Shown: positions 1 to 64,000 of the stretch, in pieces
Position numbering within the stretch: position 1 is the first letter of the stretch
Layout: each line of letters begins with the position of its first letter
Assembly (NCBI GenBank): GCA_030280995.1
Contig: JASXTE010000007.1
Span: 10,321,001 to 10,385,000, forward strand
Direction: 5' to 3'
Origin: Hemileia vastatrix
Taxonomy: Eukaryota > Basidiomycota > Pucciniomycetes > Pucciniales > Zaghouaniaceae
Length of the DNA stretch: 64,000 nucleotides
The notes under the pieces: model-generated
Database searches by the model: none
Told to the model about the DNA's origin: nothing
Seen by the model: only the letters and a program-made list of their open reading frames with translations
Program-made: the position numbers and the translations under genes

Positions 1-581
1 AAAAATCGATCTTCATGATCTTCTCTCTTCACAATTTTCTGCAGTTTAACCTCATGCTGGAGGCCCAAAAATAGATCTTGATGATCTTCAAAAAAATATT
101 TTTTATCTTCTTTCTTCATTATCTTCAGATTTTTTTCTTGATTTTCATGAATTATCTTGAAATTTTTATCTTCTTTTTTTGAGTTTTCTTCTGACCTACA
201 AAAAGAACCAGGGGTTTCCCTAATGCTCATAGGTGTGGCCCAGGTAATGTTTTTGAAAGGTGTAGAAGAAATCCTAGCGGTGCAAAATTGGGAGGACTTA
301 CTTTTAGACCCCAATCTCACCGCCCCAAAACTTTTCCGCATATCTTTCAATAAAGATATATAACAAATCTTCTTCCTTGAACTTGAATTAAAAATAATTA
401 AAAATCTTGAGAGAGAACAGAGACTTGATAAAAAAACTTGATGAATACTTTCAGAGAAGAGAAACATTAAAAAGAGAAAGCTGAAAATTCACTTGGTATA
501 TCTCCATGGGAGCTGACCTACTACAACCTGGGATTTCCTCATCTTGGGGAGAGGTTGTAGCACTAAGGTGATCAGCCCTCT
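1..581. other. Non-coding, TTCTTC-rich sequence downstream of protease
   Basis: This stretch follows the protease stop on the minus strand. It has repeated GATCTTC/ATCTTC motifs and no long coding frame on either strand with family resemblance. Short frames at 157-363 and 544-750 (plus) show no recognisable motifs. It could be the 3' untranslated part of the element or an intron-like spacer before a downstream pol gene. Confidence 0.4.
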
Positions 582-1361
582 TTACTCTAAAAAAGACAGA
601 CTCTCAATAGAGCCTGAGCCGCACTCCAAAAAACCAGAGGAAGCACCCACTTCCTTCCTTCTCCTGCAGCAGTCAATGCACTGGCACATTGAAGATAAAC
701 CAGGCCTGGTCTCCCAACCATCCTCTCCAGGGGATGACAACCTCATGTGAAGTCTCCTTTCATCTTCACCAGTCAACTCCAAACTGATTCCCAAATCAAA
801 TTGATAACCAATTCTTGCCTGAAAATCCATCAAGAATGGCCCACCCAAAACTGCTTTTACATTACCTTTAGCAATGTAAAAATGAACCTTCCCTGAGGCT
901 CCGCCAACATCTAACTTCACAAACTCTGAATTTCCAACCAATTCAGTGACATGGCCACTGATCCCTCTCAAATTCCCACCAATACCAGTTTTGATGAGGA
1001 GGCCCATATGAGTTGCCTCAAACAAAGAAATCAGGTTTATCTGAGAAGCTGAATCCACCAATGCCCTTGCCTCCCTGCCATTCAGAGTGACATTGACATA
1101 TCCCAGAGGAGCAGAAAAATGAGTTTCCAACCCCTCACCAAACTTTTCAGCAGAATCACAAATGTATTCTACCTCACCAGAAGAAACTCTTCTCCTGGTC
1201 AACAACTTTTTTTGTCTATCAGCCAACCCTGGACTGATAGCATACAATTCCCCATAAGATAGGGAAACCTGACCCTGATTCATCCTTTCCAGGACAGAGT
1301 CCATAACATTAACTTCACCAGACACTACTGGCCTCTCAAAGTGAGCTCTTTGCTTCACCAC
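582..1361 (-). CDS. Retropepsin-like aspartic protease of a Ty3-type element
   Basis: About 259 residues. The protease core shows ALVDSASQINLIS, the position of the active-site D-[ST]-G loop, but with DSA instead of DSG. The later ILV-type turn is represented by AVLGGPFLMDF. The enzyme would cut the Gag and Pol polyproteins inside virus-like particles. The frame overlaps the end of Gag by a few codons in the -1 direction. An in-frame stop upstream of the overlap leaves a window of about 45 nt in which ribosomes would have to shift. The C-terminal tail is Cys-rich (CQCIDCCRRR) and ends without any reverse-transcriptase sequence. The DSA triplet may mean that this copy is inactive, or that the lineage tolerates Ala. 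Confidence 0.7.
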   Translation of the reverse strand: MVKQRAHFERPVVSGEVNVMDSVLERMNQGQVSLSYGELYAISPGLADRQKKLLTRRRVSSGEVEYICDSAEKFGEGLETHFSAPLGYVNVTLNGREARALVDSASQINLISLFEATHMGLLIKTGIGGNLRGISGHVTELVGNSEFVKLDVGGASGKVHFYIAKGNVKAVLGGPFLMDFQARIGYQFDLGISLELTGEDERRLHMRLSSPGEDGWETRPGLSSMCQCIDCCRRRKEVGASSGFLECGSGSIESLSFLE

Positions 1362-2966
1362 CTTGATCCTAGAAGATTCTTGAGGACCAGCACAACACCA
1401 ACAGGTTTACCATTAACAGGAACCAAACCAGATCCCTCAGCAGAACCTCTGACTCCAGCAGGATTTGGAAATGAAGCCAAAGGGACATCCTCCTCAGAGT
1501 CAGAATCCACCTCCATTGGCATTGGCTCACCATTCATGTCCAATGCGCCAAAACTAGGGGGGCCCATGTCAGCCATACCTTTCTGCATCTTGTACAGCTT
1601 CTCTTTGCTGTGCCTCTTCCTAGCTGCACTCAGCTTAGGATCCACCTTTGAAGAATTTGGCTTTGGTTGGGCCTGAGAACTGCTCTTAGGCCTTCCCACC
1701 TTTCCTTCTTCCACATCATAAACACCAGCCAAGCATTCACCACTTGACTGTCCACCACAAGAATACAACTCCAAACCACCAAAGGAAGTAGAAAAAGATA
1801 CCTTATTGACCTCCTTCCCCTTTCCCTTGCCATCCTCATTCTCCTTACCAGAAGACTTCCCTTGATCAGGAATCTCCTCAAACCTTGGCTTCCTTTGATT
1901 GAGACCTCCCCTTATCCTGACTAAATCAACAGGAGCCTTCCCCTCACTGGGCTTAACAAAAGAACCATCAGGGAACTTGAAAACCCTTCCATCAAATTCC
2001 ACCTTTCCTTCAGACACATCCCTGTTCAATGCCCAACAATCATTGGACCTGTGCCCCCTCCTGCTGCAATAAGAGCAGACCCAAGGATCACTCCAACCAG
2101 CCCTCCTATCAAAATCTCTAGGCTGAGAAGGTACCTTATTGACCTTCTTAGCCTCCTGAACAAAAATATGCAGCTGCTTTGTAAGATCAGCCAACTGCTC
2201 CACCATTGGGTCCCTCTCCTGTTTGGGAACCTGCACCAAATTCTTCTCATGTTTCTTCTCCCTAACTTCCTCTTCAGCCAAAGCCTCACTTACTTTGCTG
2301 ACATACTTGGCACACCCCTCCTGATAGGTGTCCACAGCCAATAACTTCAAATGGGCCTCAACAGCCTCCTTCACTTTATCCAAGGCAGGCAACTTCTGGT
2401 CCCCAATAGAAAGAGTCTTCATCAATTCCTTTCTTGACAACTCCTTCAACACATCCATCCTGACATCTCTAGCCATGGCAGACCAAAAAACATCCTTGGC
2501 AGCATTTTTATGTGCCAGCTCCTCCACTTTCACCAAGTATTCCACCACAGGATCAAACTGTAGCAGAAACTTCCTGTAACTATGTAAGTTACCAACACAA
2601 CCATAAGATTGCCAATTACTGAAAACCTTGTTCAGATACACCATAGTGAACCTGACACCCCATCTATCTACCATCTCCCTACACAACAATTTCCAATCCC
2701 TCTTCTTGTAGCCAGACATGGCCACAATCTCCTTCTCCACTGACCTATCACCAATGAAGAAGATAATCTGCTTCACCATGTCCAGGTAGGAAGCACTATC
2801 CACTCCAGCAGCAGTTTCATACTTCTCTAGGAACCACTTCACATCCTCCCCATTAAACTTGGTACCATCCCAAGTTTTAATCCTCACACACTCTCTAACC
2901 ATCACAGAAGGAGGATCATCCCCCCCCACTGACAGTCACCACAGGAATAGCAGAACCAGAAGCCAT
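1355..2966 (-). pseudogene. Gag of the Lys-primed Ty3-type element, 5' frameshift in a poly-G tract
   Basis: The open frame 2929-1355 (524 aa) is a Gag: an N-terminal helical capsid-like half, then a classical zinc knuckle CX2CX4HX4C (C285, C288, H293, C298) and a Lys/Glu/Ser-rich tail. The open frame has no ATG at its start. The likely initiator ATG is at 2966-2964 (MASGSAIPVVTVS...), but a run of eight G (eight C on the plus strand at 2920-2927) puts it one base out of frame; seven G would restore continuity. This is therefore a young or assembly-level homopolymer lesion. Gag ends at 1355, where the protease frame takes over by -1. Confidence 0.75.
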
Positions 2967-3036
2967 TCTTCCAGTCCAAAACACCGAAAAGAGCCAACCA
3001 AAGAAAACTAAGATTCTTAAGAACTAGCAAGTTCTA

Positions 3037-3054
3037 CCCCCACGTTGGGCACCA
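3037..3054 (-). other. Primer-binding site complementary to tRNA-Lys 3' end
   Basis: The minus strand reads TGGTGCCCAACGTGGGGG, starting four bases inside the LTR. The standard tRNA-Lys primer site is TGGCGCCCAACGTGGGGC. On the plus strand the match to the tRNA 3' half extends to about 3031. This fixes the element orientation and the inner LTR boundary. Confidence 0.8.
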
Positions 3055-3058
3055 GAAA

Positions 3059-3970
3059 TGTAGACAATCCTATAGTACTAGCTATAGGCCTTGACCAAGG
3101 GAGTTGAAGAAAAACCAGGGAGAAAATCCCCTGTCCCTTTAGAAAAATAGAGTGAGAATTACTTGCTAAAGTAAGCTTGTTCCTGTTTTGCTAAAGCTCC
3201 TTTTCAACACACTTGACTGCTTGATGAGCCAAGAAAGTAGTCCCCAGATAGACTACCAGACCAAAGAACTGAAATGTAGAACAATGTCCACACCAGAGAC
3301 AGCAAAGATACTTGATGTAGGCTGCAAATCAACCCCAGAGACAGCAATAATACTTGTTATAGCTTGCAAAACTATAACAGAGAAAACAGTTGCCAAAGTT
3401 AAGTTAAATGAAGAACTCACTTGCAACAAACACAGCCAATTGTGGCCAGAAAACAGTGAAAACTGAGTGAGGAACAATGATATCACCTCCAGATGGTTGT
3501 ATGATGATTAAGGTTGCCCCAAACTGTCTTTTTAACTATGTACACACAGACCACTATCTAAGAGCCCATGCGCACCCACCAATCTGGCGCCTGTACCTGC
3601 CAAATTGCATAAAAAACCCTCCTGAAGCGCTCCCCAACCTCCTAAAACAGAGGCGGGCGGGCCGCCCAACGTCGGAGATGCCGCCTGAAGCAGCCCGGCC
3701 TCCCTGAAGCCAGAAAACCAATAAAAACCACTAATCTACTTAGAAAAATTAACAACAACTACTAAAACCTTTAAAACACGGAATTTCAACGTAACAACAT
3801 TGTGACATGAAATATAGAGAAAAATTAGCTCTATCCTATGATACTAAGCACTTAACCCTAAGACTTAAGGTTAGCCCGTAAATCACAAAAAAAAAATTGA
3901 ACAACAATCTTTTATAAATGAAAAATGAGGAAATGACCCCATAAAACTCAGAATATTAAAAATGTCTACA
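3059..3970 (-). repeat. 5' LTR of the Lys-primed Ty3-type element
   Basis: About 912 bp bounded by a perfect 8-bp terminal inverted repeat, TGTAGACA at 3059 and TGTCTACA ending at 3970. The inner edge sits four bases from the primer-binding site, as expected. It contains a locally GC-rich patch (about 3560-3720, with a GGCGGGCGGGCCGCCC-like run), unlike the rest of the window. The outer boundary is inferred from the inverted repeat, because no second LTR copy is in the window. Confidence 0.65.
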
Positions 3971-4303
3971 AGACATAAAATATAGAGAAAAACCAGGGAT
4001 ATCCAATGATAGTACCCACATAACCGCAGACCCAATATCCACGTAATAAAACCAGAAAAATACCCAATTCCTTAACAGATGTCAATTAAGACATGCACAA
4101 ACAGCGCCAAATCACACAACAAAGGCCCCTGCCAATGTTGGAAGACCACAACACTTTGGAGTGATAGTTGTTTTTAGAGCTGGATTAAAAGATAAGAAAA
4201 AGACAAGAAATAATAAATAAGAAAGTAAATAATTTGGAGATAGCTTTAAACACTAATATAAAATTGATTGCTATATTACTTGTGAAAGAAATGACATACC
4301 CTT

Positions 4304-5010
4304 TCACAAATTTTGGCTAGTTTGTTTAGATTTTTGAGATGTTGAGTAAGAGGAATCATTGGCAGGAGGAGTTTTAGTAGCACTGACAAAACTAGAGACC
4401 CTAGAAAGTCTCATTCTTTTGGAACATCGAAGAATACTCTTATCTCCCCCTTGAGATGTTGATGCATAGCCTTCAGTGTCAGGTATTTCATTATCATCAT
4501 CATCTTTGATGATAATGACATCATCAGAAGGAATGATACCTTTTTCATAAGCTGAATTTGAATAAGTTTTAAAGAAAAAGGGTCGATAATCAATTCTTCT
4601 GAGTTTAAAGAATTTAATATAAAATAATTACTTACATTTTTCTAGGTAATCAATGTATTCAAGCACATTGTTGTAGGCATTCGAAATATAAGATGGCAAA
4701 GGCTTCTAGCTAAGAGTTGAAAGTAGTTCTTCAGTTTTGCCTTTAGCAAATTCAAGTATCTTGCCATATTGAGATCAGTTAATTTCAGTCCTTTTCTTGG
4801 CAAGAGAAGGGGGTTTGGAGACATGCTTAGAGCTGGTTGTTTCTTGAGTGTGAAGGATTCGAATCAAGGATTCTGATGAGATTTTGTCAAATAACTACTT
4901 GGTGCTAATATATCAAATATATTAATGGAAAAGAAAAGTTAGTCTAAGAAGATATAAGAGATAAAGCAATAGATCTTACATAAAGGAGGTGTCTGTTTAT
5001 CACGAGTCAT
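4304..5010 (-). pseudogene. Three-exon broken gene of unknown function
   Basis: On the minus strand an ATG at 5010 opens a short exon (MTRDKQTPPL) that ends at 4980 before a GTAAGA donor. A 75-bp intron ends at TTAG before 4904. Exon 2 (4904-4636) ends at a GTAAGT donor. Exon 3 (4551-4304) continues in the same phase after TTCAG and stops with TGA. Exon 2 needs one frameshift near its start and has two in-frame stops, so the copy is dead. The encoded protein would be small and Ser/Thr/Lys-rich, with an acidic run (IIIKDDDDNEIPDTEG) and a basic C-terminus. I recognise no family. Consistent splice phases argue that it was a real gene. Confidence 0.4.
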
Positions 5011-6205
5011 TTTAATGACTTATTACTTGAAAAAAATAAAAAATTCTTATATCAAGGTAATAAAGAGATAAAAAATATATATTACTATTTTTTTCAAGCT
5101 TTACTAACACATATTAATGTGATAATTAAAAGATAATAGTAGTAAAATTGAGAGAAATAAACGAATTGAGAAATGTGCTATAAAACAAGAGGGTTTATAT
5201 ATTACTTGAAGCAGATTTTTGATAGGGGTTCTTTTACAATGACATCAAGCTAGCAAGCATATTGGAAAATAGTCTGATGATAATAATTGTGTTAATAGTA
5301 AAAGGGAAGTAACTAGACATAAACATTGGGGGCTTAAAAGTATGACAAACAAAGAAAATGTCCAATTTACAATTTGATAATCACAAAGGGTAAATAGTTG
5401 AGAATGTAAGTTTAACTAAATTAAATATTTAAATTAATTTGTAAATATCGACATCATGCAATATGACAAAGGGATCTATTATTGGAAATTTTGTCATCTT
5501 TATGTGTTATAAAAAATAGGGGACAAAAACAAAGGAAAAAGATAATTTAAAAAACGGGGATAAAAACGTTAACACTAAATAGTATTATATAAAATTATAA
5601 AAAAAAATTAATTTATTCTATGATAAGAGCTTGTTTGGGCTGCACTGACACTCCCTGGCACAAACCTAGTCTAAACTTAGTTAAAGTTAAATTGATATAA
5701 TAAATCTGAAATAGAAACACTTATGAATCTTAGCATATGAATAAAGTATAAAATTATTTGAAATTATTGCCATATAAAATCCAATAACCAAGTACCAAAT
5801 TCACAATTTTTTAAAAGTATTTTATAGATTTGTACAAGGTTACGTACTTTAAACATCATTCAATAGTAATTGATGAACATTTTCCACTGAGATAAATAAG
5901 TTGAAAAAGAAAATAGATAATGGATATATGTTTCTTAATTGAGCTATTATTGAATAGGAACATTCAAAAAAAATATAGGAGAATTAATCAGGGTATTTTT
6001 TACATTGATGTAAAGCTTGGTTGATAAAATATTAAAAACCTTTAAAAAAGGACTAAAAAAATAATCAAATCAAAGAGGAATATTAGAAATAGGTGTTATA
6101 AAAATTATAACCAATATCTTAGAATTATTGAGGGAAATAAATTACTAGTAATCACAAAAAATATTGTAATCTTTTACCTTTAAATGGAAATATCAACTAC
6201 TCATA
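5011..6205. other. AT-rich intergenic sequence
   Basis: No frame with family resemblance, no clear repeat and no RNA gene was seen here. Confidence 0.5.
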
Positions 6206-6315
6206 ATCACCAGGTCAAAAGTTAGACAACTTGCAGTCAAGTGGGTTTTCAGGTATCTTAAAATAACATCAGAAGTAACCTTTGAAGGAAATTTTTTGCT
6301 TAAAGTAGTTACAAG
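6206..6315 (+). pseudogene. Ty1/copia reverse transcriptase-RNase H relic
   Basis: One plus-strand frame reads RQLAVKWVFRYLK followed by ITSEVTFEGNF. This resembles the segment joining copia reverse transcriptase to RNase H, usually of the form HWxAVKRVxRYLKGTxxxGxxF. Only about 35 codons are recognisable. The surroundings are decayed, and the solo LTR at 6489 interrupts the same area. Confidence 0.45.
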
Positions 6316-6488
6316 CCAAACCAAAACTGTGAATGTCACTGTACCAAAAAAAAAAATTAGAAAAATTATATCTCAATGCTTATTGTTGAAGCTGTCTATC
6401 TGATTTGAACTTGAGTAATTTTCAAAAAATTTGCTTTAGTTCTATATTAGCTTCATTTTCCAGGCAAGAAGTCCTTCATACTAAGTTT

Positions 6489-7628
6489 GTCGGCCGGTCG
6501 TCTAGAAGAAGGAGAAAATAGAAGAAGGAAAGAGAGGAGGAGAAGGAGGGAAAAGTAGGAGGAATAAAAAAAATAAAATATTAATAAAATTATTTAATTT
6601 ATTGAGAGGAAAACAACAATAAGTGAGCTGGGAGGTGACAACAACTTGTTTTTACTAATATTAATATTATTTAAGTAAGAGTTCTGCGCGGCAATCAAAA
6701 TAATTACTATCAGACTTAAAGCAACCTTTAAATTGTTATATAAAATTTTAATTAGATTTTTATTACTAATAAAAAGAATATAAACGTAATATAAAAATTG
6801 TATTTAAATTGTTGAGTGTATAATAAGTGATAAGGCTACAGGGGATTATCCAAGGCCCTTTTATAGGCAATGGGTCCTCTGAAGCGCTACTATATCAGTA
6901 AATACAATGATTAGAAAGAAATAAAACAAATATATCAAAAAGAGTAAATGAAACATAACAATATAGAGAAAAACATGAAACAATTAATTAAAAGCCCAAT
7001 TAAGAATCCAATTTCCCCGCCATTAATCCCCAAATCAGTAAGTGACAATAGTAAATAACTAAACAAGAGTGGAAACATAGGAACTATGAGAAATATAATT
7101 CCCAACAGATGGTCCATCCTGATTAGAGAACATTTTAAGTGAAACAAAAATAATTTGACGCAACAAAACAATCAATTAATCTCAATTTAGTTCAAATTAA
7201 TTTATTTGTTTTTTTCTAACACAATTAAGGGTCAAAAGAAGCGTCCTTAATAATTGTTTAGTGTCATATGAGAGGTATTAGTTAATATATAAATTTAAGT
7301 AATTAATTTAAATATATTATAAATCAAATTTACACTTGTAATTATAATATATGTTTTTTAATTAATCAAATATAAATTTATAATTATTAAATATATAAAA
7401 ATGCGCCATTATTTTTAGAATATATTATATTAAGCTCAATTTAATTGTATATAAAAATATATATAACCAATAAATTTAATGTAACATTTGTATATAATAA
7501 AATTCTTATATAATTTCATTATGTAATAAAATATTAAGTTATATTCATTAAATACAAGTTTTACCCACTCTTTAAGGTTTTATAATTTATATATCATTTA
7601 CTGGACTCCTGGAATAGCCTGGCTGACA
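6489..7628 (-). mobile_element. Solo LTR (element A family), TSD AAGTT
   Basis: A 1140-bp LTR closely similar to the two LTRs of element A. It runs from TGTCGGCCGG at 6489 to GGCTGACA ending at 7628 and reads as an LTR on the minus strand. It is flanked by a perfect 5-bp direct repeat AAGTT (6484-6488 and 7629-7633), so it formed by LTR-LTR recombination after a normal integration. A promoter-like TATAAAAGG lies on the minus strand at 6857-6865. Confidence 0.92.
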
Positions 7629-8571
7629 AAGTTCCTTTACAACATTTATTTCAGGCCATGCAATACTTTTTCATAATTTTCTTTCTGAAGGCTGGAAACA
7701 TAGACTTTACCAGGACAAAATTCAATGAAAGAACATATAAAATTCTCACACCCTGTTTTTGTGAAGGAAGTGTGGGTTTAATTTAATCATTGAAAATTTT
7801 ACTACATGAAATAATATAATATTATTAATTTTACCATATTTTCAAAATGAATTCTAGAAAACAATGTGAAATTTTTTTAATTACTTGATGAATTTTTTAT
7901 GGTATAATAGTTAGAATCTCAATTTAAAAATAGAGTTATACTTAAAATTTTATAAATATATATATATATAAAAGAATGCACTCATTCAGATTAATCTGAA
8001 ACCTGTAATTTTTAAAATTGAATCATAGTTTCAGGAATTTACTTCACCATAATCTAAAAAAAAATAGATGAGTTGATCATTTGAGGTTTTACCCTATAGT
8101 GATAAACAAAAGGATTTGAAAAAAAAATATGAAAGAGCAGATAAAAATATAAATAGGCAAGAAAAAATTGTACTTTCACCAAACATAATTAGCTAATCAG
8201 GCACCTTATAGTACTCAATCTGATTTTATTTAAACTTTTTAATAATTATTTTAGTTAAAGTGTAATTTTAGAAACTTAGGGAGGGGAAATTTAAAGTATT
8301 TAAACAGATTACATGTATGCTCTATGCTATGATGAAAAATAAGGATTAAAACTAGAATTCTTTTTTGTTAAAAACAGTACAGCTGCAGTTAGTATAAATA
8401 AATGAGACAATTTATCCTTCTGTAAAAACTCAAGTTGTTCTGCTTTCAAACTAGCTTGACTTTTACAATAGTAAAGTTCTATAAAAGTTGATAAATCTTC
8501 CAAAATGACCTTTTTCTCAGTATCAAAAATAAACTACTCTGTCACAGACAAATTATAATTGTGTGTTTCTT
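7629..8571. other. AT-rich sequence without a recognisable gene
   Basis: Continuation of the DNA interrupted by the solo LTR. A short minus-strand frame around 7640-7760 reads coherently (FIEFCPGKVYVSSLQKENY) but has stops on both sides and matches nothing I recognise. Confidence 0.4.
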
Positions 8572-8940
8572 CTAGAAGGACTTTTGAAGTTTCCCAGTAA
8601 AATATTCTTCAAAAATATCATCCATAGGAAAACTCCTGGGCCCTGAAAAAGGCTGAACACCTTCCATTTCTGGGGGTTTAGGGACCTTCAATTTTTGATA
8701 AACCTTTTCCTGATAGCTTACTTATGTGTTTGAGATTGAAAACTTGAAAGAAATTTAGACATCCACCCTTTTTTAAGTTTATTTAAACGTCAAGTAAAAC
8801 AAGCACTCCTCCATAGGATTGGAGTTATGACACTACTCCCGTCCTGTCTATCCTCAGTATCAGAGTGAATACAGATATCTTTAAAAAATCCAGTAATTTC
8901 AGGGACCACAAAATATGAATAAATTTTGATTATTCCATCA
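8572..8940 (-). pseudogene. Decayed coding segment of unknown family
   Basis: Two minus-strand stretches read like protein. From 8940 one reads GIIKIYSYFVVPEITGFF followed by an acidic HSDTEDRQDGSSV segment, and stops at 8790. From about 8710 to 8572, in another frame, one reads KVPKPPEMEGVQPFSG and then FPMDDIFEEYF. One stop and one frameshift separate them. No family could be named. They may be parts of a degraded transposon gene. Confidence 0.3.
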
Positions 8941-9258
8941 CACAACTTAAAAAATGTGATGTTAATTTATAATAACTATATTAGAGCTATATAAACAATA
9001 CTATTAATTCTCTTCTTTTAGAAAGGTTAACTTCAATTTTTTCAGATTCACCTTTTCTATCTTTTAAGAATAGTTTTATTTATCATTAGCTATATAAGAA
9101 AATTTATTAGCTTCTCATGTGCTGCACCTCTGAAGAGATCTGAAAACTGCCTCATCTATAATACTTTCATCTAAAATTGAAAAGTTCACCAAACCCTTCC
9201 CATAATAGCATTTCATCCATCCAATCACAATATAATTTACTATACAAGATATGTAAAA

Positions 9259-11135
9259 CATGAGGCAACATGCTGCTACATGTTCTACAACATATGCTAA
9301 CCAATATGTTTCAATCAAACATAGTACCTTAATGATATGTTGGCACACTTTTTTACATACAAAATATCTACCATGTCCTCATGACATGATGCAGCGCATT
9401 TATTCATATCTCCAGGACATGGTAAACTTGCCTAAAATGAGGTGGAAAGTTGCATCATCTTTTACTTTCTGGAAAATAGTGAAGGTAGTGGGTAGTGTAG
9501 TTGCTTACATGCATACATGAGGCAACATGTCGCCTCATGTATGCATGTGGGAAACTTGCTTTCTCACATTGTAAAAATAAAAATTATACAAAATAACATT
9601 AAATATTGTAATTGCATACATGAGGCAACATGTCACCTCATGTATGCAATAACAGCAGCTCAGAAAAAAAAACAGGCAAAAGATGAGGCACCATGTTGCC
9701 TCATCTTTTGCTTGTTGGTCAAAGGAAGATGCAACATACACTAGGCCATATTTGCATAAAGATGAGGTGGAATGTTGTTTCATATTTTGCTTTCTGGAAA
9801 ATAGTGAAAGTAATGGGTAGGGTAGTTGTTTACATGCACAAATGAGGCAACATGTCGCCTCATGTATGCAATTATAATATTATGTTTTTTTTTGTTTTTT
9901 TTTAATGTGAGAAAGCAAGTCATCTATATACATACATGAAGCAACATGTTGCCTCATTTATGCATGTAAACAACTGCCCTACCCATCACCTTCACTATGT
10001 GCCAGAAAGAAAAAGATGAGGCAACATTCCACATCATCTTTTTGAGAAAATATGGCCTAGTGTATGTGGCAACTTCCTTTGACCAACAAGAAAAAGATGA
10101 GGCAACATGGTGCCTCATCTTTTGCCTTTTTTTTTTCTGAGCTGCTGTTATTGCATACATGAGGCGACATGTTGCCTCATGTATGAAATTACAATATTTA
10201 ATTTTATTTTGTATAATTTTTATTTTTACAATGTGAGAAAGCAAGTTTCCCACATGCATACATGAGGCAACATGTCACCTCATGTATGCATGTAAGAAAC
10301 TACACTACCAACTACCTTCACTATTTACCATAAAGTAAAAGATGAGGTAACATTCCACCTCATCTTTATGAAAATGCACACTAATGTATGTCACATATGC
10401 CTTTGACCAACAAGCAAAATATGAGGCAACATGGAGCATCATCTTTTGCCTCTTTTTCTTCTGGGCTTCTGTTATTGCATAGATGAGGCAACATGTTGCC
10501 TCATGTATGCAATTAGAATATTAAGTTTTTTTCATTTTTTTCAATGTGAGAAAGAAAGTTGCCCAAATGCATAGATGAGGTGACATGTCGCCTCATCTAT
10601 GCATGTAAGTAACTACCCTACCAGTTAGCTTCACTATTTTACAGGAAGTAAAAGATGAGGCAAAATGCCACCTCATCTTTATTCCTATGCACCTTAGTGT
10701 ATTTCACATCTGCCTTTGATAAACAATCAAAAGATGAGGCAAAATTGTGCCTTATCTTTTACCTCTTTTTTTTTCTGAGATTTTGTTATTGCGTACATGA
10801 GGAGACATGTGGCCTTATGTATGCAAAGTAAATATTCAGTTTTTAGTTGTATTTTTTTTCAATGTGAGAGAGCAAGTTGCCCACATGCATATATGAGGCA
10901 ACATGTTGCCTCATGTATGCATGTAAGCAACTAACCTACCCATTACTTTCAATATTTACCAGAAAGCAAACAATGAGGCAGCATGCCACCTCATATTTAT
11001 GCAGATGAACTCTAGTGTATGTCACATCTGCCTTTGACCAAAGAGTGAAATATGGGGCAACATGGTGCCTCATATTTTGCCTCTTTTTTTTTCTGAGATG
11101 CTGTTATTGAAAACATGAGGCAACTTGTTGCCTTA
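9259..11135. repeat. Palindrome-dense repeat array with internal inversion (family P1)
   Basis: About 22 imperfect to perfect palindromes share the core ATGAGGCAACATGTTGCCTC. Some extend to 42 bp (for example 9507-9548 and 10883-10924). Two flavours alternate, one ending in CATACATG...CATGTATG and one in AAAGATGAGG...CCTCATCTTT. On the right side they sit in direct units that begin with AATGTGAGAAAGCAAG at 9904, 10230, 10543 and 10861 (spacings 326, 313, 318). The stretch about 9420-9890 is the same unit in opposite orientation, so the array is head-to-head around about 9895. Short frames inside are translations of the repeat. Confidence 0.9.
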
Positions 11136-13583
11136 AACTTTTGTTGAAAAGTTTATCTGATTCATTTTAAAACTTCAATCTATGAAACAATTCAGAGTAT
11201 ATGATAAAAATATGCTAAGTAAGAATGAAAAAATTGAAGTAAGTAAGTGTTATTTTGAGAGGCTTGTGCAAGGCCTTGTGGCTGCCAAAAGGGGGGCAGG
11301 GTGGGGCATAGGGCATGACTGTAGAGAGCTTCAAGTTGCTGAAGTTTTTTGTAAATATATATTGTTGAGTATCTTTATGAATTTTTTTATTTGTACTGGA
11401 ACTTGAGCTCAGTGAATTAAAATCTGGTTTTACTATTTAAAACTTTTTTAAGAGAATTCCAGAGGAAAAATATAATATAATATTTATTATTAAAAGAAAA
11501 TTATTTTATTAGATAGACTTAATCTCATATACTTACTAACACTTTTTTGACTATAAGAAGTTGAACCTGTGCTATGGATTTTAAACAGAAATCAAGTAAG
11601 ATTACAAGGCATGTGCAATAATAGATTTTTCATATACTTTGACTGAGATCCACTTTTATTTTAACTCATTTTTGTGCAGTTTTTTAAAACAGGACTTTAA
11701 AGTAAGAGAATATTCCAGGCCCTTCAGATCCTGCATTTTTATTTCAATACTAGATAATAGAAACATGAGAAAATTACTGGATGTATTTATGCATCCATAA
11801 GTATTTTTCACTAGTCAAAAATTTGGTTTCTTCTTTTGTAAAATTGGTAGTTTCAGTATTTTTTTACTTTTCAATTTTTCCTAATCTATTCTTTTAATTT
11901 GGGAGAAAACCTTAATTCATATTTTAAACAAGTGGAGTTCAAATTCTACATGAAAAAGCCAATCATTAATTTTTCAAATTTTCATTGGTCAAGTGGGACC
12001 TCTTGTGACTTCAATCTATGTACAAATTATATTTCAGTTAATATTAGCTTCTGACATATTTCCTGATGGTTTATCTCAACCTAGAGTTATTGAAAAATCT
12101 CTGAAAATTATTGGAAATCTGTTCATCATTCAAATCATGTGACTTAATTTTCCAAGAAATGTTTTTAGTCTTTTATAAATAGTAATTTCTTTGTGAATTA
12201 TTGTCTTTCCTCTCATAATTAATTTATATTCAAGATGGAATCATTGTATAATTCCTCTCCCATCTGTATTAGATTACTTCAATTTCACATATCTGACTTC
12301 AGAAGCTTCCCAGGTTTTATTGAGAAACCTTTTTCACTTCATCTCTCTCATACATAACATATTATCAGGGCTAGGGCACATTCAACTCATATTAACATTA
12401 GTAAACAGTGCCCTTCTAATTCCCACATCCTCTATGTAATAATTGGCCTCTCAAGATATCAAATTTTATTTTCTCCTGTTGGGGGTTTAGCTTCTAGGGC
12501 AGGATTCATCCTCTATATGAGTTGAATATACATTATTACCGCAAAAAGATACCAACTTCCCCCTACTAATTAATATTTTGAATTACTATCTTTCTAATTT
12601 CCTAATAACTATCTCCAAAGGACTTGAGTCACTCCCCAACATAATTAATCTTATTCCTGACTATAACCCATTGATTAATTTGGGCTGTCCTGTGAAAGAT
12701 ATATTCAATCAAAACAATTAAATATCCTCTATCTCCCCTGATTCTTTATTTCTTATCAGACCTTATCATTCTATAAAAGACATAAATGAATATTTTTTAG
12801 CACAGGGGAAGGTGAAAAACATGTCAATGAGAAACTTTTCACCTTTCAAAAAGAAACTACAACAAAGCATGTGATAAAAATGAAAAGAATACTCTATTCT
12901 CCCCACATGGAGCAAGTACTTTCAGATGCAGCCAAGGGGGAAGAAGTTAACAGGAGGGATCAATGCAGGGGATAAAGATAATAGAGGTAAAAATATTTGT
13001 ATATCATTCCAAAAACAAACATACCTAAAAATAGGTCAATCAGCAACTGTGCACCTTACAACAACTACAAAAAAGCATGTGATGAAATAAGAAGGTACAA
13101 AAAGATGAGTTTCTGTGGTTAGGATTAAAAGAATAAGCAGAAAGTAAAAGGAATGAACCTGGAAAAATGACTCTATTATCCCCAAAAAATTCAAGGAATG
13201 TAAGTTTCAGCCAAGGGGGAAGTATTGTACAGGAGGGAGAAATGGAAGTGATAAAGAGAATAGAGAGAAAAAAAATTTGATGGGGAAAATGGAAACAGCA
13301 AGAAGAGGCTTGATTATATGACAAATCGCACCATATAAAACAATAGAAAACAACACAATGTTGACTAAGACTACTAAACTACAATACAGAGAAAGAGAAA
13401 GGTTCACACTTAAAGACAGAATTCACACAAAAGGAATTTCTTTTCAAAAATACCATCTTTCCCCTCAAATTATTCCTCTCATGACTCAAGTAAAAGAAGA
13501 AAAAAGAGAGTACAGTTTGCATAGTGATATCACCACTGAGAACAGACCTCAAGCAAAAATTATCTTATGATGAAGTTTGTTGA
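11136..13583. other. AT-rich region with an imperfect direct duplication, no supported gene
   Basis: A 74-codon frame at 11182-11406 (plus, ATG start) has no recognisable feature. A duplicated segment of about 160-220 bp occurs at about 12838-13000 and about 13050-13270. Both copies carry AGCCAAGGGGGAAG, which resembles the polypurine tract seen just before the 3' LTR of copia elements. No matching LTR could be delimited. Confidence 0.4.
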
Positions 13584-14337
13584 GAGAAGGCAAAAGAAGC
13601 TCTAAAAATTGTTGGGCCATCAGGAAGTTCTAATCCACTAGGTGTTGGACCCAGCTCATATAATGAAAAAAATAGCTCTGATGTAGATAGTTCAAGTAAT
13701 TATAGCTGAATCATCATTAGATAAAATTTTCCCTAATAAATATCTTCTTTAGAGTCCACATTTCAGGAATTTTCTGCCTGTTATAGACTTTAAATCAAAT
13801 GGGGATCAGTTGCAACACCAAATGATTTAACTTCTTATTTGGATCTTAGTACTAAGGATTTAATGATGGTTCAAAATTTTATTTTTCATACACTCATTAC
13901 CTCATGGTTCAACTGTGTTCCACACCATTTAGGAAAGACTGGAACAAATCTCAAGGCAGAAGAATGTATTTTGTTAAAAAAAATTATGATGTGGTTTCTT
14001 TGTTTCTAGTTGTGAATATAGAAAATTCTGAAAGTAAAGAGAAGAATTTAATTAAGTGTATTTCCATTTTTGTATCAATAAAAAACCTTTTAACTTACTT
14101 TTAAATCAATGAATATGAAATTATATCTCTTCATGATTAGCTGAAGGAGTATAAAAATTCCATGAAAAATTTTGGCCACAAATTCACATCAAGCCTAATG
14201 TCCACTTAGCTCAAAATTTTCCTGAAATTCTGCAAATATTTGGCCCAGCACCATCAGAGGAAGCTTGGGATCATGAGAGTATGAATCAAATTTTAAGATC
14301 TATCCCACAAAATATTAATAAACTCATTTTTTCATAA
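13584..14337 (+). pseudogene. Plavaka/CACTA-type Tnp2 transposase, C-terminal relic
   Basis: Three coding-like stretches lie in order on the plus strand. The first (13584 to about 13710) is Ser/Gly-rich. The second (13821-14009) reads NDLTSYLDLSTKDLM and then TSWFNCVPHHLGKTG followed by NLKAEE. The third (14157-14337) reads WPQIHIKPNVHLAQNFPEIL and then FGPAPSEEAWDHESMNQIL. The second and third match the pattern of the Tnp2 C-terminal part: a tryptophan plus 'lg.a..GKLKADQWR' block, then 'P.nH.a......l..fGP.....E..Ng.L'. Stops and frame changes, possibly with an intron between 14010 and 14156, show that it is dead. Family assignment is from remembered motifs, not a search. Confidence 0.45.
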
Positions 14338-14684
14338 TTCTTTTTATTACCCATAATTTTTTACATTATTTTTTTGTTTTTATTTGAAATGGACAAAATG
14401 TTAATGGAAATGTTCATCATGATAGTAAATCTTCAATCTCTTCTTGAGATGAATTACAATTGATTTAAAATACAAATTAAAGATTTTTTCAATATAGAAA
14501 AAGGAAAGACTTCAAAATAAACTGTTATATTGCTCTGTGAAGAATATGATTTATGGCCAGAATATTAAAACATGATTTATAGAAAAATGTCTTTTTTAAA
14601 CATTTTTTAAAAAGATAAATACATTGGTGCTTTAAAATTTCTACAATCTAAAATTACTGATATCCAATACTAAAACATTGGTGG

Positions 14685-15821
14685 TGTCGGTCAGTCGTCT
14701 AGAAGAGGTAAGAAAAATAGGAGAAAAAGGAGGAGAGAAGGAGGAGGACAAAGGAAAATAAAGAAATAAACCAAATATATATATATATATTATTTGAGAG
14801 GGAGACAACAGTGAGCAACTTTGAGAGGTGACAAAAACTTAGATTTTATTAATAATAATATTATTAAATGTAAGGGTAATGCGCAGCAAACAATTTTAAT
14901 TACTATTAGACTTAAAGCAACCTTTGATTTGTTGTATAGAATTTAAATTAGATTTGTATTACTAATAAAAAAAATATAAATGTAATAAAATGGTTATTTA
15001 ATTTGTTGAGTGTGTAATAAGTGATGAGGCTACAGGGGATTATCCAAGGCCCTTTTATAGGCAATGGGTCCTCTGAAGCGCTACTATATTTGTAAATACA
15101 ATGATTAAAATGGAATAAAACAAATATATCAAAAGAGTAAATGAAACATAACAATATAGAGATAAACATGAAACAAATAATTAAAAGCCAAATAAGAATC
15201 CAATTTCCCCGCCATTAATTCCCAAATCAGTAAGTGACAATAGTGAATAACTAAACAAGATTGGAACATAGGAACTATGAGAAGTATAATTCCAAACAGA
15301 TGGTACAATCTGATTAAAGGATATTTTAAGTGAAACAAAAAATACTTTGACACAACAAAACATGTAATTAATCTCAATTTAGTATAAATTAATTTATTTG
15401 TTTTTTTTCTAACACAATTAAGGGTCAAAAGAAGCGTCATTAATTATTGTTTAGTTTTATATGAGAGGTGTTATTTAATATAGAAATTTAAATAATTAAT
15501 TTAAATATATTATAAATCAATTTTACACTTGTAATTATAATATATGTTTTTTAATTAATTAAATATAAATTTATAATTATTAAATACATAAAAATGCGCC
15601 ATTATTTGTAGAATATATTATATTATGCTCAATTTAATTGTATATAAAAATATATATAACCAATAAATTTAATGTAACACTTGTATATAATAAAATTCTT
15701 ATATAATTTCATTATGCAATAAAATATTAAGTTATATTCATTAAATACAATTTTTACCCACTCTTTAAGGTTTTATAAGTTATATATCATTTACTGGACT
15801 CCTGGAATAGCCTGGCTGACA
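14685..15821 (-). repeat. 3' LTR of element A
   Basis: 1137 bp, TGTCGGTCAG at the left edge to GGCTGACA at the right edge, pairing with 22694-23827. TATAAAAGG lies on the minus strand at 15051-15059. Confidence 0.92.
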
Positions 15822-15833
15822 CTCCCTCACTCT
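15822..15833 (-). other. Polypurine tract of element A
   Basis: The minus strand reads AGAGTGAGGGAG directly against the 3' LTR. The identical tract is in the same place in element B. It would prime plus-strand DNA synthesis. Confidence 0.75.
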
Positions 15834-15855
15834 AAAAAAAACAATAAAAAAAATG

Positions 15856-17178
15856 CTAAGATTTTTTCTTTTTGTATTTTTTCAACAGAGCAGGCAGATT
15901 TGAAATTTCCTTGCCAGGTATCCATGTATCATGTTCAGATGATTTGTTCTTATATCTCAATAAATATTCAGTACCTCTCTCAGAAGTGATAATTCTATCA
16001 TTGAGAATTTTATCAATTTCTGCTGTTTCTGTGACTTCCTGAGGGTTCTTCTTAGGTCTTCCTCTTCTTTTTGGAAATAAGTCACTGTTGGAAGTATAAG
16101 GTTTAAGCAAAGAAATGGGAAAGACAGGATGTTTCCTATCATATGGAGAATACAATACAACTTCTACTGCATTATCACCAACCATTCTTTTAACAACAAA
16201 TGGTCCTACAAAAGGATCTTTTAATTTGTGGTTACCCTGTAAATTGAAATGGACAGTAGAGATCAACACTTCATCACCCTTGTTAAATGTGTATTCTTTA
16301 TGGGATTTATCCCATTTTTTCTTTTCATATTCAAATGCTTTATCAATACAACTCTGAGCATGTTTTCTGCATAGCTGTTGCATTTGCATAAAAGATTTTA
16401 CACCAGGGTGTAGTTCCAACTTAGGTAATTTATTATTGAGAATCTGAGCAGGAGTGTTTGGGACATAACCTAGCCAAAGCTCAAAAGGCTTTTTCTCAGT
16501 GACAGAATGAACAGTGCTATTATATGCAAATTCAAGACCAGGCAAAAGAGTGACCCAATCATGAGTAAATCTGTCATTGTCTTTATATTCTAAACCAAAG
16601 GCACAATACCTTCTAATCATATCTTCCAGAGTTTGAATCATTCTTTCAGCTAGACCATCAGTCTGAGGATGGTGAGCTGTAGACAATTTTAACTCACAGC
16701 CACAAATATCCATCAAAGAGGTCCAAAACTCAGAAGTGAATTTTGGATCCCTATCAGAGATAATGGCTTTTGGAAAACCAATAATATTAAACATGTAAGA
16801 CCACCATAAGAAAGCTAATTCTTTGGTGGATACATCTTTGTGGGTTGGAATAAATTTGCACATTTTTGTGAATCTATCCACTATTACCCAACAAGAGTTA
16901 AAGCTGTCTTTACCTGCAACAGGAAGACCAGTGACAAAATCCATATTAATGATTTGCCAGGGAGCACTAGGTGCTTCAATATGTTGTAATAACCCTGCTC
17001 TCTTACCTGTTAACCTTTTAGATTTTTGGCAGGAATCACAAGATTCAACATATAATTTTGTGTCTTCAGACATATTAGCCCACCATGCAGTGTTTTTGAT
17101 TCTAATCAATGTTTTTTCAAGATCAAAATGACCAGCTAATATGTCATCATGACAAAGTTTGAGGATAGTTTCTTTCAT
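15856..17178 (-). pseudogene. Integrase with AT-hook-like motif and chromodomain (element A)
   Basis: A 440-codon open stretch, in the +1 frame relative to the upstream pol frame because of a frameshift near 17200-17400. The zinc-binding HHCC residues are H10, H17, C47 and C50. The catalytic triad is D80 (MDFVTGLP), D142 (SDRDPKF) and E178 (GLAERM), with the 35-residue D-E spacing typical of integrases. It is followed by a GPY/F-type segment (DPFVGPFVV), a basic KRRGRPKK stretch with the RGRP core of an AT-hook, and a C-terminal chromodomain (EYLLRYKNKSSEHDTWIP). The chromodomain would steer integration to modified chromatin. Catalytic residues are intact, although the copy is cut off from its reverse transcriptase by the frameshift. 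Confidence 0.92.
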
Positions 17179-17410
17179 TGAAGGAGGAATAACAATTACA
17201 TTGGTAAGCTTCCTTCTATAATATATATAACCATCTTCAATAGAAAACTTTCTTTACTTAAAGCATTTTGGTACTTTGCAGGAAGAGTTTTTATTAATGC
17301 TTGAATTTAAGCATTCTTAGGATCATTCAAAATAGTAACTAATTTATTTAAATCAGAATCTTTATCATATGAATCCAGTATTAACTGTAATAACTCTTCT
17401 TCCATATCAA

Positions 17411-18790
17411 CTATAAATATACCTCATCTTCAGGTACATAAGCAGGATTGGAGTCATTATTTGGCAGAGGCAATCTGGAGAGCATATCAACATTAGAATG
17501 AACATTTCCAGCTCTATGGATAATAGTCATCCTTCCTCTGTATTCTTGAACAGCAAGTTGCCACCTGAACATATGTCTGTTAGGTGTTTTGAGGTTTAAG
17601 AGAGATTTCACAGCACTACAGTCAGTTACCAACTCAAATTTTTGGTCATCCAAGTAGTAATGAAGTTTCTCAAGAGCCCAAACAACTGCTAAGCACTCCA
17701 ATTGAGTGGCACCATATTTCAATTCACTATTTCTTAAGGTTCTTGAAATATAACAAATTACAAACTCTGAGGATTTATCATTAATAATTTGCTTTTGGTG
17801 AAGGGCAGCACCCAGACCAATAAAGCTAGCATCTGTATAAAGGACAAATGGCTTGTTAAAATCTGGAAGGGCCAATATAGGGGCTGTCATTAAGCAACTT
17901 TTCAATGTATCAAAAGCTTTCTGACAGTCATTATTCCAGAGAAAAGCAACATCTTTTCTGGTCAGTTTTGTAAGAGGCAAGGCTATGACCTGATAATTTT
18001 TAATATATTGTCTATAATAGCCACACATACCCAAAAAACTTTGGATTTCTCTTACAGAAGTTGGTGCTTTCACATTTTGAATGGCAGCAACTTTATTATG
18101 GTCTACACAAATTTGTAAGCCTGACACAACATGGCCAAGGACTTTCAAAGATTGAAAACCATATTTACACTTTTTTAAAGATAAGGTCATATTTATTTCA
18201 TCCATTTTTTGGAAAACTCTATTCAAGTGAGTCATATGTTCATCAAAAGTTTTAGAAAAAACAATAATATCATCAATATAAACCATGAGCCAACCTTCAA
18301 TAATTTCTTGATGGAAAGTGTTATCCATGACTTTCTGGAAAACTGAAGGAGCATTTTTAGGGCCAAATGGCATCCTAACATACTTATATATTCCCATATG
18401 AGTAGCAATAAGCAAAAAATTTTGAGAATTTTTCTCAACTGGAACTTGATGATAACCTTTATTACCATCCAGACAACTAATAAATTTTGCACCTTGCAAG
18501 GTAGCATGTATTGAATTAATTCTGGGTAAAGGATAAATATCATCAACAGTATAAGTATTTAAAGCTCTGTAATCTCCACATAATCTAGCTTTATCTTTTT
18601 CATATGAAATCAAGACTGGGGAGATGACACAATATTTGGGGGTGACATCCACTTTATTAATGATATTAATTTTCAATAATGTTTCAATATTATCTTCAAT
18701 ATCTTTTCTTTTTGATGGAGAAGCAGGATATGGTTTTTTCTTAAGGGAAGGAGGAATATCACTCAAATTACAGGATAAGGTAATTTTCAT
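17411..18790 (-). pseudogene. Reverse transcriptase and RNase H (element A)
   Basis: 459 codons in the Gag frame, following an in-frame stop at 18794. Reverse transcriptase shows LDGNKGYHQV (D108), the catalytic YIDD at residues 171-174, and LGHVVSG. RNase H follows, with D320 (LYTDASF), E365 and D390 (TDCSAVK), ending near VDMLSRLPLPNND. A stop at 17411 and a frameshift then separate it from integrase. In element B the same region reads through without interruption, which shows that these are lesions and not gene boundaries. Confidence 0.93.
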
Positions 18791-18793
18791 CTC

Positions 18794-20146
18794 TTACTGA
18801 ACAATTCCCAAGACATGAGAACCATGAGAAAAAGCCATAGGGAAAGAGGTAATAGAGGCAACAATAGAATCCCTTTGTTCACTAGTCAACTGATCACCAA
18901 AAGAAGCGGTATTTATTTCATGTAATAAATCATCCATTTCAGTTGTTGTTCTACCTTTACATTGGGTCAGTGAGTTACAAGATTTCAACAAATGCCCAGA
19001 AGGTCTAGGAGAAGAAATTTTGAATTTTCTTTTCCCATTCATTCCTAAGGTAAAGCAATTATTTGCTGGGTCCAGTTTCACACCAAACATGGTTAAAATA
19101 TCATTTCCCATAATAAACCAATTGCTCAAATTATCATTTTTCATGACAACAAACTCACAAATAGCTCTGACAAAACCACCATTATATTTGAAGAATACAG
19201 AGGTTTTGTATTTGCCAATAGGAAATAAGGTAGAGCCATACCCTCTCCATTTTTCAGAAGTTATAGGCAATAATTTACTCAAATATTCCTTATCCACTGA
19301 AGCAAAAGCTTTTTCAGATACTACACTTCCTCCAGCACCAGAATCATGAACTACATCAACATTTTTACCATTAATGATAACAGGTGCCTTTAAAGGGGAT
19401 ATAGGAATAGAATTGTTAGGAATATCTTTAATTATCTCAGCATTTTCTACTGAAGATAAATTCAATACACAATCTTCAGATATATTATTTGAATAATGGA
19501 CATCATGTTCCAACATTAAAACATCTTTAACAGATTCATTGTCATAGGAGATATTACTTTCACAGTCACTGGAAGAATTATTGACATCAAGTTCAACTTC
19601 ATCAGTGTCTTCATTTTGTTCAACAAGATGAATTTTCTTGTCACAAACATGACCCTTCTGCCACGGTTTGTTACATTCATAACAAGTATTTGTTGCATAT
19701 TTTTTAGGTGCAACTGGGGCAGAGGGTTTACCAGATTTTTCTGGGAGCTTTATAGAAGGTTTATTCTGATCATTATAAGATTTACTAAGGTAATTCTTTG
19801 GTTCATATCTATGGTTGAGTAGTACTTCATTACAGATATTAATGAAAGAAGAATTTTCCCTTACATGCTCAGTTCTAGCAACAATCAAATCCCTAAGAGA
19901 ATTTGGTAATTTATACAAGATTTTATCTCTCCAAATATCATAATCCATCTTTGGATCAATTGCTCTAAGGATTTTAGTTATTTTCATCAGAAAAACAATG
20001 GGCTTTTCAACAGAGGAGGATACATATCTAGTATTCTCATACAGTCTCTGCTGAGCTAACCTGAATTTTGAACCACCAAACTGATTCTCAATCAAGGATT
20101 TCAAATCATTCCATGTATAATGATTGTTATCTAAGAGGACAGATTC
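18794..20146 (-). pseudogene. Gag C-terminal half and protease (element A)
   Basis: It continues the Gag frame after the stop at 20147-20149. A Gag helical region (LRAIDPKMDYDIWRDKILY) is followed by a zinc knuckle of the CX2CX7HXC type (C141, C144, H152, C154, counting from the Met at 20104). Next come an acidic linker and the protease core VVHDSGAGGSVVSEKAF, with catalytic D254 of DSG. The frame stops at 18794 between the protease and reverse transcriptase. Element B has Lys-Glu-Glu at that junction, so the stop is secondary. Confidence 0.88.
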
Positions 20147-22006
20147 TTACCACATCAAGGATACATTGGAAAATAAAGAAATTAGCTTAGAAACAATTTC
20201 CCCATCAGGTAGTTTATAAGATCTCTTTAAATTATCAATTCTCTGGATAAAGTGTTGCCAATCAGAGGAAGAATCACCATCAAAGGTAGGATATTGGTCT
20301 AACTTAGGCCAATTTTTCTGACTACTGGGATGGTCCACTTTTTGGTTTGAATTATTCATTATTAATAATTCCTGAAGTTTAGCCAGGTGTTCAGAAATTT
20401 CATTATTTACAGAAACAGCTGGTGCATGACCATCACAAGATTTTTTGCTAGTAGCAAAAGATTTTACAGACTCATTGTCAGTTTGTTTAATTGTTGAAAT
20501 ATGAGGAAGAAAGGATGAACTTTGTTCAGGTTTTTTCCCTTTATTTTTATGCAGCTTATTTACAGAAATCTCATTTAATTCATTATTGATGGTTAAGGTT
20601 GAGAACTTTTCCTGTAGGTCAGACACATAGTTTCTTATTCTTGGAATTTCAGACATCTGGTCATTTACTTTTGCAAGAGATAGAACATTTCTGTCCTCAG
20701 AAACTGAGTGTTTGGTACTTAGTGCATGGAAATCATTTTTTAGCTTCTTAAACTCATTTTGCAGAGATTTTATTTCATTTTTGAATGAATAATTTTCCTC
20801 AATAAGGGGTTTCAATTCACTCAAGGTCTTATGTAGACTGATATTTCTATCTGAGATAGCTCTATGGTCACTTCTTATTTGTTTTTGTTGACTTAGAACA
20901 ATATTCAAGGTTTCTTTGATTTTTAAATAAGCTGTATCTTGTACAGAAGAACTCACTTTACATTGCAAGTGTAAATTATTTAATCTATCATTTTCATGGA
21001 TTAACACATCTCTCACATGTTTGTCTTTCACTATATTAAAATCAAGGGTATCTTTCAATATTTCCTCAGAAGTTTTTTCAATTAAGGTATAGATTTCAGG
21101 GGGAACAGAATCATTTTTAATTGCAAGAGAGGGATTAATTAAAGATGTAGAAGTTAAATGTAAAGGTTTATCAAATGACAATTTGCTAATTACATCAATA
21201 GGGCTACTAGTTACAGGAAGCTGTCTTTTAACAGGTTTAACTGTTCTTTCACCATGTTCAATAATATTACCTGCAGAAGAAGATTTATTAGAAAACATAC
21301 CCAAGTGACTATCAACCAAATTACTTACCATGGCAGAGGAGGAAACTTCCCCTGGGACTGGGTTTGGGATTGTGCTTGGGTTTTCTTTCTCCTGCCTTGT
21401 TGGTAGGGATGATGAGGTGGATGGAAATTGGGTGTTCTGGATGGGCCAGGCTGATGATGAGGAGGGTGTTGCACATTCTGTTGGTAGTGACTCATTAGAT
21501 AATCCCATTTCCATTGCTCTACTTCCATAGTATTTGGATTTTGGATGGTTGAGCTGGGTGGCTGTGAAGGTTGAGCCTGAAACTGAGGCTGATTGGGAGG
21601 CAACTGAGGAGGGGCCTGGGCCTGAATCTGGTTCCTGAGTTCTTGGACCTGATCCCACAATGTGTCTACCTTTGCTTTGTACGTCATATTTTCTGTCTTC
21701 AACTCTTTTATATGACTGGATAGGTTTCTGATTTGTTGTGGCAGAGGAAGATTTTTTATTTTGAAGCCTTTTGGAAGACCTTCTTGAGGCACTAGAGGCT
21801 TTACTTCCTTCTGTGGTACTGGGGGAAGGGGGTTTGGTTTGTTTGCATTTCCTGTCATTTCCACATCCTGCAGTATGTGAATTCTTTGTGTTAGTATAAG
21901 ATTTTTTATGACCAGCTTTAGAAGAACTTACAGTGTCAGCATCATAGTCAATTTCTATTTCATCCACTTGCATGTTATCCATTTTTTCTGCCAAATTGTT
22001 GGACAT
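20147..22006 (-). pseudogene. Gag N-terminal region (element A)
   Basis: A 619-codon frame beginning with the ATG at 22006. Its N-terminal 250 residues are low-complexity, Ser/Pro/Lys-rich and poorly conserved. The middle (roughly residues 340-480) is predicted coiled coil, rich in Lys/Glu/Asn with heptads. The C-terminal part has the capsid-like block YPTFDGDSSSDWQHFIQRID. A TAA stop follows LMW. B has an intact TAT at that codon but a stop at the next one, and C has TATGAA, so the ancestral sequence read through into the second half of Gag. Residues about 48-227 are overprinted by the nested frame at 21864-21325. Confidence 0.85.
21325..21864 (-). CDS. Overlapping ORF nested in gag, +1 frame (ORFx, element A copy)
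   Basis: About 177-179 codons, completely inside gag and shifted +1 relative to it. The first in-frame ATG is at 21858; the open frame begins at GTG 21864. Order of features: a Pro-rich start, the block EGLPKGFKIKNLPLPQQIRN, a predicted coiled coil (LSSHIKELKTENMTYKAKVD and onward), a Gln/Pro-rich stretch, a Trp-rich block (EQWKWDYL), then PGPSR, a His/Pro block ending HHPYQQGRRKK, and a terminal PLPW before TAA. The same frame, in the same position and with the same block order, occurs in B (39976-39416) and C (61257-60764). Translation would need leaky scanning past the gag ATG about 140 nt upstream, or reinitiation. No domain family recognised. Function unknown; a structural or nucleic-acid-binding accessory factor is possible. 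Confidence 0.6.
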   Translation of the reverse strand: MEMTGNANKPNPLPPVPQKEVKPLVPQEGLPKGFKIKNLPLPQQIRNLSSHIKELKTENMTYKAKVDTLWDQVQELRNQIQAQAPPQLPPNQPQFQAQPSQPPSSTIQNPNTMEVEQWKWDYLMSHYQQNVQHPPHHQPGPSRTPNFHPPHHPYQQGRRKKTQAQSQTQSQGKFPPLPW

Positions 22007-22693
22007 ACTAGTGGGAAGATTTTAATTTACTTATTATTTATTAAAAAAATAATAAAGGTTAGTCAATAATTGCTCCAAATAATAAAAAAATATTTTATTA
22101 ATTAAATTATAGAAAAAATAATTTTCAATATAAAGTAATAATTAAAAAAAAATTAATTTTAAAAAAATGGATTGCAAGGTTAAATTGGGAATAACAATCA
22201 AGTTAATTCAACCAATTAATTACCAATATTAAATATGGCAATATATTTGGGACTAAGCACAATGTACTTTTAAGTCAACCAAAATTAACAATAATTAATA
22301 ATAAAAAAAAATTAAATTAATAATTCAATTTGTATTAATAAAAAATGTCAATTCTTCTAGGACTAAGAGGATTTAACACTCTATAATGCTCAACTAGGAA
22401 AAAAAAATTTTAAAAATTGAACACTTACACTCAGTGAATCAGCAATTAAGCCACAATCACTGTTATTTCAATAAAAATATAGTAATATGAGTGAGAGGCG
22501 CAAAGGTGAACTTACTATAGTGATCGAAAAATCACTTCAAAATAATATAAAAATTAATATTATATAAACCTAAGATGTCGAACCCAAGTTCGAAACACAG
22601 TCGCGGCAAAAGTTTCGTTTTGCTAGGTGGTCCGTGCGTTTTGTCGTTCGTCGCCAGGCTCAATCGTTGTCGTCGTTTGGAAAGGTCCCCAGT
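22007..22693 (-). other. 5' leader of element A
   Basis: An untranslated AT-rich leader between the 5' LTR and gag. It contains two degenerate copies of the GGACTAA...GTCAACT motif that is repeated in the leaders of B and C. At 22586-22606 it has a tRNA T-arm-like stretch (plus strand AAGTTCGAAACACAGTCGCG), about 88 bp from the LTR. No canonical primer-binding site beginning with TGG abuts the LTR. Confidence 0.6.
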
Positions 22694-23827
22694 TGTCGGT
22701 CAATCGTCTAGAAGAGGTAAGGAAAATAGGAGAAAAGGAGGAGAGAAGGAGGAGGACAAGGGAAAATAAAGAAATAAATCAAAATAATATATATTTAATT
22801 TATTTGAGAGGGAAACAACAGTGAGCAACTTTGACAGGTGACAAAAACTTAGATTTTATTAACAATAATATTTTTAAATGTAAGGGTTCTGCGCGGCTAA
22901 CAATTTTAATTACTATCAGACTTAAAGCAACCTTTAATTTGTTATATAGACTTTAAATTAGATTTGTATTACTAATAAAAAATATAAACGTAATAAAATA
23001 GTTATTTAATTTGTTGAGTGTGTAATAAGTGATGAGGCTACAGGGGATTATCCAAGGCCCTTTTATAGGCAATGGGTCCTCTGAAGTGCTACTATCTTTG
23101 TAAATACAATGATTAGAATAGAATAAAACAAATATATCAAAGAATAAATGAAACATGACAATATAGAGAAAAACATGTAACAATTAATTAAAACCCCAAT
23201 TAAGAATCCAATTTTCCCGTCATTAATTCCCAAATCAGTAAGTGAAAATAGTGAATAACTAAACAAGATTGGAACATAGGAACTATGAGAAAAATAATTC
23301 CAAACAGATGGTACAGTCTGATTAAATGATATTTTAAGTGAAACAAAAAATACTTTGACGCAACAAAACATGTAATTAATCTCAATTTAGTCTAAATTAA
23401 TTTATTTGTTTTTTCTAACACAATTAAGGGTCAAAAGAAGCGTCATTAAATTTTTTTTAGTATCATATGAGAGGTATTATTTAATATATAAATTTAAGTA
23501 ATTAATTTATATATAATATAAGTCAATTTTACACTTATAATTATAATATATGTTTTTCAATTAATTAAATATAAATTTATAATTATTAAATACATAAAAA
23601 TGCCCCATTATTTGTAGAATATATTATATTATGTTCAATTTAACTGTATATAAAAATATATATAACCAATAAATTTAATGTAACACTTGTATATAATAAA
23701 ATACTTATATAATTTCATTATGCAATAAAATATTAAGTTATATTCATTAAATACAATTCTTACCCACTCTTTAAGGTTTTATAAGTTATATATCATTTAC
23801 TGGACTCCTGGAATAGCCTGGCTGACA
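22694..23827 (-). repeat. 5' LTR of element A
   Basis: 1134 bp with TGTC...GACA ends, pairing with 14685-15821. A strong TATAAAAGG on the minus strand at 23059-23067 marks the likely promoter, so U3 is about 760 bp and R-U5 about 340 bp. Its outer flank (ATAAG) joins directly onto the satellite monomer array. Confidence 0.92.
23059..23067 (-). promoter_or_regulatory. TATA box of element A 5' LTR
   Basis: TATAAAAGG followed by GCCTTGGATAATCCCC on the minus strand. The same block recurs at 6857, 15051, 56384 and, in plus orientation, at 62592. This conservation across LTRs supports a promoter role. Confidence 0.6.
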
Positions 23828-23831
23828 ATAA

Positions 23832-26800
23832 GTATCCAGCACAAGTTTGGCCAAACTTGTGCTGGACACTTTTATGATGGAGAGTAGCTAGGGTAGAATT
23901 TTTCTTCAGTTCATCTAGTATTTCTTACAAACATGTCTACTTGTATTTTATCTTTGTTCCTCACTCATAAATATCATTTGATTAATTTTTGTTCTCCATT
24001 ATATTATTAATTTTATAAGTATAGAAAAAACTCATGTGCCAAATGCATACCAGGTGATGTTATGCCATTTATAATATTATTAAATAAAAGTATAAAAATA
24101 TGAAAAAAGTTTATTTTAAAAATTATTAATTGATATCCAAAAGCAAAATTAGGAATAAAAAATTAAGTTAAAGGGATCAAATATGAAAAAAAAAATCCAA
24201 GTATTATTCCTACTATCAAAGGCCAGTAGAGGTGTTGAAGCAAATGAGAGCCATCAGTTATAAATTGTACTAAATTGACTTTTTTTTAAAGATAAAAAAT
24301 TGTGCACCTGTGGTTTGGATGAACTCTAGGTAGAAAATTTGGCTATATAAAACTACTTCTAGTGAAGTTTTTTATCAAATATTTTTTTTATTGCCATAGA
24401 GAGAATTGATCTCATATGACTGCACCTGACCAAAAGTGTCCAGCACAAGTTCGTCCGAACTAGTGCTGGACACTTTTTTGATGGTGAGTATCTAGGGTGC
24501 AGCTCTTCTTCAGTGCAACTGGTATTTTTTTAAAACATATCCACTGGTATTTGATCTTTCTGTTTTATTAATATTTCATCATTTGATCAATTTTTTGTCA
24601 CCAGTATATTATTATTTTTATTAGTATAGCAAAAAAACATGTGCCAAATGCTTACAGGGTGATGTTAAACATATAATAATTTTATTAAATACGGGTAAAG
24701 AATTATGAAGATAATTTTTTTTACATAAAATTAATTGATATCTAAAAGAAAAAAAGGGATAAAAAGAAATAGGTTGAATAAAAGGGATTTTATATGAAAT
24801 TAAAAATATAAGCTAAATGCCTAATTTCAAGGCTCAGAAGAGGTGTTGGATAAAATGGGCATCATCAGGAATAAAATTGTACTTAATTTGATTTTTTGAA
24901 AAACTAAATGAAGTTTTCAACTGATTTTTTTCCAAAATTTAGTTGGACACTTTGTCTATATCAAATTACTTCTAGTACCATGATAGACCAAGTTAAATCC
25001 TCATTTCCATATGCAGGATTGATCCCATATGGCTGGACCAGGCCAAAGGTGTCAACCACAAGTTTGAGAATTCTTCTGGTGGACACTTTTATGATGGACA
25101 GTAGTAGGGTGCAAGTCTTCATTAGTTAATCTAGTATTACTCATAAACATTTCCAACTTATTTTTGGCCAAAAATCAGGTGAAAAGTTTGTCCATATCAA
25201 ATTACTTATAATGCCATGATTGACTAAAAATTGATTCTCATTGCCATATAGAGAGTTGATCCCATATGACTGGATCTGGCAAATTTGTCACCACAATTTT
25301 TGATAAACTTAAGTTTGAAAATTTTATGATGGAAAGTAATTGCAAGTCTTCTTCATTTCATCAATTAATCCTCATAAAAACTTCCACCTGTATTTTGGCC
25401 AAACTTTAGGTGGACACTTTGGCCATATTAATTTAATTCTAGTTCCATGTTGATAAAAAACTGATACTTATTGCCATATATAGATATTAAACCCATCATA
25501 CTGTGCCTTTCCAAAAGTGTCTACCTGAATTATGGCTAAACCTCAGTTGGAGACTTTTATGATGCAGAGTAGCTAGGGCAAAAGTATTCTTCAGTTAATT
25601 TGGTATTCATAATAAATTTATCCTCCTGAAGTTCAGCCTAACTTCAGGTGGACAATTTTGGAAAGCACCAGTTAATCACTATCCATCAAAAAAGTGTTCA
25701 CCAAAATTTTGACTAAACTTGTGGTGGACCCCTTTGATCAGCCACAGTTAGATGAGATCAACTCTTTAGATGGAAATGAGGATGATGTTTTGGTCAATCA
25801 TGGAAATAGAAGTAGTTTGATGTGGCCAAATTACCCCCCTGAAGGTCAGACAAACCTCACAAGGACACTTTTTAGCAGGGAGTAACTGAGAAAAATCCAT
25901 TTGTCAGAAAAAAATCTTTTATTGGATAGATGCCAAGGTTTCATTCTTGTGTATTATGGTCAGTATTAATTTTGAAAGTGTCTGTCCAAGCAATTTCATT
26001 GTCCATCATGACACACTTTGTTTTAAATGTTTCAAACTGCGTGATACAGTATTAAGGTGTCACATAGTATAATTAAGTTCTATTAATTGCCCTCCTATGA
26101 TGCCTAAATTTATAATTTAATATCTTACATAATACTTTTTTTTATATAAATTCATCAATATTTTATTTTATTATCAAATTTAATAGAGCAAGTTTCATGA
26201 ATTATTATATATGCATACACCATGGGAAATCCAGAGGTGAATTGCTAGCAATCCCCTCTCTTGAAATTTAGAGTTTCCCTTAATTATGCCAGGTTTATGA
26301 ATACTTTATAAACATAAGTAAATTAGAGTTAGATTTACATGTATTCTCAGATTGATTATAGACAGAATATCAACTGATTCCAAATTATGCACAAGTTTAT
26401 CCTCCAGAACTTGATTTTGGTCCTCTGTTGAGCACAAATTTAGCACAAATTGATCTAATCTAAGCTTATGCATATATAATAATTCAGGATACTTGCTCTA
26501 TTAAATTTGATAATAAAATATAATATTGATGAATTTATATAAAAAAAAATTATTATGTAAGATATTAAATTATAAGTTTAGGTATCATAGGAGGGCACTT
26601 AATATAACTTGATTGTACTATGTGACACCTTAATAATGTATCACGCAGTTTGAAACATTTAAAACAAAATGTTATATGATGGACAATGAAATTGCTTGGA
26701 CAGACACTTTCAAAATTAATACTGACCATAATACACAAGAATGAAACCTTAGCATCTATCCAATAAAAGATTTTCCTTCTGACAAATGGATTTTTCTCAG

Positions 26801-28858
26801 TTACTCCCTGCTAAAAAGTGTCCTTGTGAGGTTTGTCTGACCTTCAGGGGGGTAATTTGGCCACATCAAACTACTTCTATTTCCATGATTTACCAAAACA
26901 TTATCCTCATTTCCATCTAAAGAGTTGATCTCATCTAACTGTGGCTGATCAAAGGGGTCCACCACATGTTTAGCTAAAATTTTGTTGAACACTTTTTTGA
27001 TGGATAGTGACTAACTGGTGCTTTCTGAAATTTTCCACCTGAAGTTAGGCTAAACTTCAGGAGGATAAATTTATTATGAATACCAAATTAACTGAAGAAT
27101 ATTTTTGCCCTAGCTACTCTGCATCATGAAAGTGTCCAACTGAGGTTTAGCCGTAATTCAGGTAGAAACTTTTGGAAAGGCACAGTATGATGGGTTTAAT
27201 ATCTATATATGGCAATAAGTATCAGTTTTTTATCAACATGGAACTAGAATTAAATTAATATGGCCAAAGTGTCCACCTAAAGTTTGGCCAAAATACAGGT
27301 GGAAGTTTTTATGAGGATTAATTGATGAAATGAAGAAGACTTGCAATTACTTTCCATCATAAAATTTTCAAACTTAAGTTTATCAAAAATTGTGGTGACA
27401 AATTTGCCAGATCCAGTCATATGGGATCAACTCTCTATATGGAAATGAGAATCAATTTTTATTCAATCATGGCATTAGAAGTAATTTGATATGGACAAAC
27501 TTTCCACCTGATTTTTGGCCAAAAATAAGTTGGAAATGTTTATGAGTAATACTAGATTAACTAAAGAAGACTTGCACCCTACTACTGTCCATCATAAAAG
27601 TGTCCACCAGAAGAATTCTCAAAATTGTGGTTGACACCTTTGGCCTGGTCCAGCCATATGGGATCAATCCTGCATATGGAAATGAGGATTTAATTTGGTC
27701 CATCATGGTACTAGAAGTAATTTGATATAGACAAAGTGTCCAACTAAATTTTGGAAATAAATCAGTTGAAAACTTCATTTAGTTTTTCAAAAAATCAAAT
27801 TAAGTACAATTTTATTCCTGATGATTCCCATTTTATCCAACACCTCTTCTGAGCCTTGAAAGTAGGCATTTAGCTTGAATTTTTAATTTCATATAAAATC
27901 CCTTTTATTCAACCTATTTCTTTTTATCCCTTTTTTTTCTTTTAGATATCAATTAATTTTATGTAAAACAAATTATTTTCATAATTTTTTTACCTGTATT
28001 TAATAAAATTATTAAAGGTTTAACATCACCCTGGTAGCATTTGGCAGATGTTTTTTTGCTATACTAATAAAAATAATTATATACTGGTGACAAAAAATTG
28101 ATCAAATGATAAATTATTAATAAAACAGAAAGATCAAATACCAGTGGATATGTTTTAGAAAAATACCAGTTGCACTGAAGAAGAGCTGCACCCTAGATAC
28201 TCACCATCAAAAAAGTGTCCAGCACAAGTTCAACCGAACTTGTGCTGGACAATTTTGGTCAGTTTCAGTAATATGAGATCAATTCTCGCTATGGCAATGA
28301 AAAAAAATTATTTAATAAAAAACTTCACTAGAAGTAGTTTTACATAGCCAAATTTTCTATCTAGAGATCATCCAAACCACAGGTGCACAATTTTTTATCT
28401 TTAAAAAAAAGTCAATTTAGTATAATTTATCCCTGATGGCTCTCATTTGCTTCAACACCTCTACTAACCTTTGATAGTAGGAATATTACTTGGATTTCTT
28501 TTTTCATATTTGATCCCTTTAACTTAATTTTTTATTCCTAATATTGCTTTTGGATATCAATTAATAATTTTTAAAATAAACTATTTTCATATTTTTATAC
28601 ATTTATTAAATAATAATATAAATGGCATAACATCACCTGGTATGCATTTGGCACATGAGTTTTTTCTATACTTATAAAATTAATAATATAATGGAGACCA
28701 AAAATTAATCAAATGATATTTATGAGTGAGGAACAAAGATAAAATACCGGTATACATGTTTGTAAGAAATACTAGATGAACTGAAGAAAAATTCTACCCT
28801 AGCTACTCTCCATCATAAAAGTGTCCAGCACAAGTTTGGCCAAACTTGTGCTGGACAC
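23832..28858. repeat. Large inverted repeat, arms ~2.39 kb, 250-bp spacer
   Basis: The left arm 23832-26217 is the reverse complement of the right arm 26468-28858 at high identity across several monomers. For example, the 63-codon frame at 25694-25885 (plus) reappears almost unchanged at 26992-26801 (minus). The spacer 26218-26467 is a copy of dispersed repeat R2, also found at 45135-45385 in the opposite orientation. Confidence 0.9.
26218..26467 (-). repeat. Dispersed repeat R2 at the centre of the large inverted repeat
   Basis: It matches 45135-45385 in reverse complement. Shared blocks include GAGGACCAAAATCAAGTTCT and GTTGATATTCTGTCTATAAT. It ends with GATTGCTAGCA...CACCATGG, the same terminal motif as R1. 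Confidence 0.75.
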
Positions 28859-31800
28859 TTATGGTCAGGTGCAGTCAGGTGGGAGCAATTCTCTCTATGG
28901 AAATGAAGATAAATTTTTGATAAAAAATTACACTAGAAGTAGTTTGATATGGCAAAATTTTCATGATGAAGTTTTGGTAAAGCTCAAGTGGATTTTTTTT
29001 TATTTTTACAAAAAAGAAAATTTAGTGCAAGTTTAGCCCTGATTGTGCTAATTTGATTCAACATCTCTTTTTTCTGTTTGTGGCAGGAATTTAACTTGGA
29101 TTTTTTTTTCATTTTTGATTTCTTTTATTTTACTTTATTCCTCTCATATTGCTTTTGGATAGAAGTTTAAATTTTGTAAAACAAATCATTTTCATATTTT
29201 TTTACTTTTATTTAATAATATTATAAAAGTTGTAACATCACACAGTATTCATCTGGCACACAAGTTTTTTCTATACTGATAATATTAATAATATAATGGT
29301 GACAAAAAATTAATCAATTGATAAATATGAGTGAGGCACAAAGATTTAATAACAGTGGACATGTTTATAAGAAATTCCAGATGATTTAAAATGACTTTCA
29401 CCCTGGCTACTCTCCATGATAAAAGTGTCCAGCACAAGTTTGGCCAAACTTGTGCTGGACACTTTTGGTTGCATTCTGTCAGATGCAATCAATTCTTTTT
29501 ATGTAAATGAGACTTAATGATTACTCCATCATTTCACTGAAAGTAGTTTTATATGGACAAATTGTCCCCTGGAAGTTTGTCCAAACCTAAGGTAGACAAT
29601 TTTATACTTTAGTTAAAAGTAAATTTTATCCATGTTAATCTATGATGGTGCCCATTTTTTCTGAAGCCTCTACTGGCTCATGATAGCAGAAATTATACTT
29701 AATATCTTTATTTCATTTTTGATCTCTTTAATTTTAATTTTACCCTTTTATTTATCCTTTATCTTTTAAATATCAATTTTATTTTGGTAAAACTGATAAC
29801 TTTCACATTTTTTTACATTTATTATATAATATTATTAAAGTTGTAAAATCACACAGTGTACATTCAGTACACATGTTTTTTCTATACTAAAAACATTAAT
29901 AATATAATGGTGACTAAAAAATACTCAAAAAATAAATATGGATGACACAGAAAGATCAAATACCCATAGACAATTTTAAAATGAATATTAGATTAACTGA
30001 AGAAGACTTGCACCCTAGCTACTCTCGATCATTAAATTGTCCAGCACAAGTTCATCTGAGCTTGTGCTGGACACTTTTGGTTGCATGCAGTCAGATGGGA
30101 TAAATTTACTCAATGGAAGTTAAAATGAATTTTTTCTCAATCATTGCACAGGAAGTAGTTATATACTGCTATACTATCCTTCTGATTTTTTTGAAAACCT
30201 CAGGTGGACACTTTTATTAATTAAAAAAAAATAAAAAATATATTCCGAATCTAGAACTGGCGGTGCAATTTTGGTCTGAAAACTCAAATTTTCTTTGATG
30301 GCAGAAATTTTATTTGAATGTTTAATTTCATATTTAATCACTTTTATTTTACTTTTTTATTCCTCTTTTTGCTTTAAAATATTAATTTATTTATTGTAAA
30401 ACTAATACTTTTCATTTTTTTTTACTTTTATTTAATAAAATTATTAAAGATGTAGCATCTCCCAGTATGTATTTGGCTTTTAATTTTTTTCAATACTAAT
30501 AACATTAATAGTATAATGGTGAAAAACAATGAATCAAATGATAAATATGAATGACACAGAAAGATCATATACAAGTGGATTTGTTTATAAGGAATACCTG
30601 ATGAACTGAAGAAGACCTGCACCCTAGATACTCACCATCACAAAAGTGTCCAGCATAAGTTCAGCAGAACTTGTGCTGGACACTTTTGGTTGCATGCAGT
30701 CAGATGGGATAAATTTACTCTATGGAAATGAAAATGACATTTTGCTCAATCATTGCACAATAAGTAGTTTGATATTGCCAAAATGTCCTCCTGATGATTT
30801 TTCAAAACTCATCAAGACACTTTATTTGGTTAAAGAAAAAAGAAAATATAGTCCAAGTTTAGCCCTGGTGGTGCACATTTGATCTAACACCTCTACTTGT
30901 TATTGATAGTGGGAATTTTCCTTAGATTTTTTTTTCTTATTTTATCCCTTTTATGTTACTTTTTTATTACTCATATTGATTTGGGTATCAATTTTTAATT
31001 TTTAAAATAAATAATTTTCATACTCTTATACCTTTATTTAATAATATATGATTAAAGATGGAACACCACCTGGTATTCATTCTTCACACAAGTTATTACT
31101 ATAGTAATAACGTTAATAATATAATGATGAAAAAAAATTAATCAAATTGTAAATTTAAATGACACAGAGAGATCAAATACCAGTGGTAATGTTTATAAGA
31201 AATCCCTTTTGAGTTTAAGAAGATTTGTTGTATGCCTACTCTCAATTATAAAAGTGTCCATCACAAGTTCGGCCAAAATTGTGCTGGACACTTTTGGTTG
31301 CATGAAGCCATATGAGATAAATTCTCTCTATGGCAATGAAAATGATATTTCACTCAATTATTGAAGTAAAGAATGTTTAATATTGTAAAAGTTTCCCCTG
31401 GAAGTCTGTCCAAAACTCAGCTCAAAATTTGTTAGCTATAAATAAAAGTAAGTTTAGAGCAAGTCTTGACCTAGGGGTTCGCAACTGTCCCAACACCACT
31501 TCTGGCTCTTGATAGTAAAATTTTACTTGTATTTTTTATTTTATATTTGATCCCATTTATTTTCATTTTACTTTTCTATTACTCTTCTTAATTTTAAATA
31601 TCAATTTATTTTTTTAAAAACTAAACATATTCTTTTTATTTAACTTTATATAATAATATTATTAAAGGTGCAACATCACCAATTTTGCATTTGGCATGCA
31701 GGTTTTTTCTATACTAGAAACATTAATAATATATATGGTGACAAAACATTAATTATAAGATAAATATGAATGATAAAAAAAAGTTTAAAAACCAATAGAA

Positions 31801-33252
31801 ATTGAAAAAAAAAAAACTGAAGTACTGTGAAACACTTCCAACCTAGCTACTTTCCATCATAAAAGTGTCCAGCACAAGTTCGGCCGAACTTGTTCTGGAC
31901 ACTTTTTTTCAGGTGCAGTCAGATGGGATCAATTCCCTGTATGGCAACAAAAAAAAATTTTTATCAAATTTCACTAGAAGTAGTTTGGTTTAGCTGAATC
32001 ATCCAACTGATGTTCTACCCAATATCAGGTGTATAATTTTTTATCTTTAAAGAAAACAGAAAGATCAAATACCAGTGGATATGTTTTAAAAAAATACCAG
32101 TTTCACTGAAGAAGACCTCTACCCTAGATACTCACCCTCAAAAAAGTGTCCAGCACAAGTTGGGCCGAACTTGTGCTGGACAATTTTGGTCAGATGCAGT
32201 CATATGAGATCAATTCTTGCTATGGCAATGAAAAAAATTATTTAATAAAAAACTTCACTAGAAGTAGTTTTATAAAGCCAATTTTTCTACCTAGAGTTCA
32301 TCCAAGCCACAGGTGCAAAATTTTTTATCTTTAAAAAAAAGTCAATTTAGTATAATTTATCCCTGATGGCTCTCATTTGCTTCAACATCTCTACTGGCCT
32401 TTGATATTAGGAATAATACATGAATTTATTTTTTCATATTTGATCCCTTTAACTTAATTTTTATTCCTCATATTGCTTTTGGATATCAATTAATAATTTT
32501 GAAAATAAATTATTTCAATATTTTTATACATTTATTTAATAATATTATAAAAGGTGTAACATCACTCAGTATGCATTTGGCACACAATTTTTTGCAATAC
32601 TTATATAATTAATAATATAATTAAATGAAAAATTAATCAAACAATATGTTTGAGTGAGGCACAAAAATAAAATACCAGTAGACATGTTTGTAAGAAATAC
32701 ACGATGAACTGAAGAAAAATTCTAACCCAGCCACTCTCCATCATAGAAGTGTCCAGCACAAGTTTGGCCGAACTTGTGCTGGAAACATTTGGTCATGTGC
32801 AGTCAGATGGGATCAATTCTCTGTATGGCAACAAAACAATTTTTTTATCAAATTTCACTAGAAGTAGTTTGGTTTAGCTGAATCATCCACCTTCTGTTCT
32901 GCCCAATATCAAGTGTATAAGTTTTTATCTTTAAAGAAAAGGTCACTTATTACATTTAAGCCCAGATGGCTCCCATTTTCTTTAACACCTCTACTGGCTC
33001 TTGATAGCAGGAATTTTACTAGTTTTTTTCATATTTGAACTCTTTGACTTTTATTTTACTCTTTTATTGCTCTTTTTACTTTTAAATTTCTATTTAATTT
33101 TTGTAAAACTAATCCTTTCCATATTTATTTATGTCTATTTTAAAAAATTATTGAAGGTATAACTTCACATGGTATGCATTTGGCCCACAAGTTTTTGCTA
33201 TACTAATAACATTAATAATATAATGGTGATAAAATATTAATCAGATGATAAA

Positions 33253-34057
33253 TGTCAAGGTAAGCTTTTGGTCCAGAAGATTTGGTATGAAGTTTCTATG
33301 AGGATTTTAAGGATTTTAAATAAACTCTCAAAAATTTGGTACATATTTCTTAATCTAAGTGATTTGTTACTCAAATATATGAGGTAGGGTTTAAATATTG
33401 TTATAAGTTATTGATTAGAATTACGCTCTTGTAACTACTAATGAGATAAGATATAAAAATAAGTATTGTGTTGTAAATAGTAATAATAAAGTAAGTTGGT
33501 AAAAGGAATGAAGAAAAAACAATAAAAAGAGAGGCCTTATATAGGCAAAGGAGGGACAAAGCATGGCAATCAAATTCTGAAAACAGTAGTATGAGTGAGA
33601 GAGAAAAAGAATATTCCAGAAGGAGTATTTTCAAATAATAAAGTTGTTCTAAAGAGAAGGCATCAAAAAGATGTATTTACAGAGTATGTCAGAAATACAT
33701 CAATTTATTTAATATTTACTGTAGAAGTCAATTCTAAATAAGAAATTTGAGTTTTTGTATATATTTGATATTATTTGATTATTAAAATCTTATTTTAATT
33801 TAAAATCTATTTTTTAATATAAATCTTTATTTCTTCCAACCTGTCAAATGAGCACGGTGTTAGAGAAAAAATATAAGGGACAATTTTATATTTAATTTTA
33901 ATTATTCATTTAATTTTATCATTCTGTAATTAGTTAATTTATTATAAGTAATTTTAATGTAACTAATTTATAATTAAATAATTAAAATGATAAGGTGCGG
34001 CTTCATCCAGTAAATAATTAATTATTTCACTGGGTAAGTCTAGTAGCCTGGCTGACA
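33253..34057 (-). repeat. 3' LTR of element B
   Basis: 805 bp, TGTCAAGGTAAGC to GCCTGGCTGACA. It contains CCTATATAAGGCCTCTC on the minus strand near 33535-33551 as a TATA-like promoter. The 12-bp length difference from the other LTR comes mainly from a deletion of about 13 bp in the 5' LTR around 41380. Confidence 0.93.
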
Positions 34058-34069
34058 CTCCCTCACTCT
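34058..34069 (-). other. Polypurine tract of element B
   Basis: AGAGTGAGGGAG on the minus strand immediately before the 3' LTR, identical to element A. Confidence 0.75.
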
Positions 34070-34091
34070 AAAAAAAAATATAAAAAAAATG

Positions 34092-34583
34092 CTATGATTT
34101 TTTCTTTTTATACTTTTTTAGTAGAGTAGGAAGATTAGATATCTCCTTCCCAGGTATCCAAGAATCATATTCAGATGATTTTTTCTTGAATCTCAATAAG
34201 TATTCTGTACCTTTTTCAGCAGTGACTATTGTGTCATTTAGAATTTTTTCAATTTCTGCTGTTTCAGTGATTTCATTTGGGGTTTTCTTTGGTCTACCCC
34301 TCCTTTTTGGAAATAAATCACTATTGGATGTGTAAGGGTTTAAAAGAGATATTGGAAAAACAGGATGTTTTCTGTCATATGGAGAATACAGAATAACTTC
34401 AACTGCATTATCTCCAATCATTCTTCTGAGAACAAATGGACCAACAAATGGATCTTTCAATTTGTGATTACCTTGTATGTTTAAGTGGACTGTAGAAATC
34501 AACACTTCATCACCCTTTTTAAAAGTGTATTCTTTATGGGATTTGTCCCATCTTTTCTTCTCATATTCAAATGATTTTTCAAT
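34092..34583 (-). pseudogene. Integrase C-terminus with AT-hook-like motif and chromodomain (element B)
   Basis: It continues the pol frame after a TGA at 34584-34586. It contains the GPY/F-type DPFVGPFVLRR, the KRRGRPKK AT-hook-like motif and a chromodomain (EYLLRFKKKSSEYDSWIP), ending at 34092 with a lysine tail. Counterpart of residues about 300-440 of the element A integrase stretch. Confidence 0.9.
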
Positions 34584-37091
34584 TCATTTTTGAGCATGAT
34601 TTCTACATAGTTGTTGCATTTGAAGAAAAGATTTTACACCAGGATGTATATCCAATTTAGGTATTTTGTATTTGAGAATTAGGGCAGGAGTATTGAGAAC
34701 ATATCCAAGCCAGAGCTCAAAAGGCTTTCTTTGAGTAACAGAATGAACAGTGCTATTATAAGCAAATTCTAACACAGGAAGTAAGGTAACCCAATCATGA
34801 GTGAATCTGTCATTATCTTTATACTCAAGGCCAAAGGCACAATATCTTCTTATCATGTCCTCTAAAGTCTGAATCATTCTTTCAGCTAAACCATCAGTCT
34901 GAGGGTGATGGGCAGTAGAAAGTTTCAGATCACAACCACAAACATCCATCAGAGACATCCAAAATTCAGAAGTAAATTTAGGTTCTCTGTCAGAGATTAT
35001 GGCTTTAGGAAAACCAGCAGTATTAAACATTTGAGACCACCATAAGAAAGCTAATTCTTTAGTGGAAACATCCTTGTGGGTAGGGATAAATTTACACATT
35101 TTTGTGAATCTGTCCACAATAACCCAACAAGAGTTATAACTGTCTTTACCAGCAATAGGTAATCCTGTTACAAAATCCATGTTTATTATTTGCCATGGAG
35201 CATCAGGAGGTTCAATATTTTGCATTAATCCTGCTCTTTTACCAGTTAATCTTTTTGATTTTTGGCAAGAATCACAAGATTCAACATATAATTTTGTGTC
35301 TTCAGACATATTAGCCCACCAAGAAGTGTTCTTAATTCTGATCATTGTTTTATCAAGATCAAAATGTCCAGCTAATATGTCATCATGACAAATTTTCAAG
35401 ATGATTTCTTTCATAGAAGGAGGAATAACAATAACATTACTCAACTTTCTTCTATAATATAGATATCCTTCATCAATTGAAAATTTACCTTTTTCCAAAG
35501 TTTTTTGGTACTTTGGTGGAAGGGTTTTAATTAATGCTTGTATTGAAGCATTCTTTGGATTGTTTAATATGGTGCATAACTTTTTCAAGTCCGTGTCCTT
35601 ATCATATGATTCCAGAATAAGCTGTAATAGCTTTTCCTCCATATCAACCACATATATCCCATGTATATGAATAATTTCATCCTCAGGATCATACGCAGGA
35701 TTAGAGTCATTATTTGGCAAAGGTAACCTAGATAACATATCCACATTTGAGTGAACAATACCAGCCCTATGAATAATTGTCATTCTCCCTCTGTACTCTT
35801 GAACAGCCAGCTGCCATCTGAACATATGTCTGTTAGGTGTTTTCAAGTTTAAAAGGGATTTAACTGCACTGCAGTCAGTGACAAGTTCAAATTTCTGGTC
35901 ATCTAGGTAATAATGAAGCTTTTCTAGAGCCCATACTACAGCTAAACACTCTAATTGAGTAGCACCATATTTCAATTCACCATTTCTCAAGGTTCTTGAA
36001 ATATAACAAATTACTACTTCTGAAACTTTATCATTTATCACTTGTTTTTGATGGAGGGCAGCACCAAGACCAATGAAACTGGCATCAGTGTACAAAACAA
36101 ATGGTTGATTAAAGTCAGGTAAAGAAAGAATTGGTGCTGTCATCAAAAAGTGTTTCATAGTGTCAAAGGCTCTTTGTCTTTCAATATTCCAGACAAAAGC
36201 AACATCCTTTCTAGTTAATTGGGTAAGGGGTAAAGCTATGACTTGGTAATTTTTAATATACTGTCTATAGTATCCACACATTCCCAAAACACTTTGGAGC
36301 TCTCTCACTGTTGTAGGAGCCTTCACCTGTTGTATGGCTGCAACTTTGTTCTGGTCAACACATATCTGTAAGCCTGAAACAACATGACCAAGAATTTTTA
36401 AAGAATGGAAACCAAATTTACATTTCTTCAAAGCAAGTGTCATATTTATTTCATCCATTTTCTGGAATACTTTATACAGGTGTTTAAGATGGTCCTCAAA
36501 TGTTTTTGAGAATATAATGATATCATCAATATAAACCATCAGCCATCCTTCAATTATCTCCTGATGGAATGTGTTATCCATTACTTGTTGGAAAACTGAA
36601 GGGGCATTTTTAGGGCCAAATGGCATCCTAATATACTTATAAATACCCATATGAGTGGCAATCATCAGAAAGTTCTGAGAATTTTTCTCAACAGGTACCT
36701 GGTGATATCCTTTATTACCATCCAAACAGCTGATATATTTAGCACCCTGTAAAGTAGCATGTATAGAGCTGATTCTAGGTAAAGGGTAGATATCATCAAC
36801 AGTATAAGTGTTTAGTGCTCTATAATCACCACATAACCTGGCTTTATCTTTCTCATAAGAAATTAGGACAGGTGAGATAACACAATATTTAGGTGTTTCA
36901 ACTACCTTTTCAATAATATTCATTTTTAAAAGGGTAGAGATATTGTCTTCAATATCTTTTCTCTTTGTGGGAGAAGCAGGATAAGGCTTCTTCTTTAAAC
37001 TAGGTGGTATATCAGTTAATGGGCAAGACAATGAAAGTTTCATTTCCTCTTTAACTAATCCCAGTTCATGTGACCCATGAGCAAAGGCCAT
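34584..37091 (-). pseudogene. Reverse transcriptase, RNase H and integrase core (element B)
   Basis: 835 uninterrupted codons. Reverse transcriptase contains CLDGNKGYHQV and YIDD. RNase H contains LYTDASFIGLGAAL and TDCSAVK. The RNase H-integrase linker, frameshifted in A, is intact here. Integrase has its HHCC zinc module (HDDILAGHFD...CDSCQK) and the D, D, E residues in MDFVTGLP, SDREPKF and GLAERM. Strong similarity to A throughout. This is the longest intact pol stretch in the window and would be the best query for the family. Confidence 0.94.
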
Positions 37092-37100
37092 AGGAAAAGA

Positions 37101-38390
37101 TTATATCAAGTTAATGATTGAATCTTTATCCTCACCAGAAAGTTGTTCTCCTAAAGAGGAATTGTCAATTTCAGACAAAAGGGCATGCATCTCTTTTGTG
37201 GATCTTCCTTTATATTGAACCACAGAATTACATTTGTTCAATTCTGGTTTCAATAATTTTTTATGGGAGGAAATCTTAAATTTTCTCTTCCCATTCATCC
37301 CCATTGTGAAACATTGGTTTGAAGGATCCAATTTTATGCCATACTTGGTTAAAATATCATTTTATACAATAAACCAATTGCTCAAGTTATCATTTTTCAT
37401 GAAAACAAAATCACAAATAGCTCTTACAAAACCATGATTATATTTAAAAAACACTGTAGCTTTGTATTTCCCAATGGGGGAAAAAACAGAGCCATACCCT
37501 CTCCAACATTCAGAAATGATAGGCATCAGTTTAGATTTATAGTCTTGGTCTACTGAAGCAAGTGCTCTTTCATATACTACACTTCCTCCAGCTCCAGAAT
37601 CCAGAACAACTACAATGCTGGTTCCATTGATCAAGACTGGTGCCTTAAGAGGGGCAATAATAATTGAGCTATCCTCAATGTTCTTTATTATCTTAGCATC
37701 CTCAACTGTAGATAAAGCATTATTATCAATATCAATAGTATTTAAATAATGAATATCCTCTTCCAGCATCAAGATTTCATGTTGAGATTCATATGAAATA
37801 TTGCTGGCACAATCACTTGATGTATCATCCAGTACCACTGTGTCATCAGCATGTTCCTCTGTTTTTTCTACAAGATTTATCTTCTTGTCAAAAACATGGC
37901 CTTTCTTCCAAGGCTTTTTGCACTTGAAGCAAGTGTTTTTTGCATACTTTTTTGGTGCAACAGGGGCAGAAGGTTTACCAACCTTTTACAGAGGTTTCTG
38001 TTGGTAAGTGGAGGTTTTCTCCAAAGGGGTCCTAGGAATGAATCTTCTGGCATCATACTTATTGTTTAGAAGTATCTTATTGCAAGTATTAATGAAAGAA
38101 GAGGGTTCTTTGGAGAACTCAGTCCTAGCCGCTATCAAGTCTCTCAGAGACATTGGTAATTTATAGATGATCCTGTCCTTCCATAAATCAACCTCCATAT
38201 TTGGGTCCATTGCCCTTAAGATTTTTACAAGTTTCATTAAAAACTCAATAGGTTTATCAGTAGAAGAGCTATATCTAGTTTCCTCATACTGCCTTTGTTG
38301 AGCCATTCTGAACTTGGAGTCACCAAATTGTGCTTTAATTAATTTCTTCCAATCCTCCCATGAGTAGTCATTCCCATCCAGGAGAAAAGA
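37101..38390 (-). pseudogene. Gag C-terminal half and protease (element B)
   Basis: Same frame as the upstream Gag and downstream Pol, with stops at about 37986, 37362 and 37101. The knuckle reads CFKCKKPWKKGHVF, so the last Cys of CX2CX7HXC has become Phe. The protease core is VVLDSGAGGSVVYERAL. Each stop sits at a codon that is sense in A, so they are point lesions. Confidence 0.87.
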
Positions 38391-40115
38391 TTAATACCAC
38401 ATCAGGGCAACATTAGTGAACAAAGAAATTAACTTGGACACAATTTCCTCATCTGGGAGTTTGTAAGAATTTTTTAAGTTATCAATTCTGCAAATAAATT
38501 GTTGCCAATCAGAGGAAGAATCACCATCAAATGTTGGGTACTGGTCAAGTTTTGGCCAATTCTTTTGATTTGAAGGAGTCTCCTTAGTACTAGCTTGTTT
38601 CTTAGTAAGAAGCAGCTGTAATTTCTCTAATTGTGCTGAAATCTCATTGTTTAATCCTTCTGTTGCAGATCCTGGTGCATCATCAGTTTTTGATGGAAAC
38701 TCAGTGTTATCAACAGGTATTTCTGGAGCTATTTTTACTTTAGATGAGCTAGCCACAGGTACTATTTGAGCATCCTGCACTATATGTTCCTTCACATAAA
38801 TGTCAGAATATTTTTGGTCATTTAACAATGAGTTCAATTTTTCTTCAATGGTTGTTAGTCTTGTTTTCATTCTTGGAAGACTAGATAAACTCTCATTGAT
38901 AGTTGCAAAAGATATTTGATTTTTATTTTGAAAAGATGACAAATGGTCATTCAATCTTTTCAGATTTATCTTATCTATCTCTACCTCCTGGCAACAGGCA
39001 GATACAGTATCTTTTAGTTTAGACAAATCATTTTTTATATTTTGCCATAAAGCAACTTTCTTTTCATGGGTTGCTTTTTAATGAGACAATTCATCAGAGA
39101 CTCTCTGTGATTCACTTCTTAATGCTTGATAAACCTGATCAGTTAACAAACTATTATATCTCTGAGTCAATTGCATATTGTTCATTATATGATTTTGCTT
39201 GGCAATAATATCTCTCAAGTGCTCATCATTAATTCTTGCTACATCTGGAGTGTTTCTCAATAAAGAAACTGAGTAACTTTCCAGATTCTCATAGAACTCA
39301 GGGTCAAGAGTCTCATCAATCACAGCCATCTCAGGATTAATCATTGAGGTAGCAATTAAAAGTAAAGGATTTGATACATGAGTGATTTTTCTACTACTCC
39401 CAGCCTCTATAGGTCTCAAAGTTTTATCCTCCCTTCCTGATTTACCTGAAGGAACAGAGTCAGCCACAAGAAAAGGCACTTGAGAATCAATAGAGGGACG
39501 TACCAGGGTTTGCTGGGTATCACCATATTGGTCTTTCTTCTTCTTTTGCCTCCTTGATAAGGGTGGGGAGGAGTGGGGTTGACCTGGTTGGGCCTTGATG
39601 GACCTGCCTGAGGTAACTGATGCTGGTTTTGAGCCAGGTAGTCCCACTGAGTGTTCAGCCAGTCCCACTGCCACTTGGACACTTCCACCTTCTCTTGGGA
39701 CTGGGGAGCCAATTGTTGTTGATCCCTGGGAGGAAGAAATTTCTTCTTCTCTTGGAGAAAAGTATCTGTTCTTCTCACCTTTTCTTCCAAAGCATCTACC
39801 CTTACCTTTAGTCTCAAGCTTTCTGTCCTTAACTCCTTTATGTGAGTAGACAGATTATTTACCTGCTGAGAAAATTGCATCTTTTTTATCCTGAAGCCTT
39901 TTGGAAGCTCTTCTGGTGGGTTTATCATAGGCTTCTGATCCTGAGTTGTGTCCACTAGGATTTCTACTTCTTCCATCTCTACATCCTGTTTGGGGCAAGG
40001 ATTTATTAGTTTGAGAAATTCTTCTTGTTAAAGGAGAACTTACAGAAGTAGGCTGATCATAATCAATTAAGTCTAGTTCTTCTTCACGTGCAGAAGAACC
40101 ACTTTGGTCAGTCAT
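38391..40115 (-). pseudogene. Gag N-terminal region (element B)
   Basis: It starts with the ATG at 40115 (MTDQSGSSAREEELDLIDYD). Stops in frame lie at 39855, 39078 and 38391. It has the same plan as A: a Ser-rich basic N-terminus (RRASKRLQDKK), a low-complexity segment overprinted by ORFx, a coiled-coil middle, and the capsid-like block YPTFDGDSSSDWQQFICRID. The stop at 39855 lies inside the region where ORFx remains open. Confidence 0.85.
39416..39976 (-). CDS. Overlapping ORF nested in gag, +1 frame (ORFx, element B copy)
   Basis: The ATG at 39976 lies 139 nt downstream of the gag ATG, in the +1 frame as in A. Conserved blocks in order: PPEELPKGFRIKK, coiled coil NNLSTHIKELRTESLRLKV, EKVEVSKWQWDWLNTQWDYL, QAGPSRPNQVNPTPPHPYQ, GGKRRRKT and SKPW. 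The TAA that ends the A and C copies after PW is TAC here, so the frame runs on for about 28 extra codons. The frame stays open across the position where the Gag frame of this same copy carries a stop. Confidence 0.6.
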   Translation of the reverse strand: MEEVEILVDTTQDQKPMINPPEELPKGFRIKKMQFSQQVNNLSTHIKELRTESLRLKVRVDALEEKVRRTDTFLQEKKKFLPPRDQQQLAPQSQEKVEVSKWQWDWLNTQWDYLAQNQHQLPQAGPSRPNQVNPTPPHPYQGGKRRRKTNMVIPSKPWYVPLLILKCLFLWLTLFLQVNQEGRIKL

Positions 40116-40139
40116 TTTAAGATTCTACTGAAATGAAGA

Positions 40140-41166
40140 AAAGAGACAATAAGATTAATTAGTCTTTATTTTTGATTTTTAAAAAAAATAAAATAAATAA
40201 AAAAAAATCTTTTTCAGGATAAAAATCAACTTAAATAAAATTAATTTATTAATAGAAAAAAAAATTTAAAACCAGGATTATAATATAATCAACTGTAGAA
40301 ATAAATTAGAATTTTTATTAATAATTTTTAATTATTTATTTTCAGGATTTAAATCAACTAATTTATTACCAGGACTTATTGTCAACTGAAGTAATCAAAT
40401 ATGAAACTTTATTAATTTAACAAAATTTTATTAAACTGATAACTTAACTACCAGGACTTAATGTCAACTGAAGTAATTAAATATAAATTTTTATTTTAAA
40501 ATTTTATTGAGCTTGATCACTTAATTAACAGGACTTAATGTCAACTGAAATAATTAAATGTGAGTTGTATTAATTAAAATATTTATTGAATTACCAGGAC
40601 TCAAAGTCAACTGAAGTAATTAAATATTAATTATATATTAATTAAAAATATTATTGTCAGGACAATTTGTCAACTGGAACAATTAAATTAATCAGGACAA
40701 ATGTCAACTGAAAAATTATAAATAATATTAAAATATAATTAATTTATTACCTCTGGGACCAAGAACACTTATTGCTCTATTATGGTCTACCAGGAAAAAT
40801 AAAAAAAAATATAATAATAAAAATAAAGTCCAATTACCAGACACCTCCCCCTGAAAAATGAGCAAATTAATGCCACTTACAGAGTGCTGAGTAAAAGGAA
40901 ATACGTAGAAAATGAAGAGTGAAGAGTAGGCCACAAATAGTAATAACAATAATTACCACAATATATACGTCGTTTAGTCAGTATATGAACATAAATTTTG
41001 GAGCGCGGTTCGATTCCCGTTCGCAGCAAAAAACATTGTCACGTGACGTATGACGTTCGTTGTTTTCTCGCTTTCTCGTCCTTTACAGGTACTTCGCACA
41101 CCGATGGTCCCCTCGATTACGCCTCAAATATTGTTGCGCCGTTGATAATTCAGAAAGGCCGCAAAT
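40140..41166 (-). other. 5' leader of element B with repeated CAGTTGACATTAAGTCCTGG motif
   Basis: About seven copies of a motif read on the sense (minus) strand as CAGTTGACATTAAGTCCTGG lie between about 40340 and 40710. They are spaced about 45-95 bp apart and separated by AT-rich sequence. A block shared with element C (GAGCAAATTAATGCCACTT) follows at about 40859-40880. A tRNA T-arm-like stretch lies at 41007-41027. No coding frame. Confidence 0.65.
41007..41027. other. tRNA T-arm-like sequence / perfect B-box in leader of element B
   Basis: The plus strand reads GGTTCGATTCCCGTTCGCAG. The first 11 bases match the RNA polymerase III B-box consensus GGTTCGANTCC exactly. In element orientation it reads as the complement of a tRNA 3' half, like a primer-binding site, but it lies 140 bp inside the LTR edge. 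Element C has a copy at 63552-63570 and element A a weaker one at 22586-22606. No D-arm or anticodon arm accompanies it. Confidence 0.5.
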
Positions 41167-41959
41167 TTTCAAGGTACGCTTTTGGTCTAGAAGATTTGGT
41201 ATGAAGTTTCTATGAGGATTTTAAGGATTTTAAATAAACTCTCAAAAATTTGGTACATATTTCTTAATCAAAGTGATTTGTTACTCAAATATAAGAGGTA
41301 GGGTTTAAATATTGTTATAAGTTATTGATTAGAATCAGGCTCTTGTAACTACTAATGAGAAAGGATATGAAAATAAGTATTGTGTTAATAAAGTAAGTTG
41401 GTAAAAGGAATGAATAAAAAACAACCAAAAGAGAGGCCTTATATAGGCAAAGGAGGGACAAAGCACGGCAATTAAATTCTGAAAAAATTAGTATGAGAGA
41501 GAGAGAAAAAGAATATTCCAGAAGGAGTATTTTCAAATAATAAAGTTGTTCTAAAGAGAAGGCATCAAAAAGATGTATTTACAGAGTATGTCAGAAATAC
41601 ATCAATTTATTTAATATTTACTGTAGAAGTCAATTCTAAATATAAAATTTGAGTTTTTGTATATATTTAATATTATTTGAATATTAAAATCTTATTTTAA
41701 TTTAAAATCTATTTTTTAATATAAATCTTTATTTCTTCCAACCTTTCAAATGAGCACGGTGTTAGAGAAAAAATATAAGGGACAATTTTATATTTAATTT
41801 TAATTATTCATTTAATTTTATCATTCTGTAGTTAGTTAATTTATTATAAGTAATTTTAATGTAACTAATTTATAATTAAATAATTAAAATGATAAGGTGC
41901 GGCTTCATCCAGTAAATAATTAATTATTTCACTGGGTAAGTCTAGTAGCCTGGCTGACA
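41167..41959 (-). repeat. 5' LTR of element B
   Basis: 793 bp paired with 33253-34057. The inner terminus reads TTTCAAGG where the other LTR has TGTCAAGG, so one base of the terminal dinucleotide has mutated. Confidence 0.92.
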
Positions 41960-43795
41960 ATAAATATGAAAGATACAGACTGATCAAATACCAGTAGACA
42001 TGTTTCTGAGAAATACAAAATGAAGGAACTGAAGAAAATTCACACACAAGCTACTCTCCAACATAAAAGTGTCCAGCACAAGTTTGGCCAAACTTGTGCT
42101 GGACACTTTTGGTCATGTGCAGTCAGATGGGATCAATTCTCTCTATGGCAACAAAAAAACATTTTTTATTAAACTTCACTACAAGTAGTTTTGTTTAGCT
42201 GAATAATCCACCTTTCATTCTTCCCAACCTCAGGTGTATAATTTTTTATCTTTATAAAAAAAGGTCACTTATTAAAATTTAGCCCTGATGGCTCCCATTT
42301 GTTTCAACACTTCTACTGGCTCTTGAGAGCAAGAATTTTACTAGTATTTTGTTTTTCAAAATTGATCTCTTTGAGATTAATTTTACTTTTTTATTTCTCA
42401 TTTTTTTAATATCTATTTAAATTATTGTAAAGCTAATTATTTTCATACTTTTTTACTTTTATTTCATAATATTATAAAAGGTGTAACATCACCTGGTATG
42501 CATTTGGCACATTAGTTTTTTCTATACTTATAATATTAATAATATAATGGTGACAATAAATTAATCAAATGATATATATGAGTGAGGCACAAAGATCAAG
42601 TACCAATGGACATGTTTATAAGAAATACCAGATTAACTGAAGAACAGTTCTACCCTATCTACTCTCTGTCATAAATGTGTCCAGCACAAGTTCAGCCAAA
42701 CTTGTGCTGGACACTTTTGGTCACATGCAGTCTGGTGTGATTGATTCTCTCTCAATCATTGCACTAGAGGTTGTTTGATATGGCTAAATGGTTCTGCTGA
42801 AGTTTTGTTAAACCTCAGATCGGCACTTTTTTGTTTTTTCAAAAAAGCAATTATAGTCCAACTTTAGTGCCACTGTTGAGTGTTCACCTCAACATGTCTA
42901 CTTGCTCTTGATGGCAGTAATTTTATTTTAATTTTTTATTTCATATTTGCTTCCTTTAATTTTACCTTTTTATCCCTCATATTGCTTTTGTATATCAATT
43001 TATGTTTCATAAAACAAATCATTTTCATATTTTTTTACCTTACTTTAATAATATTATAAAAGGTGTAACATCACCCAGTATGCGTTGGGCACACGAGTTT
43101 TTGCTATACTTATAATATTAATAACATAATGGTGACAAAAAATCAATCAAATGATAAATATGAGTGAGGCACAAAGATTAAATACCAGTGGATATGTTTA
43201 TAAGAAATACCAGATGAACTGAAGAAAAATTCCACTCTAGCTACTCTCCATCATAAAAGTGTCCAGCACAGGTTTGGCCAAACTTGTGCTGGACACTTTT
43301 TTTCACATGCAGTCTGATGTGATCAATTCTCTCTATTGCAATGAAAATGAATTTTTCTTCAATAATTGCACTAGAAGTTGTTTGATATGGCAAAATTGTC
43401 ATCCTGAAGTTTTGGTAAAGCTCAAGTGGATTTTTTTTTATTTTTACAAAAAAGAAATTATAGTCCAAGTTTAGTGCTACTGGTGAGTGTTCACCCCATC
43501 ATGTCTACTTGCTCTTGATGGCAGGAATTTTACTTTAATTTTTAATTTCATATTTGATCCCTTTAATTTTACCTTTTTATCCCTCATATTGATTTTGGAT
43601 ATCAATTTATTTTTTGTAAAACAAATCATTTTCATATTTTTTTACCTTTACTTAATAATATTATAAAAGGTGTAACATCACCCAGTATGCGTTGGGCACG
43701 CGAGTTTTTGCTATACTTATAATATTAATAACATAATGGTGACAAAAAATTAATCAAATGATAAATATGAGTGAGGCACAAAGGTCAAATACCAA
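41960..43795. repeat. P2 satellite array, right part
   Basis: It resumes the monomer interrupted by element B. Palindromes start at 42069, 42677 and 43259 (spacings 608 and 582). Monomer similarity ends near 43795 in AAATACCAATTAATC. Confidence 0.9.
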
Positions 43796-44390
43796 TTAAT
43801 CAATAGTTCTTTTTAATATTATAAATTTTTTGATTAAATAAAATGGTAATAATGAATTATATTTTTCATCCACAATTCCACTCTAATGATTCCCACTGCA
43901 CAAAAAGGGTTCACTCAGTCCTTTCTTTACTGCTTGTGCATATATTTTATTGCCCACAGTACTACAATTTTTTGCAGTGATTATCCCACATCTGATTCAG
44001 GAATATTTTTGAACAATATAAGTTTTTTTCACAAAAGACCTTATCATATCCAATATCCCACAAAAAATACAACCTGTTTTTGTATTAAAACCCATTAATT
44101 ATTAAGAAATTGTTAAAATAATTAGATTAGACCCTGGCACATCTAGATCCATACCAACCAACCTAAAGTCTTTTCAATATTGAAAACAATTAAATAAAAT
44201 TATGATATCATACTAAATTATGGGCACCAACCATAATTCAGCACTTCTCATTTGCTCTGCTACAAAATGAGTGCATGTAGCATTTTTCTAACGTCGGACT
44301 GTTTTTCTTCCTTCCCTCACACCTTTAGTCCAGAATGAAAATTTAGTATCAGTTTTGGTCAAAATGGTTTGCCAGTGTTATCAGTATGCA
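43796..44390. other. AT-rich sequence, no gene seen
   Basis: It borders the satellite array. No coding frame with family resemblance and no clear repeat. Confidence 0.4.
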
Positions 44391-44760
44391 ATATGAATTC
44401 ATATTGCATATTTCTATTTATGCATAAAATATACTTGTTAAGCATCATTTTTTTGCATTTCTCAATCATTTTGCATATTCATTATACAGATTTGTATGCA
44501 TATTAATATATTTTATTCATATACATATATGCACCTTTTTTTTGCATATTTAATATGCATATTTTTAATGCATATTCAATATGCATATTTTTAATGCATA
44601 TTCAATATGCATATTTTTATGCATATTCAATATGCTTATTTTTATGCATAATCACTATGCATATTTTTATGCATATTTTTATGCATATTTTTTATGCATA
44701 TTTTTATGCATATTTTTTATGCATATTTATTCTTCATAGTCATTATGCATACACTTTAGA
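44391..44760 (+). repeat. ATGCATATT-rich degenerate tandem repeat
   Basis: Repeated units of the kind AATATGCATATTTTTATGC with a period of about 15-21 bp between about 44540 and 44735, with looser copies upstream. ATGCAT is itself palindromic. The 79-codon frame across it (MHIFNAYSICIF type) is a repeat translation. Confidence 0.8.
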
Positions 44761-44869
44761 TAGGCATTTCACATCAATCTTTAACATGCAATAAGTATCC
44801 ACCATGCAAATTCAAATGCATATGCATCTATATCATACATGCAACATATATTCAAGTTTAATATTTGAA

Positions 44870-45134
44870 TATTAAGGTATTCTAAGTGATGTTGTTCAAC
44901 CTTTTGCCAAACCTGAGATTAACTGATGTTCAATGTGGTTCCTAAGCTCTGCTCAAGGAGGGATTGTTCTGGATTCAATCTGTGAAAGTTTATTTTTTCA
45001 ATGTTTTTTCATTAGATTTGAAAACATAATTCTGACAGTCTCAGGATGGTTTCCCAAAAGTTTCCTGACAAATTCCTGATAGTTTCAAATAGAGGGAACT
45101 GCTAGCAGTTCACCCCCAGATTTCCCGTGGTGAT
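44870..45134 (+). repeat. Dispersed repeat R1
   Basis: Similar to 57735-58015. Shared blocks include TTGAATATTA-GGTAT, AAGCTCTGCTCAAG, TTTCCTGA and the terminal GCTAGCAGTTCACCCCCAGA followed by TTTCCCGTGGT. At 45096-45111 the end contains a perfect 16-bp palindrome GAACTGCTAGCAGTTC. Confidence 0.7.
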
Positions 45135-45385
45135 AAGCTTAGGTTAGATTGATTTGTGCTCAATTTGTGCTTAACAGAGGACCAAAATCAAGTTCTGGAG
45201 GATCAACTTGTGCATAATTTCAAATCAGTTGATATTCTGTCTATAATCAATCTGAGAATAAATGTACTTCCAATACAATTTTGTATATTTTTATAAAGTA
45301 AGAATAACCCTGGAATAATAAGAGACACTCTGGAGCTCAAAGAGAGGGGATTGCTAGCAGTTCACCCCCAGATTTTCCATGGTGA
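45135..45385 (+). repeat. Dispersed repeat R2
   Basis: It directly follows R1, ends with nearly the same motif (GCTAGCAGTTCACCCCCAGA, then TTTTCCATGGTGAT), and matches the spacer 26218-26467 of the large inverted repeat in the opposite orientation. Confidence 0.7.
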
Positions 45386-46185
45386 TAGCATGAAGATATT
45401 TGATGGCATCAATTTTTTTTTTGGTAAAAGTGTCCAGCACAAGTTTGGCCAAACTTGTGCTGGACACTTTTATGAGGAACATCTCACTTCTCTTAAAAAA
45501 ACATACACCTTACCAACTTCAAATTATAAAAGTTTCCAGCATAAGTTCGGCCAATCTTGTGCTGGACACTTTTACCAAAAATAAAAAATTGATGCCATCA
45601 AATATCTTCATGCTATAGCCTAATTTTATTTGATTTCCTTGAAGTAATAAGTTACTGTCCATGACCAAAGTGTCCAGCACAAGTTTGGCCGAACTTATTC
45701 TAGACACTTTTATAAGAAAAATCTCACTTCTCTTAAAAAAACATGCACCTTACCAACTTCAAATTGGAAAAGTGTCCAGCATAAGTTCGGCCGAGCTTGT
45801 GCTGGACACTTTGGTCATGGACAGTAACTTATTACTTCAAGGAAATTAAATGAAATTAGGCTAGAAAATGAAGATATTTGATGGCATCAATTTTTTTTTG
45901 GTAAAAGTGTCCAGCACAAGTTCGGACAAACTTGTGCTGGACACTTTTATGAGGAACACCTCACTTCTCTTAAAAAAACATGCACCTTACCAACTTCAAA
46001 TTATAAAAGTGTCCAGCATAAGTTCGGCCAAACTTGTTCTGGACATATTTACCAAAAAACAAGTTAATTCCATCAATTATCTTAATTATATGGGCCATTT
46101 TTTTCATTTTCCTTGCAATCTTTAGTCACCGGTCTTGGCCAAAGTGTTCAGCACAAGTTCGGCGGAACTTGTACTGGACACATAG
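45384..46185. repeat. Three consecutive foldback modules with exact 140-bp twin-palindrome cores
   Basis: Cores 45430-45569, 45670-45809 and 45907-46046 are each 140 bp. Each is one P2 palindrome, a 64-bp linker (CTCACTTCTCTTAAAAAAAC, then CACCTTACCAACTTCAAATT) and a second palindrome. Each core is enclosed by further inverted repeats. Modules 1 and 3 are flanked by GAAGATATTTGATGGCATCA and its complement, module 2 by GTAATAAGTTACTGTCCATG and its complement. A lone palindrome follows at 46144-46181. Open frames here are by-products. Confidence 0.85.
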
Positions 46186-46951
46186 CACAATACTTAAATT
46201 CTCCTTAATTTTGTTTATCAATTACATGTTATTAAAGCCTCTTTTATTTTTTAAGGCATGAAAACCAAATATAAATTGATGATTTTTTGGTTTTTAATGA
46301 TTAATATTTTTCAATTATTGTTGCGAAAAGTGAAGTTTAAAAAAAATTCTTATGATCCTTGTGAAAATGAATTCCCATCGGTCGAATGCTTTAATTTTTT
46401 GTATATATTTTGTTTATTAACTATGGTAATGGATTATTGAGTGCTTTTAATGATGTTTCTTTCTTGGTGAGGGATGGTTTTTACTTTCTTAAATTTTTTC
46501 ACATGTGCATTTTTATACTAATCATTGGTGGCGTTTATCCAATAAAAAAGCAATTATAATCTTTGAAAAACAGGTATTTTAAGTTGAAATTCAAAGTCTA
46601 ATTCTATTCTTGTCATAAGTATCTGAGAAGATATTTAATTTAATTTATTTCAAGTTCACATATTGTGCATAAAAAAATTTCACATTTATTTAATCAAAAC
46701 GTTTATCATGTCTCAAAGTTTTACAAAAATATATATCTGTTTTTCTATCATCAATAATTTAAAAATCTTTAATTCTTTTGCTCTCTTTTATCTTATACAT
46801 CAATTGGAATTTTTTATAAGAGAGAATAATAATGTTATATTGAAAAAATGATTACTATCACTCTATATACATGGTTACAATTGTGGTATAAAATTTAAAG
46901 TGCTGCTGCTCAATCTAGTGCTTCATTAACTTTGGTGAAATCTATATCTTC
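46186..46951. other. AT-rich sequence, no gene seen
   Basis: Several short plus-strand frames rich in Ile, Phe and Lys, with no motifs. Its right end may hold the 3' untranslated region of the minus-strand pseudogene that ends at 46952. Confidence 0.4.
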
Positions 46952-48585
46952 TCAAACCTCAAGTAACTCCCTCTCATTAACCAACAAATTTGCTAAATTT
47001 CCAGGTGAATAGCAGTTTTTTGGCAGAAATATGGGAACATTCAGGATCCCATCAGTTGAAGCTGTCTTTTTAGTTGAGCAATCATAAATTTCCTTCATTG
47101 AAGCCTTTTCAACATTTGAATGGGCCGTCCTTTTAGTCAAGTTGTCCATTTTATCTAAAACTTCATCCAGTTTTGGATTTCTCCATCCAGGGACTACTTG
47201 TTTAGGACAATTCTCTTCTGGATTGGGTGGGGCTTCTTCTAAATCAGACTTGAGACTTGTATCATGAAAAAGTGCTACAAATCCTGGCTGATCAAAGCAC
47301 TTTTTTCTTGCCATGTCATAACGGTTTTTTGAAATCTAAAATCAAATCAAATTAGTAATAGACTTTCTTTAGTGGTTATACTTTGAATAAATACCTTTGT
47401 TTTATAACGCTTTATCTGTGCTCTTGATCTCTTTTCCTTTCTACTTGCCTCAATCACCTCACAGTTTTGACAAGCCACCTTTCAAACCTCCTTTCCCTTG
47501 TTGACCACCCATTGCTCAACAATGATTGGTGTAAACCTGAGTTTTTCTGAATTAATTTTTTTCAATTTTGAGAGCCACTTAGTACAATGGTCTGATACTA
47601 CACTCCCCATTACTTGATTCCATAGTGACTCAAAAAAATTTTGACAGTTCCAATCAAAAGCGAGGCAACAAAATCCTTTCTCTTGAAGCTCTTGTTCCAA
47701 ATTTTGTTTTACAGAGATCAGTACAGAAGCTCCTCCCTTTATTCCTTGGGGCTCAGGTGTTGAAATAAAAGTTGGTAGATGAATTTTGGAACATAAGAAT
47801 ATAGCAGTATTTGTTAAAATAAATTGACGATCAGCAGCTGTAGTTGCCTGCAGTGCGTTTTAAACCTGTTTTAATGCTGTTTCAATTGTCAATAGCTTGT
47901 ACTCATGCCAATTTTTCCAATCTGTAAGTTCTTCATTTGTTGGGCCTTTAGGAAACTCAGATACATTAATGGGTATACCAAGACAGAACTTCAAAAAGTG
48001 ATAGATATTTTGGTTAATAGAATCTGAGCTCTTTGGTACATCACACCTCGTAATTATGCTTCTAACCATTTTCAAGTTTCGGTCATTTTGAAGTCACTCA
48101 GCATCAAGTATTCTGCACTGATCAGTAGCTTGAATTATAAGAGAGGGATTAACTGCAAATTTTTGAAAATAAAAATTGGTAAATCTATTTTAAAACATTA
48201 AAGCATGTTAAAAAAGTTTACTCACCAGGTCCCCTGGTACTGGCTGCTGGGTTAGTAGAAGTGGATCCCCCACCGCTTCCAAGAAACTGATTCAACAACA
48301 TACTAGCCCAATCATTACCTACACTTTCTGCTTGCTGCTGAAAATTACCAGATGCGGATTGAGCATCTGTATTTGTGATATTAGAAGAGCAATCATTTGA
48401 TCAAAATTGGGGATCTGATGAAGACTGAGGAGGAGGTTAGCGTTTACCTGGATTTTCACTAGGTCTTTCAGGGGCAGCAGGACCCGATGGAGGCATTCAG
48501 GATTTTGAGGGGGAGGATTATTTTGAACTCCAACATTACTTTCTAATGGAGGATCAACCTGCATGGCATCACCAGTATTAGACAT
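46952..48585 (-). pseudogene. Multi-exon gene of unknown family, next to Tnp2
   Basis: On the minus strand an ATG at 48585 (MSNTGDAMQVDPPLESNVGV) opens a Pro/Ser/Asn-rich exon with a frameshift. It ends near a GTGAGT donor at about 48223. After TTTGCAG the frame resumes and reads RSIITRCDVPKSSD, then FLKFCLGIPINVSEFP, ADRQFILTNTAIFLCSKIHL, STPEPQGIKGGASVLI, CCLAFDWNCQNFFESLWNQ and INSEKLRFTPIIVEQW. A basic block RKEKRSRAQIKRYKTKV precedes a second intron. The last exon 47314-46952 reads QPGFVALFHDTSLKSDLEE and VVPGWRNPKLDEVLDKMDNL. Several in-frame stops mark it as dead. I recognise no named domain. The length (about 450 codons) and order suggest an accessory gene of the neighbouring transposon or an expanded fungal family. 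Confidence 0.5.
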
Positions 48586-49079
48586 TCTGTGCTTTATAAA
48601 AAATAAAAAATAAAAAAAATTATTAACTTTCAGAATATAGACAAGATAATTTTAAATAGAAATTAGTTATACATTTTAATTGTGAGTTTAATGAATAAAA
48701 TATTCAAGTGAAAAAATTAGTGTAAAACTCAGTTTTATTGGCTGGAAAAATATAATCCTTAGATTTTTCAACCTTGTTTCTGAACTATTTATAATATTTT
48801 TCAAGTATAGGTAGACTTTGTATAGTACATTGAATTCCTTTTAGTTGGAATTAAATTTACAATAAAATGTCACTCTTTAATAGCAGGGTTTCTAAACCGT
48901 AATGAATGCCCTTGTTATTGTTTTCTTAAACATTTAGGCAAAATCTCAAAAAGTTTTATTTATTAATCTTGCATCTAGCTGTTCCAAAGATCTATTACAA
49001 AATTTCAAAATCCTCAAAATTCTTACCAATCCTAAATAATTTCAACCATATTAATGAAAAAAAATGTCCATGTTGTTTA
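48586..49079. other. Intergenic AT-rich sequence between two pseudogenes
   Basis: No coding frame is supported between the start of the accessory gene and the decayed end of the Tnp2 gene. A divergent or shared promoter is not evident, since both genes read to the left. Confidence 0.4.
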
Positions 49080-51331
49080 ATTTATTACTAACTTGTGTCT
49101 GAAGTCCAACAGCAGTGATAACATTGTACTTTATTCCAAACATTCCCTTTTGGTGCTGTAAAGTGGTGGCATGTCCAATAATTGAATCTTGATTTATCAA
49201 AATTTGTGTCGCTTTTTCTACTCTTACTAAACTTCAATGCACTTGTGGAAATGCCTCATAGGGATCCTTTTTTGTATCTTCTGGTATAAGCTCTTTAAAT
49301 CGACTAACAATTAGATAGACTTTTTCATTATCTTACTTTGAACTAAAAAGCTGATAAATATGCCCAAACTGACTATCTTTTCCAAAGTATAATTCAATGG
49401 TAGAATTTCCAGGATTCTGGTCATGACTCGTATAACGCTTTCCATGGACCAATATGCTTGCTATATTTTCAACTACCCAGTCTCCTACCTTCTCTGATGG
49501 TAACAAAGCCCGTTTAGGTGTCTCTTTTCTTAAGCGTGCCCTTACCCATTTTTTAAATAATGTCTCAGTTAAATAGATATGTCTTTTTTTTGTATTGTGC
49601 TCAATTTTTTTAATATTAGATCCATACTGAGAATCATCTTCTCATCATTGTCTCTTCTTACATGCCAATTTTTTTCCTTTGTCAGCTTTTTTTCTAGGTC
49701 CGTTGCGGCATTTTGTATTAGATAAAAAGTTAGACTGTGATCTTTAAGATTTCCAAGCATGTGTTAATGCATCAAGTCAATTGAGCAATATTCCGTAGGA
49801 TGCCAAATACAAGGTTATTTAGCTTGCTCCATCAAACCCCATGACTCCTAACAATAGATACCCGCTCCCAATGTGACTGAAACTTTTTCCACTTCTCTGC
49901 CCAGTGCATATGATACTCATGAGTATGTAAGGATAATTTTTCAACTTTATGCTCACCGATTTCATCTTTTGAAATATGACAGACAGAGCAGAACTTAGTG
50001 GCTGAGTGACTTGCAAAACCAGCAATCCTTCGCATCGCTGGAATGTCTCCTATTAAAGAGAATAATGCAGCCCTTATTTTTTGGCCTTGTGGATATTGAG
50101 GTGTTTTTTCAATAAATATTCCATCCCATAGAGACTTTAGTTCATTGACAAGAGGCTTCAGAAGGCGATTTATTTGTTCACTTGTTGGCTCAGTTATACT
50201 GGGAATAATAGCATAAAAAAATAGATTTTTGGTTTTGTATCAATCTTCTGTAGGCAAGTTCATACACACCAACAAGATATTACCCACAGATTTCTGATGA
50301 CCTCCAATATGATTGCCACCTGGCCTAAGCCAGTCAAAATATAAACTAAACATTAAATTACCTCGTGTTTTTGTATATCCATTGACACTTCTATTTTGAG
50401 TCATAGAAATATCTGGAAAATTTTTCCATACAAAACCATCATATACATCTTTCATGACATCCCTTTCCATGTTTTCTAGAAAATCATTTTTTTTCTCAAT
50501 CAGTGTCTCAAATTTGATTAGTTTAAGTTTTCCTGAAAGCCATTCAACCAAAATGTTGTGATGAAATGTTTTACAAGGATAGTAGATTGCTTCTTCTTGT
50601 TTGTACTTAGCCAAATACAAACTTTCATCACAATTGACAGTTTCTTCTCTCTGTCCTAAATCTTTCAAATAGCGCTTTGAGGATGAATAAAAAGGTTGAG
50701 TACAAGATAAGATTGATGGTTGGTGTTTGGGGATATACTCATAAAGAGCAAAGCACTTAGTACAGCATGTCTTGGTGACAAATAATGGATTGAGTTGCAA
50801 TTGACTAAAAACTGTCTCTATAGAAAGTGGAATCAGGCTGATGATTCTGCTAGCATCTAGTTTACCTACGTCACTAAGAAGTTTGAGTTTGTTGACTTCT
50901 TCATGCAAAAATTTGGCACAACCTTCTTTGCTTAAATGATGGATAAGAGAAAGTTTTGCTTCTTGCCACATTATCTTTTGGCCATAAAGCTCTTCCAAAT
51001 TCAAATTGTTTGACCATGGTAGAGATTGAATTGTTTCCAAAACAGGCTTACCCTAAGCAATGAAAAAAAATAGAGATTAATTGAAACATAATTTCTCTTT
51101 ATTTACCAATTATTTATGTCTTAAAAGATCTTGGATGTTGGATCCTAAGTTAGGTGAAGCGCTGGATGTACCAACCATCTGTGCTTTGTTATTTCTTTCC
51201 TCTTCATGTTTGGAGTATGACTGAGATGTTTTGAAAGCTACACCAAATTCAAAGCTTCCCAATGAGGTCTGATGCTTTCTTGATGAACATCCAAGCTCTT
51301 CACATTTACAAACGCAAAAAAATGGTTGCAT
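49080..51331 (-). pseudogene. Plavaka/CACTA-type Tnp2 transposase, degraded
   Basis: Starts at the ATG at 51331 with a Cys cluster (MQPFFCVCKCEELGCSSRKH) typical of the N-terminus of fungal Plavaka-type Tnp2 proteins. An intron ends at TTGCTTAG before 51055. The long frame 51040-50240 includes FVTKTCCTKCFALYEYIP, the first zinc-like cluster, and then the core MFSLYFDWLRPGGNHIGGHQ and LLVCMNLP. After one stop the frame resumes with KPLVNELKSLWDGIFIE and the second cluster GFASHSATKFCSVCHISKDE. It then decays: WSKLNN, a stop, LKDHSLTFYLIQNAATDLEK. Toward 49080 come KVGDWVVENIASILVHGKRY, DPGNSTIELYF and GMFGIKYNVITAVGL. At least five stops or shifts. Normal proteins are about 900-1100 residues; a central part seems deleted. 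Assignment is from motif recall. Confidence 0.65.
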
Positions 51332-52562
51332 TTTAAGACTTCTGGATATAAGAAATATGTTACTGGATGGTAGCAATTGAACAAACTATTTATTTATTGT
51401 GAAGCACTTACTAAAATAAGCTAATTATTATGTCTCAAGAAGTTTATCAACATGTTGCTTACCATGGATTTCTTTGAATGTTTGTTTCATGTAGATCAAC
51501 CATGCATTAAGTAGGTATCTATACTGTGCATCAAAAAAATGTTTCAGACTTGCTACATTTTACAATGTTGCATACATGTTTATCAAACAGCTTATTTTGC
51601 ACAAAGCATTATACTATAAGAGAATACAAATTAATCACATTTTTAAATATAGGAAAAACTATGATATAACTTGAATCAAAATAATACCATTTAATTTATA
51701 ATAATAAAGTTATTTAAGTGTTGCCGTTTTTTTTTCTACAATCACCTGCATTAAAAAAATTCTGCCAAGTAACAGAAAGGTTTTCACTAATAATCACTAT
51801 AAGATATAAAAAAATTTATAATATTTATTTTTCACAATATAGAATTACAGTCTGAAAAATAAATATTTTTTCAAGAAAATATATTATTTTTAAATTTTCA
51901 AATCTAAGAGGTCATCAAATTTAAGCTTCCAGAATCCAAAAACCAGAATTTTTACATTAAGTTTCTTATTCCAAACTCTGAAAAATTGATATGGTTTCCG
52001 ATTAATCTTGGTAAATAGAATATATACATACCAATAAGGTGTTAATATAAATTTTTAAAATAAGTTTGTCAGCAAAATCAACAAGCTCAAATAAGATCAT
52101 TTTTTGCATTAAAATATTATCAAAATAAGTTGGAAAATCAAAATGATTCTGCATTATATTTTTACCCGTTTATCATGCAATAATTTTCTATTACAGCTGA
52201 GTTATTTCCTTTTGAATTAATTATGAACATACATAGATATCCATATTTTATAGAGAAAGATATTCATGAGAAAGATCATCTGTCTATCCACTCAACTCTT
52301 CATTATTAATTATTTTCAAAATAAAAAATTTATTATAGTAGTGTTTTTGTTGCCATATCCTTTCAAAATTTTATATTTTTGTTCATTTTGCTTTTCATAA
52401 TGTATATGATGAGCTCTAGTTGTTCTTATTTTCCTCAGGGAAAAATACCTACTAATACCCGTGTACTTAATTAAAGATTCAATGAGATACTCCCTCAATC
52501 AACTTCTCATTTTTGAAGGTCTATTTACAATTTCTGTCCTGTGCTTTTGAATATTTCACCTC
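51332..52562. other. AT-rich sequence between divergent genes
   Basis: It separates the minus-strand Tnp2 from a plus-strand gene and may hold the promoter and first exon(s) of the latter. No coding frame is supported. Confidence 0.4.
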
Positions 52563-53525
52563 AGTCTAATGATTGGAAGCTGAAACTCACCGAAGAACAA
52601 CTACATAGGTTTTCATTGTTCAATATAAGCTCTCTCAACATTGATATTAATTTGCCATATCCTGAAAGAAATTACCGTGTTTCTGAACAAATACCTGCTA
52701 TATTCCAAAATGCTTTTATCCACTTTATTCATCAATTCAACTTTCCTGGAAAAATGTTTGCTTGGAATCTTGATTGGTTTCATGAGTGGAATCAAGTTTT
52801 GGAAAAAATTATCATTAAGCACTGGGATAAAGCTTTGGAAAATAATTATTTGGTTTCTTATTCAATGGACTCTACTCATATATCCTACCTAAATAAAATG
52901 GGTGTTCTTAACCACTGGTTTATAGGTTATGCTGATAAATTACGACTCAGAAAATATTCTGATAGTTTCCGTGAAATAGTTAAAATAAGAAAGTATAAAT
53001 ATAAAATAAAAAAGAAAGTAAGAACTAATATTTTTATCTTTTTTTTTACACAAGCTTATATAAATTGACAATCTTTTTTAGAATTCTTTTAACCAAACTC
53101 ACCTTCTTAAACAACTTCCAAGTGGTGAAACCTATGAGAATCTTTTCAAAAATGTCAAATGTTGCTCTGACACCAAAATTGATGATGAAAGTTCTTTTAA
53201 GCGGATTTTATTGCCATGGAGATCTGAAGAATTCTCAAGACTTGCACAAAATCTTGACCAGAAACACATTCAAATCTGAGAAAATTCCTCTTATTCAGGA
53301 GAAATACTTAAGAACTTGGAATTATATGATAGATTAAATTTGGTATCCTCAATTGAGACTCACTTTAATTCTTTTCAAGTCCCCAGGGGTTTGCCAAGTG
53401 ACTGCTATTCTTCATTATATCTCGCTTCTCTTAATCCTCAACAATTAAGACTTCTTATTTGTCAATCCCCAATAAACATTTCCTACATACTTGAACAAGT
53501 TTCAAATTCTAATGTGAGTTATTGA
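52563..53525 (+). pseudogene. Multi-exon gene of unknown family (plus strand)
   Basis: A coding stretch follows a TTTCACCTCAG acceptor at 52562. It reads NDWKLKLTEEQLHRFSLFN, YRVSEQIPAIFQNAFIHFIH, FAWNLDWFHEWNQVLEKI and MGVLNHWFIGYADKLRLRKY. It ends in phase 0 at a GTAAGA donor (53018). A 64-bp intron ends at TTTTAG (53081). The next exon reads THLLKQLPSGETYENLF, LPWRSEEFSRLAQNLDQKH, one in-frame TGA (about 53276), LELYDRLNLVSSIETHF and PRGLPSDCYSSLYLASLNPQ, then reaches a GTGAGT donor near 53515. No ATG is visible, so an upstream exon is missing. I know no named domain. Matching splice phases argue for a real gene now carrying one stop. Confidence 0.5.
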
Positions 53526-53703
53526 TGAATTCCCTAATAAATAATCTATCAGACTCATATTCCTTGTTTCCAATGTTTGGGACACTTAACCTTAAAAAAT
53601 TAGAACAGATAAATATTTTTAGCTATGATGCAACTTTATATAAAGAAATATTCACATACATTGATAGCTCAATCTTTTTTCTTTGTATCTTATAAATTCT
53701 GAA

Positions 53704-55937
53704 TTAAATACTTCTGCTTACAAAATACTTGAGTACATGAACTTCATTTTGTTGGCCCATTCTATACAGACAATCAACTTCTTTCTGTTCAACTGCTGGA
53801 TTCCAATTAAGCTCCTGTTTCAATATTTTAAAAAAATTCTCTTTTCAACCTTTTTTATTTCAATATAAGACTCTTTGACTTACCATTGTATATACATTTT
53901 GTGAACACCTCAAGTCTATTCCAACTGCTGCAGCCTTGATTGTACCTAGAAAAACTTGACATCTTTCATCATTTTTGAATTTGTCCAGATTTTCATCACT
54001 TTTTTCATGCTCAACTTTCATACAAGCTCTGTGTAGCTAATTCCATGGTCATCTAAAGCCTTTTTTATACTGTTTCAATGGATAGAATATTGAAATGTCA
54101 TTTAAGCTAAAAATAAGTTATTGAGATAATTAATAGAATTCCTTACATTTCCAAAAAGTCTGCATATTCTGAAAATATAACAGCCTTGGGACAAATTATC
54201 CCCCTTTCTCCCCTAAAGAAAATTTCTAAATGACTGATCAGATGTATAATCTTTGAAGAATTTTTCCATGTGAAATGAAATGTTGGAGGTTGATCTGGGT
54301 TTTTTTAGACAGGGTGGTTACAAAATTGCCGTAAAATTTACAGTTCTCAGAGAAACTCAGATGAGTCCCAAGAGAGTTTGGTGTTTCAAGAAGGCCCATA
54401 ATACTCAGAAAAACGTTCTTGAAGCTTTGTAAGTTTTGAGTGCGAAGGTTCTGATAATTCTACTGATATTCCTTGCTCAATTTTTTGAGGAAGTGATAAG
54501 ATTGCTTCTTTAGTCCTCCGCAGGCATATGACATTCATGAGAGTATTTATCTGTTTTATTGAGCTAGAGATTCCTCTGTTTAAGCCATTCATAAGAAAAT
54601 TAATCCACAACCAGTTTTCTTGCCATCTTTTGATTCTGAAGAATGATATAAGGCTTTGAAGATCAGTTGTCCAGTTCTGAAGTGGTGTCTCTGTCAAGCA
54701 TAGTTGATACTCAGCCTCCAAGGCCAATATATTATGATTCTTGTGCCACTGGGGATTCTTGATTAAAATTTTAGATTATGTTAAACACTTCATAAGCTTT
54801 TTTAATATTATGTTCAAAAATTTTATTAATTCAAATGAATGCTTACTGAGCCTCATCTAAAACTAATCTGTACCAAATGAGTTTATGAGTTACTGGCCAA
54901 ATAGGTTGAGGAGTTTTCTTTGAAGAAGATGGACTTGCTGTCTCATAGGTAGTCAAAACAACTAGTTTGTTCTGAAGCTCCTCAAAATTAATTTTCTTTG
55001 AATCCTTCCCATAAAGAACCTTGAAAGGTAGTGCATTATCTTCAAATTGAATTCTTATTTCATTGACCCAGTTTGATAATTTTGCAAGTGGGCAAATGAT
55101 GAGAGTTGCTGATTTCCTATCTTTCTCTTGTCCACCACCCAAGAGTTGGAATTGTCTGGCTTCACTTCGAGTTGCAGTAATTAGGCCAAGAGTTGAGAGG
55201 GTCTTTCCCAAGCCCATATCATCAGCTAGAATTGAACCCATTCCTGCAGAGGATAACTCTTCTTCAAGAAATTGTTCATAATAATTATTAAAACCTACTC
55301 TCAGCCAGCTGTTGTCTGCATGCCTTCACAGGTTTCTTAACTTTTTGGATAAGTTATTTTCATTGTCTATCATAAAATTAATAGCTTGAATCTGATGCGT
55401 TTTCAGAGTTGTTTTCATACCACGTATAGATATATTTGCCATTTGATTATACCTTGTCCCATAAATTTCAGAAGTTGTGTGAATACAAGAATGAGGAATA
55501 TTGAAGAAGATGGTTGGATTGTAGTGTGGAATCGGTGTCAAATCAATTTGAGCATTTAGAAATACTTCTTTAGCCTGACTAATAAAATCAGTCAAACAAA
55601 AAAGGAGGCCACAAATTCTATACTTCCTGTTTAAAAGTAGAATCAAGTAAGAGCTAAAATAATAAGGTATTTGGGGATTTAACGCCCTTTCCTCAGTTAA
55701 AATTTGAGATGCAGATCCAATTTCTCCAAGTAGTTGTTTAATTTGGCTGCTCTGTCCGTTAGAAAGATTACTAATAGGTTTTGCTTCTCCTTCTTTGAAT
55801 AATCCAAAAACATGAACTAAAGATCTTCCTCGTTGCATAATAACTGGAGTGGATACTTCATCAAATACAGATCTTTCTTTTGGAAAAATAGGTTTAAAAT
55901 TTAAAGAGAATTGTCCAATGCATCTTAAATTTGACAT
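53704..55937 (-). pseudogene. SNF2-family ATPase/helicase-like gene, degraded
   Basis: Starts at the ATG at 55937 (MSNLRCIGQFSLNFKPIFPK). A ~200-residue N-terminal region is unassigned. After a TGA at 55326 the same frame gives motif I (ILADDMGLGKTLSTLGLI), Ia (ATLIICPLAKLSNWVNEI) and motif II DEAQ. An intron follows the DEAQ codons. The next exon has motif III as ETPLQN (normally GTPLQN), the LRRTKEAILSLPQKIE region, and ends near 54386. Decayed C-terminal lobe pieces continue to the left: FISHGKILQRL, then CQVFLGTIKAAAVGIDLRCS (motif V) next to a GTAAGT donor at 53885, and, after an AACAG acceptor at 53815, ELNWNPAVEQKEVDCLYRMG and QQNEVHV (motif VI). The family uses ATP to remodel chromatin or DNA. 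Stops, frameshifts and the ETPLQN change indicate inactivity. Subfamily resembles Rad5/Rad16 but is not certain. Confidence 0.8.
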
Positions 55938-56031
55938 TTTAATTAAATGAATTTTATGGTGATGGTGGTAGTTTAAAGAAAGAGAGGGTGAGAGCAAGGT
56001 TTTGAAAGAGAATAAAGTAGAGAATATATAT

Positions 56032-57202
56032 TATCGTCCGGTTGTCTAGAAGAAAGAGAAGAAGAAAAAGGGAAATAGATGAAAGGGAGATAAAATAATG
56101 GAATAGTATAAAGTAAACCAATAATAAGAGTAACTTTAAAAGAGGGGAGCGACAAAGTTAATTTGGAGACTTGACAAATTGGAATATATTGTAACTAGTA
56201 GTTGTATTCAAAGCGAACAAATCAATGATAGTATTATTAAACTTAAAGCAACCTTTAAATATTTATATAGTATTTTAATTAGAAATGTAATACTAATAAA
56301 AATAGTAAATAAACATAGTATATTTAAAATATATTTAAGTGAGTGTGTAATAAGTAATGAGCTACCAGAGAGGGTTCCAAAGCCCTTTTATAGGCAAGAG
56401 GACATTCTGGAGCGTTCCAATAGAATGTACAAAAAAGTAAAATAATGTGAAACAATTAATTAAAAGAATCTAATTAAAAACATAAAAAATAAATCCATGA
56501 ATAAACAAAATTTTTTCCCATCAGAAATTTCTAAAAAAGAATAGAATTAATATAATAATTAACTATGTGAGTATGAAAAATGAGAACTGTGAGAAAGAAA
56601 TCTAATGAAGGAATACAAATAGCTAAAAAGGTTGAATTAAAACAAAAGGAATTATTTTTGCACTTTTAATAAATCTCAATTCAGTATAAGAAAAGGTAAT
56701 TTAATTATTTTAACTATTTCAAGTAATTTAATTATTAAATTAATTGAAACAACTAATTAATTTAATAAAGTAACTTATTTAAAATGAGAAATCATATTAA
56801 ATGAATTTTTTTAATTAATTTAGTAATTTTAGTGACACAATTAAGGGTCAAGGAAGCGCCCAATATTTATGGATATTATTATATGATAAGTTGTATTTAG
56901 TTTATATAAATGTTATTATTGAAATGGTAATTACAGTGTAAGTTAAATTTACACTTATAATATAATTTTAAATAATTTATTTATACATACAAAGTGTGCC
57001 ATGATATTATAGAATATAATATTTGTTTATGTAATAAAAATTATTTAATAATAAAATTAAGTATAGTAATTATTTTATTTATTCATAAAATATTTATAAT
57101 TTTATTTTAATAATTTTTTGTATTTACATAATGTTATTCCTTTATATGATTGCAGTAATTTATTATATTAATTACTGGGCTCCTGAGATAGCCTGGCTGA
57201 CA
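56032..57202 (-). mobile_element. Solo LTR upstream of the SNF2 gene, TSD TATAT
   Basis: 1171 bp, from TATCGTCCGG at 56032 (normal terminus TGTCG..., one base changed) to CCTGGCTGACA ending at 57202. It is flanked by TATAT on both sides (56027-56031 and 57203-57207). It is diverged from element A LTRs but keeps their GTCTAGAAGAA start region, TATA box and end. Orientation is minus, the same as the SNF2 gene whose ATG is 95 bp downstream. Confidence 0.88.
56384..56392 (-). promoter_or_regulatory. TATA box in the solo LTR, pointing toward the SNF2 gene
   Basis: TATAAAAGG on the minus strand in the conserved LTR promoter block. Transcription from here would run through U5 into the SNF2 gene start at 55937. 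Confidence 0.5.
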
Positions 57203-57734
57203 TATATAATATTGGATGAATATTCAAAACTAAATTTTTCATGAATGTTAATAATTAATGTTGACTAACATTTTAATAATAACTAAATACAGATAAATAA
57301 TGAAAAACAGTGCATTATTTTAGAGCCTAAGTTTTGTGTCAATATGTTAAAATTAGTTTCTTTAATAGTGTAAATTTAAAAAAAAATACATTACTATTTT
57401 TTCCCCTTATAAAATATATATATTTTTTTTCTACTAAATTTCAATTTTTTTGAACATTGTCTTATACTTTTTTATTCCAAGGAACAATGAGAAAATTCTA
57501 TTGATAAGGGCTCAATATCAACTTTTGTCTAGAAAATTTAAAATTATGTGCAAATATTTTCACAGAGTCATATTTTTCTTAATAAAATTTTTAAAAAGGA
57601 ATAAAATAGTATTCTTTTTTACATATTTGAGGAAATAAAATTGATAATTGAAATAATATTCCAGACCTAGTATACTATGTGTCATTTAAGATATTTCTAC
57701 TAATATCAAACCTGACCTCCCAACATTAAATGGA
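57203..57734. other. AT-rich sequence, no gene seen
   Basis: It lies between the solo LTR and repeat R1. A 62-codon frame at 57450-57638 shows only AT-driven composition. Confidence 0.4.
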
Positions 57735-58015
57735 TCTATATATGAAATTGAATATTATGGTATGTTAAGTGTTGTGGCTCAACCATCACTCAAATTTGTT
57801 CCAACTGATGCTCACCTTAAATCCAAAGCTCTGCTCAAGAAGGGATAAATTGAGGCTTAATTTAGGGCCAACTTTTTTTTCAAAATTTTTTTCTTATAAT
57901 TTAAAAAAAGTTTCCTAATTCTTTCAAAACATTTCCCCAACAATTTCCTAACCTCTTCCTGAAAGTTTCAAAAAGAGGGAACTTCTAGCAGTTCACCCCC
58001 TGATTTCCCGTGGTT
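57735..58015 (+). repeat. Dispersed repeat R1, second copy, abutting truncated element C
   Basis: Matches 44870-45134, including AAGCTCTGCTCAAGAAGGGA and the end TTCTAGCAGTTCACCCCCTG followed by TTTCCCGTGGT. Immediately after this terminal motif the sequence switches to the reverse-transcriptase gene of element C, in the middle of a conserved block. Confidence 0.7.
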
Positions 58016-58177
58016 TATAGAGTTAATTCTGGGTAAAGGATAGATATCATCAACGTTATAAGTGTTTAAAGCTCTATAATCATCACATAACCTAGCTTTA
58101 TCTTTCTCATAAGAGATTAGGACAGGTGAGATAACACAATATCTAGGTGTTTCCACTACCTTTTCAATAATTTTCAT
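58016..58177 (-). pseudogene. Reverse transcriptase N-terminal fragment (element C)
   Basis: Reads KIIEKVVETPRYCVISPVLI, then KARLCDDYRALNTYNVDDIY and PLPRINSI. This matches residues about 42-94 of the element A reverse transcriptase. The sequence ends at the R1 junction, before the LDGNKGYHQ and YIDD motifs. Confidence 0.85.
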
Positions 58178-58601
58178 TTTTAAAAGTGTAGAAATATTGT
58201 CTTCAATATCTTTTCTCTTTGTGGGAGAAGCAGGATAAGGCTTCTTCTTTAAACTAGGTAGTATTTCAGCTGATGGAGTAGATAATGAAAGCTCAATTTA
58301 TTCTTTTACCAATCCTAATTAATGTGACCCATGAGCAAAGGCCATAGGAAAAGATTTTATCAATTGAATGATGGAATATTTTTCCTCACCGGAAAGTTGT
58401 TCTCCAAAAGAAGCATTGTCAATTTCAGACAAAAGGGCAGGCATTTCTTTTGTAGATCTTCCTTTATGTTGAACTACAGAATGATATGTGTTCAATCCTG
58501 GTGTTAATAGATTTTAAGGGAGGAAATCTTTAATTTTCTCTTCCCAATCATCCCCATTGTGAAGCATTGGTTTGAAAGATCCAATTTTTTGCCATATTTT
58601 T

Positions 58602-59583
58602 CTAAAATATCATTTCCCACAATGAACAACTGCTTAAATTATCATTTTTCATGACAAAAAAATTACATATTGCTCTTACAAAACCATGGTTATATTTGAA
58701 AAATACTCTGGATTTGTATTTACCAATGGGGGACAAAAGAGATCCATAACCTCTCCAATTCTCTGAAATGATAGGCATAAGTTTTGATTTATAATTTCTG
58801 GTCCACTGAAGCAAGTGCTTTTTCAGATACCACACTTCCTCCAGCTCCAGAATCTAAAACAACCTCAATTTTATTTCCATTAATCAAGAATGGTGCCTTG
58901 AGAGGGGCAATAATAATTGAGCTGTCCTCAAGATTCCTCATGATCTCAGCATCCTCTACTGTATATAAATCATCATTCTCAATATCATTATTATTTAAAT
59001 AATGAATATCTTCTTCCAGCATTAAAATTTCCTGTTGAGATTTATATGAAAAGTTGCAGGCACAAACACATGAAGTATAATCCAGTGCAACTGTGTCATC
59101 ATCATTTTCCTCTGTCTTTTCAAAAAGATTTATTTTCTTGTCACAGACTTGGCCTTTCTGCCAAGGCTTCCTGTTTTTGAAGCAAGTCTTTGTTGCATAC
59201 TTTTTTGGTGCAACAGGGGCAGAAGGTTTACCAACTTTTTCAACAGGTTTTTTTTGGTAATTGGAGGTTTTCTCCAATGAAGTTCTAGGAATAAATATTC
59301 TAGACTCATACTTTTTATTTAAAAGGATCTCATTACAAGTATTGATAAAAGAAGAAGGTTCTCTTGAGAACTCAGTCCTAGCAACTATTAAGTCTCTCAG
59401 AGACATAGGTAATTTATAGAGGATCTTGTCCTTCCATAATTCAAACTCCATATCTGGGTCCATTAACCTCAGAATTTTTACAAGTTTCATCAGGAACTCA
59501 ATAGGTTTTTCAGCAGAAAAAGAGCTACATCTTTCTTCTTCATACTGCCTTTTTTGAGCTATCCTAAACTTGGAAACCACCAA
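58602..59583 (-). pseudogene. Gag C-terminal half and protease (element C)
   Basis: The frame 59583-58789 has the Gag helical block (LRLMDPDMEFELWKDKILYK), a ruined knuckle (CFKNRKPWQKGQVC: second Cys to Asn, His to Gln) and the protease core VVLDSGAGGSVVSEKAL. A frameshift at about 58800 moves the rest of the protease (YGSLLSPIGKYKSRVFFKYN) to the frame 58835-58602. Sequence with further lesions links this to reverse transcriptase. Confidence 0.8.
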
Positions 59584-59880
59584 ATTGTGCTCTAATTAAT
59601 TTTTTTTAATCTTCCCATGAGTAGTCATTTTTATCTAAGAGGAAGATTCATACCACATTAGGGCTAAATTGGTAAATAAAGAAATTAATTTTGACACAAT
59701 TTCCTCATATGGAAGTTTTTCAGAATTTTTTAGGTTATCAATCCTGCAAATAAATTACTGCCAATAAGAGGAAGAATCACCATCAAATGTTAGATATTGG
59801 TCAAGTTTTGGCCAATTCTTTTGATTTGAAGTAGTCTCCTTATTAAAAGCTTGTTTCTGGGTGTGAACAAGCTGTAGATT

Positions 59881-61393
59881 CTATAATTGGGCAGTAATCT
59901 TATTTTTTATCCCTTCTGTAGATGAACAAGGTACATCATCAATTTTTGATGGAAACTCAGTATTACCTACAGGTATTTCTGGCACTAATTTTACTTTAAA
60001 TGAACTAGGTACAGGTGCAATTGGATTATCCTGTGCAACTGGTTCTTTCAAAGGAATGTCATAAAACTTTTGGTCATGTAACAATTAATTCAATTTCTCT
60101 TCAATGGTTGTTAGCCTATTCTTCATTCTTGGAATACTAGATAAACTCTAATTGATGGTTGCAAAAGGTAACTGGTTCTTATTTTGAAAAGATGAATAAT
60201 GTTCATCTAATCTTTTCAAGTTCAACTTATTTCCCTCTAGCTCCTGGAAACAGATAGGCAAAGTATCTTTTAATTTAGACAAATCATTCTTGATATATTT
60301 CCACAAAGTAACTTTCTTTTCATGAGTTACTTTGTATTTGAATAAATAATCAGAAACTCTTTGTAATTCACTCCTCAATGCTTTATACCCTTGTTCAGTT
60401 AACAAACTGTTAAATTTCTGAGTCAATTGCATGATGTTCATTATTTGATTTTTTTAGCAATAATATTCCTCAAATATTCATCATTGATGTTAGCTACATC
60501 TGGAGTATTTGTCAATAGGGAAACAGAATAATTTTCCATATTCTCATAAAATTCAGGATCAAGTGTTTCATCAATAAGAGCAATATCAAGATTTATCATT
60601 GAAATAGCAATCAATACCAAAGGATTATTTACATTAGAATATTGGGCAATCTGTCTACTACAGTCAGTCTCTATTGGTCTCAAAGTCTCATCTCCTCTTC
60701 CAGAATTACCTGGAAGAACTGAATTAGTAACAAGAAAAGGTACTTGAGATTCAATAGAGGGGGTTACCATGGCTTTTGCAAGAGCTGGATGTGATTTTTT
60801 TTCCTCTTTCTTCCTCTTTGGTAGGGATGAGTAGGTGTTGGGTTGAACTGATGGGTTCTGGAAGGACCTGCCTGAGGTGCTTGCTGTTGTTGTGGTTTTT
60901 TTTGGGCCTGTAGATAGTTCCACTGGGTGTTTAGCCATTCCCATTTCCATTTTAAAACTTCCACCTTTTCCTGTTTTTGAGGGGCCAATCTTGGAAGGGA
61001 TTTTGGGGCAGAAGGAGGTTTCCACTTCTCTTGAAAATGGACTCTATTTTTCTTACCTTTTCTCCTAGATACTCCGCTTTTGACCTCAGTTTGAGATTTT
61101 CCGACCTCAACTCCATGATGTGAGTGTAGAGATTGCTGACTTTCTGATGCAAGGGAATCTTTTTTATCTAGAATACCTTTGGAAGCTCTTCAGGGGGGCT
61201 GATTGAAGGCTTTTGATCCAGAGAAGTTTTCTCCACTTTTATTTCTATTTCTTGCATTGCCACATCCTAATTGATCCAGTAAATGATTAATTTGAGCAAT
61301 TTTTGTAGTCAAAGGAGAACTTACAGAAGTTTCATCATAATCAATCAAATCTAGTTCCTCATCATGGCCAGCAGAAGCACTTTGATCAGTAAT
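59881..61393 (-). pseudogene. Gag N-terminal region (element C), start codon lost
   Basis: It aligns with B from the first residue, but the initiator ATG is ATT at 61393-61391 (then TDQSASAGHDEELDLIDYD). A stop follows about 70 codons in. An indel near 61000 shifts the frame to 61025-60441, and another lesion gives 60441-60148 and 60084-59881. Coiled-coil and QVPFLV...LLTNTPDV blocks resemble element B. Confidence 0.8.
60764..61257 (-). pseudogene. Overlapping ORF nested in gag (ORFx, element C copy)
   Basis: The ATG at 61257 is at the same alignment position as in B, 136 nt after the Gag start. Blocks in order: QEIEIKVEKTSLDQKPSISP, PPEELPKVF, a stop, IKKIPLHQKVSNLYTHIMEL and its coiled coil, a frameshift near 61000 shared with gag, then EKVEVLKWKWEWLNTQWNYL, QAGPSRTHQFNPTPTHPYQR, GRKRKK and a final QKPW with TAA. 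The PW-stop ending is the same as in A. Confidence 0.55.
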
Positions 61394-63711
61394 TTTTGTA
61401 AATAACCTGGACTGAAAGAAAGAAATATTTAAATTTTAATCAGTTTTTATTTTAATTTTTTTTAAGAAAAATAAGAGATAGAAAAAAAATATTTCTAGTA
61501 TATAATCAATTATCAGAATTTTTTAATCAACTGGAATAATGAAAATATAATGTTTGTCAGGACAAAAAATGAACTAAAATAATAATCACAATTCTTATTA
61601 ATTAGATTAAGATAATTATGTTTTGTTACCTGGATTTAAAATGAATAAACTGAAATAATAAAATAATTTGTTAATTACTAATATATATGTTGATAATTGT
61701 CAGCCAGGCAATACCAGGAGCCCAGCAAATTATATGTTAATTTATTGGACCTGAAAGAGGGTGTAAGAATTGTATTTTATGTATATAAATTAATATTTTA
61801 TTGCATAATAAAATTATATAAGTATCTTATTAATAATAAGTGTTATATTAATTTTATTGTTATATAAATTTTTATTCATTTAAATTAAGCTTAAATATAT
61901 TTTATATTCTACAAATAATGGCGCTTTTTTATGTATTTATTAATTATAAATTAATAATTAATTAATTACAAAAACATATATTATAATTATATATTTAAAA
62001 TTGACTTATAATGTAATTAAGTTAATTGATTAATTTTATATATATTAAATAAAACTTCATATATTATTAAGCAATAATATTGGGCGCTTCTTTTGACCCT
62101 TATTTGTGTCAGGAAAAATTATTAAATAAATTATAATACTTATTTAATAACATAGTATTAAAATCCCCATTTTAAATTACAAATAACACTAAATTAATTA
62201 TCTGTTTCATTTAAACTAATTATTGAATTAATTACATAGTTAAAACAATTACTTAAAATTGCTTTAAACTGAATTGAATCTATTCCACAAATTTTGGCGT
62301 GAAAATAATTTTATTTGTTTTACTTAAAACCTTTACATGTCACTATAATATCTGTTTTTAATTATTTTTACTCATTGTTCTCATGTTTCAGACTTTTTTG
62401 GTTAATGATTATTTTAATTAAGTGTTTTGGGATGTTATGGTGGGAAAAGGATTAATTACTCACATGTTTTAGTAAATTGTGACATATTTTTCTCTTGATA
62501 GTCATGTTTCATTTTCTATTCTGTTATCTCTTGTTTTAGCTATTCCTAATTTGTATTTATTGATTGGTGGCACTTCAGGGGTACCTTGGTCTATAAAAGG
62601 GCCTTGGATAATCCCCTTTAAAGTATCACTTACTATACAACCAAAATCTGAACAAATTGTTAATATAATATGTTTTATTATTATTTTTATTAGTATTAAA
62701 TTTCTAATTTAAATTCAATATAACTATTTACAGGTTGCTTTAAGTCTGATAGTAATTATAGTGTTTTCCGTGCAGAAATAATAATCCTTACTTTAAATAA
62801 ATATTTTCATTTAATAAAACCTCATTTTTGTGTCATCCCTCAAGTAAAACGTCATTGTCTCTCTTTAAATAAATTATTTTATTTTATTCCCTTATTTCTT
62901 TTACTTCCTATAAACCCTTCTTTCCTATTCCCCTTTTCCTCCTCTTCTTCTTTCCCTTTTTCTTCCTTCTTCTAGACGACCAACCGACAATAATTATCAG
63001 GACTGAGAGTCAACTGAAACATTTAATTTCCAGGACTTAATGTCAACTGCAATAATTTTAATTACCAGGACTTAATGTCAACTGAAATAATCTAATTACC
63101 AGGACTTACTTTCAACTGAAATAATTTAATTACCAGGACTTACTGTCAACTGTATTAATTTAATATAATTAATTCAACTAATTTTATTATTTTATTATTT
63201 TACTTCCAGGACAATATGTCAACTGAAATAATAAGATATTATTTTAATAATCAGGACTAGAGGTAAACTGTAATATTTAAAAAAAATATAATATAATTAG
63301 TTTAGTTTTTATATTACTTTAAGGACTAAGAACAATATATTTCTATCTTGGTCAACTAAGAAAAAAAAATATTATATTTACCAGGCACCGCCTTCTGTAA
63401 TGTGAGCAAATTAATGCCACTTCAGAGGGCTGAGTAAAAAAGATATATGTAAACTATGAAAATAAAAAGTAATACTCACAGATGGTACCCAATATAGTCA
63501 ACACAAATATATATGACTATTGCCAATATATGAACTTAAAATTTTGAGTGCGGTTTGATTCCCAGTCGCAGAAAAAAAATAAGTCACGTGGTTGATGACA
63601 TTCGTCGTTTTCACTGTCAACCTGTCCTTACTATTCCTCAATGTCTATGTTCCCTTGGTTTCCAGCTTCAAGATATAAATGTGCCATTGACAATTCAATA
63701 AGGGCCTCAAG
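61394..63711 (-). other. 5' leader of element C, split by a solo LTR, with repeated CAGTTGACATTAAGTCCTGG motif
   Basis: Sense-strand motif copies lie at about 61530-61680 (diverged) and at 62996-63270 (about six copies, 30-50 bp apart in plus-strand form CCAGGACTTAATGTCAACTG). A block shared with B (GAGCAAATTAATGCCACTT) is at about 63403-63421 and a T-arm-like GGTTTGATTCCCAGTCGCA at 63552-63570, 142 bp from the LTR. Confidence 0.6.
61698..62989 (+). mobile_element. Solo LTR nested in element C leader, TSD ATAAT
   Basis: 1292 bp in plus orientation, TGTCAGCCAGGC at 61698 to CCAACCGACA ending at 62989. It is flanked by ATAAT on both sides (61693-61697 and 62990-62994). It belongs to the element A LTR family (TATAAAAGGGCCTTGGATAA at 62592, CTTCTAGACGACC near the end), in the opposite orientation to C. 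It inserted after C did. Confidence 0.92.
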
Positions 63712-64000
63712 TGTTGGGGTAGGCTTTTGGTCAGGAAGATTTTGATGGAAGTTTAATGGCATTGGTAGGCGGAGTGTGAAGATTTTAAAGTCAAAGGTAT
63801 GTAAGGAATTATCTTTGTTTTAATTTACTCAAATTAGAAGGTAAAAGGTTTTATAATTATTATTATAATTAATAATTTTAGAGACATGTAATTTAAATAC
63901 TAAAATAATAAATTATAGTAATAAATAATATTTGATTAAAGTAAATAAAATAAATGTGTAAGTAAAGGATTATTCAAAACAACCAGAAAGGGGAGGCCTT
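63712..64000 (-). repeat. 5' LTR of element C, partial
   Basis: It starts TGTTGGGGTAGGCTTTTGGT and aligns with the start of the element B LTR (TGTCAAGGTAAGCTTTTGGT). It continues past the window end. The last bases (GGGGAGGCCTT) correspond to the B promoter region. Confidence 0.8.

What the first reader, a model, noticed from the sequence alone, without database searches (positions are those of the whole stretch)
21325..21864. Conserved overprinted ORF (ORFx) inside gag of three related chromoviruses
In elements A (21864-21325), B (39976-39416) and C (61257-60764) a second frame of about 165-187 codons lies within gag, always +1 relative to Gag and starting about 136-148 nt after the Gag start. 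Its product keeps an ordered set of blocks in all three copies: LPKGF/LPKVF + IKK, a coiled coil (SNL/NNL-TH-ELR), a Trp block (KWKWEWLNTQW type), GPSR, HPYQ + RRKK-like basic run, and a final PW. The PW is followed by TAA in A and C. Over the same bases the Gag-frame translations share almost nothing beyond a few residues. In B, ORFx stays open across a stop in Gag. That is the pattern expected if the overlapping frame, not Gag, was under protein-level selection. I know of no described accessory protein like this in fungal Ty3 elements.
Basis: partly seen in the sequence, partly recalled or inferred. Interest (0 to 1): 0.88.

Follow-up and report, generated by a model that had tools for sequence, protein, structure and literature searches.

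The report
Spliced hidden gene inside retrotransposon gag
Thousands of jumping-gene copies in this large eukaryotic (probably fungal) genome carry a second, conserved protein frame written over the start of their capsid gene and reached by splicing out a tiny intron, a retrovirus-like trick that we did not find described for this group of mobile elements.

Summary
The overprinted frame is real, and it is a spliced exon. In families A, B and C a mini-intron (64, 58 and 58 nt) lies between the Gag ATG and ORFx. Removing it joins a 24-25 codon exon 1 in frame to ORFx; a second 58-nt intron begins at the conserved PW. In A and B both introns are shown by spliced copies integrated in the genome: intron-1 junctions at 17 (A) and 27 (B) places, intron-2 junctions at 28 and 41, reversed-pattern controls 0. 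The unspliced donor occurs at 2030 and 3191 places.

Both frames are maintained, differently. ORFx dN/dS between a B copy and six C loci is 0.31-0.39; the Gag frame is near neutral, 0.70-0.82. Yet given the ORFx protein, 7-17 Gag-frame stops are expected and none is seen in four of five copies tested. Unspliced RNA most likely makes the ~2050-codon Gag-Pol, spliced RNA a ~185-205 aa accessory protein: acidic start, coiled coil, Trp motif, basic tail. No relative was found in the protein collection searched. Splicing is shown by retrocopies; translation and function are inferred.

The parts
22694..23827 (-). 5' LTR of element A (TGTCAG...CCGACA)
   Evidence: self-comparison, 94% identical to 14685-15821; ends read
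22007..22693 (-). leader of element A, free of ATG
   Evidence: 0 ATG in 686 nt against 10.6 expected from a first-order model; 685 nt before the B ATG: 0 against 9.2
21932..22006 (-). exon 1 of A: start codon and 25 codons (acidic EIEIDYD), common to the Gag-Pol frame and the spliced ORFx product
21868..21931 (-). intron 1 of A, 64 nt: GTAAGT ... TACTAAC ... CTGCAG; no stop in the Gag frame when retained
   Evidence: spliced junction at 17 genome places, retained donor at 2030
21329..21867 (-). exon 2 of A = ORFx (180 codons, the W completed by the first base of intron 2), ending PW-TAA
21271..21328 (-). intron 2 of A, 58 nt: GTAAGT ... CTAAT ... CTGCAG; removal still gives PW-TAA
   Evidence: spliced junction at 28 genome places
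20147..22006 (-). Gag reading frame of the window A copy (Gag by position; no Pfam gag match), open across introns and ORFx; an in-frame stop follows (copy decayed)
18794..20104 (-). rest of Gag with aspartyl protease of A
   Evidence: weak protease matches, below the curated cut-off
17411..18790 (-). reverse transcriptase and RNase H of A
   Evidence: Pfam RVT_1, RT_RNaseH
15856..17178 (-). integrase with chromodomain of A
   Evidence: Pfam Integrase_H2C2, Chromo above cut-off; rve just below it
14685..15821 (-). 3' LTR of element A
40044..40115 (-). exon 1 of B, 24 codons (EEELDLIDYD)
39986..40043 (-). intron 1 of B, 58 nt: GTAAGT ... AACTAAT ... AACAG
   Evidence: exactly 58 nt missing in 13 of 13 fetched junction copies; junction at 27 places
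39504..39985 (-). exon 2 of B = ORFx to PW
39446..39503 (-). intron 2 of B, 58 nt (GTACGT ... TTCAG)
   Evidence: exactly 58 nt missing in 3 of 13 fetched junction copies; junction at 41 places
61267..61324 (-). intron 1 of C, 58 nt (GTAAGT ... AATTAAT ... TTAG), by similarity only
60768..61266 (-). exon 2 of C, decayed ORFx (stop and frame shift)
60710..60767 (-). intron 2 of C, 58 nt, by similarity only

Best explanation
In this clade of chromodomain Ty3/Gypsy elements the 5' end of the gag-pol frame is dual coding, and intron retention decides which protein is made. Translation starts at the exon-1 ATG, the first ATG after an ATG-free leader in A and B. If both mini-introns are retained, the ribosome reads one frame through intron 1, exon 2 and intron 2 into Gag-Pol (about 2050 codons in A). 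If intron 1 (64 or 58 nt, both 1 mod 3) is spliced out, the frame changes and the ribosome makes a separate protein of about 185-205 aa: the shared acidic N-terminus plus ORFx, ending at PW. The ORFx protein is under amino-acid selection; the Gag-frame peptide over the same bases is a nearly unconstrained but stop-free spacer. Shown: gene anatomy, removal of both introns from RNA that was reverse transcribed, selection on ORFx, stop avoidance in the Gag frame. Inferred: translation of both products. Least certain: function. My best guess is a coiled-coil accessory protein that binds the element's RNA or particles through its basic tail, possibly helping unspliced RNA to be exported or packaged, as Rev-type proteins do.
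For: Splice signals GTAAGT / branch-like CTAAC, CTAAT or TTAAT / AG at intron 1 of A, B and C. Intron-1 junction at 17 A and 27 B places, intron-2 junction at 28 A and 41 B places, all reversed-pattern controls 0; 13 of 13 fetched B copies lack exactly 58 nt, 3 of them also the second 58 nt. In the tree of 42 B rows intron-1 loss needs 7 changes, at least 3 forced by well supported branches. Substitutions, B copy L016 against six C loci, by Gag codon position: exon 2 443/182/213 (Gag position 1 is ORFx position 3), intron 1 35/31/30, exon 1 13/15/43. Conditional dN/dS 0.31-0.39 ORFx, 0.70-0.82 Gag. A-B identity by ORFx codon position 92/103/60 of 157. Gag-frame stops 0 in four of five copies tested and 1 in the fifth, against 7-17 expected. 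30 of 129 A copies found by downstream Gag are listed with a 2062-codon stop-to-stop frame; in 5 of the 6 of those held as loci the frame is open from the exon-1 ATG to the end of the held DNA, the sixth has a stop. Leader ATG 0 against 10.6 (A) and 9.2 (B) expected.
Against: No RNA or peptide data were available. About 99% of places keep intron 1 (17 of 2047 A and 27 of 3218 B lack it), so spliced RNA is rarely reverse transcribed; expected if unspliced RNA is the genome, but the level of spliced mRNA stays unknown. Intron-less B rows cluster more than chance on the tree (7 changes, shuffled mean 11.3), so some descend from others. Given the Gag protein, ORFx openness alone is only weakly unusual in A (expected 1.4-1.9 stops, P 0.08-0.16), more so in B (3.0-4.4, P 0.004-0.024). 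Gag-frame similarity is little above the null (identity 1.3-1.6 sd, BLOSUM 1.6-2.2 sd). Two of four B-like comparisons do not show ORFx constraint clearly. Intron 2 has no evident coding purpose: 21 of 28 A places without it show no intron-1 junction. In B, ORFx runs 28 codons past PW if intron 2 is retained. The structure model is low-confidence outside the coiled coil (mean pLDDT 62).
Confidence: 0.85

Rival explanations
1. ORFx is the real N-terminal exon of Gag, joined to the rest of Gag by splicing both introns, and the unspliced Gag frame is open by accident.
For: Two real introns flank ORFx; ORFx is the conserved frame.
Against: Splicing intron 2 does not return to the Gag frame: the joined sequence still gives W-TAA (A; B). 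The unspliced Gag frame is free of stops far beyond chance and 30 of 129 A copies are listed with about 2062 codons.
Confidence: 0.05
2. The spliced RNA is bicistronic: ORFx stops at TAA inside ATGGTAA, and ribosomes restart at that ATG to make a shorter Gag-Pol.
For: In A and C the ORFx stop overlaps an ATG in the Gag frame in good context, GCCATGG.
Against: The B copies read there have CCCTGGTAC, without ATG or stop (L016, L017). It does not explain why the Gag frame upstream stays open. About 99% of integrated places keep intron 1.
Confidence: 0.08
3. ORFx is reached by leaky scanning to its internal ATG on unspliced RNA.
For: A conserved internal ATG (DVEM or DVAM) starts the conserved part; B has only three ATGs before it, the start included.
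Against: In A seven ATGs precede it, the start included; splicing at the acceptor 9 nt upstream is demonstrated. It may add to expression but is not needed.
Confidence: 0.07
4. ORFx is an accidental open frame and its conservation reflects the Gag frame or descent.
For: Given the Gag protein, few ORFx stops are expected in A (1.4-1.9). Two of ten pair comparisons give an ORFx dN/dS interval including 1.
Against: Substitutions concentrate at ORFx third positions (443 against 182 and 213); ORFx is more conserved than Gag over the same bases between A and B and between B and C.
Confidence: 0.02

Closest known systems
BARE1 (barley Ty1/Copia) alternatively spliced intron, PMC3735527 (abstract and passages read)
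   Same: A small intron inside one long gag-pol frame; splicing shifts the frame, so unspliced and spliced RNA make different products and unspliced RNA is the genome.
   Different: In BARE1 splicing truncates to Gag alone; here it opens a different, overlapping, selected protein. [quoted passage not shown] here they are found in the genome assembly. Copia, not Gypsy; plant host.
SpIREs, spliced integrated copies of human L1, PMC5860796 (abstract and outline read)
   Same: Copies integrated from spliced element RNA reveal the introns.
   Different: L1 is not an LTR element, and its abstract calls SpIREs generally dead ends and splicing inhibitory; here the spliced frame is under selection.
Retroviral accessory genes made from spliced RNA (tat/rev of lentiviruses, Rex of HTLV; recalled, not fetched)
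   Same: Overlapping small regulatory proteins from spliced RNA; unspliced RNA for Gag-Pol and genome.
   Different: Position at the 5' end of gag, sharing Gag's first 24-25 codons; function untested; no relation to them was tested beyond the Pfam, PDB and protein searches.
Ogre/Tat elements with an extra ORF and a spliced intron (recalled; one search listed no paper devoted to them)
   Same: Ty3/Gypsy element with an additional ORF near gag and partial splicing, as recalled.
   Different: As recalled, the extra ORF is separate from gag and the intron lies elsewhere; no overprinting recalled.
Fungal chromoviruses surveyed in PMC2864245 (four passages read)
   Same: Chromodomain Gypsy elements; a legend marks an additional ORF of unknown function in some.
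   Different: The passages read describe no ORF overlapping gag and no intron in the elements.

Membership tests
Chromovirus (chromodomain Ty3/Gypsy, Metaviridae) | LTRs as direct repeats | tested here: met
   14685-15821 and 22694-23827, 94% identical
Chromovirus (chromodomain Ty3/Gypsy, Metaviridae) | Gypsy order RT-RNase H before integrase | tested here: met
   RVT_1 and RT_RNaseH at 17411-18790, integrase at 15856-17178, minus strand
Chromovirus (chromodomain Ty3/Gypsy, Metaviridae) | chromodomain at the integrase C-terminus | tested here: met
   Chromo, 1.5e-09, residues 387-438 of 440 (element A only)
Overlapping (overprinted) gene pair | second frame under amino-acid selection | tested here: met
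   ORFx dN/dS 0.31-0.39 against six C loci; 0.22-0.93 against four B-like copies
Overlapping (overprinted) gene pair | first frame also maintained | tested here: met
   stop-free in four of five copies against 7-17 stops expected; amino-acid constraint in that frame weak
Spliced accessory gene of retroviral type | produced from spliced RNA while genome RNA is unspliced | tested here: met
   spliced junction copies, with both families mostly intron-retaining; indirect, from integrated copies
Spliced accessory gene of retroviral type | protein made and acting on the element's RNA or host | not testable with these tools
BARE1-type Gag-only splicing | splicing truncates Gag-Pol to Gag | tested here: not met
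   intron-1 splicing leads into ORFx, which ends before downstream Gag
Known protein family for ORFx | match above a curated cut-off or homolog | tested here: not met
   only weak matches below cut-off in Pfam; none in protein searches; best PDB match 0.21

The most novel reading that the evidence does not exclude
A Ty3/Gypsy LTR retrotransposon lineage evolved, apart from retroviruses, a two-stage retrovirus-like programme: two frame-changing mini-introns act as a switch between an early spliced regulatory protein (coiled-coil multimer with a basic, RNA-binding-like tail, Rev/Rex-like in logic) and late unspliced Gag-Pol and genome RNA, with the regulator overprinted on a spacer of Gag.
Probability: 0.3. 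Interest if true: 0.9.

Novelty: new variant of a known kind. Interest (0 to 1): 0.77.

Why it matters
LTR retrotransposons are usually described as gag-pol with at most an extra gene beside it (recalled). A conserved overprinted gene controlled by intron retention would mean that coding tricks thought typical of complex retroviruses also arose in Metaviridae. Because thousands of copies include natural retrocopies of the spliced RNAs, the system gives a genomic record of which RNAs were reverse transcribed, and it warns that TE annotation which takes the longest frame will miss such genes.

Tried and rejected
Searches without result: ORFx A protein, the window Gag ORF and the ORFx alignment in the protein collection (none at E up to 10, 1 and 1); RT in viral contigs (4 pattern matches, none a relative); ORFx alignment against the PDB (best 0.21, a LINE-1 ORF1p chain, taken as chance). 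The structure model is a coiled-coil helix 42-84 and a low-confidence helix 112-132; no fold search was run on it.

Considered and rejected: stop-restart at ATGGTAA, ORFx as spliced N-terminus of Gag, leaky scanning (see rivals). Per-copy stop counts were dropped as a selection test, since copies decay after insertion and the B loci had been chosen by ORFx similarity. One search used loci in contig orientation and its counts for minus-strand loci are void; one search replaces it. In one search the downstream-Gag values for L011 and L016 include 13-14 stops because those copies are frame-shifted. In one search L036 was skipped and the window B copy left out as the same locus as L009. L073 aligned poorly downstream (gag-only row) and was kept in the totals; it was also printed without frames because the acceptor pattern was not found.

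Full report
What is there. The window lies in a 747.6 Mb assembly of 791 contigs, unnamed; size, mini-introns and element types suggest a fungus, possibly a rust, which is inference only. Element A (LTRs 14685-15821 and 22694-23827) has Gag (by position; no Pfam gag match), a weak protease match, RT-RNase H, and integrase ending in a chromodomain, so it is a chromovirus. B and C are related (B-C 80% identical over 3.5 kb; A-B 78% over 4.5 kb from late gag through pol).

The frame. Exon-2 ORFx is open for 180 codons in A and 189 in B; in the window copy of C it is broken. A and B ORFx proteins are identical at 64 of 157 aligned residues, the Gag-frame peptides over the same bases at 35 of 150; with ORFx fixed and codons redrawn, 28.8 +/- 4.0 would be expected in the Gag frame. 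A second pair of copies gave 65/157 and 34/150.

The introns. Directly before ORFx all three elements have GTAAGT, a branch-like CTAAC, CTAAT or TTAAT, and AG|GATGT; lengths are 64 nt in A and 58 nt in B and C. Removal joins the exon-1 ATG in frame to ORFx (in the window C copy that ATG is lost). Just after PW all three have a 58-nt stretch from GTA to AG|GTAA. To test whether these are real introns I searched the whole genome for exon-exon junctions, which are expected in DNA only if spliced RNA was reverse transcribed. Intron 1: 17 places in A (12 exact, 5 with one mismatch, up to 2 allowed) and 27 in B (11 with one, 7 with two, 9 with three mismatches, 3 allowed; none exact, because the window copy I took the pattern from differs at its first base). 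Intron 2: 28 in A (19 exact) and 41 in B (26 exact). The reversed-pattern control was 0 each time. By position, 7 of the 17 A and 7 of the 27 B intron-1 junction places also show the intron-2 junction. Of the 27 B intron-1 places 13 were fetched: all 13 lack exactly 58 nt there, 3 also lack exactly 58 nt at intron 2, and two carry other deletions inside exon 2 (67 nt in L081, 21 nt in L083). The retained donor is found at 2030 A and 3191 B places, so about 0.8% of each lacks intron 1. In a tree of 42 B rows (29 with, 13 without intron 1) the losses need 7 changes, at least 3 forced by well supported branches; they are also more clustered than shuffled labels (mean 11.3), so some intron-less copies descend from others (the bootstrap had not fully settled).

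The start. The 686-nt leader of A has no ATG (10.6 expected) and 685 nt before the B ATG have none (9.2 expected); about 700 nt before C have 4 against 9.0. Exon 1 therefore most likely holds the scanned start for both products. Leaky scanning to the internal ORFx ATG would have to pass seven ATGs in A, three in B, the start included.

Selection. Between B copy L016 and six C loci (one the window copy), substitutions in exon 2 fall 443/182/213 on Gag positions 1/2/3, that is, mostly on ORFx third positions; intron 1 is flat (35/31/30); exon 1 shows its own third-position excess (13/15/43); intron 2 is 24/9/36; Gag-only sequence downstream is 473/335/503, a weak third-position excess in these decayed copies, with one poorly aligned row. 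The six comparisons share one reference and are not independent. Classifying every change by its effect in both frames, with B copy L017 as reference, gives ORFx dN/dS 0.31-0.39 and Gag dN/dS 0.70-0.82, with 5 of 6 Gag intervals including 1. Against four B-like copies the same test gave ORFx 0.22, 0.27, 0.52 and 0.93, the last two with intervals including 1, and Gag 0.48, 0.69, 2.22 and 3.26. A-B identity by ORFx codon position is 92/103/60 of 157.

Is the Gag frame then passive? No. Redrawing codons of the ORFx protein predicts 14-17 Gag-frame stops with pol codon usage, 7-8 with its own usage, 11-12 by shuffling codon order; observed 0 in four of five copies and 1 in the fifth (the window B copy); zero was reached in at most 1 of 3000 draws. 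A and B agree at only 60 of 157 ORFx third positions, so this is not mere shared descent, though they are related. In the reverse direction ORFx openness is weakly unusual in A (P 0.08-0.16) and more so in B (0.004-0.024). Of 129 A copies found by downstream Gag, 30 are listed with a 2062-codon stop-to-stop frame, a count that skips stops inside the match. The six of these held as loci were checked: five are open from the exon-1 ATG to the end of the held DNA (1119 codons), the sixth stops at codon 417. Codon preference scores over exon 2 are higher in the Gag frame than in ORFx (0.06-0.16 against -0.05 to -0.11), which would fit ORFx being the younger frame, but exon 2 has an unusual composition (47% GC) and I do not lean on it.

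How it probably works. Unspliced RNA is genome and Gag-Pol messenger; both introns are stop-free in the Gag frame of A and have lengths of 1 mod 3, so retention is readable and splicing of intron 1 switches frame. Spliced RNA makes exon 1 + ORFx. The role of intron 2 is unclear: its removal leaves PW-TAA in A, and in B turns a 28-codon tail into a stop after W. The protein has an acidic start, a confident helix within exon-2 residues 42-84, a low-confidence helix at 112-132 over the Trp motif, and a basic stretch (sequence). A regulator or cofactor acting on the element's RNA or particles is the best guess and unproven.

Known relatives. BARE1 splices a frame-shifting intron within one gag-pol frame to make Gag alone (PMC3735527, abstract and passages); SpIREs are the L1 precedent for integrated spliced copies (PMC5860796, abstract and outline). 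Ten answered searches of the open library (an eleventh was rejected) listed no paper that I recognised as describing an overprinted spliced gene in gag of a Ty3/Gypsy element; apart from three papers opened in part I saw only listings with abstract openings, and subscription literature is mostly not covered.

Noticed in passing
window 582-2929 (-): Another retroelement with a 524-codon Gag-like ORF holding a CCHC motif (CSYCSRRGHRSNDC) and an aspartyl protease ORF overlapping it by 7 nt; a frame shift is likely.
   Followed up: no
window 23822-33260 and 41957-43858: Diverged satellite with a period near 605 bases next to element A, including a 2.4 kb inverted repeat (23822-26217 against 26467-28868, 96%) around a spacer that is 85% like 45133-45384.
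   Followed up: no
G000:C128:18353955-18355543: An A copy with the intron-1 junction whose Gag frame is listed as 3024 codons, about 960 more than the 2062 of others; the distance from junction to Gag is about 138 nt short.
   Followed up: no
junction places: 21 of 28 A places lacking intron 2 show no intron-1 junction; intron 2 appears to be spliced on its own, with no evident product.
   Followed up: partly
B family, 8th base after the intron-2 acceptor: 40 of 41 intron-2-less B places read T there, whereas three intron-retaining copies read (window B, L016, L017) have A, which makes a second AG; a subfamily may splice intron 2 more, or another acceptor may be used.
   Followed up: no
window 22007-22693 (-): ATG-free leader in an AT-rich element (0 against 10.6 expected); also seen before the B ATG.
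   Followed up: yes
window 61697-62990 and 56232-57202: A-type LTR sequences in opposite orientations flank element C, so the C region looks rearranged or nested.
   Followed up: no
window 23828-23832 and 14680-14684 (-): The five bases flanking the two LTRs of A differ, so no target duplication is evident for this copy.
   Followed up: no
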